A stretch of DNA of 64,000 nucleotides from Hydractinia symbiolongicarpus. Lineage: Eukaryota > Cnidaria > Hydrozoa > Anthoathecata > Hydractiniidae. The stretch lies in the NCBI RefSeq assembly GCF_029227915.1, contig NC_079886.1, positions 24,094,501 through 24,158,500 on the forward strand, given 5' to 3'. Under the pieces are notes generated by a model. That model was not told where the DNA came from. It did not search any database and saw only the letters and a list, made by a program, of their open reading frames with translations. Position numbers and translations under genes: made by a program. This document shows positions 1 to 64,000 of the stretch, piece by piece. Numbering within the stretch: the first letter of the stretch is position 1; each line of letters starts with the position of its first letter.

Positions 1-252
1 TAGAATTTCATACATGGCATTTGATGATTTTGTAAAAAGGCAAACCATTGAAATAGCGCATATACAGTAATGCAAATGCTCGTGTTATGATTATAAAGCA
101 GGCTAATACTTAATGTAATTCATTTTCATGATGTAAAGGGTGAGGAAAAGTAATATTGACAACTATTAAGAAATTTTACAATTGAAGGCGTATACTGTAT
201 GGCACAATAGTGTAACAAACTTGAGCATTCTTCATTTTTAAGGTAGCATAAG

Positions 253-822
253 ATGTCTGCAGGTGCGTGGAAAAGTGCCAAGAATATCAACCGAAAACTG
301 TTTCCACAATTTGAAAGTTTAAGACAAGGACGCCTGGCAAAAGTTTTCGATTTATACAGAGACTACAAACAAGCTTTTGTTGATATATACAAACATGTGA
401 AAGAAAAGCCAGTCAAAGTTGGACTTCAACTGTCAATGTTAGGCTTTGCAACTTATTGCCACTTACACAACCCAGACTTAGAGTCATACAAAGAACGACT
501 ACTTGCGGCATCAAACGACCACTCTTTATTGAGCGATCTAATACGAAATAAAAATTCCATATCAAGCCTAAAGACGTTGATGAAATACTACTCGGAAGAT
601 CGGTTTAAAAGAGTAAACTTCGGTGTGGCGTCAGTCATTATGTTACAACCTCATTCTCATTATTATGACAGTTATGAAAAACATTGCCCTGATACGCAGG
701 CACGTTGGATTTATGTTCATGACTGGAAGTCGCGTATTTTGGATATAGGTGTTTTAAACAGATGGCTTTTCTTAGATAACATAATGGTAGACTACGATGT
801 TAATCAAGAAGAGTTTGAATGA
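253..822 (+). CDS. TIMM29: TIM29 homologue (mitochondrial TIM22 complex subunit)
   Basis: A 189-residue single-exon ORF. The N-terminal basic segment (KNINRKLFPQFESLRQGRLAK) leads into a hydrophobic segment at about residues 54-70 (VKVGLQLSMLGFATYCH), which fits the single membrane span of Tim29. The C-terminal half has the family's features: a YVHDWKSRILDIGVLNRWLFLD stretch and the closing acidic DYDVNQEEFE, close to the D-x-N-x-x-EF ending of animal Tim29. In animals Tim29 is a metazoan-specific subunit of the TIM22 carrier translocase in the inner mitochondrial membrane. A possible splice acceptor (TTTTTAAG) lies just before the ATG, so a 5' non-coding exon may lie further upstream. Identification is from remembered family features, not an alignment. 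Confidence 0.8.
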   Translation: MSAGAWKSAKNINRKLFPQFESLRQGRLAKVFDLYRDYKQAFVDIYKHVKEKPVKVGLQLSMLGFATYCHLHNPDLESYKERLLAASNDHSLLSDLIRNKNSISSLKTLMKYYSEDRFKRVNFGVASVIMLQPHSHYYDSYEKHCPDTQARWIYVHDWKSRILDIGVLNRWLFLDNIMVDYDVNQEEFE

Positions 823-1225
823 TTCAATTTTTATTTCAGTCAAATTTTTAGTTATTTTATATTCACAGTTGAATTTTGTTTATCGCAGTATATATTCTTC
901 CATTAACCTCGCTCTTAAATTTGTTATTTTTGTAATTAATCGTAACTATACAAGAACGATGATATAAACCTTTTTAAGATGGGGTGGGGGAGGGACTTTA
1001 AATCTCTCTTCATCAAATTTTTATTTTGGACATGCCTTCTTTAGGGCAAAACAGAGACCTAAAAAATTTACATGACTTAGATATACGAAGGACTTGAAAC
1101 TACTGTCGATACGATGATATATGTTTTGTTGTTTATCGCGTCCTCTAAGGGTTAAAAAGTACAATGCATGCTGTATGATTGATACTGAAACGTGTTTATG
1201 TTAAATATTTTTTATCATTTCGTAG
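823..1225. other. Spacer and 5' UTR intron end
   Basis: AT-rich DNA between the TIM29 stop and the next gene. It contains a short G-rich run near 980. It ends in a pyrimidine-rich acceptor (TTTATCATTTCGTAG) 4 nt before the methyltransferase ATG, so much of it is probably intron and 3' UTR. No ORF of interest was seen. Confidence 0.5.
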
Positions 1226-1229
1226 AACA

Positions 1230-2162
1230 ATGGAGAAAGCAAAAGAAGAATTCCTTACTTTGGTACAATCCATCAACAATTTAGATGAGAAAAAATCATT
1301 TTTGAAATGGGTTGAAGATTATTCACGTGACAGCTACGAAAGCAATTGTTTTCATGAGAAAGAAGTGAAATTTGATAGGACCAAAGCGGATGTGTTGTTG
1401 TCTTGCATAAAAGCAACACTGAAAAAAAAACTCCCGTTTGACGCTGTTGTACGGAGTGAGAAAATTTCTTTTCCTACCTGCGGAGAAGATGCGAATTTGA
1501 ATGCAACTAACTGCGTGCATGTAGACGCTTTCCTGTATGAAGAGGGAGAAGTTGACAAATTGGTTGATGAAGGGAAGCTTTCGAACAGTTACTGCAGAGA
1601 CTGCCAGTCGAAAAATATAGCTGATATAACTTTCATAACTCACTCAGCATCAAAGAAATGTTTGGAGTTCATATTTCGGAATGCTTTGCCGAATTTGAAA
1701 GAAAAAACTGTTCTTGATGTTGGTTCTAGACTCGGTGTTGTGTTATACGCAGCTCACGTGTACTCAGAAGCTCGGGAAATAATAGGTGTTGAAATTAACA
1801 AGGAGTTTTGCGATTTGCAGAGAGAAATTTTGCAAAAATTTAAATTGAACGATCGATGCAAACTACTCGAAGGTGATATTAAGAATATGCCCAATGTTGT
1901 GAAAAAAGCTGATGTCATCATTTTGAATAATGTATTTGAATGGTTTCTATCTCCTGTAGAGCAAACGAGTGTATGGCGGTTTCTATATAAAAATATTAAA
2001 AAGGGCTGCATAATAGTGGCAGGTCCACCATTACCTTCTTCTTTGGAGCTGTTAGATACTGGAATTGATGTCGATAAGTGGGTGGAAGAGATTTGTTTTA
2101 ATGATTTAAATCACGAAGAATTTATTGAAGAAATCGAGTTGAAATTTTACACAGTGTTGTAA
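1230..2162 (+). CDS. Uncharacterised SAM-dependent (class I) methyltransferase
   Basis: 310 residues from the ATG at 1230. The frame stays open further upstream, but that stretch reads into a splice acceptor (TTTCGTAG at 1218-1225), so the ATG just after it is preferred. The Rossmann SAM-binding motif I is visible at about residues 160-185 (VLDVGSRLGVVLYAA), followed by an acidic post-I position (IIGVEINKEF). A later motif ADVIILNNVFEWF matches motif IV of small-molecule and protein methyltransferases. The N-terminal third holds a Cys pair (YCRDCQSKN) and an acidic segment (HVDAFLYEEGEVDKL). Related uncharacterised methyltransferases exist in fish and invertebrates; the substrate is unknown. 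It lies downstream of TIM29 on the same strand. The protein ends within a conserved-looking region, so it is probably complete. Confidence 0.7.
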   Translation: MEKAKEEFLTLVQSINNLDEKKSFLKWVEDYSRDSYESNCFHEKEVKFDRTKADVLLSCIKATLKKKLPFDAVVRSEKISFPTCGEDANLNATNCVHVDAFLYEEGEVDKLVDEGKLSNSYCRDCQSKNIADITFITHSASKKCLEFIFRNALPNLKEKTVLDVGSRLGVVLYAAHVYSEAREIIGVEINKEFCDLQREILQKFKLNDRCKLLEGDIKNMPNVVKKADVIILNNVFEWFLSPVEQTSVWRFLYKNIKKGCIIVAGPPLPSSLELLDTGIDVDKWVEEICFNDLNHEEFIEEIELKFYTVL

Positions 2163-2955
2163 CTGATTTTCTTTTGTGAAAAGAATATTAATGTTATTTT
2201 TTTCGTTTCATTTTTTCTTACTTTTCCAGTACCATTTTTCTTTTCACTTGAATTGAGGTTTGTTTTATTCGTCCGTCATAAATTATCGGTATTGAAATTA
2301 GGCGTCAAAATAATTAAGATGAATAAGTCATTTTTCACTGTGGTACCAATCCTAGCCTGTAACGCGCGCTAAGGAAATTGACAGTAAAATTTTGTAGCAT
2401 ACGCCTTTCAATTTTAAAAATTTCTTATAATTTGATATTACTTTTCTTTACCGTTTACATCATAATCATATTTACCACGCCAAAGTTCACAATTATTTTA
2501 CTCGCGCCCCCACGGTCAATCGTGTCGCCATTAAAAGCGCTGGAACCTAGTAATATCTTCCGATATTACTAGGTTCCGTTAGGTGCCGTTGAAGAATTTA
2601 AAGTTTTTCGTAAAAATAAGATACGAATCTTAAGCTTTTATAACGTAAATCTAGAAATATGATTGTATATGCTAAAAACGTTAGCTAAAGTGGTTAAAAA
2701 ATAGCAGGAGCAAAAAAAGGCTACATAGAATATAAAGGTAAGCATTGAAGCTAAGATAATAAGGAGTTGTGTTAGATGTGTTGTACCTTGTAACTGTCCT
2801 GTGTTGTAAAAAAATAAAGATTGTCAGTGGTTAATAGTTGAATTTCCGCGCCTGAAGGCGTAGGTAATTCTTAAAACCGTCGTTTTTTTCTTTTGGAGCA
2901 TTTTTTGAGAAAAAATCGACCCTGGGATTTCACGTTCCTCTGAGAGGAGGATTTG
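2163..2955. other. Spacer, no gene seen
   Basis: AT-rich sequence after the methyltransferase stop. It holds only the short hairpin at 2542-2577 and a short open frame at 2378-2572 with no coding character. Confidence 0.5.
2542..2577. repeat. Perfect 16-bp inverted repeat, 4-nt loop
   Basis: The arms GGAACCTAGTAATATC and GATATTACTAGGTTCC are exact complements around the loop TTCC. No gene is adjacent on either side. It may be the core of a small foldback element or a cruciform-prone repeat. Confidence 0.85.
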
Positions 2956-3165
2956 TTTTCGACAAAATTTGGCACAGTTAACAAAAAAAGTATGCTGAAC
3001 ATAATGGTGACATCAAAATTTTGATTTTTGTCACCTTCATTTTAGGCCAAAATTTGTCCAAAAATTAAAAGTACTTTATTTTCGACAAAAATTGGCACAA
3101 TTAATAAAAAAAGTATGCTGAACATGATGGTCACATCAAAATTTTAATTTTTTGTCAACTAAATG
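2956..3165. repeat. Two imperfect direct copies of an ~85-bp AT-rich unit
   Basis: The units begin TTTTCGACAAAATTTGGCAC and TTTTCGACAAAAATTGGCAC, and both run on through AAAAAAAGTATGCTGAACAT and a 'CACATCAAAATTTT' end. The copies start at about 2957 and 3072. This is a local tandem duplication and non-coding in all frames. Confidence 0.75.
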
Positions 3166-3559
3166 CCGTTTAAGACCATAAACGTTTCAATGGCAAGACT
3201 TTCAACCATGAATGATAGGCTGTATTTTTTGTTAGCAATTTCTTTTAAAATGTGAGTTTATTAAGACACGTTTCGTTTTGTTTGCGTTTGTTGTAAGATA
3301 TAATGTCAACTTGTGTGCTCTATCTTCAGAGCTTCATGCACCAAACCTCTTCGAATATTTGTCACGATAACACAACGAATTAGCAGGTTGTCATCAAATA
3401 TTTTGGTAGCGAGCGGAAATTCTTAGAGCCAGAGCTTCTTGTTTATGTTTGAATTTGTTAGGTGATGCAATAGTTTTCATGTCGTTATCAAGAAATGTAT
3501 TCCACAATTTAAGTCCTCTGCTAGTTATAGAGAACTTTGTCATTGTATAATTAATCCTA

Positions 3560-4440
3560 GGTTAAAAAAACGGTTAAATGAAAATCTGGATGGATATTTA
3601 TGCTGTATCTTCCGAAACATGTTTTAAATACTCTTGGTAACATATTGTGCTCAAGCTTAAACATAAAAATAAAAGCTTGATAAAGTTTAGTTGGTATGCA
3701 TTTAGTACATTGAGCTTTTTTAATAACTCTCTTGAGTGAGTGTATTTGTCAACATTTAAAATAATTCTGATTGCATGTTTTTGTTTATTTTGTAATTTTG
3801 TCAATTTTGTAGCGTTGTTGCTGCACCACGCAATATTTGCATAATTTAGATAGCAGTGAATGAAAGAAGAATATATGTTTCTTAAACAATCCTGATCTAG
3901 TACAAATTTTGCTTTAAAAAAGATGCTAATATTCTTTGCGACTTTTTCTTCTAAAATACTTATATGTTCTCTCCAAGTAAGATTTTCATCAAGAATAATT
4001 CCTAAAAATTTCATGGATTGTGCTCTTTTTATACTTATATTATTTATAGATAAATCAGGAAGTTTCAATGGTATATCATCTTTTTTATTTTGCCTGTGAA
4101 AAAAAGTGATGTGTACTTTGTTTTAGAAATATTAAGGGATAGTCTGTTTGCCCAACCTCGTCCTCAGGGTCTTGTGGCCTCTGAGCCGTTATTACGGAGT
4201 GGCGACAAGGCAAAATACCCTGGGAACGAGGTTGTCTGTTTGCCTTAAACCATTCTGTCAGCTTGAGAGTTTATTATTGACCGTGCGAAATAATTTTTAT
4301 ATATTTGGGTGCATGACACAAATTAGTATCATCTACAAATGAAATTGAATGTAAAATATTTAAAGCTTTGTTTAAATCATTTACATATGTAAGGAATAAG
4401 TGTGGTCCTAATATTGAACCTTGTGGAAGCTGCAGCGAAT
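3560..4440 (-). pseudogene. Decayed LINE reverse transcriptase (CR1/jockey-like), interrupted by a MITE
   Basis: Reading leftward on the minus strand, the RT motifs appear in order: LPQGSILGPHLF (motif B) from about 4432, then FVDDTNLC (motif C, catalytic aspartates) near 4330, LTEWFKANRLSLNISKTKY near 4240-4110, and finally the longest open piece (156 codons, 3598-4068) with MKFLGIILDENLTWREHI and LQNKQKHAIRII, the usual thumb/C-terminal region of non-LTR elements. Stop codons and frame changes separate the pieces, and an 80-bp MITE with an 11-bp target duplication sits at 4154-4233. It is therefore a dead fragment. The clade assignment is from motif style only. Confidence 0.8.
4154..4233. 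mobile_element. Palindromic CCTCGTCC-type MITE with 11-bp target duplication
   Basis: The termini AACCTCGTCCTCAGGGT and ACCCTGGGAACGAGGTT are imperfect inverted repeats. The element is flanked by GTCTGTTTGCC on both sides (4142-4152 and 4234-4244), which is direct evidence of insertion. The insertion lies inside the LINE relic, so it came after the LINE. It is one member of a family repeated throughout the window. Confidence 0.85.
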
Positions 4441-6450
4441 TTCTTTTTGAAAATTGTCACCCTAAATTTAAGTAAAATATTTTTAACTTTAAGATAAATG
4501 CAGGCTTGGCGAAGGGTACGTATGTACGTCATGTCAGATTTTTTTTATATGTGATCTGTGGGAAATCAACCTCGTCCCAGGATTTTTTTATTTCTTTTAT
4601 TAATGCTCCTTTTTCGCTTGTTTTATAAAGCAGACTAGTAGCAGTGTATGGCTGTAAGGTGCAAATTCATTAGGGTCTTGTAGCCATTCTCATCCCCTGA
4701 AAATCTTTCTTCACACAAAGAATTCGAGGGATGAGGTTGCATATTGTAGTAGAGAAATGTCGTCTCCAGCAGTAGCTTCTCTTTTGTTTTTTAGCATGCG
4801 TACGCCAGTAGCTGGACACAACAAAAAAGCAAAAAAAGATGCTCTGGGGAGGAGATTGGCAATAGCTTGATAATATGGCAGGAGAGCGACCACATGCGAT
4901 CCCAATTTGTAACAATTCATAAGCGTTTTCACTGACTATGTCAGCATATCTTTCCTTTGTGGGTCCCTATGTACTAGTCATGCAAATAGAACATTCTCGT
5001 CCCCAACGCTCTTTGGGATAAAACCTCGGTTTAGCTGAAAGAGGTCTGGGGACATTCTGCATTATATACTTTAATGTTCTGTATTATATTAACGCGCTCC
5101 CACGCAGGGTTTTTGAATAAAATAACCTGTTATGGTTTCAGATCGTGGAAATGCCGGAAGTAAAACAAACGTAGCTATGTGTTAAAGAATAAATTTAGTC
5201 TGTCTGTGACAGAGATGAGGTAAATTGTTAAACAACAATTATCTAACATAATTTAATACACTTAGGCGGAGCAGATTAGCTAAAAAATAAAGGTCATGGT
5301 ATGGATGAGCTGCAAATGTTTACAATGTTTCCAGTGGCGCGCACTGCCAAATAAGTAAAATTAAATTATTATAGATTTAGCTAAAGGAATCGTTTTACCC
5401 TGTTAAACAAGGGGTGCCAATTTACCCCTTGTTTAACAGCTTTTCAGTATGGCACTAACTTAATAGGTTAAATCTAGGTGTGTGACCTTATTTAGAGTGT
5501 AGTAAGGTAAACTGGGGCTGCAGTAACTAATGCTAATTACTTGTGATCAGGTAATAGTAGGCTATTGAGGTGAAGGCAGAATTACTCGATCAGGTAATTA
5601 AAATTAAGGGATGTTGCACGACTCAATCGTGTAGCATACCGCTTTAGGCAAGTTCAGCATTTTAATTTTGTTTTTGTACAAATGCTGTATCTTTAAACCT
5701 TATGGAAACTTGATAAGGTGGATAAACCCTTCTTTGTTTATCAACAAAAACTAGCTCATTATTTATGTTGCCACACATAACATCGAATCGAAGTTGTTGT
5801 TATCATAACATTGACCTGTGGCAATCTAATTATGGTTTCAATTTTTACATATTGACGAGATTCTTGGGCATCTGATGTAACAAATCTGAGAATCGCAGAC
5901 GTTGGGTAAAGAAAGTTAAATTATGGTTCAAAACTTCTTTGCTTTAGTTAGTAGCATTTTTTACTGTTAACCAGCCTCAACATATCCAAAACTGACAATC
6001 TCCCCTCTGGGCTGTTTATTCGCCTATGGTTTGTATTTTCAAAAAAAAATTAATTTATTTATATTGCCACAGAATAACGTTGTGGCAACACTAATATGAA
6101 CATGACCCGTAAACTGCATGGGCTCAACAGAAAAATTAATTTGATTAATAGTCAGCATTAACCCTTGCATTACAATATTCCTGCACATAACTTTAACTCA
6201 AATCATAATTGCATATATAATGCTGTCAAAGGTACCAGGTTCTTTGAAAAAGAATTCCCTGAGAAACTATTTGATACAATTAACTCAATAGTTACAGTAG
6301 TTATCAACTATTCACAGATAGTTAATCAACTAACTGAAGTCACACAACTCTTGCTTAAAGTGTGTTGTCTGTTCTACAGCAAAGTCAATAAAGTGTGAGA
6401 GTTTTGAAAGACAGGCTTTTTAGGAGGGTGCTAAAAAGTCACTGTATGTA
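4440..6450. other. Repeat-rich spacer
   Basis: No gene recognised. It contains diverged members of the CCTCGTCC MITE family near 4570-4740 and 4995-5055, and the hairpin at 5400-5439. An open frame at 6165-6398 (77 codons) resembles nothing I recognise and may be transposon debris. Confidence 0.5.
5400..5439. repeat. Perfect 16-bp inverted repeat, 8-nt loop
   Basis: CTGTTAAACAAGGGGT pairs exactly with ACCCCTTGTTTAACAG across the spacer GCCAATTT. It is intergenic. Its role is unknown; a foldback element core is possible. Confidence 0.85.
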
Positions 6451-6454
6451 TAAA

Positions 6455-6945
6455 TATGATCGCTGGTTCAAATCCCGCTCGGTCCAAGTTTTCACTCTCG
6501 CCGATAGAGATCCCCTCCACTTCTGAAAAATGTATAATTTGTATATGCCTTGTACTGTATTCTACTACTGTTCTATAAATTGTATGATATGTTCTACTAC
6601 TGTTCTATAAATTGTATAATGTATATTACTGTACCCAGAATAAATAAGTATATATATAATAATATAATTATAGTAATACTACTGTTCTATAAAATGTATA
6701 ATGTATAATACTGTACCCAGAATACATAAATATATATGGGCTAATGAAGGTATTGTACCGAAACACGCGGCTTGGTAGGTGGCCGTGATTGGCGGAAGTG
6801 AAGTCTTGTCCTGGTGGGCTCGAACCACCAATGGGGCTCGATCCTGTAGTGAGAGAAAAGGCAATTGGAAACTTATCTCACTATTGGACCGATAGCTCAG
6901 TTGGCAGTTCAGATCACCTCCACTTCTGAATATTATTATAAGGGT
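6455..6945. mobile_element. tRNA-derived SINE fragments
   Basis: Plus-strand pieces look like split tRNA halves. A 3'-half-like CTGGTTCAAATCCCGCTCGG (B-box like) lies near 6464. A 5'-half-like GGACCGATAGCTCAGTTGGC (A-box like) lies near 6886. A minus-strand B-box-like GGTTCGAGCCC lies near 6820. Tandem copies of a CTACTGTTCTATAAATTGTA unit lie between. None folds into a complete tRNA by eye, so these are not called as tRNA genes. Confidence 0.5.
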
Positions 6946-7389
6946 ATATATAAGTTTGAGTGACTTTTTGGCTTTTCCTCAAACTTTCCCATATTATCTT
7001 GAGATTACCCAAATTATTTCCCAACTACAAAACAGCGCCCTTCAATTCAATTGACCAGGCTACAAACCTCAACCCTTGAAGTAAACAGAGTTGTGTTATT
7101 TCATTTACTGTATAGTTATGGGAAAATTGTATCAAATATGTCTGCCATCGTGTTTTTCGCCAGAGAACTTTTACCACTAGGAAAGTCATATTTGGTTGGC
7201 GAGTTCAAGATTTTACTAGTCAAGTATACAACTCTATCATGTTAAAAGGAAAAATGTAAACTTTGCTCTTGCAATTAAATATCTTTTATGGTTTTGTATA
7301 TATTTTATATATACATTTTTTACATATACATATTACATACACATCTGAGACTATAAATAACTATAAGATTTCATCAGTTAAGTGAGGCG

Positions 7390-8145
7390 CAAACCGGCCA
7401 ACATGTTGGCCAACTTTTACAACCAACATTTCGGCCAATATGTTGGTACGTTTTACGTTGGCGTATATTTTTTAAAAAAACAAGTAGCCAACATTACGAA
7501 ATGTTCATTCATTTATTTTTGACTTCCAATGAAGAAGGATGTTAGGGTCTGAACCTGCTGCTTGTTTGGCACTTGTCCTCTTGTTTGATGGCGACGACAA
7601 AAAAAGACGTGGTCCTACAGGAAAATGGGTTCGAAGAAGAAACAGCGAAGGGCTGTATACAAACTTACAGGAATTACTGGCTGAAGACACAAAAAGTTAC
7701 AGGGAAATGATGAGAATGACCTATGAATCGTTTAAATAGATTCTTGCTTTCATCGAACCATACATAACACCAAAACAATCAGGTGTAATGGGAGCTCATC
7801 AAACAATCTCAGTGGCTCAAAGATTAGTGCTCGACATTCCGTTCCTTATGACAGGAGAAACTTATAAGTCTTATAAGTTTAACTTATAAGTTTCCAATTC
7901 AGAGTATCTGAAAGAACATTATCTTATATTGTTGATGAGGTTACTAAAGCGATCACAGAGTACATTGGAAAAGAGTATATTAAGATACCTTTAAGTGTAT
8001 ATGATTAGAACAAGATATCTGAGAAGTTTGCAACAAGATTTTTCTTCTTCTTGAGCATGTTGGCGCTTAACGCAAACAGGCCAACATTGTTGGCCAACAT
8101 CTTGGTCTGTCGATGTTGGTCAAAATGTTGGCCAGCGCCCCCTTT
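7390..8145 (+). mobile_element. Truncated PIF/Harbinger-type transposon
   Basis: Inverted, GTTGGCCAACAT-rich termini flank this segment: GGCGC followed by GGCCAACATGTTGGCCAAC on the left, and its inverted relative ending at GGCCAGCGCCCCC on the right. Inside, a plus-strand frame reads RRRNSEGLYTNLQELLAEDTKSYREMMRMTYESF, a stop, ILAFIEPYITPK, SVAQRLVLDIPFLMTGE, and after a shift RTLSYIVDEVTKAI and KEYIKIP. This is the order of the N-terminal half of Harbinger (HARBI1-like) transposases. The DDE catalytic part is missing, so the copy is dead and internally deleted. Confidence 0.7.
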
Positions 8146-10512
8146 AGGATTATATTATTAAATTCACAAAAGTGAATCAATAAGATTAGTTTTGTAACAT
8201 CTACATAGCACTGATGATGGTTTTTTACCAAAAACTTTTGCTTAGCATGTATATTTTTTTAAAACTGTTGTTATCATTTCAAAATTAGTTTTATTTATTC
8301 ATTTTGTTTTATACATCTCAATACATTTAAGTGTCAATTTTTATTATTTTTTGTGGACCCCCACTTATTTTCTAGATGATAATTTTTTTTAAATATATAA
8401 GTATATATATATATCTTTCAAGTATGATAAAGAAGCTGTTTTAGGGTTTTGCAATCTTTTAATTTAAGTTTAAAAATCTAATCTGACTGGTCAGTAAAAA
8501 TTTTAGGTATCTGAAAAAAGTATTGCTTATTGGTTACAACAACCGATTTTCATATGTTTTAATGGAAATTACAACCTATTCCCATTAAAGTGTCTGTCTT
8601 CCAAAGAACATCTAAAGGTAGACTCTAAATAGTGAATTTGGCAACAAATTAACTGTGAAAAACTTTTTTTAATTTCTACAAGAAACAAAATAAAGTGGCA
8701 AATTTAAAATGCTGAATGTAAACGCTTATAAGTATTAAAAAACTATGCTACTGTAGAGTTGATCAGCTTGCTTTCATGTGCTACTCTTTCTAATGAAAAA
8801 TGCTTTAATTTATTTGATACGAATCTCAGTCAAGGCTTCACTTGTCCTATTATTAGCTTCTTCAACATGTGCCACTGCAGGCTGCATGCAAATGTGTATG
8901 TTTTTAAAAAATCCTTTTGAAAACAACGTTTTGAATTAAACCACAAGTATGGGAAAGATAGGTGCAGTGACAAAATAATAAAAAATTTAGAATTTTCTGC
9001 AATAGCTGGTAGCAGTTATAATATATCTTTCTTGCAAAGCCGTTTTGTTTTTATTCTCCTATTGGCGCAAACATACTACAGAAAATTGTTTATATATATA
9101 TATACAAAATATTTATAGGGACAGTTTGGGTACTATCTGTTCCTGTTATATACAAAAAAAGATGTAAAATTTTGACTTACTATATAGATGGCTATAGGGG
9201 AGACCACATAGGTGTGTAAAATTCACCACTAAACGGGAAAACCAATTTTTTAGAATTATGTATATATAAAATATATTTTTAAGAATTAATTATATTTAAC
9301 ACAGAAAGTTCTTTACAATATTTTCAGCTGTTTTAGAATTAAGAACAAAATGATAAAATGATTTGCAATATATCATATATTATATTAATTGTATTAATGT
9401 ATATTTCATTTGAAAAAAAACAGGAGCCTAAAACATTGTAACAAAAGTAGAGAAAACATATTTCACAGGTCGGTAAAGTTTTTTAACTTAAATATGTATT
9501 TTGGAGAATCCTTTTTTCAGTTGTTTAAATGTCTGTAATGCAGTTCGCTCTGGTTTTAAAAGAATTGATTACCTGTTTAGCTAGGGTTATAATTTGTTTG
9601 CTTGCTTGTTCGATCGTTTGTTTGTTTCATTTTTTGATTTGTGGCATAAAAAAAATTATTTCAAAAACATTGTACCGGGAATCAGCTGAAGCATTTCGCA
9701 TGATTGGGGAAAAAACATCTTCCTTTTAAGTACAATCTTGATTTGTCACCATTAATCATACTGCAAAAGCAATAAATACGTTCAGGTATACTTATATTGT
9801 ACTTAAATAGATATTACTACCGTAAAACTTCTAATTTAACACGCGAGTAAAAATAATTATTTTGACGTGCATGGGTAGAAATAACAACATGTGCGGAATA
9901 TTTGATGTTTTTTAATATTTAATTTTCTTTTAGAGAACAGTAACTTACATATAAATAACCCTTTTAAATGTAGATCGTAAAAAGTAAAAATGGAGTCAAG
10001 AAATTACTATGAAACTGTTTTGGTCAATTCATACTAATCCTCTCATTACTAAAAAAAATTCATAACCACAAATTAAATTCCTAATTTTTTAATATTGGTA
10101 ATTTTATTAAAAAGACTTCAGACCCGTCACGGTGAATTAAAATTAGCATATCCAAATCGCATTATTTTATCAAATGACTTTTTCTCCCAATTAAAAATAT
10201 ACACAAAAGATTTATAAAATACAGAATAAAAGGTCTTAGGCGTCGTTAATTTATCGCATCACACAGACAGTATACGGCTATTATTAAAGAGATTTTTACC
10301 ATTTAGCTAGTGTTAACGAAATCTTAAATATTGATTATTGTTATCTTAAACCAGCTAACTTACCACATTTCTCTATAATATATTTCTATCACCATATAGG
10401 TGGGAAAAAAAAGATTTTAAATGAAGTTAGCTTTCAGTTCTAGATGCTCTAGAATCACTTCACACTGAGTCACAGTCATCATTTATGAATTAGTTGCAAC
10501 TGTATATCATAT
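8146..10512. other. AT-rich spacer, no gene seen
   Basis: Very AT-rich, with short (AT)n tracts. The open frame at 9529-9729 has leucine/isoleucine/cysteine-rich content typical of chance reading of T-rich DNA. The last few hundred bases before 10594 probably contain the GnT-IV promoter and 5' UTR, but I see no clear TATA box. Confidence 0.4.
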
Positions 10513-10593
10513 ATGTGTAGTTTTCATGATGTATATTTTTTTATAGCATGGTGTAAACAAGGATTAAAGTTACGCTTAAACACACTCCAGAAG

Positions 10594-12222
10594 ATGTTCG
10601 CGTGGAATAACATCCGAAAAAATCGGTTTAGTATTACGGTATTCTTTGTGCTTTCGTTGCTAACTTTCATTTTTATCAAACAAAAACAATACGAAAATGA
10701 AGAAATGATCTCCCGCATAGAGGGTGCCAAAAGTACTGTTCCACCACTGATATTCAAAAGCATAAGACTCTTAAAAGAAAAATTAATGTCATTAGAATTT
10801 GAAAACAATGTACGGACGCAGGAGCTGTTGACCTTAAGAAGAAAATTAAAGGATAGATTTGCAGATAATATGACTGAAGGGAGTTCGTTATCTCTTCCTA
10901 GTATATACAACGTGTTACCGCATTTGTTAGGACATAAAGATGCGCTATCACCAACTACGCACTTATCAAAAGGTAGGAAAAACATTACCTTGGCGTTTGG
11001 GATACCCACGGTTCGCAGACAGAAAAAATCGTATCTCCATCAAACTTTACAGTCGCTAATCAGCGGTTTGAATGAAGAGGAGAGAAAAGACGTACTACTT
11101 ATTGTTTTTATCGGAGAACAGAATCCAGAATACATTCAAGAAATAGTATCCGACGTTAAGAGTAAGTTCTCTGCTGCTCTCCAGAGCGGTTTGCTGGAGG
11201 TGGTTGCGCCACCCAGAAATTATTATCCAAGCATGGATAATTTACCGAGTACCTTTAACGACCCTAAGGAGAGGGTGAAGTGGCGTGCTAAACAAAATTT
11301 AGACTATGCTTTTTTGATGATGTACGCTCAAAGCCGGTCGATATTTTATATACAAATGGAAGATGACGTCATAGCAACACCATCCTATGCCAGCACGATT
11401 AAATCGTTCGCCATGCAGCAAGCAAGCAATAATTGGTTCATGTTGGAATTCTCAGCTTTAGGCTTTATTGGTAAATTATTTCATGCGTATGACTTAAGTA
11501 TTTTAGTGGACTTCTTTTTGTTGTTTTACAAAGAAAAGCCGAACGATTGGCTGCTCGATCATGTATTATGGGTAAAAGTATGCAACCCTGAGAAAGATCT
11601 AAAACATTGCAATCGCGAGAAAGCGAAACTTCGGATTAAATTCAAACCTTCACTCTTTCAACATGTTGGCAAAGAGTCCTCCCTGAAGGGAAAGAAACAA
11701 AATTTAATCGATAAAGATTTTAAGAAATTAGCGTTGTTTCAAGCGCACTTAAATCCAGCAGCAACTATCAAAACAAACTTCGAAGAATACCAAACGTTTA
11801 CCGCCCGTCGTGGTTATCTAGGTCATTCGTTTTTCTGGGCGCTAGCGCCACACAAAGGCTCCGTTCTTCGCATAATATTCGATCGTCCGCAGAAATTAAA
11901 AAGGTTTTTGTTTCGGAGTGGAAATGTGGAACATCCTGGTGATAAATTAATAAACGCATCCATTGAGATACTGACACAAAACACGCAAAACCTCAGAGAA
12001 ATATCTGCAACCCACGGGGAGGGTTTTAGTGCGCCATTTTTAGATCAGGATTATTTAAGGATAGGTCATTTCGACCATACTGGTTTAGGGCAAGGCATAG
12101 TTTCCGAAAACGTGGGAACTGTAACAGAGCTGCGTATTAGAGTTCTTTATGACATTAAAGACAATTGGGTCATTCTTAGTGAATTTTTTATTGAAACTCG
12201 GAAATCGGGTACAAAAACATAA
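10594..12222 (+). CDS. MGAT4: N-acetylglucosaminyltransferase IV (MGAT4 family)
   Basis: The 542-residue start at 10594 is preferred over the in-frame ATG 27 codons upstream, because it gives the standard Golgi type II layout: a short basic tail (MFAWNNIRKNR), then a signal-anchor at about residues 12-28 (FSITVFFVLSLLTFIFI), then a coiled stem (about 35-90). The catalytic domain shows LAFGIPTVRRQKKSYLHQTL, LLIVFIGE, the acidic metal-site motif IFYIQMEDDVIA and NWFMLEFSALGFIGKLF, all characteristic of GnT-IVa/b. These enzymes add a beta-1,4 GlcNAc branch to the alpha-1,3 mannose arm of N-glycans. The length matches the family (about 535). The C-terminal part (HFDHTGLGQGIVSENVGTV) resembles the family's lectin-like tail. 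The coding region has no introns, unlike vertebrate MGAT4A/B. Confidence 0.85.
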   Translation: MFAWNNIRKNRFSITVFFVLSLLTFIFIKQKQYENEEMISRIEGAKSTVPPLIFKSIRLLKEKLMSLEFENNVRTQELLTLRRKLKDRFADNMTEGSSLSLPSIYNVLPHLLGHKDALSPTTHLSKGRKNITLAFGIPTVRRQKKSYLHQTLQSLISGLNEEERKDVLLIVFIGEQNPEYIQEIVSDVKSKFSAALQSGLLEVVAPPRNYYPSMDNLPSTFNDPKERVKWRAKQNLDYAFLMMYAQSRSIFYIQMEDDVIATPSYASTIKSFAMQQASNNWFMLEFSALGFIGKLFHAYDLSILVDFFLLFYKEKPNDWLLDHVLWVKVCNPEKDLKHCNREKAKLRIKFKPSLFQHVGKESSLKGKKQNLIDKDFKKLALFQAHLNPAATIKTNFEEYQTFTARRGYLGHSFFWALAPHKGSVLRIIFDRPQKLKRFLFRSGNVEHPGDKLINASIEILTQNTQNLREISATHGEGFSAPFLDQDYLRIGHFDHTGLGQGIVSENVGTVTELRIRVLYDIKDNWVILSEFFIETRKSGTKT

Positions 12223-13820
12223 TATTTTATAGATTTTTTTGTTTGTTTGAGATATTTATGTCATATTTTATGAAAAAAGATTTCATCTTGCTTGCCTCCT
12301 CAGGCTGATTTTTGCCGCTTACCATGTCGAATCTGAAACATTTGTTACCTTAAAGATGTTAAGCTTCAGCTTTATTATTTCTTTAGGTTTTCATAAGATA
12401 TAATTATAGAGTAGAAACGGTGGAATCTGTAATTTTTTGTGCGTGGTATGTTACCATTAGCAGTGCCGTAACCACAATTTTTAATATATTCCTTCCTTTC
12501 TTTCTTTTTTTAGTAGGAAAATTGTTTGGGGGGGGGGGGGGCGGCGGTTACGGCACTGATAAGGGGAGAAATTTTATGGCCTTAAATAAGAAATTTTTCG
12601 TGGAAAATGCGAAAAATGCGGAATTAACATTTGCGATTAGAACTTTTTATAGTATATTTTTTTTTGAAGATTAACAACAAGAAAAGGTGTTTCTGCACAA
12701 CAACAACAAAAAAGTGAAAGAAATTATTTTAAGATCATCATCTTTGGTATTCGCCGTAAGAATTTCAAGTGTATTTTCGATACAATTATTTTATATTTTA
12801 TGATTTTGCGATTTGCTCTAAAAATTGTAATTTTTCGCAATAATTTCTTCTTGCAGAATTTTAAGACAAATGTATTTAACAAAATATAAAATTTTGTTTG
12901 AATATATATAATGTCCAATGATGAATACCTTTATAGTTCGTTTTTATGAGACTTGAAGTGAACCTTGAGTGAACTCAAACTGGTTTGAGTTTTTCGCTTT
13001 ACGATGAATCTCATAGCATTGTTTACATGGATTTCCGTCACTTCTAGTGAAGTGAAACTTACTTCGGGCAGCATTTCAATTTTGTCAAATTTACCATAGT
13101 GAAATTTTTGTGCAGACACTCTGACCCGGAGTGAAGTCCGCAAGTTTCGACCAGGGCGCTTAATCCGTCATTTACAGTAACTCGTTCGAACCCCATTCAG
13201 CGCATCGTGACATCATCAATCCCAAGGTGTGAAAACAGAATAATGTTTTAAGGAGGCGTTGTAGCCCTAAACTCCCAGGGCTTTTTTCTCTTTCCAATAA
13301 AGTGGCAGCTCACTATCCTTAATATTAAAAAGAGAAAAGAAGCCCTGGGATCGAGGTTGCTGACCCCCTCCTTATGTTTACATGTCTCTTTGTGAAGAAA
13401 GTCGTTCACCGCTAGAGAATTGGGTACAATTGCCTAATAAGTCATTTATTTGAAGTCTTCCGGCAAACACTGTCATTGTTATAATTATATTTTTTGTGTG
13501 TTTTTTCGAAACTAGTTTCTTAAAACTTTTAGTCCAGTATTTATTTTCTTATAAACGGTTTCTTATAACACAACTTACAAGGATGATTCTATTTCAGCGT
13601 TAATGCTATGCTTTGAGTAAAAAATAATTTTAACATCAGAGCTATTGGTTGAACTTTTCCGATCACTTTTCCGATAAAATACCTACAGGCTATAATTTAC
13701 GCAGGTACATAATTTTGCAGGTCGTGGCGAATACTTTGCGGATACTTAATTCGCGATTTTGTCCAAAAAGCTTAGGTTAAGGAAATTTTTCGGAAAGGAA
13801 AATAATTAGAAATGTTAATG
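12223..13820. other. Spacer with poly-G tract and one MITE copy
   Basis: A G run interrupts the plus strand at 12528-12541. It sits between 'CAGTGCCGTAACC' (near 12461) and its inverse 'GGTTACGGCACTG' (near 12546), which suggests a small foldback element. A palindromic MITE copy with CCCAGGGCTTTTTTC and GAAGCCCTGGGATCGAGG ends lies at about 13262-13355. No gene was recognised. Confidence 0.5.
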
Positions 13821-13824
13821 ACTC

Positions 13825-13830
13825 TTTATT
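13825..13830 (-). terminator. Poly(A) signal AATAAA after terminal exon A
   Basis: AATAAA on the minus strand, about 165 nt past the stop of exon A. It is the last canonical signal of the nematocyst-type locus. Confidence 0.6.
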
Positions 13831-13992
13831 GTGATAATCAAAAAATCAATACAACATAAAAAATCAATCAATCCTAAGTAATAAAGTGTAGGAAATATTA
13901 AACTCACAATGTTATTGCTGTCACAAAAAAAACCTATTACATGATTATGCATAATATACAAACTCTATCTCTATTACGTTGGTGTTTAACAT

Positions 13993-14840
13993 TTAGTGAT
14001 GTTTCTTGAGGTGTGTTTTACCTTTTTTGGTCGTCTTGGATTTCTTGCAACACTTCTTTGGACAACTTTTGACACAGAACTTTTTGCACATGCCACAGCT
14101 TGGTTGGGCATTACCGACGCTTTGTCCACACCCAGGTGGAAGAGGTGAGCAACCAGAAGGTAGCTGAGGTACACATGCTGGTCCGCCGCTCAAACCAGAG
14201 CAGCCGCTTGGCATCACAGGTGCACATCCTGGCGCAGGTTGACATGAAGGATTTTGAGGCTGTTGAGCCCCACAACTGGGTGGTAGTGGTGCACATCCAG
14301 CTGGCATTTGTGGTACACATGAAGATCCACTGCAGCCCTTAGGAATCGTAAGGGTACATCCAGGCGGTGGTTGGCACAGAGAATTTGCTTGGGGTAATGG
14401 TGGAGAACCGCAACCAGCAGGTAAGGGAGAGCAACCAGAAGGAATCTGTGGGGTGCAAGACGATCCTGAACATCCGCTTGGCATCGCTGGTGCACATCCA
14501 GGTGCAGGCTGACATGAAGGATTAGCTTGAGGCTGTTGGGACATGCAACCAGGTGGAAGTGGTGCACATCCAGCTGGCATTTGTGGAGCACAAGACGCCT
14601 CTCCAGCACAACCAGGAGGAGGCACTGGTGCACAACCTGGTGCAGGTTGACATTCTTGTGCCATTGGATTTAATGGCATCATACCCTGTCCACACGCATC
14701 TCCCTGCTGACAATCCATCTGTGCTTGCGACTCACATGGAGATGCTCCGCAGTCAGATTGTGGACAGGGTGGGTTACATGGTGCTTTAAATGGAGCTTGC
14801 GTTGGTGGCTTTGAGCCATCACTAATAGGCGGTAGAAGAC
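13993..14840 (-). CDS. Terminal exon A: Cys/Pro-rich nematocyst-type body with CRD
   Basis: 281 codons after the acceptor TTTTCAG. It opens with LLPPISDGSKPP, nearly the same as exon B, then Cys-Pro spaced pairs and the MDCQQGDAC motif also found in exon D. The middle is a repeated module of Gln/Pro and single cysteines (NPSCQPAPGCAP, MPSGCSGSSC, GCAPLPPGC) present about three to four times. The end is CGMCKKFCVKSCPKKCC (C-x2-C-x3-C-x3-C-x3-CC, one residue short of the canonical minicollagen CRD), followed by a Lys/His tail. There are no Gly-X-Y collagen repeats. It is expected to be a disulfide-linked capsule or tubule protein. A canonical AATAAA follows. An ATG exists inside the exon at 14718, but the frame is open to the acceptor and there is no signal peptide. 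Confidence 0.8.
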
Positions 14841-15756
14841 CTGAAAATAAATTAGTTGTAAACTTAAGGTTTTGTCAAAGTTTGTTATCTATTTATTTGA
14901 AATAATGTTGATGTTCTTACTCTTTAGTTTGTCTGTCTGTTCGTCTCTTGGTGTCTTTTTTAAAATTTGTTTTAAGCTTAAACATGACTTGAGAATCTCT
15001 CTCTAAATGATCTTGAACATAGGAGCAAGATTTTCTGAGAAACATTTCTTCCAAGTAGGTTTGGGTTAGGTTTTTACTAGTTCTTTTGAAATTGAAAGTT
15101 GTTAGACAGAATAGAACAATAGTTGACAATGGTTGTCCATTTTAACACAATCGAGTAAGTCGATAAAAGTGAATTAAATAAACTCCAAGTTAAGTTCATT
15201 TGCAATTAAACCATTAAAGTATATTGGTAAAGACAGAACCTTATTCTAAATAATTTTGCGGAATTTAGCTTTGCGGAAGGAAAATTTATGAGTTTCTAAC
15301 GAGATTTTTATTTTGCTAGTAGAAATCTTTCCTTTAGAAACATTCATACAAGTTTCATCCGTATAAGAAATACCGTTAAAAAAACACAATACGTTGCGCT
15401 ATTTTCTTAAACAGGGTTTCATCAACAAACTCAGAAAACTTCTTACGAAGTTTAAAATTTTTGGTAAATTTTCCATTCCAGTTTTCAATCTTTTCTTTTT
15501 TTAATTTGCAGATATTTTCAAGCTACTCCAACAAAAAAGTCAAGTCCTAGTATGTTTTAATAATATATTTTACACAAAAGTATAATGTTTAGAAGTAGAA
15601 TACTTGCACATTATCAAGTCATATTTCTAGAAGATAAATATTTATGGAGGAGTGACAATTATTTATTTATATATAAAAAGTTCGTACTCTAAATGTTTGT
15701 GCGAATTTAAAATAAATTTTGTAGGCGCTTAAATTGCAAGGCGTGTACTATTTTAT
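14841..15756 (-). other. Interval between terminal exons B and A
   Basis: 916 nt, the longest gap between terminal exons. It contains the exon B poly(A) signal (AATAAA at 15662-15667) and the exon A acceptor. The only minus-strand ORF (14917-15129, beginning MSTIVLFCLTTF) continues into Lys/Arg-rich sequence, has no convincing cleavage site and no phase-1 donor that I can see, so I do not accept it as a private first exon for A. Confidence 0.5.
15662..15667 (-). terminator. Poly(A) signal AATAAA after terminal exon B
   Basis: Minus-strand AATAAATAAT about 90 nt past the exon B stop and upstream of the exon A acceptor. It would allow B to be a genuine last exon. Confidence 0.6.
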
Positions 15757-16358
15757 CTACTGCTTGTGATGTTTTTTGCTTTTCTTGTTAGTCCTGGATT
15801 TCTTGCAGCATTTCTTTGGGCATCCCTTTGAACAGTATCTTTTACACATTCCACATGGTGGGGGTGGTGGTGGAGCTGGAGCTGGAGGCATACACATTGG
15901 AGGAGGTGGTGGAGGAGGTGGGCATGGAGCTGGTGGTGGTGGACATGGTGGTGGTGGTGGTGGGCATGGTGGCGGTGGTGGTGGTGGCGGTGGTGGTGGT
16001 GGTGGTGGTGGAGGGGGTGGAGGGGGTGGTGGTGGAGGGGGTGGTGGTGGTGGTGGTGGTGGTGGTGGTGGTGGAGGTGGTGGCGGCAAGGGAGCCATAC
16101 ACATTGGTGGTGGTGGCGGTGGTGGTGGACAAGGTGCTGGTGGTGGGGGACACATTGGTGGAGGTGGACAAACTGGTGGCGGTGGTGGTGGTGGTGGGCA
16201 AGGTGGAGGACATTCCATTGGGGGTGGAGGTGGTGGTGGGCAAGGTGCAGGAGGTGGTGGACATGGTGGTGGTGGTCCACATCCAGGAGGAGGTGGAGCA
16301 CATGGTGGCTGCTGAGGTGGTGGTGGTTTAGATCCATCACTGATTGGTGGCATTAATC
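15757..16358 (-). CDS. Terminal exon B: polyproline nematocyst-type body with CRD
   Basis: 199 codons after the acceptor TTTTGCGTAG. It starts LMPPISDGSKPPPPQQPPC, a paralogue of exon A's start. Next comes Pro with regularly spaced Cys (CPPPPAPC units) flanking an uninterrupted run of roughly 45-50 prolines encoded by CCA/CCC/CCT codons. The end is CGMCKRYCSKGCPKKCC plus a Lys/His tail. Polyproline segments next to CRDs are typical of minicollagens, where they are thought to form stiff polyproline-II rods; the collagen triplets are absent here. The opposite strand gives long poly-Gly, poly-Val and poly-His frames that are only shadows of the CCA repeat. The repeat length is likely to be polymorphic. 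Confidence 0.8.
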
Positions 16359-16528
16359 CTACGCAAAAGAATGATATATTTTTAATATAATTTAGAAGAG
16401 TCAATAAATCAGGAAAATCAACATCAAAAAACATTGTCGTAAGCTGTGTTGAATGTATTGAATGGATGTTGTGATGTGTATGGGTTTTTATAACAATACT
16501 GGGCTTAAACTTTCTTCAAAAGTTTAAA

Positions 16529-17142
16529 TTACACCTTGGATTTTTTTGCTTTTTTGCTTGCGTGATGTTTCTTAATTTCATGTTTCTTTTGAGGCAAGGA
16601 TGCAAAAGCTTTAACTGGAACTCCTTTTTGTGTAGAATTTGTCACATTTTCAACATTTTGACTTTCATTTCCTTTTCTATTGTTATCAGTCACTGTTGCA
16701 TTATTCATGCTTAATATGTTTTGTAAACCTGCCTCGGTGCTTGAGGCACCAATTTGATTCATTTTCACTGTATCGTTTGCGTTTTTATTTTCAACAGGCG
16801 CAGTTGTGTTGGTAACTTCTGTCTTTTTAGCAGCGCATGGTAACGGAGAACATGCATCTCCCGGCCCCAAGTAATTCATAGGATATTGCAGTGGCCCTGG
16901 TGTGGGTGGCATAGCTGGTTGCGGAGCATTGGTGACAGGCATCATCATTATTTGCATTGATGGTGTTGGTGCAGCAACAGATGGGTAACAGCACCAGTCA
17001 TAACAAGCTGGTGCGCATGTTTGTGGACAAGGTGCGTCACAGTAACGCGGTTGAGGATTTAAATTTGGTTCTGCTGTAGGACCTGGTCTCATATGACCTC
17101 CCAAAAGCACTGGTAGACTACCTTGCGGTACTTTTGCTGGTT
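16529..17142 (-). CDS. Terminal exon C: single-CRD body with Asn/Thr-rich tail
   Basis: 203 codons after the acceptor CTTCATCATAG. It joins in phase as E-PAKVPQGSLP. A canonical CRD (CDAPCPQTCAPACYDWCC) lies about 35 residues in and closely resembles the N-terminal CRD of exon E. The rest is Pro/Met-rich, then Asn/Thr/Ser/Val-rich with several possible N-glycosylation sites (NTT, NDT, NAT, NES, NVT, NST), and ends in a Lys/His/Ala-rich basic tail without a C-terminal CRD. Of the five bodies it is the least Cys-rich. An ATTAAA variant poly(A) signal lies 143 nt past the stop and only about 22 nt before the exon B acceptor. Confidence 0.75.
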
Positions 17143-17522
17143 CTATGATGAAGAGAGCAGAAAAATGTTGCATTCTCAGTCTTTTGTTTAAATTTATGAA
17201 AGGAAAAGACGTCCAGCTAAGGGCTTCCAGAATTTTTTTAAAGGTATTCTAGAGACTTGTCGAATGCAATAACAGGAAGCCTTTTTCAGGTCTGGTTTTC
17301 TGCTCCCTTCATAACGAAGTAATAACAATGATTTTAACAATAACTAATGAAACAGAGTAGGTATATGCATTTTATGTGCAAAATTTTACATAATGGAATG
17401 CATAATGAATGGAGATTAGTTGATAAATGTGATGCAAAAAAAAAAGTTTGAAGTGTAAAGTATGGTGGTATATATTAATTGTACAAATACATGTTACGTA
17501 TAAAATTACGTTAATTATATAA
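17143..17522 (-). other. Interval between terminal exons D and C
   Basis: 380 nt with the exon C acceptor at its end. No canonical AATAAA was seen on the minus strand; CATAAA variants occur near 17195 and 17370. No signal-peptide ORF was found. Confidence 0.5.
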
Positions 17523-18067
17523 CTAGTGATGATGCTTTTTGCCCTTCTTTGATGTCTTTGATTTCTTGCAGCATTTCTTTGGGCATCCTTTTGTGCAGAA
17601 CTTCTTGCACGAGCCACAAGAGGGTGTAGCGGCGGGTTGAGGCATAGGTTGGGCGCAGCCAGGTGGTAGTGGAGCACAGCCAGCAGGTAGTTGACCCATT
17701 GGTTGTATGGGTGCACATCCGGGTTGTGGTTGACAAGAAGGAGGTGGGGGCGCTTGCATACCACAGCTAGGTGGAAGCGGAGCGCATCCAACTGGCATTT
17801 GAGGAGCACATCCCGCACCTACCCCTGGTGTACATCCCGGTGGAGGTACTGGTTGGCATCCAGGAGGAGGTTGACAACTTGGTGCCATTGGAGGTACTTG
17901 AGGCATGGCGGGGGCACATGGATCTCCTTGTTGACAGTCCATTGGAGCTTGAGGGGCAGCACAAGGTGGCTCGGCGCACGGTGGTGGAGGTGGTGGGCAA
18001 GGAGGATCGCATGGTGGTTTTGGTGGCGGTGTTTGTGGTTTTGGTGGTGGTGGTGGTGGCATTGCAC
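17523..18067 (-). CDS. Terminal exon D: Cys/Pro-rich body with CRD
   Basis: 180 codons after the acceptor AACCGTTTTAG, joining in phase as G-AMPPPPPPKP. It starts with polyproline, then CDPPCPPPPPPCAEPPC, the MDCQQGDPC motif shared with exon A, and repeated PSCQPQPGCAP / GCAPLPPSC modules. It ends with CGSCKKFCTKGCPKKCC and a Lys/His tail. It is most similar to exon A. Its acceptor lies only 64 nt past the stop of exon E, which leaves no room for a separate promoter and first exon. This is the strongest structural evidence that D must be spliced to a distant upstream exon with E skipped. Confidence 0.85.
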
Positions 18068-18131
18068 CTAAAACGGTTATGGTTATAAAAGCTTAAACTA
18101 ACTAAACTATACACGTAGAAATGGTAAGAAA
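18068..18131 (-). other. 64-nt gap between exon E stop and exon D acceptor
   Basis: It holds only a short AT-rich stretch, TTTTATAACC and the acceptor of D. It contains no AATAAA, ATTAAA or signal-peptide coding. An E-type mRNA would therefore have to run through D, or be cut at a non-canonical site. Confidence 0.7.
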
Positions 18132-19234
18132 TTAATGTTTTTCTTTTTTGCTTTTTTTGTGAGTTTTAACTTTGGCCTTTTTTGAACAGCAATGTTTGCT
18201 GCACTTAGAACTGCAAACACGCTTGCAACTAGCTGGACATGCGGGTTTTTGAGAAGATTGGGACGGACATTGTGCACCTGCCGGACACGGAGAAGATGAA
18301 GCACACTTAGAGCCAGTGCATGGAGGAGTTTGTTGTGTTACTTGTTGAGCACATGTACTTCCTGTGCACCCTTGAACTTGCGGAGCCTGTTGGGCACACA
18401 TTGAACCTTGGCATGGTTGTTGTTGAGGCATACAAGAAGAGCCTGTGCATGGTTGCTGTTGGGGCATGCAAGAAGAGCCTGTGCATGGTTGCTGTTGGGG
18501 CATGCAAGAAGAGCCTGTGCATGGTTGTGGTTGAGTATTACATTGAGAGGGTGGTTGACATTGTATTACTTCTACGTCAATAGGCTTGGGTTTTTCAGTG
18601 GGCTCTGGAAGATCCTCAGGCAAACAACTACCTGGCGGTAAACACTGAACGGGAGGGGGTGGTGGTGTACAACCTGGTTGTGGTTGACATCCAGGTGGGG
18701 TTATTGGTTGCGCTGGTACACACCTTACTAGCCCACTGGCACATGTTGCGGGAGCTGGAGGAGGTGTGCAAGCTGGTTGAGGAGTACACATGGGCGGGAG
18801 TGGAGGCGGTGCTACTTGCTGACTACATGGTGGTTGAGCACAAGAAGGAACTGGTGGTGCAGGCGGGGAGCAGGGAGGTTGAGCGCAGGGAGATGCCATT
18901 GACTGTGCAGGTTGTGGGCAAGGTGGTTGCGCACATGGAGATGCTACTTGAGGGGCAGGTTGAGGGCAAGGTGGCTGGGCACAGGAGGGAGCGGCAGATA
19001 CAGGGGGAGCCATTGGTCCACCATTCGGTCTTCCACAGCAGGAAGGGGTATAGGATGGGGCACATGCTGGGTTGCAAGGTGTAGTTGGCATCTGTTGTTG
19101 TTCCTGATATCTTGCCATATCGGGATGGCCACTACAACAAAAATCATGGCAGGCAGGAGCACATTTTTGGTCACAATCTCCTGGACACAAACGTGGTAAT
19201 GGTTTTGGGAGTTCAACGTCAACTGGTGGTGCGC
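18132..19234 (-). CDS. Terminal exon E: two-CRD nematocyst-type body
   Basis: 366 codons after the acceptor TTTTGCTAG, joining as G-APPVDVELPKP. An N-terminal canonical CRD (CPGDCDQKCAPACHDFCC) at about residues 18-35 of the exon is followed by Cys/Pro/Gln modules: SCAQPPCPQPAPQ-type repeats, then three near-identical 12-residue units QQPCTGSSCMPQ encoded by a 36-bp repeat around 18410-18530. A canonical C-terminal CRD (CPASCKRVCSSKCSKHCC) and a Lys/His tail close it. The CRD-variable rod-CRD plan is that of minicollagens, but with no Gly-X-Y region. It is the longest and first terminal exon after the head. Confidence 0.85.
18410..18530 (-). repeat. 36-bp in-frame tandem repeat in exon E
   Basis: Three nearly identical units plus a diverged edge, each encoding QQPCTGSSCMPQ. 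The reading frame is kept by unit length, so copy number can vary without breaking the protein. Confidence 0.8.
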
Positions 19235-19719
19235 CTAGCAAAGTGAAAGGAAAATTTCATCAAACGACAAAAAAATTTTCCTTTTTTGGCTAATTTATAA
19301 CACGCTGTTTTGTGTTTTTTTTTCGGAAAACGTTGATGTGTCTGAAATAAGCGGTGCGTGTAAATGTCGCCTGTGGAAGGTTTATTGTTATACACGTTAG
19401 TTGTACGCGTTAGGTGTGAACATACAAATTGTAGCAATAAAAGATAATGCGATTTGATAGAATTAGTAGCTAACACAGTAAAGCAGCCGATGGGCGCACC
19501 TAGTGTACCAGGGACTGCTTCACTTGTCATTTAGTCTGTAAAAAATTCCATCTATAACTTCTTTTTGAAAAACAATTGGGATATCTACAAAATGAACTTG
19601 TTCCAATGAAGGTTTTGATTCTACCCAGTTTAAAAGCGCTGGTGCAATCCCTTTGTATAAAAATCGCATTATCTTATCGTTATTGTTAAAGTATAAATGT
19701 ATTAAAGAACTTAGCTTAC
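19235..19719 (-). other. Intron between acidic exon 2 and terminal exon E
   Basis: 485 nt. The donor is GTAAGC next to 19720 and the acceptor is TTTTGCTAG at 19235. A minus-strand open frame (19219-19530) crosses it but reads through the acceptor and is Lys/Phe-rich, so it is not accepted as coding. Confidence 0.6.
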
Positions 19720-20073
19720 CGCTGGCGCTTCCTTCCTCTTCTTCTGGTCCTGGAGCTGGAGGTGCTTGCTGTTGTTGTTGAAGTCTGTCATCAATTCCAT
19801 CGCCGTTGGCGTCGTTATTTTGTTGTTGTTCTAATTGATCATCAACACCATTGCCGTTAGCATCGTTGTTGGGTTGAGGAGCAGCATTTGGAGCAGCATC
19901 ATCCTCACCAGCATCGTCAGAACTGGGTGATGGGGCTGGTGCATCTCCTGCATTATCGTCACCGCCAGCTGCGTCGTCAGTGTTGGCGTCAGCAGGAGTA
20001 TCAGCGGGAGCAGGAGCATCAGCAGGAGCGGGAGCGTCACCTGCTCCACCAGGAGCGGCGGCATCATCAGGAG
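19720..20073 (-). CDS. Shared exon 2: acidic Asp/Ala/Pro segment with Ca-loop-like repeats
   Basis: 118 codon equivalents between the acceptor CTTATTACAG and the donor GTAAGC; both boundaries are phase 1. The sequence is Ala/Asp/Pro-rich (APADAPAPADTPADANTDDA), then has two similar units, NNDANGNGVDDQLEQQQ and NNDANGDGIDDRLQQQQ. Their D-x-N-G-D-G-x-D-D spacing resembles calcium-binding thrombospondin type 3 or dockerin loops. It ends in a Glu run (GPEEEEGSASG). The strong negative charge contrasts with the basic head and tails. As a symmetric exon it could be included or skipped without a frameshift. Confidence 0.8.
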
Positions 20074-20200
20074 CTGTAATAAGATAAAAATAATTAATTA
20101 ATTTTTGTGCTCGTTAAAGAACGATTTTCATTATAGGAAATAAATATTCCATTAATTTTTCTTGAAATATTTCTATCATCAGATAAAGACGTAGACTTAC

Positions 20201-20333
20201 TGTCCGCTTTTTTCGCGTGTTTCACATGGTGTTTTTTGCCATGTTTCTTGTGTTTGCCAAGAGATTTGGCATCGATTAAAGTAACTGCGATGCACGCCAC
20301 AAGGGCTAACACCAATAAACCACGAATGTTCAT
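20201..20333 (-). CDS. Shared exon 1: signal peptide and Lys/His propeptide
   Basis: 44 codons plus one base, donor GTAAGT. MNIRGLLVLALVACIAVTLIDA is a clear signal peptide, followed by KSLGKHKKHGKKHHVKHAKK, a basic propeptide-like stretch in the position where minicollagens carry a cleaved propeptide. The ATG immediately follows a splice acceptor (TTATTTAG), so the 5' UTR is on a separate exon. It is the only convincing signal-peptide exon between 13.9 and 22 kb on this strand, although five terminal exons need one. Confidence 0.85.
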
Positions 20334-20817
20334 CTAAATAACAGACGTGGAATATTATTTCAAATTGGAGAACTTTTTAAAATTATCAGAGTTGTGGATG
20401 AATTGCTTCGTCTTTGAACTATATGATGAATTTATTACTATTATTACCATTACTATTTATGGGTTTATTTATTTAATTCTTTATTCACAGCGTTGATCAA
20501 CGAGATACATGTTGTTCCTTGCAATACCATTATTTTAAAATTTAAAAGGAAAGAGCTACCGCTTCACACAAATCGATAGTTATTGTTTGTTGGTAAGGGA
20601 CTTAGACCGTTTCTGTTTTTTTGAAAATAGTAGTTACAAAAGGAATTCATTTTGTAGAAAATTGTACATAGAACATAAATAAAATGTAGTTACATATTTT
20701 TACTGCGAATTTATTGTAGGATTTCAGATACATGCCTAATTAGAATCCTATTTTAATATTAAAATTTAAGTCAATATAGAAAGATATAAAAAAATGGAAT
20801 AAAAAAAACAATCTTAC

Positions 20818-20930
20818 CTCTCTAGCTTTAGTGCTCGTATCCTCAGTGGGAGTTAAATCTTTAAATTTGCACTACTGCTTGCCCAGTGACCATGGAAAGA
20901 TCACTGATTAGGTAATACCTTTTTCGAATC
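20818..20930 (-). other. Putative 5' non-coding exon of the nematocyst-type locus
   Basis: A good donor (GAGAG then GTAAGATT) at 20817-20818 faces the acceptor just before the exon 1 ATG, giving an intron of about 480 nt. The upstream limit is set by assuming transcription starts about 30 nt after the TATA box. Its end is approximate. Confidence 0.5.
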
Positions 20931-20957
20931 AATTTCAAACAAAACTACGGGGGTAGA

Positions 20958-20964
20958 TTTTATA
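20958..20964 (-). promoter_or_regulatory. TATA box of the nematocyst-type locus
   Basis: TATAAAA on the minus strand, followed after about 30 nt by the region called as the 5' non-coding exon. Position and match support a core promoter, but this is not proven. Confidence 0.5.
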
Positions 20965-22740
20965 ATATAAATGTCTAAGAAAAAATTTTCAGACTTCTAT
21001 TTTTTATGTCTGTTATGTAGAATTTTTATGGCGGTTCATTGATTGCCATTGCATGAATTTTTAATTTTTAATACGAGTATTTGATGCGAAATTAAATTAT
21101 TCTTTTGCGTTATCTTCACTACAAAATCCTTTTTGCCCCCGTTTTTTTATTTCAGTCGATCAAACGATCAGTTTTGCATGATTAAGCAAGCGCACGCGTG
21201 AGTACCTTTTAAAAATAGCATGAATGGGTAATGCTTTTTTAAACATCTCATTTGATGAATATTTTTATGAATATGAAGAATTCTTACCCATCTTCTGTTT
21301 ATAAACATTTTAAAAAAATTTTAAGTACCAACTGTGGCTATAGTTAGAAACTATTCTCAACAGTGAGAATTTTTTATGTTTTTTTATTTACGATGTCGCC
21401 GACAGATTCGAGATTCGAGGTCTGAGGTCCCGGACCCTTAGTATCTCCTACAATTTTCTTTTAAATCGATCTTGTCAGCATTTCATGGAAAAGTTTTTGA
21501 AAAAAGGTTACATACATTCTCGTTCATCGACCATATTTCTAGAAGAATTTTTGGCGCCATTTTTATATGGAGCTTTTCTGATAGGAAATCCTTTATAAGA
21601 AATATGGTGGTTATATTTTTTTCCTATAAGAGGAATAGAATTTTGTAGAAATTTATTTTTTCTGGGTAAGAGATGCAATATCCAGGTGTTGACAAAAATA
21701 GCTGCTGAATTGCAATGATAAACAATTAATCAATGATAAACTACGCGATTATAAAAACACGTTTCCATATTTGAAGGCGTTATAGAAAGCATGCCAGGGC
21801 CGAATAATAAATTAAGTGACTTTGTACTTTAGAGCTTCAAAATATTCTTTTTAGATTTATGACAAAACTTTTTTAAAATATTTATTTCTGTTAATGTTTT
21901 ACCTTTTTTTCTAAATGGATTATTAAGAAAAAAATTTCTTCCCGCGAGAATTACTCCCCTTAGGTACTATTATTTGTCACCTTGGGTACCAATTTATCCT
22001 ACAAAGCGATGTGATCGTGTGGTAGCCATAACAACAACATCAGCAATTTCGTACCCAACCTATTAATCTTGGTTCTCAAGCGCATGACGCGCTAAGACCT
22101 TAGCCCATAGTGTGAACGTAAAAGTACCTTCTTAGCTCACAGCTGAGCTCTTTGTTAGCTCATCGTTAGCCGATTTTTTGAAATCCAAATTTTTTAATAT
22201 TTTTTTTTCCGGCTAACAGTGAGATAAGCTCACTTCAGCGATCTTCAAAAGAAGCCGACATGAATCGTGCTCAAAGCGATTTATTTTTGTTAAAAATAGT
22301 AGTACGTTTTGTTGGGAAAGGCTATTTTGAAACTAAAATGACTGACAAATCGTCCACTGTCGATTTTACTGAAAAAATTATTCACATTGCCCCCCCCCCC
22401 CCCCCCAAAAAAAAAAAAAAAAAAAAAATTAGTGAATATTTAGCACCACAATCTCTATTAAATTAAATTATTATATTAAACTGGATAAAATTATGTTATT
22501 GATATAAACAAGAAAATTTTACAAGACTTTGTTACTCGATTTTTTTCGTTTTCCTCTATTTCCCTGACAAATAATAACTAACTGGTCAAGATATAAGCAG
22601 CAATTTAGCTTCCAGAAACTTGGAATAGAATTGAAAATCAGGGCTTTAAACTTTGACTATCTATCTAATAATAATCAACGCGAAATGTCAACCTTTAACA
22701 ATAATTGCAAAACTGCAGTAAGAAATCAACATTGTTATAA
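20965..22740. other. Spacer between the nematocyst-type locus and DNAJC1
   Basis: No gene seen. It includes a C-run followed by an A-run at 22390-22428, which makes the short plus-strand ORF there meaningless. The region near 20.9-21.3 kb probably holds upstream regulatory DNA of the nematocyst-type locus. Confidence 0.5.
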
Positions 22741-22746
22741 TAAATA

Positions 22747-22752
22747 TTTATT
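22747..22752 (-). terminator. Poly(A) signal of DNAJC1
   Basis: AATAAA on the minus strand about 40 nt after the DNAJC1 stop. Confidence 0.7.
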
Positions 22753-22791
22753 CTAACTAAAAGTTACAAATTATTCTACCTCCATCATAAA

Positions 22792-25700
22792 TTAGCTTCC
22801 CTTTGCTTGCTTTGTTTTTCTTTGTTTTACGTGTTCGGCTAAATGTTTAAATCTGGCGATACATTGCTCCTACAAAAAAATAAATGTATCAGCTGAAAAG
22901 ATGGAACAAGTAGGACATTGAAGGTATTATTTCGCTTTTGTCTGTTCAGTATTCAAATTGCTTATTAAGGTTTATCATTTCTTAAACATGATAGTTTAGT
23001 AGACGACATTTCAGGAGATCCTTCTTCCATCATCGGGCAAAGTAAAATGATGTTAAGCATCTATTTTTAAATTGCAAAGGATCAAAATTATAAAAAAGAG
23101 AAAGCTGATGATTGATAGAGACATTTGATCAAACAATTTTTTTCATTTTTTTATTATTACGAAGAACTGGTACATTAAAAAAGAAGACAAAAAATATGGA
23201 AGAACACCCTGCTTCATTATGAAAGCAAATCTAGCTAGACCGCTTAGAAGGCACAGCGGCCTTTTAAGCGGTCATGATATGGCTACACTTTCCTAGAGAA
23301 AAACCGCAAAAGTGCGTCACGTCACGAAATTTAGCCAACACAACAAGGTCTAAAGCTAGAACTGGTTCAATCCCTTCAACGAATAAACTTGATGTAACAT
23401 TTCATGAAGCAAGAATTCACAAAACACGCAAGACATGAATATCCTGTCAGAGTTAAATTCCATTCTATTTTAGGCCTTCTTAAAGTTAAATGACGTTAGT
23501 GACATTACAGTTAATGGTACTAACTTTGGCGGATGGAAAATTTCGCTGGATTTATTTTCGCAAATGACTCAAAAATGTTATCAATATTTTTAAACACCTC
23601 TTTTACATGTACAATTTTATCACTTCTTTAAAATTTTAGAATCGGCGTTCCACTTTTTTCATCGTGGAATAATATTGAGCTACTTTTTATTTTGAGGTAA
23701 AGTTTCATGAATCACTTATAAAAAATAACATTTAGTATGTTGAATACTATTTCAGGGGTACATAATTTCGCGAATTAACTAAAATCTTGCAACAGTTAGT
23801 ACGATTAAAGAAAGTGATATGATGGTTTTAGAGAAATGCAAAAAATTAGCCACTACTCACTGAATTTACCAGAATTAAATATGGTAGCGTAGAGGTTGTA
23901 TTGCTTACCTTTGTTTTTTCAGGAACTGCTCTTGCTATACACGACCAGCGATCACTGGTCGATTTCGGAAATTGCGCTATGGCAGCCTCCAAGCATTTTT
24001 GTTGCACTTGAGACCACGTATCGATTTCTTTAGTTTCTATTTTACTCTGTTCATTGTTGTCGTTTTCGCTCTCCTTTTCTTCTTTATTCTCCTCCGCAGG
24101 TCTGGTCTTCACCTTCTTTTTCGTTACAATGGTATAGTCAATTTCTGGTTCCTCAGTACATGACACTCCTTCGTCGTAATCATCCGGAATATCATATTGA
24201 GATTGATATAAATCCGAATCGGAAATAATAGTAGTTTTATTTAATTCGTTGTCGATTGCTTTCGTTACCAGACTATCGCTTAAATTAACGGCTAGTTTTT
24301 TCTTTGTTACGACCGTATCGCCACCTGTATAAGTTAAAAAAGAAAAAAACATAGTAAGGGTTTTGTAGATCGTTTGTAAGGGTGTTTTAGGGCGTTTGTA
24401 AGGGTTTTTAAGGCGTTTGTAATGGCCTTACCTGATTTGACTGTTATATTTGAAGCCAGTGATTCCTTCATACTTTTTACCTTCTTCGTCACCTGTTTAA
24501 CAAAAAAACAAATTTAAAAAGGATTAACACATTTGATTACAACAGGGTTGACCAAAAATTTCATTTAAAAGTTCTAGCCTTTAATTTAAAAAATTGATGG
24601 TATACGTTCTTTAGTCCTGCTTGCACAAAATGCATTTGAATCACAGTTGTAAGCATTAAAAGTGGAAAACCCGAAGTTAATATAATTCATTGTTGAAAAA
24701 AACAAAGCACAGTTTGTTAGTTTTATTTTTACAAACAAAACAAGATTTTTCATTTACATATTCAATTCAGCAACCAAAGTAAAATAGTTTTATACCTCCT
24801 CCGGACTTCTGCCTAGCTCGTGTGCTATGCGGTCCCAACGACCAGGAGTACCACCTGGAAATTTTGCCATTGCTTTTGCCAAAGCTGCATAATCTTCTTC
24901 GAGCCATTCTTTGTTCTGAAATGTAGAAAAAAAGAAGTAAAAACGGCTGCACAAATCCGCCAAAAATATTGGTCAAAAAAAAATTAAAAAAATGCTGATA
25001 TGTGTAAACGTCTAAGTTTTGAAAACAGCTTATTCTCTCGGGTTAACAAAACCTGAAAGAACTAAAATACGGCGCTCACTAGCAAAACCAAGCGCAAATT
25101 AAACAAATTTAACGCATATGGAAAATATGCGTTAAATTTGTTTAATTTAAAGTATCAATTCCCCATTAAAAAAATACCGACCTCTAAACATATTTTCTTT
25201 ACCTTACTTAAAGTTGATTAAAGGAAGTTTACTTATACCTAGTCCGGTAGAAAACAACATTTCTAACCAACCAAAGCTTTAATTTCTGGTTCAGTGGGTT
25301 TGACCCACCTACCCGTGTCCTTGATTTTTGAAATCTTATGAATCATACATACCTTATTATTTGGTTTTCCGGTGCCAGCAACATCACTGGTATCTTCGCT
25401 ACGCCAACTAGGTACAAACGAGTCTTCATTCTCAAACTCAGATGCGTCACGAAGGGTAACCTGCTGTTTGACTTTTTTCGGACGAACGATTTTAGCTACA
25501 ATGCAAAACTATTGTAAGTCATTAAAAAAACCCTAAAAACACTGGGTCATTAACGAGTGAGTAACTAACAAACAGGGAAGTTTGACATTCTAACGGCTGA
25601 CTCTTCCTTCCCTCCGTGTAAGACTGTGTTAGAGATAAGTAAAGCAGCTTGCTTGCTTGCCATACAAGTCGATTCACTGTCAGTAGATTGATCTAAACTG

Positions 25701-28614
25701 ACTGACAACACTAAATTCAAAGTGCGCCAAAGCGAAGACTCAAACCCATAATCTTGGCCTACAAGACAAATGTGCTACCACAGCTACCACCTTCTTCACT
25801 AGTAAAATTTATAGTTATAGAGACGATTGCATTTATATAAGATTGTAAAAAAGATTCACGTCCATCGAATCGTTGAAAAAGTTACGGTAATGTGTAGCTA
25901 TAGTTTAACCTACCCTTCAATGAGGTAGCTAGTTTAACCTACCCTTCAATGAGGTAGCTAGTTTAACCTACCCTTCAATGAGGTAGCTAGTTTAACGTAC
26001 CCTTCAATGAGGTAGCTAGTTTAACCTATACCCTTCAATGAGGTAGCTCATTCAACCTATACCCTTAAATGAGGTAGCTAGTTTAACCTACCCTTCAATG
26101 ACGTAGCTAGTTTAACCTACCCTTCAATGACGTAGCTAGTCTAACCTATACCCTTCTAGTTTAACCTATACCCTTCAATGAGGTAGCTAGTTTAACCTAC
26201 CCTTCAATGACGTAGCTAGTTTAACCTACCCTTCAATGACGTAGCTAGTCTAACCTATACCCTTCTAGTTTAACCTATACCCTTCAATGAGGTAGCTAGT
26301 TTAACCTACCCTTCAATGAGGTAGCTAGTTTAACCTATACCCTACATTTATTAAAAATGACACAAGCTAAATGATAACAATAATATCTTCTATTTTCATC
26401 ATGCAGTGTTAAGTGAAAAAAAATTAATAAGACTGAAGCTATGAAGAACAAACTTTAAAAGCAAGTGTGCAAAAAAAAACTCAAGCAATCCATTTCGTTA
26501 AAAATTTAAAATAAATTAACATGTTTCAACCTGCTTCAGCAGCCTCTTTTAATTCTTCTTCTTCCCTCAGCTTACGTTCCTTCTCAGCTTTGTAGCTTTC
26601 CACTGCTTCTTTAATACTTGTAGGGATACTCTTTATAAATCCTACGATTAATCTGTACAGTACAAAGGGAAGAAAATCCCAACAGGTTGGACGTCGATAG
26701 CCAAGTTCTTTCGCTGGAAAAAAATGAGTTTAACGTGACAAAAATGATTGAATTGTCATCTAATTAAGTTTTAGTCAAGGACAGATTAAAAAAGTACAAA
26801 ACCGTATGCAGGGTTATCGTTTTCAAAGCTTGTCAAAAAGAAACACTTTATGAATAGAATTTATTTTAAATATGTGTTGCACTGGGTTGAGCTAAAATTC
26901 CTCGTTTAGCATATCCTAACAAGACTTTCGTAGCATTCGAAAGGAACGCAAAAAAATTGAGTATGAAGATTGCACCTAGTACTTCCTCTGTAGTCATGTC
27001 ATCTTCCTCAGAAAGTTTTCCTTTTGCTTTTTTCCTTTCTCTCCGCTTTCGCATCGGTTTTAATATCTCTTCCTAAAAATATGAAAGTATTTTCTCCCAA
27101 ATAATGCCAGATGGTGGAAAAATATATTTTGTTGTGCAAGCTTATTTCTACCAGGTGGAAGGTTTTTTTTGTGTTAAAACATTTTGATGATGCTTGGGTT
27201 ATTCCATAAAATAATCAACCGCATGGATTTGGGCTTTTGCTCTTTTTCATAATACAGTACCTTGCAGCAAAGGCTTAATAACAACATACGGAACTGGTTT
27301 TATTATATATTGGAACTCTTTCATGGTCTAATTTCATAAAAAATTAAACACAAAACACACTACTATAAAATATAAATCCAAATTAGAAACAAACCATTTC
27401 AAACTTCTTTTCCAAGTAGGCAACCCACCAAGTCAAGTAGTGACCAATGGTGGCGATGATACCAACTAAAAGTGATATTTCAAGATTACCCATCTTTCTA
27501 TATTTACGGTAATAGTATAACGGTTGTCTCCAATCAGGTAGACCATTTTTGAGTACTTCTTCATACCTAGAAAACATCAAAACATAAGCACAGTATATTC
27601 TTTGTGTGACTTAAAAGAATTACCTGTGTAAAAAAAATAATTTTAAGTATTCCCTTACTTTTCCCTCTTGCCAGAATCTTTCAAGATTTCATAAACTGCA
27701 ACGAGCTAAGAAAACCCATAGAAATTGTACAAAAAATAAAACAAGTTATGTAAAAAAAAAACATTTATTACCTGTCGAAATTTTTCTTCAGCATCCTCAG
27801 CTTTATTTTTATCTGGATGCAATATAAGAGATAATTTTCTGTATGCTCTACGTATTTCACTGGTTGTAGCATCCTGTGAAGAAGAAAAAATTGGAAACAG
27901 ATATTGTATAAGATGGAATCGGATATCAGAAATTATTTAAGCTTATCATAAAAGCTAGACTGGAGTATTTTGATATCCAATTTCACCAAATTGAATTTCT
28001 GTTTTATCCTCCACTTCAACATAGAATAGTTTAACAAATTATGAATAGAACTAGTTCCATATTAAATTTATAACACAAAATTTTTAACAATTTAACAAAT
28101 TTGAAAACATGTAATTACTTCACTTATTACAAATCAACAAAAACTATTATTGCAAATCTTTCTGCATTTCTCCATCTTTTATTGAAACAACAAATAAAAG
28201 ATGTTTTCTTTGTAACTTTTTTTACGACAGCCAAGAATGAAATGTTTTATAGCATTTTTTCCACCATTCTCTCCATCAAAATTATTCAAACAATAGAGCA
28301 CTTTCTCAAACGAAAAAGGGGATAAATGACAAAATAATTCCAATATAATCTCTAAAATTATTTGATATCTGAAATAGGTGTACACTATCTTACTTAAAAC
28401 ACTTTGGCTAACATGGTCCTTTGGTAAGTCTCTTTATTAGCTTTGGCCAAAACAATGTAAATATATATAATCATACCTGTGTAACATTCAGCAATTCATA
28501 AAAAGTTCCATTAATTTCTTCATATAAATCATATATTTCCATTTCAACACTATCCCAAGAGGATGCAGAACATGTTGTGAAGACACAAGCCAAGATAATC
28601 AAAGTGTTTTGCAT
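22792..28614 (-). CDS. DNAJC1: DNAJC1 / ERdj1 (MTJ1) co-chaperone, 11 exons
   Basis: Exons on the minus strand: 28614-28477, 27873-27772, 27705-27659, 27566-27395, 27072-26976, 26713-26531, 25495-25353, 24915-24796, 24492-24432, 24324-23909, 22869-22792. All phases fit and give 518 aa (human about 554). The signal peptide is MQNTLIILACVFTTCSASS. The J domain runs from about residue 28 (YDLYEEINGTFYELLNVTQD) through ILHPDKN (the HPD that stimulates BiP/Hsp70) to KYEEVLKNGLPDW. A transmembrane segment follows (ISLLVGIIATIGHYLTWWVAYL), then a basic ribosome-facing stretch (KPMRKRRERKKAKGK). Two SANT/Myb domains come next: NKEWLEEDYAALAKAMAKF..WDRIAHEL and WSQVQQKCLEAAIAQFPK..RWSCIARAV. This is the full ERdj1 plan: lumenal J domain and cytosolic SANT domains. 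The C-terminus ends EHVKQRKTKQAKGS. Confidence 0.92.
25096..25148. repeat. 24-bp perfect inverted repeat in a DNAJC1 intron
   Basis: The arms at 25096-25119 and 25125-25148 are exact complements around GGAAA. In the transcript this would form a strong AU-rich hairpin in the intron between the 7th and 8th exons. Confidence 0.85.
25900..26345. repeat. ~29-bp minisatellite in a DNAJC1 intron
   Basis: About 15 copies of a unit containing GTTTAACCTACCCTTCAATG followed by AGGTAGCTA. There are AGG/ACG and CTACCC/CTATACCC variants, and a higher-order duplication of a block with a truncated unit (TAACCTATACCCTTCTAGTT occurs twice). It is intronic, between the 6th and 7th exons. Confidence 0.9.
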
Positions 28615-29898
28615 TTTTTTTTTGCTTTAATCATAATATAAAAAACAAATTAAAAATACAGTTTGTGTGTACTAATGACTCCCAGTACCTAATAATAAGT
28701 TTTATTAAAGATATTTTTGTCTGTTAAGATGAAATTTAAAAAATGACACAAATAATTAAAATTTTCAAAATTTTAATTATTTATCTAATATATAATGTGT
28801 AAAAGTTTTAGTTTTGTTTTAGGATAAACCATGTGTCAGTCATTTTTATAATTTTCTTCAACCACCACAGAATCATTCTCCAATCCAAGTGTTGTTATTT
28901 AGTGATGAGCATAATGAAAGACAAGTCCCGGGACAAAGTTAAGCACTTTGTACTTAGGGTCATTCCATGCCTAATGAACCAAAATCAATGAAGTTTCTAT
29001 ATCCATCATCTTATATTATCTTGGTTTCTATACAAAAATTCTACAATTTTTAATTTCCTAGCTCAAGTGGTTTAGGATATAATCTTTAGAGTTTTTCCCT
29101 ATTCTGGTCATTTCTCAATATTGACAAAAAAGTCGGACTTATGACTGTGGATTTTGGGTTGTTTGGTTGGATCCAGAATTTTCTAATGTAAAATCTCTGT
29201 TTAGTGGCAGACTTTTTTCATGCGAGCAATTGATCACTCAAGAGACCTTTTATTTATGGCAGGGAATGATCATAGTAATCCATTCATATCTTTTAAAACT
29301 GATATCAGAAAATTCTGTATCAGAAAATCCTTAAAAATGAGATGTTTTTTTAGTATTTTGACATGCCAATAACCCAAAATATCAGGGTAGGATATGGTCC
29401 ATACTTATTTTTTTCTTTAAAAACAAATATACAAATCACATCATTCAGACTAAACTTAATCATTATATTTTGATAGGGTTTCAAAATATGATCTTACAGA
29501 GAACCGCCTACACAAAATTTCCAAAATTTTTACAAAATTTGAGGCGTAAAAAGGCAGTGCAGGAAAACATTTAAAGCCTTGAAAATTTTGGCAGATAATC
29601 TTTAAACTATCAATAAGGACAAAAAAACCTTGGGACACTGTGTGCTTGTGTACATAACATGGCTGGCTTTCGAAAAAAATGCCTGCAAGTAAATTTTTTT
29701 AATGCCTCGGTAATCCAAATATCAAGGTGTGATAAGGTCCATACTTATTTTATTTTAAAACAAATACTTTCCCATCATGTAATCAAAATCCAAACATTTA
29801 GTTTTGATGGGGTTTGAAAATATAATCTTACAAAGTATTGGACACACAGAATTTTCACATAATTTGAGAGAAAAGAAAGTACTGCAGGTAATTATTTT
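28615..29898. other. AT-rich spacer upstream of DNAJC1
   Basis: No gene seen. Two related segments (about 29340-29480 and 29695-29835) share phrases such as GGTCCATACTTATTTT and GGGTTT(C/G)AAAATAT, so there is an old duplication. The DNAJC1 promoter must lie just after 28614 but no TATA box is obvious. Confidence 0.45.
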
Positions 29899-32800
29899 TC
29901 ATCATCATCATCATCATCATTCTCGGCTTAACGTCCGTTTTCCATGCTAGCATGGGTTGGACGGGGTATATTAATGACCCTCTTCCAATCTGATCTAGAC
30001 TGTGTTAGATCTAAACTCAACTTCCTCTCTATCAAGTCCTCAAATTGGCGCCATAGATTAGTGGTTATAGCTTTCGTACTCTGTGCGGGAGACCGGGGTT
30101 CGATTCCTCTTGACGGCGATTCAACATGGGCGAGTGAATGTTACCATAGCCCCGGGTTAACCCAAGCCATGTGAGGGAAATTGGGGAGATGGCACACTGT
30201 GTGGGCCGTTGGATGTTGCCGGGAGTTGTCTAGTAGAGCGTGGGCCCTACTAATTGGGTCTGCGTAGCTCAAAATGAGCATTAAATACTCTAGGACTCTC
30301 CATCTAAGCCATGGCCCCTCCTGGAAATAATAGACAGGGTATATCCCTCGATATTTGTGAGGCTAGCCATGTAAAATATGCACATCTATCTATCTATCTA
30401 TCTATCCTTATAACCTCCTGCCAAGTCTTTCTCGGTCTGCCTCTGGGCTTTGCCCCAGGAACTATCAAGTCTCTACACTTTCTTACCCAATTATCCTCCT
30501 CCATTCTTTCCAAGTGCCCCAGCCAATTCAATCTTCTTATCTGGATAACATCTTTAATTCTACAGAGACTTAGCCTGCTTCTTAGCTCATCTGAACTCTT
30601 TCTGTCTCTCAGACTGGCATTACACATCCACCTAACCATTCTCATATCATTCCTTTCTAAACGGTCAAGATCTTCCTGCTTCACTGCCCATGTCTCACTA
30701 CCGTACAACATAACACTTCTTACACAGGCCTCATACAACCTACCTTTTACCACAATTGACAGGACTCTGCTAGTCAATAAAGGAAGTAACTCTCTAAACT
30801 TTTTCCAAGCAGAACCTATCCTGCAAGTAACACTTCTTCCAACACCCCCTTCACTGCCCAACATATCACCTAAGTAACAGAAGTTCTTAACTATCTCTAA
30901 CGAGCCACTGTTGTACATCATTAAAGCTGGAAATACTTCATTCTTTATAATCTCACCTTTGCAACGCTTGCATACAAACTGTATGCCAGCTCTTAACCTT
31001 CCACTAATACTACTGCACTTCTTATGTACCCAATGCTTGCAAGTCTGACAAAAAATTGAGTTACTACCAACCCCTTTCCTGCAAACTCCACAAGGCCACT
31101 TTCCAACTACAAGGTCACACTTGGCTGCAATGCTACTTATCATGACTTTAGACTTTGCTGTGTTTACCTTCAGCCCTTTCTCTTCTTTATGTGGCGCTCT
31201 ATCAAAAGCTTTCTCTAAATCTACAAAGGCAAAATAGAGATTCTTTCTCTTTCCTAAATACTTTTCCTGAAGCTGTCTGAGTAAAAATATTGCATCTGTA
31301 GTGCCACGCCCTGGAACAAAACCAAATTGCATCTTATCTATATCAATTCTTTCTCTAAGTAACTTATCAATCACTCTTTCAATAACTTTCATTACTTGAT
31401 CAACCAACTTCAAACCTCTATAGTTACCCCTTTTTAATGCATCACCCTTGCCCTTGAAACAATTCACTATTACACTCGACTGCCACTCACTCGGAATAGC
31501 ACCATCCTTTATAATCTGGTTAGCAAGACTTGTAATAAGCTCAACTCCAATATATCCAGATGCTTTTACCATCTCTGCAACAATACCTGATACTCCTGCA
31601 GCCTTGCCAATCTTCATTTTCCTAATAGCCTCCACTACCCATTCTGTCTTGATCTGCATGGCTGGCCCTTCTACATCATCATCATCAGACAAATTATCCT
31701 CGTCCCAATCAAACTCAGTGTTAAGCAACCTCTGATAATGATTCTTCCAAGCTACCCTTTTCTCCTCCTCTGTGCTAGCCAAAACACCTTCATCATTACG
31801 TATACACTTCTCACCTACAATATCTTGATTAGTCTTCTTCATTTGCTTTGCTATCTTGAATACCTCATTGCGCTGGTCTTCCCTTCTTAACACATCTGCA
31901 AATCTGTTTCTCTCTGCTTCTGATTTTGCCTTATACACTGCTGTACGAGCCCGACGCTTAGCTTCTAAGTAAATATTTTTACTACCACCTGACTTCCACT
32001 CTTTCCAAAGTTTCCTCTTTTCCTTTATACACTGGTCAACCTCATTATTCCACCACCAGGTCTGTCTATGTCTAGCTGGTCCTTTTGTCCACCCACAGGT
32101 ATCATCAGAAGCTTCTAGAAGACAATTCTTCAAAGTAGTCCAAGTACTTTCAACATTGTCACTATCACATTGACTATTGTAGGCTAACTGCTGAACTTTT
32201 GCACTAAATTGTCTTGCTACAATCTCTTCCTTCAGCTTCCAGACTTTTCGACGGGGCCTGTACTTTCCCTTGGCTTCTCTGACACTCTTCAAGATAATAT
32301 CACAAACCAGCAACCTATGCTGGGAAACACACTCTTCCCCCGATATAACTTTCACGTCCTTCGCCACTCTCTTGTCTGACTTTCTAACCAAAAAGTAATC
32401 TATCTGTGTCTTACAACCACCTGACTCATATGTTATCAGCCTACTCTGTCTCTTACTGAATGATGTGTTGCAAACCACCATGTCCGTTGCCATTCCAAAC
32501 TCAAGCAATCTCTCCCCTTCCTTATTTCTGCTCCCAAATCCATAGCCTCCATGCACACCTCTATAACCTTCAGATGACTTCCCAACATGACCATTAAAGT
32601 CGCCGCCCACCATGACAAGTTCAGTGTCTCCAAACTTTGATGTGACTGCTATTAACTCATCATAAAACTTATCTTTATCTTCCTCACTGAGTCCACACTG
32701 TGGAGCATAAACTGACAGAAAAGTGACAATCCTATTACCTATCAAAAACTTTATCACTATAATACGACTATTAACACGCATAACATCTATTACTTTTTCT

Positions 32801-33024
32801 ACCCACTTCTCTGCAACGAATATGCCAACTCCTCCATATCCATCACTATTACCAATCCAAAAAAGCTTATACCTTGCCCTCCTACCTTCCACAAATCTCA
32901 CTGAAGCTCCTCTCCACCTAACTTCCTGAACACAACACATATCAACAGATCTACGTTCTAACATTTCAACTACTTCACCTGCTCTACCTCTCAGAGTACC
33001 AACTTTTACACTAGCCATCCTCAA
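29899..33024 (-). pseudogene. LINE (endonuclease-RT) lacking the RT catalytic core and split by a SINE
   Basis: An 876-codon minus-strand frame (33024-30394). The N-terminal AP-endonuclease domain shows VQEVRW, GGVGIFVAEKW, VYAPQ, GGDFNGHVG, TQIDYFLV and SQHRLLVCD. The RT follows with MKIGKAAGVSGIVAEM, KGNYRGLKLVDQVMKVIERV, MQFGFVPGRGTTDAI and FVDLEKAFDRAPHK (motif A). The frame then jumps without a stop to KGLKVNTAKSKVM: the segment that should carry motif B and the YADD catalytic motif is absent (junction near 31180-31195). A Cys/His zinc-knuckle region (CGVCRKG..CQTCKHWVHKKC) and a C-terminal SETWAVKQEDL..RRLNWLGHLERM region follow. The ORF stops at a SINE. Its true end (KLSLDLTQSRSDWKRVI..ASMENGR, stop) reappears at 30045-29950, followed by a (GAT)n tail near 29899-29920. 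Cnidarian and molluscan 'craniofacial development protein 2-like' predictions usually derive from such elements. Confidence 0.85.
30045..30408 (+). mobile_element. tRNA-derived SINE inserted in the LINE coding region
   Basis: Starts TTGGCGCCATAGATTAGTGG (A-box-like TAGATTAGTGG) with a clear B box GGTTCGATTCC near 30100. A body of about 280 bp follows, ending in a (ATCT)n tail. A second copy lies at 34132-34603. It separates the last ~36 codons of the LINE from the rest. I could not identify a clean target-site duplication. Confidence 0.8.
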
Positions 33025-34131
33025 CCTAGTGTTATCTACCTTAGCTTGGAAAATTCAAAAATCAGATAATTTCTATATCGTTAAGCACTGGAAAGGTGAA
33101 AAACTTGGGACCTTGTTTATTTTTATATATGTATATATATATATTTGTGTGTTTAAATACGGTTTGTTACAAAAATGACCGCATGCATTTTTTTTGGATT
33201 TCCATGCCTTAGTAACTGAAATTGTGATGATGAATGTTATGTTTATTTTTTGCTAGACCACAACCATTCTATATCAATGATCCTTAGTCATATGGAGCTG
33301 TTGAAACTTTGTGTTATGCGTTGTTTTAAGCTAACTGGATGATAGACAGGAAATAGACATGTATAATTATTCCTATCTGATTGCACAAATTTTGTTTGGA
33401 AAAATAACAAAGGAGTGTTTGGCATTACCAAAAAAAGAACTAAATCAAGTAAGATTTAAACTAACAGTGTGTAGGTAGTAGAAGGAAAAGGTTTTTATAG
33501 CTAGCTACATACATTTTATGAATTCCATGAATGAATAGCTTGAGATTGATTAAATAAGAAACACAAAAAATTTTAATATAGAGGACTTTCCAATACTTAC
33601 AGAAATTTGGATATTTTTTTTGCACATGCGCAAGCATTTCTGTAAGTGGAAAATATAAACAACAGACCACAGTGATTAAAGAATTCCATCTATATACAAA
33701 AAGAAATATTCACATACCTAGGCTAGCTATAGTTAAATTTAATTCCAGTTCCTATAGTGTCTTACACTACCTAATACTACGTCGCTCAAATCAAGGAAAA
33801 GATGCGTAAAAAGGAGCTCTGTGATGTGCAAATGAAATTAGTTTGACAGCACATCTCGTTGTACAAAGAAAGAAGATGAGATCAAATAAAATAAAAGCTC
33901 ATACAACTGATTATAACTACAGTAAAGATTTTTTTACTTAAATTTCCATTCCTTTGTTAAAATACCTCCTTCTTACACAGAGTTAAAGTACTTCCGGTAA
34001 CAAAAAAATAAGATTTTCTATTGCAATTTCCCTGTACATAGCTAGCACGCCATTTTATTCTTATTTACTAGAAGTTATACTTTGAATGCATAAGTGACGT
34101 AGCTCAGTTGCGTGCACCGACACGATAGCAA
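33025..34131. other. Spacer, no gene seen
   Basis: AT-rich. It includes the putative 5' end of the LINE just above 33024 and a short (TA)n tract near 33125. No recognisable gene. Confidence 0.4.
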
Positions 34132-34603
34132 TTTGGCGCCGTAGATTAGTGGTTTTATCTCCTCGCACTTTGCAGGAGACCGGGGTTAGATTCCCCGTAG
34201 CGATACAATATGGGTGGTTAAATGTTACCATAGCCCAGGCCAGGTTAACCCCAGCCATGTGAGCGAAATGGGGGAGATAGCATGGCGCACAGTATGTCGG
34301 CCGGTTGGATGTTGCAGAAACTTGTCTAGTAGAGCACAACCTCGCCCCCGGGTTTTTTTGCCTTTTTGACATCTAGCCAGGCGGCGAAATTACTTGTTTA
34401 ACAAGCGCTAAGCGGCCCTGGCATAGGCAACAAACCATGGGGATAAAGATGAGGTGGAGCATGGATCCTAATTGGGTTTGAGTAGCTCAAAATGAGCATT
34501 AAAGACTTCAGGACTTGCCCTTTAAAGTCATGGCTCATCCTGAAAATCATAGACGGGGTATTGCGAGGTTAGCCACATGTAAAATGTACACACTTATCTT
34601 TAA
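34132..34603 (+). mobile_element. Second SINE copy, itself carrying a MITE
   Basis: Starts TTTGGCGCCGTAGATTAGTGG, with the B-box-like GGTTAGATTCC. The body matches the copy at 30045 (shared GTAGCTCAAAATGAGCATTAAA and TAGTAGAGC). A CCTCGTCC-family MITE interrupts it at about 34340-34450 with short flanking GAGCA repeats. The minus-strand ORF 34061-34372 is only a reading of this repeat. Confidence 0.75.
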
Positions 34604-35149
34604 GCTCTGTAAAGGGTAACGAATCCTAGGTCTAGACCACAGGGACATAAACCGATATATTACATAAACGGTGATAAAAGCATCACCCGACGTAGCAACG
34701 ACAGGCTATTACTATTAGGCCTCTCCCATTTTGACATATGCATGGGTCAGGTAAACAACGTTAGGAATGCCTTCTGTCGACACTATTACCATAATAAAAT
34801 AATAAATCTGACAAGCAGAAGGTATTATGCATACGTTCAATGTGAAGTGCGTTTGACTTCTATAAACCAGCCTTCTCAATATGAATATACGCAGGTCGAC
34901 TGGTACGGAAAACTTCAGAAACCTTTTACTGTTTGATATCGCGTTCTCATAAGGTAGTCGCTTCTTTATTATAAAAAAATAATACAATGGAAAGACAAAT
35001 AATAGTCAGATAGTTTTTTTATTTCTTCACTATGCTTATCATTTATGAATCTTGATTTTTTATAGCTAAAGCTAAAAATGCGGAGTTAATCTTTGCTAAT
35101 TTGCCTCTCTTTCTATCCTTGTTCTCATAGTTTTTTCCGCTTTGATATC

Positions 35150-35275
35150 ATATGTCTTTTCATTCTCATCCCCAAGGTTCTTTGAGTTTATCTCAAAGAG
35201 CTCTAGGGTCGAGAATGACGTCTTTTCTCATATCAAAAAGGCAACAATCCTTGAGAACGAAGGTGACTCGTTTTC
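35150..35275. mobile_element. CCTCGTCC-family MITE copy
   Basis: CTCATCCCCAAGGTTCTTTG on the left, and CAACAATCCTTGAGAACGAAGG on the right as its diverged inverse. The centre (GACGTCTTTTCTCATATCAA) matches the copy at 53740-53830. The small plus-strand ORF here is repeat-derived. Confidence 0.6.
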
Positions 35276-35751
35276 ATAAACAAAAATTCTGTATTTCTGA
35301 AAGCAAGAACAAAAATCCGTTAAAATATAAAAAACAGTCAGTTCTGGAGACAAGGTGGTAGAAATAAGTAAATGGGATAAAAAAAACGTTTGTGAAAAAA
35401 ATGTTTTGCTGAAACTGTTTATTATTGTGTTAACATTTCTCTATGATATATTTCTTTGTTATTTAAACCATATGTCTGAGTACCTTAGATGGGGCTTAGG
35501 AGAATAAAGGTACGCCTCAGAGATGGAGAAGCTAATAAACCTTTGCTTACGAACTTTATAAATAGTCTCGCAACGTTTCAAATTTTAATTCTGGAATGCA
35601 GTTCACTACAAACATAAAGATATAAATAAATCTAAATCTATTTCTATGCTTTCAATAAAATCAAAATAAAATCATGTTTATTTTACTGAGTTTCAGTCAT
35701 TTTTCTACTAATTTCGAGGTCTTCGTCGCCTATGCTATTATTATCTAATTA

Positions 35752-35884
35752 CTAGTCGTTACCCGTGGAAAAATCCATGGGTTCGCCCGTCCTTTTTATA
35801 CCGCATTGCGTGCGTCTCGCTACTTGCGCAGCTAAGCTACCATTTTGCGTGACGGACAGACGTATACAAGTATTTTAATATAGA
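35752..35884 (-). mobile_element. Mini-Helitron copy 1
   Basis: On the minus strand it starts TCTATATTAAAATACTTGTA and ends with a stem-loop (CATGGATTTTTCCACGG) followed by GTAACGACTAG next to T. A 5' TC and a 3' hairpin plus CTAG inserted between A and T are the terminal signs of Helitrons. The body shares ACGCAAAATGGTAGCTTAGC with the other copies. At about 133 bp it can only be non-autonomous. Confidence 0.75.
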
Positions 35885-36027
35885 TTTCCACAGCCCTTCT
35901 GTGCACTTTGCTAGAATATTTTGTTTACGCAGTAATAATTTGTCTCAGCCTCCGTGTTTTAGAATTATCAAGTTTTGTTGTAACAAATTAATTGTTGAAT
36001 TTTTGACGAAATGTACAATCGTACTTT

Positions 36028-36778
36028 AGGGGCAGAAACTTTCGCGGGCATTAACTTTCGCGTTTTTCGCGTTTTTTAGTCATTTTCGCGAAAGTTTATG
36101 ACTTTGGGAATTCTAAATCATCAAAACGCGAAAGTTTTTTCACGCAAAATCATGGATAACACTTATCCATGTTCCGTTTTTTCTTCTTTGGAGCGGCGAG
36201 CATTTCTCGGGTGTCCCAATTATTTGAAACAGTAGTGCTTGCGGATGCAGTCTTTTTCTTCCTTTTGGCGGGGGCTTGCGGTGTAACGACTGTAGGCGGC
36301 AACGTCATGACGAAATTGAACAGATTTCCAACCGCTATGTCTTCTGTTGGTTTTGTTCGGTTCAGGCAAAATGCCATCGATTGATCCTTTCCAAGATATA
36401 GATCCGATGCTGAGTAATGATGTTGAGCAATCTAATAATAGCCATCTCTTAGCAATTTGTGATTCAAGAAAGTGACGACGATACTGACTCAGAATGGGAA
36501 GAGGGAGATAATTAAATTTACTTAGTCTAATCTTGTATATTTTATACATTTTTGATTACGGTAAATACCCGAGTTGTGATTTAACGAATATTTTTTTTTC
36601 TTGGATTTTACCCATTCGCGAAAGTTTTTCACGCGAATATGAACCTTTTTTTGAATTCGCGAAAGTTTTTTCCGGACAATTTGTTTCGGAAATCGGCAAA
36701 CGCAAAAGTTTTTGTCAAATATTTCGCGTTTTTTTTGACACGCGAAAGTTAATGCCCGCGAAAGTTTCTGCCTCTAAA
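36028..36778. mobile_element. DNA transposon with ~35-bp terminal inverted repeats (CGCGAAAGTT type)
   Basis: The left end AGGGGCAGAAACTTTCGCGG continues to ...GGCATTAACTTTCGCG, and the right end is its near-exact inverse (CGCGAAAGTTAATGCC ... AGTTTCTGCCTCT). Further CGCGAAAGTTTT motifs recur inside both ends as subterminal repeats. The interior (36150-36550) has a minus-strand open frame (75 codons, Lys/Ala-rich) and a plus-strand fragment ending ESDDDTDSEWEEGDN, stop. No DDE transposase was recognised. The superfamily is undetermined. Confidence 0.75.
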
Positions 36779-37633
36779 TTATATTCAAGAAAATCGTAGG
36801 TAAAAAGTAAGAAATTACTATAGCCCAATAAAAAAACATGATACCGGTTTGTGTTACACAACGCAAACATCTATAACCATACCATAAATACACTGTTGGG
36901 CTTATTAGATATTCGTTAGACCTTGTTAGATGCATTGCGTTGCATCTTAATGCAAAGAATTTTCCTTACTCCCTCTACTAACTTTCTCATTTACTCTACA
37001 ATTTTATAAGTTCTTTACAGTTGTCATGTAAGTCATCGTATTTACCAATCATAGTCATCATAAGCACGACTTTTCACTGATTGTCCTAATTATTCTTGAA
37101 ATTTGAGCAAATTCTCCTTGACGTGTGCATCAAAACATCCAATATCGTCTCTAAGGTTAGTTAGAGCGCTGTGAAAGCTTCGACAAAATTATTGAGATTT
37201 AGCACATCGGATTTATTAAAGTAAGCCCGGGACTAATTCGGCAGAAATTCTCTTTTAGAGTAGGGATTTATTCTAAGCGAGAGAGCTTAATTGAAGAAGA
37301 GCGGCTTAATCAAGTATTCAAATTAAAAGCAGTTACCTGCAATTTGATTGATGCTTGTTATGCATTCTAAAGTCCGCAAAATTATAAAAAGATCGATTAT
37401 ATAGCAATTTTGTTTACGTATTATTTTCACAGTCCCGCTTCAACGTGATGAAAAATTACATATTAAAACAGGGTAAAAAATAACTGAATCAGCTTGGTAA
37501 ACGAAACCAGCTCACATCGTATAAACAGTTCATTGACAACTTCATTATTTGTTGTTTTTAGTTTATGCTTGCCAAATGACATTTTCTTTGCCAAGATTAC
37601 TTGCTAATCGATATGCTATACTGAAGACAAACG
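36779..37633. other. Spacer, no gene seen
   Basis: AT-rich DNA between the transposon and the hypothetical gene at 37634. Nothing recognised. Confidence 0.4.
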
Positions 37634-38540
37634 ATGTGTTTAACAGCTCGTTTAAAACACAGTTTCTTCATCATTGCAGTGATGACTCAACAAGAAGAAG
37701 ATGAAGAAGATAATGTAACATGTATCGAATTTTCGAAGTTACTTAAATTTTACTTCAAAGATAAAAACAAGGAATTATCTAGCTATTGTCAATCTCTCCT
37801 TGATTTACAATTTGTTGGAGAAACCAGTAATCATTGTGGTAGCCTGGTAACTAAAGTTTTTAGTTTTGTATAACACAACGTGGCACTAAGTATTAAAATG
37901 TTTAGTTCTGTTACTCGCAATAAGTCATTTAACATATTTTCACCATTTTACGACTTAGGTAAACATTAATGAGACTTTTTTACATTTCAGTAGAGTTACA
38001 ATTCTTAGATAAGTTCTATTCTTTCATAAAGTACACTGAGACTTTATTGTGTATATATACAAAATTATTTTAATAATCAAATAGGGGAAAAGCACAGTCT
38101 TGTTCCCAGGCCTTTTGTTTTGTTTTATATATGGCTAACACGCATATAAGAAAGTAAAAAGGAAAATTGGGGAACAAGATTGGGTCATATTACACTATTT
38201 CTGTCGATGTTTATAATGTTTATTTGATGCAATAAAAAAACATCTATACGATTGATGTAAAATTTCTAGTAACGTACTAGTAAATAGAGCTGAAAAGCTT
38301 TTAAAGTACTCAATGTATTTATCTATTACAAAAACAGATTACTGACACAAGCAACATAAAGAAAAGATACCATCTTGGCATCTTCTTACGATTGGTGAGC
38401 TCGTACTTGCAAACTTTTCCTACTGTCTACCATTTCACTGGAAAAGAAAACGTTTACGTGTTGCTGTTAAAATTGATATTTATGACGAGAAGTGCGAAGC
38501 AAAATCGAGCATTAAAGTTTATAAAATTCATACAAGATAA
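37634..38540 (+). CDS. Hypothetical small two-exon gene
   Basis: Tentative model: exon 37634-37846 (71 codons, starting MCLTARLKHSFFIIAVMTQQ, possible signal peptide, then an acidic EEDEEDN stretch and three Cys), donor CTG then GTAACT, to exon 38400-38540 (LVLANFSYCLPFHWKRKRLR ... KVYKIHTR, stop). The junction is phase 0 on both sides and AATAAA follows at 38671. The predicted product is 117 aa. I do not recognise the family. The second exon is also open in another frame (to 38598), so exon 2 is uncertain. The acceptor is weak. Confidence 0.3.
38085..38185. mobile_element. MITE copy inside the hypothetical gene's intron
   Basis: CTTGTTCCCAGGCCTTTTG and GGAAAATTGGGGAACAAG are imperfect inverse ends of the CCTCGTCC family. 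Confidence 0.6.
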
Positions 38541-39033
38541 CGAAAAGTTTGTTCAAATTTACCGGAACCGAGAAGGTGATATTCCTACTTTTTATTAGAT
38601 GATTAGGTGGCTATAAAAGACTCATGCATAATGTTCATTTGACAGATAATTGTGTTTGACAGTCTGTCAAAATAAAAGTTTGTGTCAGTAAAAATCAAGA
38701 TCGTTCCCAGTGGTTTTAGGGAGAAAGAGTAAATAAAATTTTGCAAAATGGGTTGTTTAGATGGTCAACCAATCCCTTTCTTTAGTGCAACTTGAACAAA
38801 TAAGTCGCCTACAAAATCGCAGCATTATAGTCAATAAGAGTCAGGCAACCTTCACTCCGAAATTATAAAATACAAAAAAGGTCCACTTTTTCTTCCATTT
38901 TTCCTCTCACACTTAGATCACACCGTTGTTGCAAAGGTCAAAGAATGAGCAGCTTCAATCTTCTCACTTCTGTTTCATCTTCCTCCATGTCGCTAACAAA
39001 GTTTCATTGATGTTCATTCTTATTAAACCTTAG

Positions 39034-41711
39034 TTTTTTCACAACATTTGCATCATCATGATTACTGGGGTACAAGACAGCAGCTGAGAGCAGGAAAAGT
39101 TATTGCCGATTGGATTGATCCTTCTTATGGACCTCTAGATCCGATATTTGGTGTGTTACTATGCCCTACTGCTGGTAAACAATTAATATTTAAGTTTATT
39201 GGTATCTAAAACGTTTCTTTTTCGTCCTTCTGTTACTTTTTGAGTGATATATTTGGGTTTCTTTCAGGTCGCACAGGAGCTGGTGACAGTACTATACTTC
39301 ATGGCTTGTTGTTTGATCAATCAGGACCTATAGCCCATCATTCAGCAGTCCATGATGCGTTTGGTTACCTCCAGAAATATCACAAGACTGGACCGGGATA
39401 TAACTATCTAGGTCACCACACAGTTTTTGCTAGAAATAATCCTTTAGCGGGTCAACTGTCTGGATTGGTATTCTGGTTAATAATTCTTAACAATAGGCAT
39501 AGCAGTTTTGCAAAAAAATAAAATATTATTTATAATATTTTAGATTAATGACTTTTTACCTTGATCATTCGATAACATTTAGTTATCCTCCTAGGTTTTA
39601 TGAACTCGGCTGTAACATTAAATATCAACCTTATAGTCAACTTCGTCCCCAGGGCATCTTGTATCTTTTCTAACATCGGACGGCGCTCTCTGTCCCGAAA
39701 TAAAAAAGAGAGAACAAGGAACGAGGTTTCCTTATAGTCGTATAGTATAAAATTAAATCGATCTTGAACAGGATTCAGCTTCTTTTCTACGCCCATCTTC
39801 CGCAAAATATTCATCTAATTCCTTTAAGTTGTTGTATGTGTAGTAATTTAAATTAAATGCTCAAAACTTCACCTTACTTGCGTGCTACCTAACTAGTAAG
39901 AGTACTTATTTAAAATGCAGACCCGCAACCCTTTCTGTTTGTAACACTTTCTTGACCCACCCTGGTTTTTGTGTAATGTCTAGAATCACACTTTAATACG
40001 ATTTTATATTATATTATTTGAGATTTTTATTTAAATTTTTTATTTATAAAAAATTTAAAGCATCTTTGTTATAAGATCATTATTTTTCCTCAGACTGTGT
40101 TTAATATGAGAAGGCTTTGGTTATACTATATGATACTTTTTCATAACATAGCTAACTTTTCAAAATAAAGAAGAAATATTAGCAAACATTAAACGCAGCT
40201 GGATTGTTTGTTTATTTTTTGTAAAACAAAAACACTTGAGAAGATCAGATCAATGTAGTGTTTGAACAATCGAGAAGGCCAGGTGTTGTTTTCCCAAGGT
40301 GTAATACGTTACATCATATTTTTTTTTAAAAAAAGGTAAGTATCTATGATCGTCTGCAATGTCACTACAGCTAGTGAAGCTCTACCTGGATTGCAAAAAA
40401 AAAAAAAAAAGAGAGAGAAATTTATTGCTTTTTATGTCTCTTCAATTTTAGCTTAATTTTAAAAAAGAAATACCTCTTTGCGAATTTGTTTCTTTCTGGA
40501 TAAGCGATACTACAATTTGATTGGTTCTTCAGCTAATTATTTTCTTATCAATTTTTAATTTATGTATTTATTTTTCTGTCTGTGAAGAAAGTTAAAGATT
40601 TCAACAACAGTAGAGAAATTATTAACCAATTAGCTTTTAAAGTCTTATCGCATGAAAAAATAAACTTTTGTTGGTGAATGAATCTTGGAAAAAGTAAAAA
40701 CAAAAGAAAAGAGTGTTACATTTTTTTTATTTTTAAATTTACGCTTAAAAAATATATGGATGTTCAATCCAATCATGCCTGAACTTTCAAATTTAAAAAC
40801 CCATTTCTCATTCCCATCTTCGACAATAAACGCCCATTGAGGTTTTGCCTGAATTTTATTAAAACGTTTGTTTAATAGGGAAAAAAAACTTTATAATATA
40901 ATAATAATCATATCGTCATACAAGCAACTATCCTACTGACTGAAAAAACAATACATCCACTTCCAAAGACTTTTAAAAGTTTACAGAGGATTTCTCTTTT
41001 AAATAAAGTTTTGCTCTCCCTGGAAATCATTTCTGACAAATAAGCCTTCTGGAGTCTTAATGGAGTATTTTCGGTATTCTTAAATTTTGAGCCTAAATTG
41101 CAAAAATTATATTTTGATATAAAGAGTACAAAACAGTAATCAGAAGTTGATCTCTGATAATTTCCTTAGAAGGAAACATCTAACACAAAATTCAGGTTAC
41201 GTGTCAGAATTCTTTCTGTGTATTTTAAAGATTGAAGGCAAAGGGGATTATTTTTTGAGCACAAAGACACAACTGTTTTTACTCTTCCCACTGAATGATT
41301 GATGTTTGGTATATCGTCTGTTATCTCGCCCGACTGCTACTATTTATGTGCGGTAACTCTTCATGCCAAATTATAATACTTTCTTGCCATAAATTTTTAA
41401 CCAGAATGTATTAGATTCTCGTTAAGTATATATTAAAACTAATTAAAATTTGTACTTTCATTAAGCATACGTTGTTATCATGTACAGCGGTTAAATTTTT
41501 AAACCCATGCGTGTGTAGTTTATATCTTTAGCTGGACTGTGTGAGGATTTCATTTTTGCATTTTTATTTTTACATTATTTTTCTACTCTGTCTATAGACA
41601 ATACCTTTTATTATTTCTATATCCTAGGTTGATAAATATGAACGGACTAAATTACCTGGTCAGTTTGGCCACAGATTTTTCATATTTCGAGTAGAAGACC
41701 TATTTAACTGA
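39034..41711 (+). CDS. Unrecognised conserved-looking protein, 3 exons (5' end missing)
   Basis: Exons 39034-39174, 39268-39467 and 41628-41711; the junction phases fit (phase 1, then phase 0). The product fragment reads HHHDYWGTRQQLRAGKVIAD, WIDPSYGPLDPIFGVLLC, then GRTGAGDSTILHGLLFDQSG, IAHHSAVHDAFGYLQKYHKT, GPGYNYLGHHTVFARNNPL, and finishes VDKYERTKLPGQFG..RVEDLFN, stop. It is His/Gly/Tyr-rich with an HHSAVHDA motif that could bind a metal. The intron of about 2.2 kb has a weak pyrimidine tract but a good TATCCTAG acceptor. The start codon exon was not found. I cannot assign a function. The amino-acid composition is unlike chance translation of AT-rich DNA, so I believe it is real. Confidence 0.6.
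39640..39732. mobile_element. CCTCGTCC-family MITE copy
   Basis: Left end CAACTTCGTCCCCAGGGCAT, right end AACAAGGAACGAGGTTT. It lies in the intron of the gene above. The 89-codon minus-strand frame covering it is rejected as a repeat artefact. Confidence 0.7.
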
Positions 41712-43988
41712 AACTGAAGAGTCGGTCAAAGATAAAGTGAAAACCAGATTGTAATACCATTCTTGTTTAACTAAAAAAAAACGCATGTTACGTATCTTTC
41801 GTATTTTAAAATTGATATGCAAATATGACAGGCACTTCGTTTTGAAGTCTGAGTTAGCAATCTGTAACCAAACTAAAGCATTTTTCTGCGTAATTATATT
41901 AAAAGCCCCAGCCTAGATTTTTTGTTTCTTAAACCGAAGTACACGTTTTTATCTTGAATTTGTGTTTTAGCTGTTTATATATTTAAACTGACCATTCACG
42001 ATCTATTTGAAATTCTTCTGTTGCACACGTGTTGCGAATTTCATGTTTCTTCAACAATTTCAAACACGCACAAGGTAGCCAGCTAAAATGAATTCTGCAG
42101 AATGTTGTAAGAACGTAAATTTATAATCACTGTAAATTGTACTTTTTAATTTTTTTTGAGAAAAAAATTAATATTTATTTGTATCTAATCGATACTTGTT
42201 TATTTACCCGCCCTTCTTTATAGATTTTTTAATTGATATTTGGAATATAATTCAACGACTGCTAATACTGATGCACTGAAGGTACAAGAACATTAGAACT
42301 AAAAATAAAATGCAAATAACAGCATCTCTAAAATGTAGTCTAGATTACAAAAAACATGTTAAGTATATTTTTAAAATACGTTGGGTTGTTTTCGTTGGAA
42401 AGCACGCTGTCGACGATCATATGTTCCGAATTGGAGTACACAAGAGCAAGCTTGTAGCTGACAAGTGAATGCCCTGTTTTCAATTAAAAGATAGACAGAA
42501 ACACATTTTGTTTGCTTAGAACACGTTCGCACATTTGGTAATCACAAAAAAACTGAAGATTTCACGAGTTTAAGAGAAGAAAAGGATGGAATAGATGGCT
42601 CGTTTTTGAGCGATCGAGACAAGAAGAAATGTGTCCTAACTTTCAACAACATATCGTATTGTAAATATGTTTTGTCTCGTTCGAGCATATACGATATGAT
42701 TCCCATTAAATGTTTACGTTGTGTCTTAAATGAAACAATCTGTATGTACCAGCAACCATCGCCCGTGGGAGCGATAAAGAATTGACTTCTTAAATATAAC
42801 ATAGTTCTTGTTTCAACGTGCAGAAAGAAATCAAATAAGTAATATTTCTTCACTTGGAAAAAGAACTTGTAGTAAATTTATCAACTATAGTTTAAAACTA
42901 GCTTTTATAGTGATTATTAATCACACTTCAATTTCCAAAACTTTGCATTTATGAATGTCATATTTAACCCTTTTATTTGACCTAAATCCCCTCTTTCATT
43001 TTTGAATTAGTGTTATATTTTCTTTCTTTATTATATACTTCAGCAAGTTAATATGATTTCAATTATGGCTTAGTGATAAGATGACTTATTTTTTTAAGAA
43101 GTCTGAAAAAATGCTCAATATGATTCTTTAATTTCAATTTTTTTCTAATATTGTAGTTTCTTCAAAAGGTTTTTTGCATCTTATCATTGCATATATAATT
43201 TAATTTGTGTTTCAAAATTCGAAATGTTTCACTGACTAAAGTTGAAAATTTCAGTAAACGTCGGACTTGAAAATTTATTTTCTTTATAATTCTTGCAGGT
43301 GATATAAATATCTCTATAATAATACCCGTAGTCCGTTTGTTTGTTTGTAACTTTGTTAGCTACGCACGAAATCTCGAAGCTAAAAATAACAAATGCGATA
43401 TAATTTTATCGACTTTGCTGTGACAGGAGAATTTATTTCCGTAGATTCTCCACGAGCTGACGATGTGTATAAGTGTATAATTTTATTTTTAAAAAAGAGC
43501 AAAGGAAAGAAAAATGTTAAATTAAGTCTGGCACAAGATTAATAAATCTAAAATCTTGCATGAAAACATACACCAACGAACTAGTCTTCGTCTAGACAAC
43601 TACATAGCAATGACAAGAACAATGTAAGTGTTACACAAGAGAAAACCAAACTAAAAATTTCGTTCATAATCTTTATTTCATTCCAATATTTAATGCACAA
43701 GATAACAAATATATATATAAAAAATAGTATTAACAAAGACACAAAGTTTTACATTTAGAATTTACAACAATATTTACAATTAAAAATAATGTCTAAAAAT
43801 TATAACTAGGAGAACCCACTACGATTTTACATAAAAGAATTTTTCTTACCAATTTCATATTTTATATAGAATTTCTCTATAATGTTCGTGAGATTTCATT
43901 ATGATAATTCATTAGGTACAAGCTGAAAAGGTATTTCGTTAAAAATTCAGAAAAAAGGGGAAAAAATATAATACATAATAGATTCTGG
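41712..43988. other. Spacer between the unrecognised gene and Ptf1a
   Basis: A minus-strand 103-codon frame (42542-42853) is unrecognised and unsupported. A diverged Helitron-like left end (TCTATAATAATACCCGTAG) lies at 43313. No other features seen. Confidence 0.4.
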
Positions 43989-44732
43989 TTATCTGAAAAA
44001 TAAGTCATTTTTTGCTTGCCGTGGATCTTCTGGTCGCCATATTTTCTTCGTCTTTATAAATTTTAATTTTTGGGAATTATTTTCATTTGACCAAGATAAT
44101 GAGTGGCCTCTTAAAGGTAAGTATCCTTGTTTTTCACTATCATCTAAAAAAAAACACAAATAACATAATTAAAAAAAAAAGAAAAAGAAAAAAAGACGTA
44201 AGAAAAAAAATAGAAAGTGGAAGATAGACACGCGAGTTGGCTTGATCAATTTTTATTTATTTAACTATTTTTATTTAATCAGTTAATAACAACAACAACA
44301 AGATGGAAAAGTCATACCTTTTGAAGCATTATATATGACAACTTTCCCAGCATTTTTAAAATGTGTTGAGAAAATTCCATCGTCTTCCGGGCTATCGTTA
44401 TCAGTTCTTATAAGCTCCGTTAAAAAGTTGATGTAACATATAGCCAAGCGTAAAGTATCCACCTTGGACAATCTCTTTTCATACGGTAGTGTAGGTATAT
44501 GACTTCGCAACCCTTCGAAAGCTTCGTTGATACATTGCATACGTCTTCGTTCACGCAAGTTTGCTGCTGATCTGGTTCTTGCGTAACCTGTGTCGGATCG
44601 TTTTAATTTTCGTTTGTATCCAATTACATCGTGTTGTTCGTATTGTTTTCCCTGTGTTTGTTGGAGGGGTGTTGTACAAAACCCATGTTGGAGCATGGGA
44701 AAGGTCGAATAAAAATTATTATGCGAATCCAT
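43989..44732 (-). CDS. PTF1A: Ptf1a-type bHLH transcription factor, 2 exons
   Basis: Exon 1 44732-44318 and exon 2 44143-43989, phase-1 junction, 189 aa. The bHLH at about residues 55-108 has the Ptf1a signature: basic region [20 protein letters not shown], loop [20 protein letters not shown], helix 2 [11 protein letters not shown]. Exon 2 supplies [20 protein letters not shown] and [11 protein letters not shown], the conserved C-terminal motif that in vertebrate Ptf1a binds RBPJ (tryptophans of the LSW and VWTPEDP segments). Vertebrate PTF1A is also two-exon. Reading through the donor at 44317 would replace this tail with a short Cys-rich one (to 44283), so the spliced form is preferred. Ptf1a factors act with class A bHLH partners in neural and secretory cell fates; the cnidarian role is inferred. 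Confidence 0.92.
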
Positions 44733-44812
44733 ATTATTTCAATCCCAAAATTTGCTCAGATGTTAAGAGTCCGTGAGAAAGTCAAATCTGTTCTAAATCA
44801 GCGAAAAGCAAC

Positions 44813-44820
44813 TTTAAATA
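44813..44820 (-). promoter_or_regulatory. Possible TATA-like element upstream of Ptf1a
   Basis: TATTTAAA on the minus strand about 80 nt before the ATG. Plausible spacing, weak motif. Confidence 0.35.
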
Positions 44821-46228
44821 CCGCTGGCCAAATATTAAAGTCGATCCAAAGCATTATGGGTAATTTTTTGAAAAAAACATGCTCGTATATGTATGCGTTA
44901 TGCTTTTCTTTTTTATTGTCTTTTTTTGTTGCTTGCATATTTTTCTATTATTCTTTTAACCAATCAGATTGAAGATGTAACAAAAGACAATTCTGAATAC
45001 GGCGGCGTAAAACAATAGGGCACATTGTTGTAACGTTTTTATGAAAGAAAGATAATTACAAATATATACAGGACGAAAGTGTTACTATCTAGAAACTTGA
45101 AAATAACAAAAAGAAAATAGCAGATATAAAAATCGAATTAAATTTTATTTTCAAATAGAACCAGATGGAAATAATTAAAAATTTCACCCGGAAGAATATT
45201 TTAAAAGTTAAATGGATTTATAAGCGAACATTAAAAGCTTTTGAAAACAAATAAAGTGTTTGGCTAAATACAGATTGGTTCTTCCAACACACGTGTTTTT
45301 TTTTGCGCGTGGGTTCTGAAGATGAGAGGGAATTTGAGTTCATTTACTGATCATCTTTTAATGACACTTTGAGAGCGAAATCAGTAATAGTTCAATATCA
45401 GGACCAGCGTTGTCAAATTGTTTGAAGTGTGTAAAATTCCAACCTAAGTAAAACTTTAGAAGTTAACAAGTAATGAAATACTTCATTACATTTCTACTTC
45501 CTCTCCATGTCTTGTTTGTAGATACTTCGTGTATGATTCAACATATTTCTTGATTGTCAAAATGGCGTACTGCGGGGGTGGGGATGCTTAATTCGTCACA
45601 GATTCTTGAAAAATTGCAGAATGATGATTCTTCTAAAAGGGCTTCCTTATTAGTAAAAAAGAGGTTGTCCAATTATTCGAAGCATATAATCCAAAAAAAT
45701 CTAATATGGTTGGAGAGTACGAAAGCAAATCTTGACACGTTTTAGTAATCTGTGTCTTTTTAGTTATATTTAAAATAAGGTAAAACTTTATGAGTTACAT
45801 ATTATTCGTGTTTATGACTTGATTGTAGGTACTTTGCATATGGTTCAAAATATTACCCGATAGTCATGGCGTCACTTCTAAATGGGAAATACTTGATTGA
45901 TAGCAAATTCTTAAAAAAATTAAGAAGAAAAAGTGCTTCCTTATGGGTAAAAAAAGGATTCGTAAAAATGTTTATGCAAAAAATATTCATTTTTACAAAA
46001 TTATATATTTATTGAAAAAGGACCAGCAAATTTGGCAACCTGAGATTTTTTAATTTGTTCATTTGTGTCTACCTTGATATTGTTCTGAAAGTAAAAGTTG
46101 TTTGGCTTATACCAAAGAAAAGAAAATATCAGTAGGAAATAAACCTTGCTATTTCTTTTTTATATTCCTGTTCTTAGTCATTTGTAGCCTACCTACAACA
46201 TTGTTGTTTGACACAAAATTATTCTTAA
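44821..46228. other. Spacer with a duplicated ~170-bp segment
   Basis: Two related blocks at about 45510-45680 and 45825-45960 share GTAGATACTT/GTAGGTACTT, CAAAATGGCGT/GTCATGGCGT, CAGATTCTTGAAAAATTG/CAAATTCTTAAAAAAATT and GCTTCCTTATTAG/GCTTCCTTATGGG. They may be paralogous exon remnants. The first has a 63-codon frame, the second is broken. No family recognised. Confidence 0.4.
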
Positions 46229-46378
46229 TCTATATTATAATGCCCGTATACGTCCGTCCGTCCATCCGTCCGTCTGTCACGCAAAATGGTAGCTTAGCTG
46301 CGCAAGTAGCGAGACGCACGCAATGCGGTATGAAAAGGAAAGGCGAACGCGTGGATTTTTCCACGGGCTAACGACTAG
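46229..46378 (+). mobile_element. Mini-Helitron copy 2
   Basis: Starts TCTATATTATAATGCCCGTA after A, contains (GTCC)n and ACGCAAAATGGTAGCTTAGC, and ends with the stem-loop CGTGGATTTTTCCACGG and CTAACGACTAG before T. Confidence 0.8.
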
Positions 46379-46495
46379 TATTTTATATTTGACCTAAATG
46401 TTGATCTATAATCTTTAAATACGCAAATTAGGGACCAGTATTGATTTTAATTGGATTCCCAAAGGAATATTTAATTCGCATGGAAATCCTTATCA

Positions 46496-46550
46496 CCCTT
46501 AACCTCGTCCAAAGACAGCGATGAAAGATGCCCTGAGGACGAGGTTGCAT
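46496..46550. mobile_element. Short CCTCGTCC-family MITE copy
   Basis: TTAACCTCGTCCAAAGAC on the left and GCCCTGAGGACGAGGTTG on the right, only about 50 bp apart. Confidence 0.7.
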
Positions 46551-48533
46551 CATCCTTTTACCGTTCTTGTGTTCGCTTACTTAAAAATAGGTAGCTTACT
46601 AAAACATCCCTCTATTCTTGACATCCCGAAATCAATGTAGAAGTAAAAGTTCCTTATTGTTGATGAAGGCCTGTGAAGTGTCTTTGGAAAGTCTTTGTTT
46701 ATTTTCTCTGATTATTAACTTAATTAGTTTATTTTCCAAGGTTTCTCTGAGGTCTTTAATTGCTGGAAAGCAACCCATTCTAAATATGTGAGAGGCTTGG
46801 ACACCAGTTTGTGTCTATTAGGATATCATTACTGTTTGCAAAAGTTATTATTGAATGTTGGTATACATTTTTAAAGGTTGTTTCACACTGTACCATAACA
46901 TGTGTGCAACGTGTACGTATGCTTTTACTTCAAAAACTATGGATAAGGCTTTAAGTACAATTTGTTTACAATTGAAACTACTGTTGAAAGTTTTTTATCA
47001 GAACGTTTTTAGATGAAGACAAATAGACAACACATAGATTTATACGTTTTATTAGAAGAAAAAATTGATAAAAAAAAGGACTTTTTATTGGAAGAACTAC
47101 TTTAAATGGTTACTAGCTTGCAAAACTTAGAACAAGTTGATAACATTGTAGAGTTTCTATGGGTTTGTATAAGGCATGGTAAAATTGAAAAACTGCTTAC
47201 ATGGTTACCATTTTGTTATGCTAAGTCCTGGGAAGATTTAAAAATACGAAGAATCAAAGGACATCTCCAAGGCCCCGTCATCAAATTTTAGTTAAAGGAA
47301 AGTTCTTTTCCCGGAGATTTACCAATCAAAAATATAATATGGAGAAAATTAAAAAACTTTGTTAATTAAAATCCTGTTTCTGAGCAAATGTTTAGTCGAA
47401 AGTCAGAAAGAGTTCTAGAATTGAAATGGGAGAAAAATCACTACACTTTCAATTCTAAGAAGATTTTTGAAGGTAAAGCTTAAAATATATGTCGTTTCAT
47501 AATGGCGGGAAAAGGTGGCATGACGTCACAGCCTGTAAAATAAAATATTTTCAAATTTTTTCCTCGTGTTCAGGTGTATTGTGGAAATTTTTTCTCATGA
47601 AAACAGCCGGGAAAGAATCTCGAGGAAAACTTACGTATCACGCAGTCGTTTAAGCACTTTAAATAATTGATGTCGCTCCCAAGCACCATTTTTTATATTA
47701 GAATCTTTAACAGTAACACATTAGAAAACTTCTATTATCATGCATCGCTACCCGTGGAAAAAAAATTCTGGCTAACACATTATTTTTCCCATGCATGCAT
47801 TTCTGTGGTGGGAATAAGCACCCATTATCTATTCCAGGGTGAGAGATTTGAATTTCTTAAACAAAATATATTGCTTTATAATGAGCTTGCAATTAAGATG
47901 TATTGTTGTTGTTTTTTGTAGTTTCTTCATTGTTGCACCTGCTTTCTTATGATTACAAATGTTTCTTTTTCTTTCGTCAATTACATTTTTTTCATAATAC
48001 CACAATCTTTTCTAATAAAGTTGGTATTTGTTGTTTTCATACTGGGAATTCGACAGGGACAATGCCCTGTAATTCAATGTCATTGAATTACTATTAAGCA
48101 ATTATTATTCCAAATATTTTCACAGGATAGACTTCAGTGTTGAAAGCACCATATAATCAATACACTTTTGCCGAATTAGTTTTCTTTGATGTACCGCTGC
48201 TATTTCTCAACTTTGCCAAACAAAACGAATGTCATTTTTTGAATCCTCCATGAAACTTTATAAAATGTGAAATCTTCAGATTTATACACCAAACAAACAA
48301 CCTGTTACAGCAGTTTTTTAATTTTGTACTGATTGAACTCTGCTTGAAAAAGAAACTTATTAGTACAAGTCGAAAATTAAAAAGGCTTTGACCATAACAT
48401 TATTAACACCATCAAAACAGTATTTTTACATGCTGGATTAGGTTAAAAATTTTTTTACACACCAATACAACGATGCTGAAAATGATCTTAAAATCAAGAC
48501 ATCAAAATTCAAACATTTTTAAAAATTATAATA
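46551..48533. other. Spacer, no secure gene
   Basis: Short open frames at 47106-47291 and 47667-47921 have no recognisable motifs. Otherwise AT-rich. Confidence 0.4.
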
Positions 48534-48661
48534 CCCGTATACGTCTGTCCGTCTGTCTGTCACGCAAAATGGTAGCTTAGCTGCGCAGGTAGCGAGACGC
48601 ACGCAATGCGGTATAAAAAAGCCGGGCGAACCCGTGGATTTTTCCACGGGCTAACGTCTAG
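48534..48661 (+). mobile_element. Mini-Helitron copy 3
   Basis: The left end is degraded (ATTATAATACCCGTATACG); the body matches the family. It ends CCCGTGGATTTTTCCACGGG then CTAACGTCTAG before T. Confidence 0.75.
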
Positions 48662-48919
48662 TTTTTAAAAATTCGGGAAACGTGTATTGTGTTCTGAATA
48701 AAATACACATTAGATATACACTGCCCTTGTTTACCCAATTTTCCTTACATGGTATGCTTTGATCCGTAGCTGTGGTAAAGGCACTTGTGAAACATGTCCA
48801 TTCACCTCGTGACTACAAAGCAAAAAGTCCGTTACCACTAGTCCACGTGCCACAACAAAATTAAGGTAGATCTCTACGAAAAAGGTTTTTAAGCTTCGGC
48901 TCAGAAATATTAAGAAATA

Positions 48920-49369
48920 CAGTTGACTTTCCCTAATTCGAGTTCCCACGGGGAAAATTTCGAATTATAGAGACATTCGAATTATAGAAAGTCTCTGTAA
49001 TTTTTCAGGGAGTGAGAATTTGAATTACAGAGAGAAATTACATTAATTTCAAAATCAAGAAAACATAATTGAAGTTTCATTCAATCTTTATTTTTATATT
49101 TTACACAAAAAAGGAACTCTATTTAAAAAACTATTGAATATTTGAAAAAAGACGTTCGTAAGACAAATTTCGAATAGCCCTGTGTAGACTCTAAAATTCG
49201 AATTAGGGAGAGAATCGTGCTGAAGGGACTAAAAGACTGTTCGAATTATAGAAAGTTTCGGAATAGAGAAATTCGAATTGTAGAAAGTTTTTTATAAGAG
49301 CTTCCTAAGGAGTACTAGTTCGAATTATAGAAATATTCGAATTATAGAAATTCAAATTAGAGTCAACTG
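48920..49369. mobile_element. Pogo/Tigger-like MITE with TA target sites
   Basis: The ends CAGTTGACTTTCCCTAATTC and AATTAGAGTCAACTG are inverted and flanked by TA on both sides (48918-48919, 49370-49371). CGAATTATAGAAA recurs as subterminal repeats on both arms. CAGTTGACTC-type ends with a TA duplication are usual for Tc1/mariner-pogo elements. There is no transposase inside the 450 bp. Confidence 0.8.
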
Positions 49370-49371
49370 TA

Positions 49372-50210
49372 TTCAAGATGAAAAGTTTGTTCAGATCTTT
49401 CGGGAGTTTTCCCCATTGTCTGCAGCTTTAAAATAACTTTCTGTATAATACCAACACGCCATTGCCATGTTATATTTTGAGTGTATATGTTCGCTTGAAT
49501 GTTGCAATGAAAAAGAACAAACAATGTTATCAAATTTTTTCCATGTTAGCAGGGCAAATATTGATAAAAAAAAAATTTTTCATTCCCGATATGGTGTGTT
49601 TTTTTCCCTTAATCTTTTATTTTTAATGCTCTTAATACGTGAGTGGTGGCATCATTCTGGCGGGATAATAAGGTATGCGTAATGCCAATTCTTAAATACT
49701 GGAACGGAATTCCTTAATAATGAAACAAGTGGTCAAGAGTCCTCTGGTTTTCAAATTTGGCTCTTCGCTGAGGTGATCAAAATAAATATAAAATAGTACT
49801 AGAGAGTAACAAAAACATTTACAAAAAAAGAAAAATATATTTATATACATATTAATTATGTACACGTAATTTGTCGTCGTGTGTGCATGTCAAATTGTCC
49901 AGAAAAATATTTCTCCCCTTAATCAAGTCTTTACACGAACCATGTTTCTGTTATAAAAGTACGAAATTGTCTAAAAAACTCAAAAGACTCCAAAATAATA
50001 CTATTACTTGTCCAGAACTTAATAAAGCAAAAAGAGTGTCATTTTTACATCAAAACATTGCCTAATCTCTTGATGAAACTTTCAGCACGCAATGTTGCAA
50101 AGGTGACGCCACTATGGGCGTATAAATCTTTTGTTCGCACTCGCTCATAACTTAACTACCTAGAACAGAATTGCGTCGGATAAATTTTATAAAACAAACT
50201 TGATTCCTTA
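49372..50210. other. Spacer, no gene seen
   Basis: Short frames at 49467-49682 and 49871-50065 lack coding character. Confidence 0.4.
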
Positions 50211-50212
50211 AA

Positions 50213-50273
50213 ACCTCGTCCCCATGTCCCGTCCAAATATAAAAAGCCTAACAAGCCCTGGGGACGAGGTTGG
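50213..50273. mobile_element. CCTCGTCC-family MITE copy
   Basis: AACCTCGTCCCCATGTCCCG at the left, AGCCCTGGGGACGAGGTTGG at the right. One of the best-preserved ends in the window. Confidence 0.8.
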
Positions 50274-50321
50274 ATTCCTCAGAATGTCGGACATCTTACC
50301 TTAACTTAAGTTTAGAAAAAT

Positions 50322-52741
50322 TTAATAAATATAATCGTAAAAATAGTCATCCAAAATATCTCGTTTTATTTTCTTAGATTTCACTGAATGTTTTGTTTTA
50401 CTTTTCTTTTTATCCTCATTCTCGTCATCATCATCGTCATCATCGTCATCCTCATCGTCATCATCATCACCATCATCATCTTTTGCGACGGTTGATCTAT
50501 GTGGTTTCTGTCCACCACCTCCTTTCATTGACTTTGGCATTTTCGGTACCGGGTAAATTACCAATCCTGAGAGTGCCATTTCATTTCCACGGAACGCATC
50601 ATGGTAGGCTGAAAGAAAGACATAAGTCCAATCACCTGAACAACAATCAATCCATTGATCGATCGATCGATCAAACAATCACTCAACCATTAATCAATCA
50701 ACAAGTCAATCAATCAATCAATCAACTAATCAAATCAATCAAAGCTATTTAAATAAACTACAAATCATTTTGGGTCCCCTAACTAGTCTTTTCTCAACCC
50801 TTTTCTTTTTTTCTCAAGAGGAGCACATATCAGAAAGCTGAGAACGAGGTTGGCTCCTCTTCGTGTAAACACACTAAAATAACTGCGTTAATAAACTTTT
50901 CATAGCCTTAATTGATTTTTATGTAAACCACTAAAGTCGAGAAATCACCCCCGATTTTGTAACTTCTTACTGCATATACAATCAATTTAAACAAATAAAG
51001 CGAAAAAAGGTCCTGTGTTCGAGGTTGGAAAAAAGCTGAACGAAGGAAGAGAACAGTCGTCTCATGCATATATGTGTTACGTCTCCGTTAGTAGGAAAAC
51101 TTTTTTAAAAAAGGACTAAAACCGACCTCGTACCCAGTCTTCTTTTTTGCACTATTAAAAAGCAAACAAAGTCCTGGAGACAAGGTTGTATTAAATAAAA
51201 GGTAAAGTGTATATATTAGAATTGATCAGTAAGTATAATGTTGTCACCAACCTGCATCTTGTCTTTGGTAAGGATAATAATAAGTTTGTTGCTCAGGAGG
51301 GGGCTCTTGACATCCTCCACACCCGTAGCATAAGTAATTGTTACAGTCACCGTTACATTGGTCACACGTGCTATGTCGAAACCCACCCGTTACTGTAGGA
51401 GTCTTGCTCACCTCTTGTCTCGGTGACCATGGTTGCTGGTTTCGATTAGACCAAGGAGAGAGAGTGTTTGATCTTTGGGTATATAATTGAGAATTATAAC
51501 TCGGTTGGTTTGACCATGGATTGGCAGGGCGTTGCACTTGTTGTGGTTGAGGTGCATTTGACCTCTGACTATAAAGCATTTGATTAGGCCAGGAATTTAA
51601 GGCTTGTTGTATTTGTGACTGCTGAACGGGTGTGTTAGGCCAAGTTTGCGTGCGTTTCCACGGGTTTTGCACGATTTTCCTTGGCCATGTAGATTGCCAT
51701 TGTTTAAAATATTGCTGTTGTTTTGGATAGTACATTGTGGATCTTCTCAAGAACAAATTATTTTGTTGCGGACTTTGATATGCATATTGTGCTGAAATAT
51801 AAACATGTAAAAAATCAATGTTTCTCTATTTTCTTACGCCTAAACGTGCAGTAAGATCATCTAAATTTGTAACCTCCTTATTGTGAAAGATATCACCATC
51901 TCTCACACTAAGGACCTCCTTGCTCACACATGACTCCGTACAAAAAATGATTGTCTGACGTAGCTATGTCTTTAAAATACAGGAGCGGTTTACATGATGC
52001 ATTAACCTCGTCTCCAGGTCTCAATTTCTCTTTCTGACAATCTTGGACGGCGAGAAAAATTGCGAAAAAGACAAAAAAGATCTTGGGACGAGGTTAATTA
52101 ATAGCACAGTGGATTACCCATATCAAAATAAAATAACCATGGAAACAATCACAAGTTTTATAAAAGTTTGTACAAGTGTACCTAAAAATTTTTAATAATT
52201 TTTAATAATTTTAGTCGGGAGTAATAAAGTAATCTATATTGTAATACCCGTATACGTCTGTCTGTCTGTCACGCAAAATGGTAGCTTAGCTGCGGAAGTA
52301 GCGAGAAGCACGCAATGCGGTATAAAAAGGAGGGCGAACCCGTGGATTTTTCCACGGGCTAACGACTAGTGAAGTAAAATTTCAGTATGTCGTAAACATA
52401 TATATTTAGCCTGATAATTTGTATTTCTAACATAGTCTCAATTTATGCATATAAAATTTAAAGGTTCAAACTAGCTACCCCTTTAAAATATTGTGAAAAT
52501 GTAAGTATTATCCAAAATGAATTTCCATCGCAATGCTGTCTTTGCGGACCTTTTTTGGATCAACAGGAAGGTACGCCAACAGAAAAGAAAAATACAAACA
52601 ATTTTGGTGTAACGAATAAAAGAATTATAAAGTAAGGTGAACAAAAAATTGTATACTGATATAAGAAGTACCTGGATAAGCAGAAATACAACAAAAAATC
52701 GCATTTAAAACGATAATTTGCGCGATCTTTAGCCAAAACAT
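50322..52741 (-). CDS. Secreted Gln/Pro/Trp-rich protein with Cys cluster and poly-Asp/Lys tail, 3 exons
   Basis: Exons 52741-52672, 51791-51252 and 50608-50322; all junctions phase 1; 298 aa. Exon 1 is a signal peptide (MFWLKIAQIIVLNAIFCCIS). Exon 2 is rich in Gln, Pro, Asn, Ser and Trp with recurring W-P/W-S steps (QSTWPRKI, TWPNTPVQQ, NPWSNQ, SPWSNRNQQPWSPRQE), then a cluster CDQCNGDCNNYLCYGCGGC (C-x2-C-x3-C-x4-C-x2-C-x2-C) and a Tyr-rich end. Exon 3 has a poly-Asp/Glu segment of about 25 residues, then a Lys-rich tail (KKKSKTKHSVKSKKIKR). The signal exon, phase-1 introns and acidic-plus-basic composition recall the nematocyst-type locus at 14-20 kb, so a structural role in nematocysts or another extracellular matrix is possible but inferred. 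I do not recognise a named family. Confidence 0.7.
50640..50740. repeat. (ATCG)n/(AATC)n simple repeat
   Basis: GATCGATCGATCGATC followed by degenerate CAATCAATCAATCAACTAATC, in the second intron of the secreted-protein gene near its 3' acceptor. Confidence 0.85.
51123..51190. mobile_element. CCTCGTCC-family MITE copy in the intron
   Basis: CCGACCTCGTACCCAGTCTT and AAGTCCTGGAGACAAGGTTG ends. A related partial copy lies at about 50790-50855 (ending GAACGAGGTTGG). Confidence 0.65.
52005..52098. mobile_element. CCTCGTCC-family MITE copy in the first intron
   Basis: TTAACCTCGTCTCCAGGTCT at the left and GATCTTGGGACGAGGTTAA at the right. TTAA occurs on both sides. Confidence 0.75.
52233..52369 (+). 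mobile_element. Mini-Helitron copy 4
   Basis: Starts TCTATATTGTAATACCCGTA after A, and ends with the CCCGTGG/CCACGGG hairpin and CTAACGACTAG before T. It is in the first intron of the secreted Gln/Pro/Trp-rich gene. Confidence 0.8.
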
Positions 52742-54221
52742 TTCTCCCTTCGCTTTGTTTGCGTCGTTCAAAGCATTCGGTTGGAACGTCTTAGCTTTTT
52801 GTTTGTACAAATACCTTACTCATTTTGAGCATGATTTGAATTGCTAAAGCTTATCTTTACCTCCCATGTTGCTATATTCAATGAAAACAGGTGAAATGCG
52901 CTATGTACGTGCTGCGTTCTTATGTAAACTCGCAACAGTATCGACCTATCATAAAAATGTCTTAAAGAAATTTCGTATTTCGTGAATTGCTAAATACTTT
53001 GCTTTTGTGTCAAACATTTTTTAAGCAAAACACAGCGTAAGCGACAAAATGAAAATGATAAATTCAAATATTTTAAGTGTTGGCGGTGTGTAAAACGATT
53101 GTTTTTTTTCCTAAACAATCTTATCGCACATTTTGTTTTCTTGGTTTTACGATGTTAATCCTCTCATCTAACATCATAACCGGGGGGAAATTAAAAGACA
53201 ACTTTAAATAAAAAGGAAATTATTTCTCAGGGTTAAAATTCGATTTTTACGTTATTTAACCGATAAAAAACGCGTACAGTGCGCTCTAAACTTCCATCAG
53301 ATACCTTATCGGTAAAAAAAGTCAGCAGTGAGTGACTAAATTTTAGCTATGTGTCTAATATTTTTTGCCGACTAAAATTGTTGTCGACTTTTTTAGTATC
53401 GACTAAACTTTTTTGCCGACATTTTCTTCCTTGTTGCTAATTCTTATCAGTTTTATGCAATTATTCTTTATTAGTAACTAAATTCAAAAATTTAGTCAAC
53501 AAAAAGTGACTGCATTCAAAAATTTAGTCGGCAAAAATGATTAAATTTTGCTGACTTTTTATGTTTACCGACTAACGTTTTTTACAATTTTTTTTGTACC
53601 GATAAGGTAGTTCGATATTTTGCCGGTTTTTCTTTTTATATATCCTCTCTCCTACTCGAACTTTTTCTCGAAAAAATTTCCAGCTTCTTGCTAGTTGGAG
53701 CATGCAGATATTTGGGATAGAGAGGGTTGTTAATCACCTTCGTCTCCAGGGATTTCTGCATTTTTGATATAAAATGATATGCCGTCTTCTCTCATATCAA
53801 AAAGGCAAAAAAACCTGGGGACGAGGGTGAGTCGTTAATTTTACCCAAGAGCGGTCGCTGTAATTAAAATGGGATCGATTGTTCTTAAGGTTCTTTAACT
53901 TCATTGGAACACACCTAAAAACTATAAGCACTTATGTAATTTTGAAAAAAAATTTAAAAACCCAATTTTTCATCTGCTGTTTTTTTAAAGAAAAATCTCT
54001 TTAATGCCATCGATTTGTTAAGTTTAACCGACCAGGGATTTTAGCCACCGTCAAGTAAGCGCTAGTGGTTTGACATAGGCAACAAACCCTGGGGCCAGGA
54101 TGAGTTCACAATTATTGGCGGGAACATTAGTCCTCAAAATTCAATAGTATGTGTATAATAGATTTTACCATAAAACAATCAATAAACAGAATAACTTAGG
54201 TCCCGCATATTTTGCCTAGAA
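52742..54221. other. Spacer with MITE copies
   Basis: Contains a palindromic MITE at about 53735-53832 (CACCTTCGTCTCCAGGGATT / AACCTGGGGACGAGGGTGA) and a partial one at about 54025-54105. Around 53290-53600, repeated 'AAATTTAGTCGGCAAAAA' and its inverse form an internally repetitive foldback region flanked by TACCTTATCGGTA and TACCGATAAGGTA. No gene recognised. Confidence 0.6.
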
Positions 54222-56259
54222 CTATTTGTTCAGCGCAGCGTATTTCTTCTGGGAAAGATGTTTGTCCGGATGATAAAATTTCTTACCTTTGTTTCTGTCT
54301 GTAAGTTTTTTAGTTAAATCAGAATGTCCCTCGCACGTGTATTCCACCTTCAAATACTTCAATACATTCTCCCCACACAGGGTGTGTCCATATAAAAGAG
54401 GGTCAGAAAATATATCACATGACTGCTGTCCCTCACACATATTCTTAACAGTCATGATCGTGTCACGGGCGTAACATGTCGGTGCCGTATCATTCGTTTG
54501 TTTACCCAAACAATCTCGACCCTTCTCTTTACCATAGAATGCTGTTTTAATACGTAAAAGCTTCAACTCCGGACAGAATACACTTCCACTTTGACCAGAA
54601 CAGACAATTGCTTTCATAATCTTCGGAGCTGTGGCAGTTTCTAAAGAAAAATGACTTGGTCTTAATGTATTATCCTCCACAAGGCTTTTGTTTCTTCTTT
54701 AGTGTCAACGCGGAAAGAAAACCTGGGGACAATGTTGAAGTGGCAGATAATCTTTTCAGGAATTTTATTAGAGCATATTACGCTTTATCTAGGAACAATA
54801 TTTCAGTAACTTAAGTTACATTTTTAAGGTACTGCAACCTCAACTTCATTGCCAGTGTTTCTTTAAGTTCAAAATAAAATCAAAATGCCCTGGAAACAAG
54901 GTTGCCATAATCTTAGTCACAAGAGTCAATAATAACAACCAATATCTTAACACTGTTTATTAAGTAAACAAAATTGTTTTTTTTAGAAATAATGTGTGCT
55001 GTTAACATATATTAGGTTTAAAATTGTCTGGGAGGATCAACGATTTCTTTTTGCTTTGAGTAGAAAATGTTAGACGGTATTTGCTACAAACGTGGCTGTA
55101 TTATTTATTCACTCCCCACAAAAAGCTAACTTTATATTCCCTCTAAAGTGTGTTAGATTTGTTAGTGCTCAATTTGTCGTTTTCATTCGCGAAGAAAAAC
55201 AAATTGTCACTATATACAGTCTTTCCTTTACACGACAGGCAAAGGTTTAACATTTATGTCTAATCTAAAACACAATCAAATTTTTTTAATATATTTTTCG
55301 TGTGTTAAAAAAATTACAATTGTTAGGACAATAAATAATGATATAAAACCTTACCATGTCTAAGCTGTGGTAGCATCTCCTTTGTTACTTGCTTAATAAA
55401 CATCAAATTCTGTAATTTCTCTTTTTCTTCAAACATCTTTAGTCTCTCTGACAATCCTGATCTTCCCTGGCATGTAAACGACACAAACATGTATTTATTA
55501 ACTGTGGGACATGGGTCATGATATAAACTGTCCTCCGCATATAGATCGCAAGATTGTTGGCCTTGGCATGTCTCACGTATGATAGCTGGAGCATTCTTTG
55601 AGAAACAGGTTGGAATTTGATCACGCAGTTGCGTCACGGGGTCCTCACAATCATGACCACTGAGTTTACCATAAAAAGCATTGTATATATGAAGTAATTG
55701 AAGATTCGGACAAGCTATTGATCGCATTTGTCCTCTACATACTGTGAGAGATTGTGATGATGTATCTAAATGGTTAAAATGATCAATTATTTATCGCCAT
55801 CATATTATGTTTAAGAGTGACAAGCGGATATAAGATGCTTCACCATTACATTTTCAATTTCATTTTCATTGCATATTCAATATCATTTATTAAATATGTG
55901 CGCTCTGTCTTAGTTACAGATAGTTAAAGAAAGCTACCTTGCAGGTAGCTACCTACCTACCACAGATAGCTCCTACTCAGAAAGCTACCTACCGCAGATA
56001 GTTACCTACTGCAAATAGCTATCTTCTGCAAATAGCTACCTATCACATATAGCTATTTACTGCAAAGAACTACCTATGACGGATGGCTAGCTACCTACCA
56101 CAGTTATTAAACTGAACAATGCACTTAATATAAATCAAAAACATATACGTTCTTTAATGGCAACATATAGGTAAAATTACCTGTTTTTGTTGATGCTGGT
56201 AACTGAAGGGTATATTCAATGTAATTTAGAAGAAATAAAAAGAAATAAACATATGACAT
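54222..56259 (-). CDS. Secreted two-domain SUEL/rhamnose-binding-lectin-type protein
   Basis: Exons 56259-56181, 55765-55355 and 54640-54222; phase-1 junctions; 302 aa. The signal peptide is MSYVYFFLFLLNYIEYTLQL. Exon 2 encodes one SUEL (Gal_Lectin) domain: ACPNLQLLHIYNAFYGKLSG, CQGQQSCDLYAEDSLYHDPC, NKYMFVSFTC. Exon 3 encodes the second: CPELKLLRIKTAFYGKEKGR, CEGQQSCDIFSD, CGENVLKYLKVEYTC. The AFYGK and DPC..KY-x-V-x-(F/Y)-x-C motifs correspond to the ANYGR and DPC-KYL motifs of sea-urchin egg lectin and fish rhamnose-binding lectins. The ANYGR arginine is Lys here, so the sugar specificity may differ. Each domain is a single symmetric exon. Confidence 0.85.
54838..54908. mobile_element. CCTCGTCC-family MITE copy in a lectin intron
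   Basis: CAACCTCAACTTCATTGCCAG at the left and AATGCCCTGGAAACAAGGTTG at the right. A half copy (AACCTGGGGACAATGTTGA) lies at about 54718-54738. Confidence 0.6.
55930..56105. repeat. Degenerate AGCTACCTAC(C/T)G repeat
   Basis: Repeated TAGCTACCTACC / GCAGATAGTTACC / GCAAATAGCTATC units in the first intron of the minus-strand lectin gene. Confidence 0.8.
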
Positions 56260-57080
56260 GCTTATTGTGATGTATGTGCTTGAACGTTTTCAGACAAGTT
56301 CACTATACTTCCTCACTACATTTCTTCTCTAAGTTGAAAACAGTTTTTTTATTTTATTGTATAATGTCTTACAACGTTTTTGCAAAAGTCGCATTCACGG
56401 CTTAATTAGGTGCAAGTTTCTTGCACGGATAATTTAGCATGAACTGAGCTGCTCAATGGTGCTCACCATGGGCCATTAAACAATTTGTCAACAAAAGTTG
56501 ATTATTATACAGATTGTGATTTTAATAAATGTGAAAACTAAGCTATAAATCTTAAACTCTAAGTTTTTTTTTCTGTTTTTTAGTTGACAAGATAGTTTTT
56601 CTGCAATTTACTCTGTCTTTTTTGGTTACTATTGTTATAGTAGGTATAGAAATGTATTTGACAAATTTACTTTTTAAAATGGTGAGAGCAAGAAAATAGT
56701 TAACTGCGTTTAAAATCCCCCTCTTCAAATCTTAGCTAAGTTTGCCAAAATATAAAATACTTAATAAAACCGTGTAAGGCAATTGTTTCCCAATGTCCTT
56801 TAAAATGAAAGGGAAACGAATAAAGTCTTGCAGCAATTACAAAACAGCAGTTTTAGACACCTTACGGTTGAATGAATCCTTCCAACTGCTAGCTAAACGA
56901 TATTAACAAGGTTCTGCACAGTTCACAGATTTTCAAGTAAACACGCGAATTCTCACAGAAACACTTCTTGTTAAAAAAAAAAAAATGGCGAATTCAACAA
57001 ATTATTTGTATAATGAGTATGAAAGGAAAATGTGATGATCGAAGTATTGATGAGCCTTGCTTAAAATTATTACATCCACT
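56260..57080. promoter_or_regulatory. Divergent intergenic region between the two lectin genes
   Basis: 821 nt between the two ATG codons, presumably holding both promoters. No unambiguous TATA box was found; AT-rich with a poly-A run near 56971-56983. A shared bidirectional control region is an inference from geometry. Confidence 0.45.
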
Positions 57081-60000
57081 ATGACGTCATTGTGGGTGTG
57101 TTTACTTTCACACGTATTGGCATTTACATCAGCTCATGGTAAGGTCCATATTTTTAAGCTGAAACATTTAAATATGTTTACAAACCTACGAAAAAGAGCG
57201 TACCACGCCAGCTGCCACATGTTGATAGATATTGATTCAGACGTGTTTTTTTAATATATTTGTTTCTCTCTTACTTAAAAAGTTTAACACGGTCTGAAGT
57301 AGCAACTTTGAAATTTGTTAAAGTTCCTTGGGCTTATAAAGCTATTTGCAAGAATTCTTTGAAATAAAAAAGAGTGGCCATTTTCAAGGTATCATTTACA
57401 GAAATTTAAAATTTATTTTTAAAAAAATATGTTAGAAAAAAACATGTAAATGCTTTGTCTTGTTGAAATTCATGACTTTATGAATTATTAAATTTATGAT
57501 TTATGTCTTTACCAGCAACTTTACCATTTTCAGTTCTAAATTATGACTCTGTCACGATATGCGATGGTATGATGAAGCAAATTAAGTGTCCACGCAATGA
57601 AAACATTCACGTCTTGCAAGGCTTTTATGGAAAATGGAGAAATCATGATTGCAAGGGACAACATCCTGATCCAGACAATCTACCAACATGCAGTGAAGAT
57701 AGAAAAAAAACAACAATGATAGCTAGAAACATTTGTCAAGGAAAGAATACCTGTAAACTAGCTGCTGATAAATCTATATATGGTCAACCATGTCCAGAGA
57801 ATAGAGCTTATTTATATGTAACCTTCTTTTGCTTGGCACCTGGATATAAACTGAAACATGAGAAAAGCTCCTCGAATGAGGAGGTAGTAACAGTACCTAG
57901 CCATGGTTTTATAGTGCAGGAAGCTAAACACAATCTTAAAACTGAAGAGGACAAAAAGAAGAAAGAAGATATAGCGAACAAAAAGATTATTTTACCTCCT
58001 GGAAATCCAACTCCAGGAGTTTTTAAAGAAGAAAAAGTTGAAGAAAAATCAAAAAGTTTAATTTCCAATGAAAGCACACCTGAATCTTTCGAATTAGTTG
58101 AAGGAGAGGCCTCGCAGAAATCACAACTACCAAATTTAGAAGACATTAAAAGGAAGGAGACAGAAGGTATGAATGTTTAATAAGACGAAATTTTAAAATT
58201 TTATTATGACGAGGTAAGCTACTTCCAGACTAGATGTCTCACAAATCAAAAAGTGTGCGGTAACCTTTACCGTCAGTGAGTAACGGAGTAAATCCTTTAA
58301 TTTTTGCATATTCCACACACGTGGAATATCGAGTTCTTTGGAGATAAAAAATATATATAATTGATTTATGGAGGGAGGGAGATGGGGGGGAGTAAAATCT
58401 AAAGACCAGAATTTTAGCTTACATTCTTAAATTCAAGTGCCCAAGAAATCTTTATATGCTGTTATATAAAAAAAGATGTGAGAATTACAATAAGTAAATC
58501 AGAAAAATAATTTCAGGGACTAACAGTTAAATTATCGTTATTCTTTATCTTTTTTCTTTGGAAGCTTTTCGTTTTATCGTGTTGATATTTTTAGAGAAAG
58601 GAATTCGAGGAAGTACAATCTGCAATGGTCAATCAAAGCTAATCGCTTGTTTACCTGAAGAAGGCATTAAAGTTCATTATGCATTTTATGGTAAAAAGAC
58701 TGGTAAAGATTGCAAAGGGGACTTACCATATAAAGACGAATCTCCAACGTGTTCAGCATTGGATGCCAAAAGTAATGTTGAAAATTCCTGCAATGGAAAG
58801 CAAACATGCCTCTTGTTTGCTGATGACAATATCTACGGGAAATCTTTATGTCCGAATGTTAACAAGTATTTGTATTTAAAATATTCTTGCATCCAGATGC
58901 CAACAGATTTGCCATCCATGCCTGTGAAGTTGACACCACAGGAAGACTTAGAAGAAGATGCAGTATCTAGGTCAACTACTCCAGGTAGGTGCATTGTAGA
59001 TCAGTTTCTAGTTTGCTTCGCCCTCTTTTCTATGAAGTTAAACCCATAAAAATTATTGATTCCACTTGTTAAAAAATCATGATTTAGAAAAAAATAAAAA
59101 ACATTTTTTCAATCAGTCCAGAATCAAAATCAATTTTTTAAGACTTGTTATTGAAAAAATTGTTAGTGAAAAAAAGTTCCTTGTCTGTTTGGAATACGAA
59201 TTTATTTCGTAACATAAGCAAAGACGTTGTGTGATGGTATTAAATAGTATAATAGTGTGAAATAAGTTTTTTCTTGAAATTTGTTCCTCACATTATTGGT
59301 TTATCTTCGTTTTGTGAATACGCAATAAAATAATCTTCTGTTATATTGTAAAAAAAACGACCAGATCTTTCCACGCCTTGTCAGCAATCTCTAACTAAGT
59401 TTTCAATACGAAACTTGCTTGGCATTTTATCATTTAATGATAAAATGCAAGCATGATTTAATTGTTAAAGCCTCACTATATTAAGGATCCGGATTGTCTA
59501 TCTTTAAATCGAAGAATAGATCTAAAAATAAAGTAAATAAAAGATGAGCATGCGCAGTATACACTTGTAGTTGTATATATAGATTTTAGAGAGAAGAAGG
59601 GATGTTCTTGCGTTTTAAGACATACAAACATTGAAATATTTTACATGAGGACATTTTGTCTGGTGTTATATAACTTAACAAAATTTAAAACCAAGACCAC
59701 AAACGAGTGCCTTATTGCAAACCGTTAAGTTTTAATTTGATGTTGTTGTTGTTATCTTTGTTGTTTTCGTCGTTGCTGTTGTCGTCGTTGTTGTTATCGT
59801 GGTTGTCGCTTTTGTTGCTACCGTCATTGTTGTTTTTGTCGTTTTTTGTTTTTTATTGTTGTAGCCGTTGTCGCCGTTTGACCTCGTCGTATTTTTGTTT
59901 TTGTTGTTGTCGTCGTTTCCGTTGTGGTCTTCGTTGCTGTCGTCGTTTTTCCCTGTCGTCGTGCTTGTCATCGGCTTTGTTGACGTCGGCGTGCTTATTG

Positions 60001-60372
60001 TTGCTATCGTTGTCGTTGTTTTTATCGTCGTTGTTGTTTTCGTTAAGTAGTCTGTACCACTTTTATTTTTCAGAAAAACAAAACACAACGGTCAAGATAT
60101 GTAATGGAGACAGGCGAACCATCAGTTGTGAACGAGATGTTGGCGTTCAAATCCTCTCTGCTTTTTATGGTAAAGAAAATGGCAAAGATTGTAGAGGTGA
60201 TTTGGGTTATCGAGATGACATTCCTGAATGCAGTAACCCACGTGCTATGGACTCGGTTAAATTTTTATGCGAAAGTAGGAAATCTTGTGACTTAGCGGCT
60301 GAAAATGAACTATTTGGCGATGACGTTTGTCCAGGTGTCAATAAATATTTGAAAGTGGTATACAGTTGTTGA
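57081..60372 (+). CDS. Secreted three-domain SUEL/rhamnose-binding-lectin-type protein
   Basis: Exons 57081-57138, 57534-58166, 58595-58984 and 60074-60372; phase-1 junctions; 459 aa. The signal peptide is MTSLWVCLLSHVLAFTSA. Domain 1 (exon 2): CPRNENIHVLQGFYGKWRNH, CQGKNTCKLAADKSIYGQPC, NRAYLYVTFFC, followed by a linker of about 100 residues rich in Lys/Glu (KTEEDKKKKEDIANKK, PTPGVFKEEKVEEK). Domain 2 (exon 3): GIKVHYAFYGKKTGKDCKGD, CNGKQTCLLFADDNIYG, NKYLYLKYSC, then an acidic Thr/Ser/Pro linker. Domain 3 (exon 4): GVQILSAFYGKENGKDCRGD, CESRKSCDLAAENELFG, NKYLKVVYSC, stop. The acceptors of exons 2-4 end in TTTTCAG or TTTTTAG. It is head-to-head with the two-domain gene and clearly a paralogue. 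Confidence 0.85.
59740..60052 (+). repeat. (GTTGTC/GTTGTT)n trinucleotide repeat before the last lectin exon
   Basis: Long run of TTG/TCG/TTT triplets ending about 20 nt before the final acceptor; it may serve as an extended pyrimidine-rich tract. The Leu/Ser-rich frame on this strand and the Thr-rich frame on the other are artefacts of the repeat. Confidence 0.8.
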
Positions 60373-61590
60373 CAGTACTGTTTGTTGACGCGTCATCGTT
60401 TTTATGTACACTATTCACGAATTTTTTATTTATAAATGCATCTTAGCTTTTATCACAAATCTCAGATAATATTTTTATATATATATACTTGATTACATTT
60501 TTATCGTATAAATCTTTTTTTTTTTTGTTATATCACGTTGTCTGTTTTTTGTATATTTCTCTTGCTTCTTGAAAGAATGAATAATTTATCTTTTCAGATA
60601 TTTTCTATGCCGAGAGGGGTTAATCAGTACTAAATTCTGCCACGAGATCGAAAAAAAAATCTCTATGGTTAAAATTAAAATGATTGCATTTCGTTTAAAA
60701 TTAAGTTTCTTACTACAAAATTTACTCAGTTGATAACTTTAAGTTTATTGATATACCGCACATTGTTAGCGCCCGGGCGTATTTGTTTCAGTATTTTTTT
60801 GGAAATTTTAAGCTGGGCGGTTTAAGATTGTTTGTTTTCTGGCTAGTACTAAATTGATGTACTATTTGTGTAATCTATTTATTCAGAGATCAAGAGTTAT
60901 AGTGTTTACTTGTGAGCTTGTCTCTTACACAAGTGGATGTTTTTTGTCATTGAAGAAAGTTTCAAATTATAACGGAAATTTTTTCTGACATCACTTTACA
61001 AAGTTCCCGCCAAAACAAGGACCGCGAGCTGATGTGTGTGCATACGTGTCATCTTGATATGATATCTCAACATTTGTATATTTATGTTACTAATAAAAAC
61101 TAAAGAAATCTCAAACCTGACATTTATGTATCTTTGGTTTCTATTCTAGAGTAAAAAGTTCGAGTTATCCAAATAAATTAGCCTCAAAGAGACTATATAA
61201 AATGGGAGTTAAAGAATGTTCGAGTTATCCAAGGTTCGAATTAACCGGAGTTATTTAAAAGAAAGTATTAACGTTCAAGGAACCGAAGAATATGGTTCCA
61301 GTAGTGAAAGTTTGAGTTATCGGGTGTAATATACACACACTAAAACCAAGGTTGAGCGATTAGACATCCGTTTTTTTTTCCGCAGTAAATAAGCCAAAAT
61401 GATTTTCATTAGCATCGGCAAGTTCGACGAGTTCGATAGTCAAGTTGGCGAGTTCATTTTAACTACCATAATAAAAACACACATTTGACATCGCAGTTTT
61501 AATAGGAAATCGTACATTCATAAAAATTTATTCTTGAAAATTTAAAAATTCTTTTATACGGTGTAGGAAATTTGTTTTTTAATAATTACT
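60373..61590. other. Spacer downstream of the lectin gene
   Basis: No gene seen. AATAAAA-like signals occur at about 61094. A repeat with TTCGAGTTATCCAA and inverse-like TTCGAATTAACCGGAG motifs (about 61155-61330) resembles the ends of the TA-inserting MITE at 48.9 kb. Confidence 0.45.
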
Positions 61591-61595
61591 AAAAA

Positions 61596-61690
61596 CAACC
61601 TCGTTCTCAGGGCTTTTTGCTTTTTTGATGAATTTGTTGTTGGCCGCTTTGTAATAATGGCTCAGGGCCACAAGGCCATGAGGTTGTAGT
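61596..61690. mobile_element. CCTCGTCC-family MITE copy
   Basis: CAACCTCGTTCTCAGGGCTT at the left and CCACAAGGCCATGAGGTTG at the right. The centre (TTGTAATAATGGCTCAGG) is the inverse of that in the copy at 4154. Confidence 0.75.
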
Positions 61691-62402
61691 AAAAACATTT
61701 TTCTGATAAGCAACGCATTTTTTCAAATCGACCTCCGTGTTACCTTAATGTATAGAAAATAATAGTATCGTTTGCTTACCTGTGTTTCAGAAGTTCTATT
61801 TTTCTTATTTTTCTTACAAAGTCTGTCATAGAAAAGCATGGTTAGTTATTTCTCCAACATTAACATTCCAACATAATCACCAGCAGACTGCTTGAAAAGT
61901 TTATCATGCCATGACAAATGAAATACATACCTGGTCGCTATGACAACAATTTGTTGACGTCAAAAGAAATAATACCCGGTTTAACCAGAGTGCAGAGTTC
62001 GTATTATTTAATCCGACAAAGACTAAGCCGCTTTTCCACTTAACATTTAGGCCGTCTGTCAACCTTTCCTATAGTGATTAAGCTTTCCATTTTTCTGATT
62101 AGAAGTACGGTTTGACTGGCAGGTTTGTTGAATCGTTTATAATATCTGGCAGTTTACTACTCCCGTTGAGACTTGTGATCACACTGCCTTGGAGAAAATA
62201 TATTGTCATCCTATGGACATGTTAATAAATTAGCTCATCTGACCAGCTACCAAATCTTTCTAATTAGTTGTAGCAAGCTGTTGTTAAGAGCATTGCTAAG
62301 ACAGAGACGACAAAAAGAACATTCCCTGTCTCCAAATTACAGAGTTTTTAGGAGATACAACAAATGTTGTTTACAACAAAAGGCTTAAAGATATTAAAGG
62401 TG

Positions 62403-62617
62403 CATATAGGTGAATATTTATCATAGCAGATCCGTATTTCATTCTCATTCTTTCATTCTTCTATTTCATTCATGTTATCCGATAAACAAAGTAGTTCTTC
62501 TTCAATATGACTTGCACGCATTATACTCGTCCGTCATGATCAGAGGTCTGATCAGGGTGAAGCATTCTCTGTTGAGAATGAAATACGGATGTGCTATGAT
62601 AAATATTCACCTATATG
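62403..62617. mobile_element. Foldback element with 45-bp terminal inverted repeats
   Basis: The arms at 62403-62447 and 62573-62617 are inverse complements with one mismatch by eye (outer end CATATAGGTGAATATTTATC). The 125-bp interior contains AACAAAGTAGTTCTTCTTCA, which recurs as a direct repeat at about 62758. Confidence 0.85.
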
Positions 62618-62659
62618 TATACACACCATCCGGATAAACTATCTGAGTTCATCGCTAAC

Positions 62660-62790
62660 ATATTGCCGCACGTAGTGTAGTGGGTTCGTCTGCAGCTCCC
62701 AGTTCTGGGGACCGCGGACCGAATCCCGCTCACTGCTTGGCAGTATGTTAGTGATGAACAAAGTAGTTCTTCTTCAATATACTAAAGGTA
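62660..62790 (+). mobile_element. Possible tRNA-like SINE fragment
   Basis: CGTAGTGTAGTGGGTTCGT (A-box-like) followed by GGACCGAATCCCGC (B-box-like) about 35 nt on, then GTTAGTGATGAACAAAGTAG. It does not form a full tRNA by eye. It carries the 28-bp repeat also found inside the foldback element at 62403. Confidence 0.45.
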
Positions 62791-64000
62791 ATTTCAAATA
62801 ATGATATTTTTTGTGGAGTCAAAGGGTAAGTTAAAGGCACGCCTGGCATGTCCTATTTTTTTATTTATTTTCATAGAATAAACTTCACAAATGTTTACGA
62901 CATTGTTATCAAAAAGATTCCAGCGAAAAAAGAGCCTTGTGTTTTTTTTAGATCTCCAACTTTGCTTCTTTGCACATGGCGACAACCTCTAAAACTAAAC
63001 AACTAACTAAACGACATCATTTTTCATCTTATGCTGTGAGTTCAACGGAAAGCTCTGCTTAAGACCTTCAATGTTGTCTCTTTTTTACAATGTTGTCTCT
63101 TTTTTACATTAGGACGGCGATCGCTTACCCGATGTACTAACTAACAAGTAAAAAATACTCTCATATGATATAAACTAGTAATGGAAGTAAAAAGACAAAT
63201 TCATAAAACTTGTGATTCCACACAGCAATATAATACTGACGTACATAATGACTTAAAAGTTTAATGTAAAAGAAACAAACTTTTTTTTCAGGTTTTTTGC
63301 AAAAAAATTCACGGCATATAACAAAAAAATCCATTCCATGAAAATTTTTGGAGTTCTCCGGGAGTAATTCTCTGGAGGAATAATTCTCCGGGGGCAATCT
63401 TCCGGGGGGGGGCAATTTACTGGGGCGTAATTCACCAGGCGGCAACTCTCCAGGGGGGGGGGGCAATTCACCTAGTACCCCCGTAAAAATATATGGATAA
63501 TAATAATTTTTAGATAGTTTACTTTCGCCATCGATATATAATGTTATCGTATAAAAAATCATTAAAAAAAATTAAAGTTAAGGAGTATGCATATGAGCTG
63601 TCTCTTGTAACTCTGACTTCTTAAAATTGATTTTAGCAAAGATCTCTGTCAACCTATAATGTAAACATAAATTTTTCAAAGTAGTTTGAAGTACCTACAT
63701 AATCAAAGACTCAGGTTAAGAAATAACGTATTTCTTATAGCGAAAAAGACATGTAGCGATTAAGGAGACCCCATCATTTGATTGGGGTCTAGTGAGGAAA
63801 AAAAATTCAAAAATATTAGCCCTCCACATTGGTCAAAATTGACGCCAAATTTTAACACTACTAAATAATCTTAGAAAGATCACTTGAGGCTTGCTCCATC
63901 ATTTAGTGGGCTTTCATAATATTTAAAAAAATTGTAAAATAAGGAATGTTAAGCCTGGAGAAGTTTTCGTCCAAAGATTAAATGTAAAAATTAATTCATT
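62791..64000. other. Terminal spacer with an ~18-bp G-rich degenerate repeat
   Basis: Between about 63345 and 63480 there are repeated (A/T)ATTCTCCGGGGGCAAT-like units with G runs, giving a spurious Pro-rich minus-strand frame (63161-63562). Nothing recognised in the rest. Confidence 0.5.

Follow-up and report, generated by a model that had tools for sequence, protein, structure and literature searches.

Nematocysts have many shapes, and the locus described here bears on the question of how one animal makes varied nematocysts from a limited parts list. The window analyzed was a 64,000-nt stretch of Hydractinia symbiolongicarpus contig NC_079886.1 (positions 24,094,501 to 24,158,500), in which a minus-strand head and five body exons, E, D, C, B and A, had been noted. 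The original prediction was that one promoter and signal-peptide exon served five tandem, mutually exclusive terminal exons of nematocyst-type proteins, and all of its coordinates for the head and bodies were recovered. The locus is probably a single nematocyst-wall gene whose head is shared by five alternative coding 3' ends.

Organization of the locus

Exon 1 (20201..20333, minus strand, 133 nt) contained the start codon, a signal-peptide-like segment and a Lys/His-rich stretch, and ended in phase 1 at the donor ACA/GTAAGT. A rule-based scan gave a hydrophobic core score of 3.42 for the predicted signal peptide, with the Lys/His-rich stretch ending in KKAD. Exon 2 (19720..20073, minus strand, donor GCG/GTAAGC) encoded an acidic segment that is rich in Ala, Pro and Asp and has two DANGxGxDD motifs and, at 354 nt with phase 1 at both ends, can be skipped in frame. 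Upstream of the start codon a candidate 5' UTR exon ending at 20818 (GAG/GTAAGA) and a candidate intron (20334..20817, minus strand) leading to the acceptor TTTAG/ATG were read by eye, and this acceptor before exon 1 could take a trans-spliced leader instead.

The five minus-strand body exons each began at an AG of matching phase and ended with their own stop as predicted, and all five gave an open reading frame whether placed behind exon 1 by itself or behind exons 1 and 2, both of which end in phase 1. The claim of a single signal-peptide exon held locally in a scan for an ATG, a hydrophobic core and a phase-1 donor, which yielded exon 1 alone on the minus strand at 12.5-24.5 kb and two candidates when the minus strand was scanned over the entire window. 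A genome search found no second copy of exon 1, the one candidate scored being exon 1 itself. The gaps between bodies were 64 nt (E-D), 380 nt (D-C), 170 nt (C-B) and 916 nt (B-A), and the predicted sizes before D and B were thus confirmed, with little room for a promoter in either.

Features of the five bodies

Body E (18132..19234, minus strand) encoded N- and C-terminal minicollagen-type Cys-rich domains (CRDs) flanking Cys/Pro repeats, and body C (16529..17142, minus strand) had one such domain followed by an Asn/Thr/Lys-rich tail. Body D (17523..18067, minus strand) was Cys/Pro-rich with a CX2CX3CX3CX3CC tail, a variant shared with the CX2C-type Cys tails of body B (15757..16358, minus strand), which follows a polyproline rod with a longest run of 40 Pro, and of body A (13993..14840, minus strand), which follows Cys/Pro repeats. 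All five had been described as Cys/Pro-rich, which held for the others while body C had only 8 Cys and 28 Pro among its 203 residues.

None of the seven exon products matched a Pfam family at E values up to 1, and no Rfam family was found in the 12-24 kb region at gathering scores. The only PDB match of the body C CRD was the mini-collagen entry 1zpx (E 0.073), while the N-terminal CRD of body E had weak matches to NOWA (2nx7, E 1.6) and two mini-collagen entries. Neither the C-terminal CRD of E nor the whole of E had a PDB match. NOWA has folded domains besides its CRDs, and in the bodies the only resemblance was this weak one at the level of the CRD, with no Pfam match to such a domain.

The nematocyst-wall minicollagens, NOWA and CPP-1 are described as having six-Cys domains and proline-rich rods, with a charged propeptide in the minicollagens (PMC4863159, PMC6910907), and the bodies and head resemble them in these respects. 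The CX3CX3CX3CX3CC domain of minicollagens occurred at both ends of E and once near the N-terminal side of C, and the head has a signal peptide predicted by the rule-based scan, followed by a putative charged propeptide. Unlike minicollagens, there was no Gly-X-Y collagen stretch in the head or bodies, where the longest run was 2 (E and A) or 1 (head, B, C and D), and the Cys motifs are distributed among the alternative bodies. The combination of features in CPP-1 was also lacking, as the 40-Pro run of B is accompanied by a C-terminal Cys motif only, and E with its two CRDs has a longest Pro run of 5.

Sequence divergence between and within bodies pointed to selection on the encoded proteins. 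Bodies A and D were 65% identical in alignment, with a pS of 0.744 and a pN of 0.240 over 175 codons, and the near-saturated synonymous sites suggest long retention of A, B and D, whose open frames still span 281, 199 and 180 codons, respectively. Over the first 13 codons A and B differed by 11 changes, nine at third positions and one altering an amino acid, while just upstream of the acceptor 11 of 25 bases were alike; the similarity from the acceptor onward and not before it indicates that coding begins at the acceptor. Repeats within E also varied at third positions only, in six columns among four CAQPPC copies and in three columns among three copies of PCTGSSCMPQQ. Long-standing protein constraint on bodies A, B and D is supported by these comparisons.

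Splice and polyadenylation signals

Acceptors were graded by the share of minus-strand AGs whose pyrimidine tract was at least as good, which was 0.008 for E, 0.031 for C, 0.075 for B, 0.158 for A and 0.276 for D, so that by this crude measure the D and A acceptors are unremarkable. In E, D, C and A, further in-phase AGs were present in the open stretch that leads up to the first Cys codon, with the most in C. E, B and A each contained two donor-like words (one in A being CAT/GTGAGT at 14735), and D and exon 2 one each, hence the bodies might be cut further. Splicing to D from inside E was considered and rejected; by hand phasing the donor at 18728 was out of phase, and that at 18433 (CTT/GTATGC) was in phase and weak. 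A docking-site arrangement, in which the exon-2 intron would pair with the gaps preceding four of the bodies, was likewise set aside, as the true gaps paired no better than shuffled ones (shuffled gaps pairing at least as well, per 100: D 96, C 50, B 74 and A 27). A 15-nt hairpin arm in the intron had eight matches in the window with up to three mismatches (mean expected 5.42), none of them in a gap before another body.

No AATAAA or ATTAAA was found between the stop of E and the acceptor of C, and messages of E and D therefore probably extend through the bodies downstream of them as 3' UTR. On this point the predicted set of five self-contained terminal exons has to be revised, and the scheme we infer is probably acceptor choice combined with alternative polyadenylation. 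On the minus strand, an AATAAA within the coding sequence of body C (16784..16789) could serve run-on E or D messages, and an ATTAAA lies between C and B (16381..16386), 22 nt before the acceptor of B. The first canonical signal after body B was the AATAAA at 15662..15667, with two more in the B-A gap starting at 15312 and 14897, and another follows body A (13825..13830).

A related protein joining the head to body C

A protein search with the locus returned one match among 7,994 scored candidates, a 330-aa protein (P0001) encoded without introns by one open frame on a 1,160-nt JGI contig and consisting of exon 1, exon 2 and body C. The same record was the sole match among 7,995 scored candidates with the head alone as query, and no second isoform was found in that search. 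By tblastn, P0001 residues 1-47 aligned to 20333-20199, residues 45-152 to 20035-19721 and residues 153-287 to 17143-16718. The break between exon 2 and C fell exactly at the predicted junction and the end of exon 1 within a codon of it, while the start of exon 2 was left unpinned and the final 43 residues had no alignment to C. Body C was by far the best body match (E 7.7e-50), followed by body E (1.1e-8).

The exon 2-to-C junction is accordingly the one body junction with sequence support, from this single record. If the exon order in the animal that carries P0001 is the same as here, this splice passes over E and D. P0001 may be a retrocopy in that relative. Searched against the whole 480.9-Mb genome, it matched these three exons only, while body E matched itself only and body A matched A and D only. 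These genome searches scored one to four candidates each and were insensitive to low-complexity relatives, as the A query missed the tail of B, the E query missed C and the P0001 query missed E, so that a match "only here" means that no close copy was reported. Relatives of bodies A and D were not found among 7,984 scored protein candidates, and a viral-contig scan with P0001 gave five pattern matches, none confirmed.

Comparison with known systems

Nematocyte-specific alternative splicing of Hydra nematogalectin was reportedly described by Hwang et al. in 2010 (cited in PMC4195985). In nematogalectin an exon is chosen while the ends are common. The present locus would share with it the alternative splicing of a nematocyst protein and differ in that a whole body is chosen. 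Splice variants are also reported for the Hydra nematocyte genes nb001 (minicollagen 6), nb054/spinalin and nb035, the last with variants of differing C-termini and a common 3' UTR (PMC2687796). In those genes, as would be the case here, several nematocyst proteins come from one locus, but they arise by removal of exon parts, within-exon splicing or added exons (PMC2687796), whereas the five bodies here are whole and separately bounded.

The layout resembles that of Drosophila mod(mdg4) and lola, in which constant 5' exons can be followed by any one of numerous 3' coding exons; for mod(mdg4), more than 30 isoforms are described, in which the alternative 3' exons attached to the common exons have promoters of their own (PMC12692577). 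Here the geometry of one head and many tails was found for five bodies and the joining was seen for C alone, in a relative. The two Drosophila genes work by trans-splicing (PMC12692577), while the protein here is secreted and structural and cis joining is likely. The layout was not described in the titles or abstract openings of the matches listed from the open-licence literature, and the main text of a cell-atlas paper (PMC11876637) contained neither "minicollagen" nor "splic".

Proposed mechanism and alternative explanations

Under the shared-head explanation, transcription would begin upstream of exon 1, which would supply the signal peptide and a basic propeptide, with exon 2 adding the acidic segment. 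The donor of exon 2, or of exon 1 if exon 2 is skipped, would join one of the five acceptors. As every body carries a stop, the protein would end with whichever body is joined first and the remainder would become 3' UTR, which makes the bodies mutually exclusive without any special device. E and D would probably use common polyadenylation sites further downstream, and A would need read-through of the site after B. We infer that the head is joined to E, D, B and A in H. symbiolongicarpus as well. The predicted sharing of one head is thus retained for several bodies, given the head-C fusion in P0001 and the single head found, though not as five self-contained terminal exons.

The explanation in which only some bodies are in use, E by default and C by alternative splicing, with the others being relics of terminal-exon duplication, is unlikely. 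It would fit C being the only body with a relative joined to the head, and the best acceptor tract belonging to E while D and A do not stand out, but the open frames of A, B and D and their mostly third-position differences argue against decay. A set of five independent genes, each with a first exon of its own that is located elsewhere or escaped detection, is very improbable. Tandem gene families are common, which counts in favor of this arrangement, as do the simple rules of the signal-peptide scan and the few candidates scored in the genome searches; it is opposed by the lack of any reported second copy of exon 1 in the genome or of another phase-1-donor signal-peptide exon on the minus strand at 12.5-24.5 kb, and by this very head being carried with body C in P0001.

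Trans-splicing of a common head to separately transcribed bodies, with a promoter for each body or pair, is the arrangement of mod(mdg4), which has the same one-head, many-tails layout (PMC12692577). Spliced-leader trans-splicing is reported in Hydractinia (PMC11067881), and the gaps before A and C could hold promoters. The gaps before D and B offer little such room, and with all bodies on the same strand directly downstream of the head cis joining is enough, so that trans-splicing appears quite unlikely. The reported spliced leaders (PMC11067881), and the ATG that starts at the sixth exon base in D and B, would also fit a polycistronic unit resolved by spliced-leader trans-splicing, with each body translated from its own start. 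This is the most improbable of the alternatives considered, since the first ATG is at exon base 22 in A, 51 in C and 71 in E, the rule-based scan found no signal peptide in the bodies, the ATG of B aligns with a Leu codon of A after a conserved Gly-Leu, and C is fused to the head in P0001.

If the shared-head explanation is correct, different nematocyst types may pick different bodies and thereby set the crosslinking and stiffness of the capsule wall. A five-position switch for capsule architecture, in which each nematocyte type splices in its own set of rod and crosslinker and stiffness follows, is a tentative and rather doubtful extension. The rods would be the polyproline of B, the Cys/Pro repeats of E, D and A and the Asn/Thr/Lys-rich tail of C, and the disulfide crosslinkers would be two CRDs in E, one in C and one variant tail each in A, B and D. 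Whether the protein acts as a bridge, a cap or a branch point in the wall polymer would then depend on splicing. A single gene that offers five whole bodies on the same head would be a compact way to generate diversity, with a directly testable link between splicing and capsule mechanics. Among animals it would also be an unusually clean case of a secreted structural protein whose alternative 3' coding exons each supply a whole body. Standard annotation could readily overlook bodies of this kind, as they lack a signal-peptide start of their own and may lie in the 3' UTR of another isoform.

Elsewhere in the window, the GC skew at 30-34 kb had hinted at a second nematocyst cluster, which proved to be a non-LTR retrotransposon.

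Organization of the head and body exons

Two minus-strand exons form the head of the locus. Exon 1 (20333-20201), which codes for a hydrophobic start and then a Lys/His-rich segment, closes on the donor ACA/GTAAGT, and exon 2 (20073-19720; 354 nt) encodes an acidic segment with two DANGxGxDD motifs, which resemble calcium-binding loops, and closes on GCG/GTAAGC. Both donors are good and both exons end in phase 1. Downstream on the same strand lie five coding exons, termed bodies E (19234-18132), D (18067-17523), C (17142-16529), B (16358-15757) and A (14840-13993), each with an AG at its start in a phase matching the head exons and open to its own stop (366, 180, 203, 199 and 281 codons, respectively). 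All boundaries were re-derived by script and the coordinates of the original prediction were correct, while its description of the bodies as Cys/Pro-rich suits all except body C, which has 8 Cys and 28 Pro in 203 residues. Taken alone, in-phase joining argues weakly for one head serving these bodies; stronger evidence comes from the resemblance to a protein of a related animal, the finding of only one head and the protein constraint on the bodies.

A related protein joins the head to body C

P0001, a 330-aa protein of a related animal, was the only match both when the protein of exon 1, exon 2 and body D was the query (one of 7,994 scored candidates, E 1.6e-24) and when the head alone was used (one of 7,995, E 2.9e-30). 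Its coding frame is without introns, so the 1,160-nt contig is most simply RNA-derived, with a retrocopy as a possible alternative. The sequence of P0001 corresponds to exon 1, exon 2 and body C in a single frame. By tblastn against the window, residues 1-47 aligned to 20333-20199, residues 45-152 to 20035-19721 and residues 153-287 to 17143-16718; the break between exon 2 and C fell exactly at the predicted junction and the end of exon 1 was matched within one codon. In this search the last 43 residues of P0001 and the initial 38 bases of exon 2 stayed outside the alignments, so that exon's start is placed by its splice site alone. The second DANGxGxDD motif is identical in P0001 and the first has one changed residue.

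Body C was by far the best body match to P0001 (E 7.7e-50, 56% identical), followed by the part of E that surrounds its N-terminal Cys-rich domain (CRD; E 1.1e-8). Genome-wide (480.9 Mb, 76 contigs), P0001 matched the three exons only (three matches, four candidates scored). If gene order in that animal is the same, the splice in P0001 skipped E and D. An equivalent protein from this window requires a splice that skips both.

One head found, and constraint on the bodies

A rule-based scan for an ATG, hydrophobic core and phase-1 donor across 12.5-24.5 kb of the minus strand gave exon 1 as its sole result, and the exon 1 peptide matched only itself in the genome (one candidate scored). Genome searches with body A recovered A and D and not B, and those with body E recovered E only; these searches were shallow and exclude close copies rather than distant ones. 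The spacing of the exons suggests a single promoter for all bodies, and a TATA-like stretch was read by eye near 20960.

Over 175 aligned codons A and D differed at 0.744 of synonymous and 0.240 of non-synonymous sites, and the Cys tails, compared over 25 codons among A, B and D, showed a similar contrast (pS 0.74-0.90, pN 0.11-0.13). Across their first 13 codons, A and B have 11 base differences, including nine at third positions, and one amino-acid change; of the 25 bases immediately preceding the acceptor, only 11 are shared. Coding constraint thus starts at the acceptor and takes in the Gly-Leu preceding the ATG of B. An exon spliced to upstream sequence should show this pattern; a gene whose translation begins at its own ATG should not. 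Within body E, the six variable columns among four CAQPPC copies and the three among three PCTGSSCMPQQ copies are all third positions. For body C, the likeness to P0001 is the sole evidence of protein constraint.

Identity of the body proteins

The minicollagen Cys pattern CX3CX3CX3CX3CC occurs in E and C, and a C-terminal CX2CX3CX3CX3CC in D, B and A. At E up to 10, the CRD of body C had one PDB match, the mini-collagen domain 1zpx (E 0.073), and the N-terminal CRD of E matched NOWA and two mini-collagen entries (E 1.6, 2.8 and 3.6), weak scores as expected with queries of 20-24 residues. All of these matches were nematocyst wall proteins; the C-terminal CRD of E had no PDB match. The tail of body D matched only ferredoxins in the PDB, which was taken as chance. 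None of the seven exon products matched Pfam and the longest Gly-X-Y run was 2, which rules out minicollagens; the products are most aptly described as CRD-bearing nematocyst wall proteins.

Minicollagens are described as having a charged propeptide before the N-terminal domain that is removed prior to secretion into the vesicle (PMC4863159), and the charged stretch of exon 1 fits this arrangement. The same source describes a single C-type CRD as able to polymerise a fusion protein and a single N-type CRD as unable to, with the C-type fold favoured by Val or Ile at position 4 and Pro at position 14. Bodies A, B and D have a Pro after the fourth Cys, mapped by hand to position 14, and are without Val or Ile at position 4. 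On this basis, the choice of body might set crosslinking behaviour.

Proposed splicing choice and 3' ends

In the proposed mechanism the exon 2 donor would be joined to one of the five body acceptors, and the first body joined would end the protein at its own stop, making exclusion among bodies automatic. For E, D, B and A such joining is inferred. A scan for 11 polyadenylation-signal variants gave no match in the 64 nt that follow E and only weak variants in the gap after D. On the minus strand, ATTAAA lies at 16386 after C, just before the acceptor of B, and AATAAA at 15667, 15312 and 14897 after B, at 13830 after A, and at 16789 within the coding part of C. The 3' ends are the point at which this account differs from the original prediction of five terminal exons. 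Given no strong signal after either, E and D messages probably reach into later bodies or pass right through them, carrying this sequence as 3' UTR, in a manner somewhat like Hydra nb035, whose splice variants are reported to share one 3' UTR (PMC2687796). A body A message would need read-through of the polyadenylation sites after B.

The intron between exon 2 and E contains an AATAAA at 19386, and the unspliced exon 2 frame is open for 66 further codons to a stop at 19520, through part of a hairpin region, so intron retention could yield an additional short form. The hairpin has 15-nt perfect inverted-repeat arms (19675-19661 and 19455-19441) 205 nt apart, folds strongly (z -4.26; 0 of 200 shuffles as stable) and was found once in a genome search with the element (19441-19675). 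An old transposon remnant is one possibility; alternatively, it might be a regulatory hairpin that influences the use of E. RNA pairing of the exon 2 intron with the gaps preceding the bodies was in no case better than in shuffled controls.

Splice variation in Hydra nematocyst genes is established (PMC2687796), with Hydra nematogalectin a further case according to a title cited in PMC4195985, and Drosophila mod(mdg4) is an established case of a shared head joined, there by trans-splicing, to many alternative 3' coding exons (PMC12692577). No title or abstract start among the literature matches listed described a secreted wall protein with five whole bodies behind a single head.

Other features of the window

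An MGAT4-type glycosyltransferase is encoded on the plus strand in a single open frame (10489-12222; PF04666 at 10597-12219, E 4.8e-117). A non-LTR retrotransposon open frame (30394-33054, minus) includes matches to endonuclease, reverse transcriptase and PHD-finger families (30397-33021, minus), and a helix-loop-helix transcription factor exon is located at 44283-44738 on the minus strand (PF00010, E 3.2e-22). Exons of SUEL/rhamnose-binding lectin domains cluster on both strands at 54222-60372, with PF02140 in all four open frames tested and a fifth seen by eye at ~60.2 kb. A Trp/Pro/Gln-rich minus-strand open frame (51244-51825) with a short Cys cluster at its end had no Pfam match and possibly encodes another secreted structural protein.
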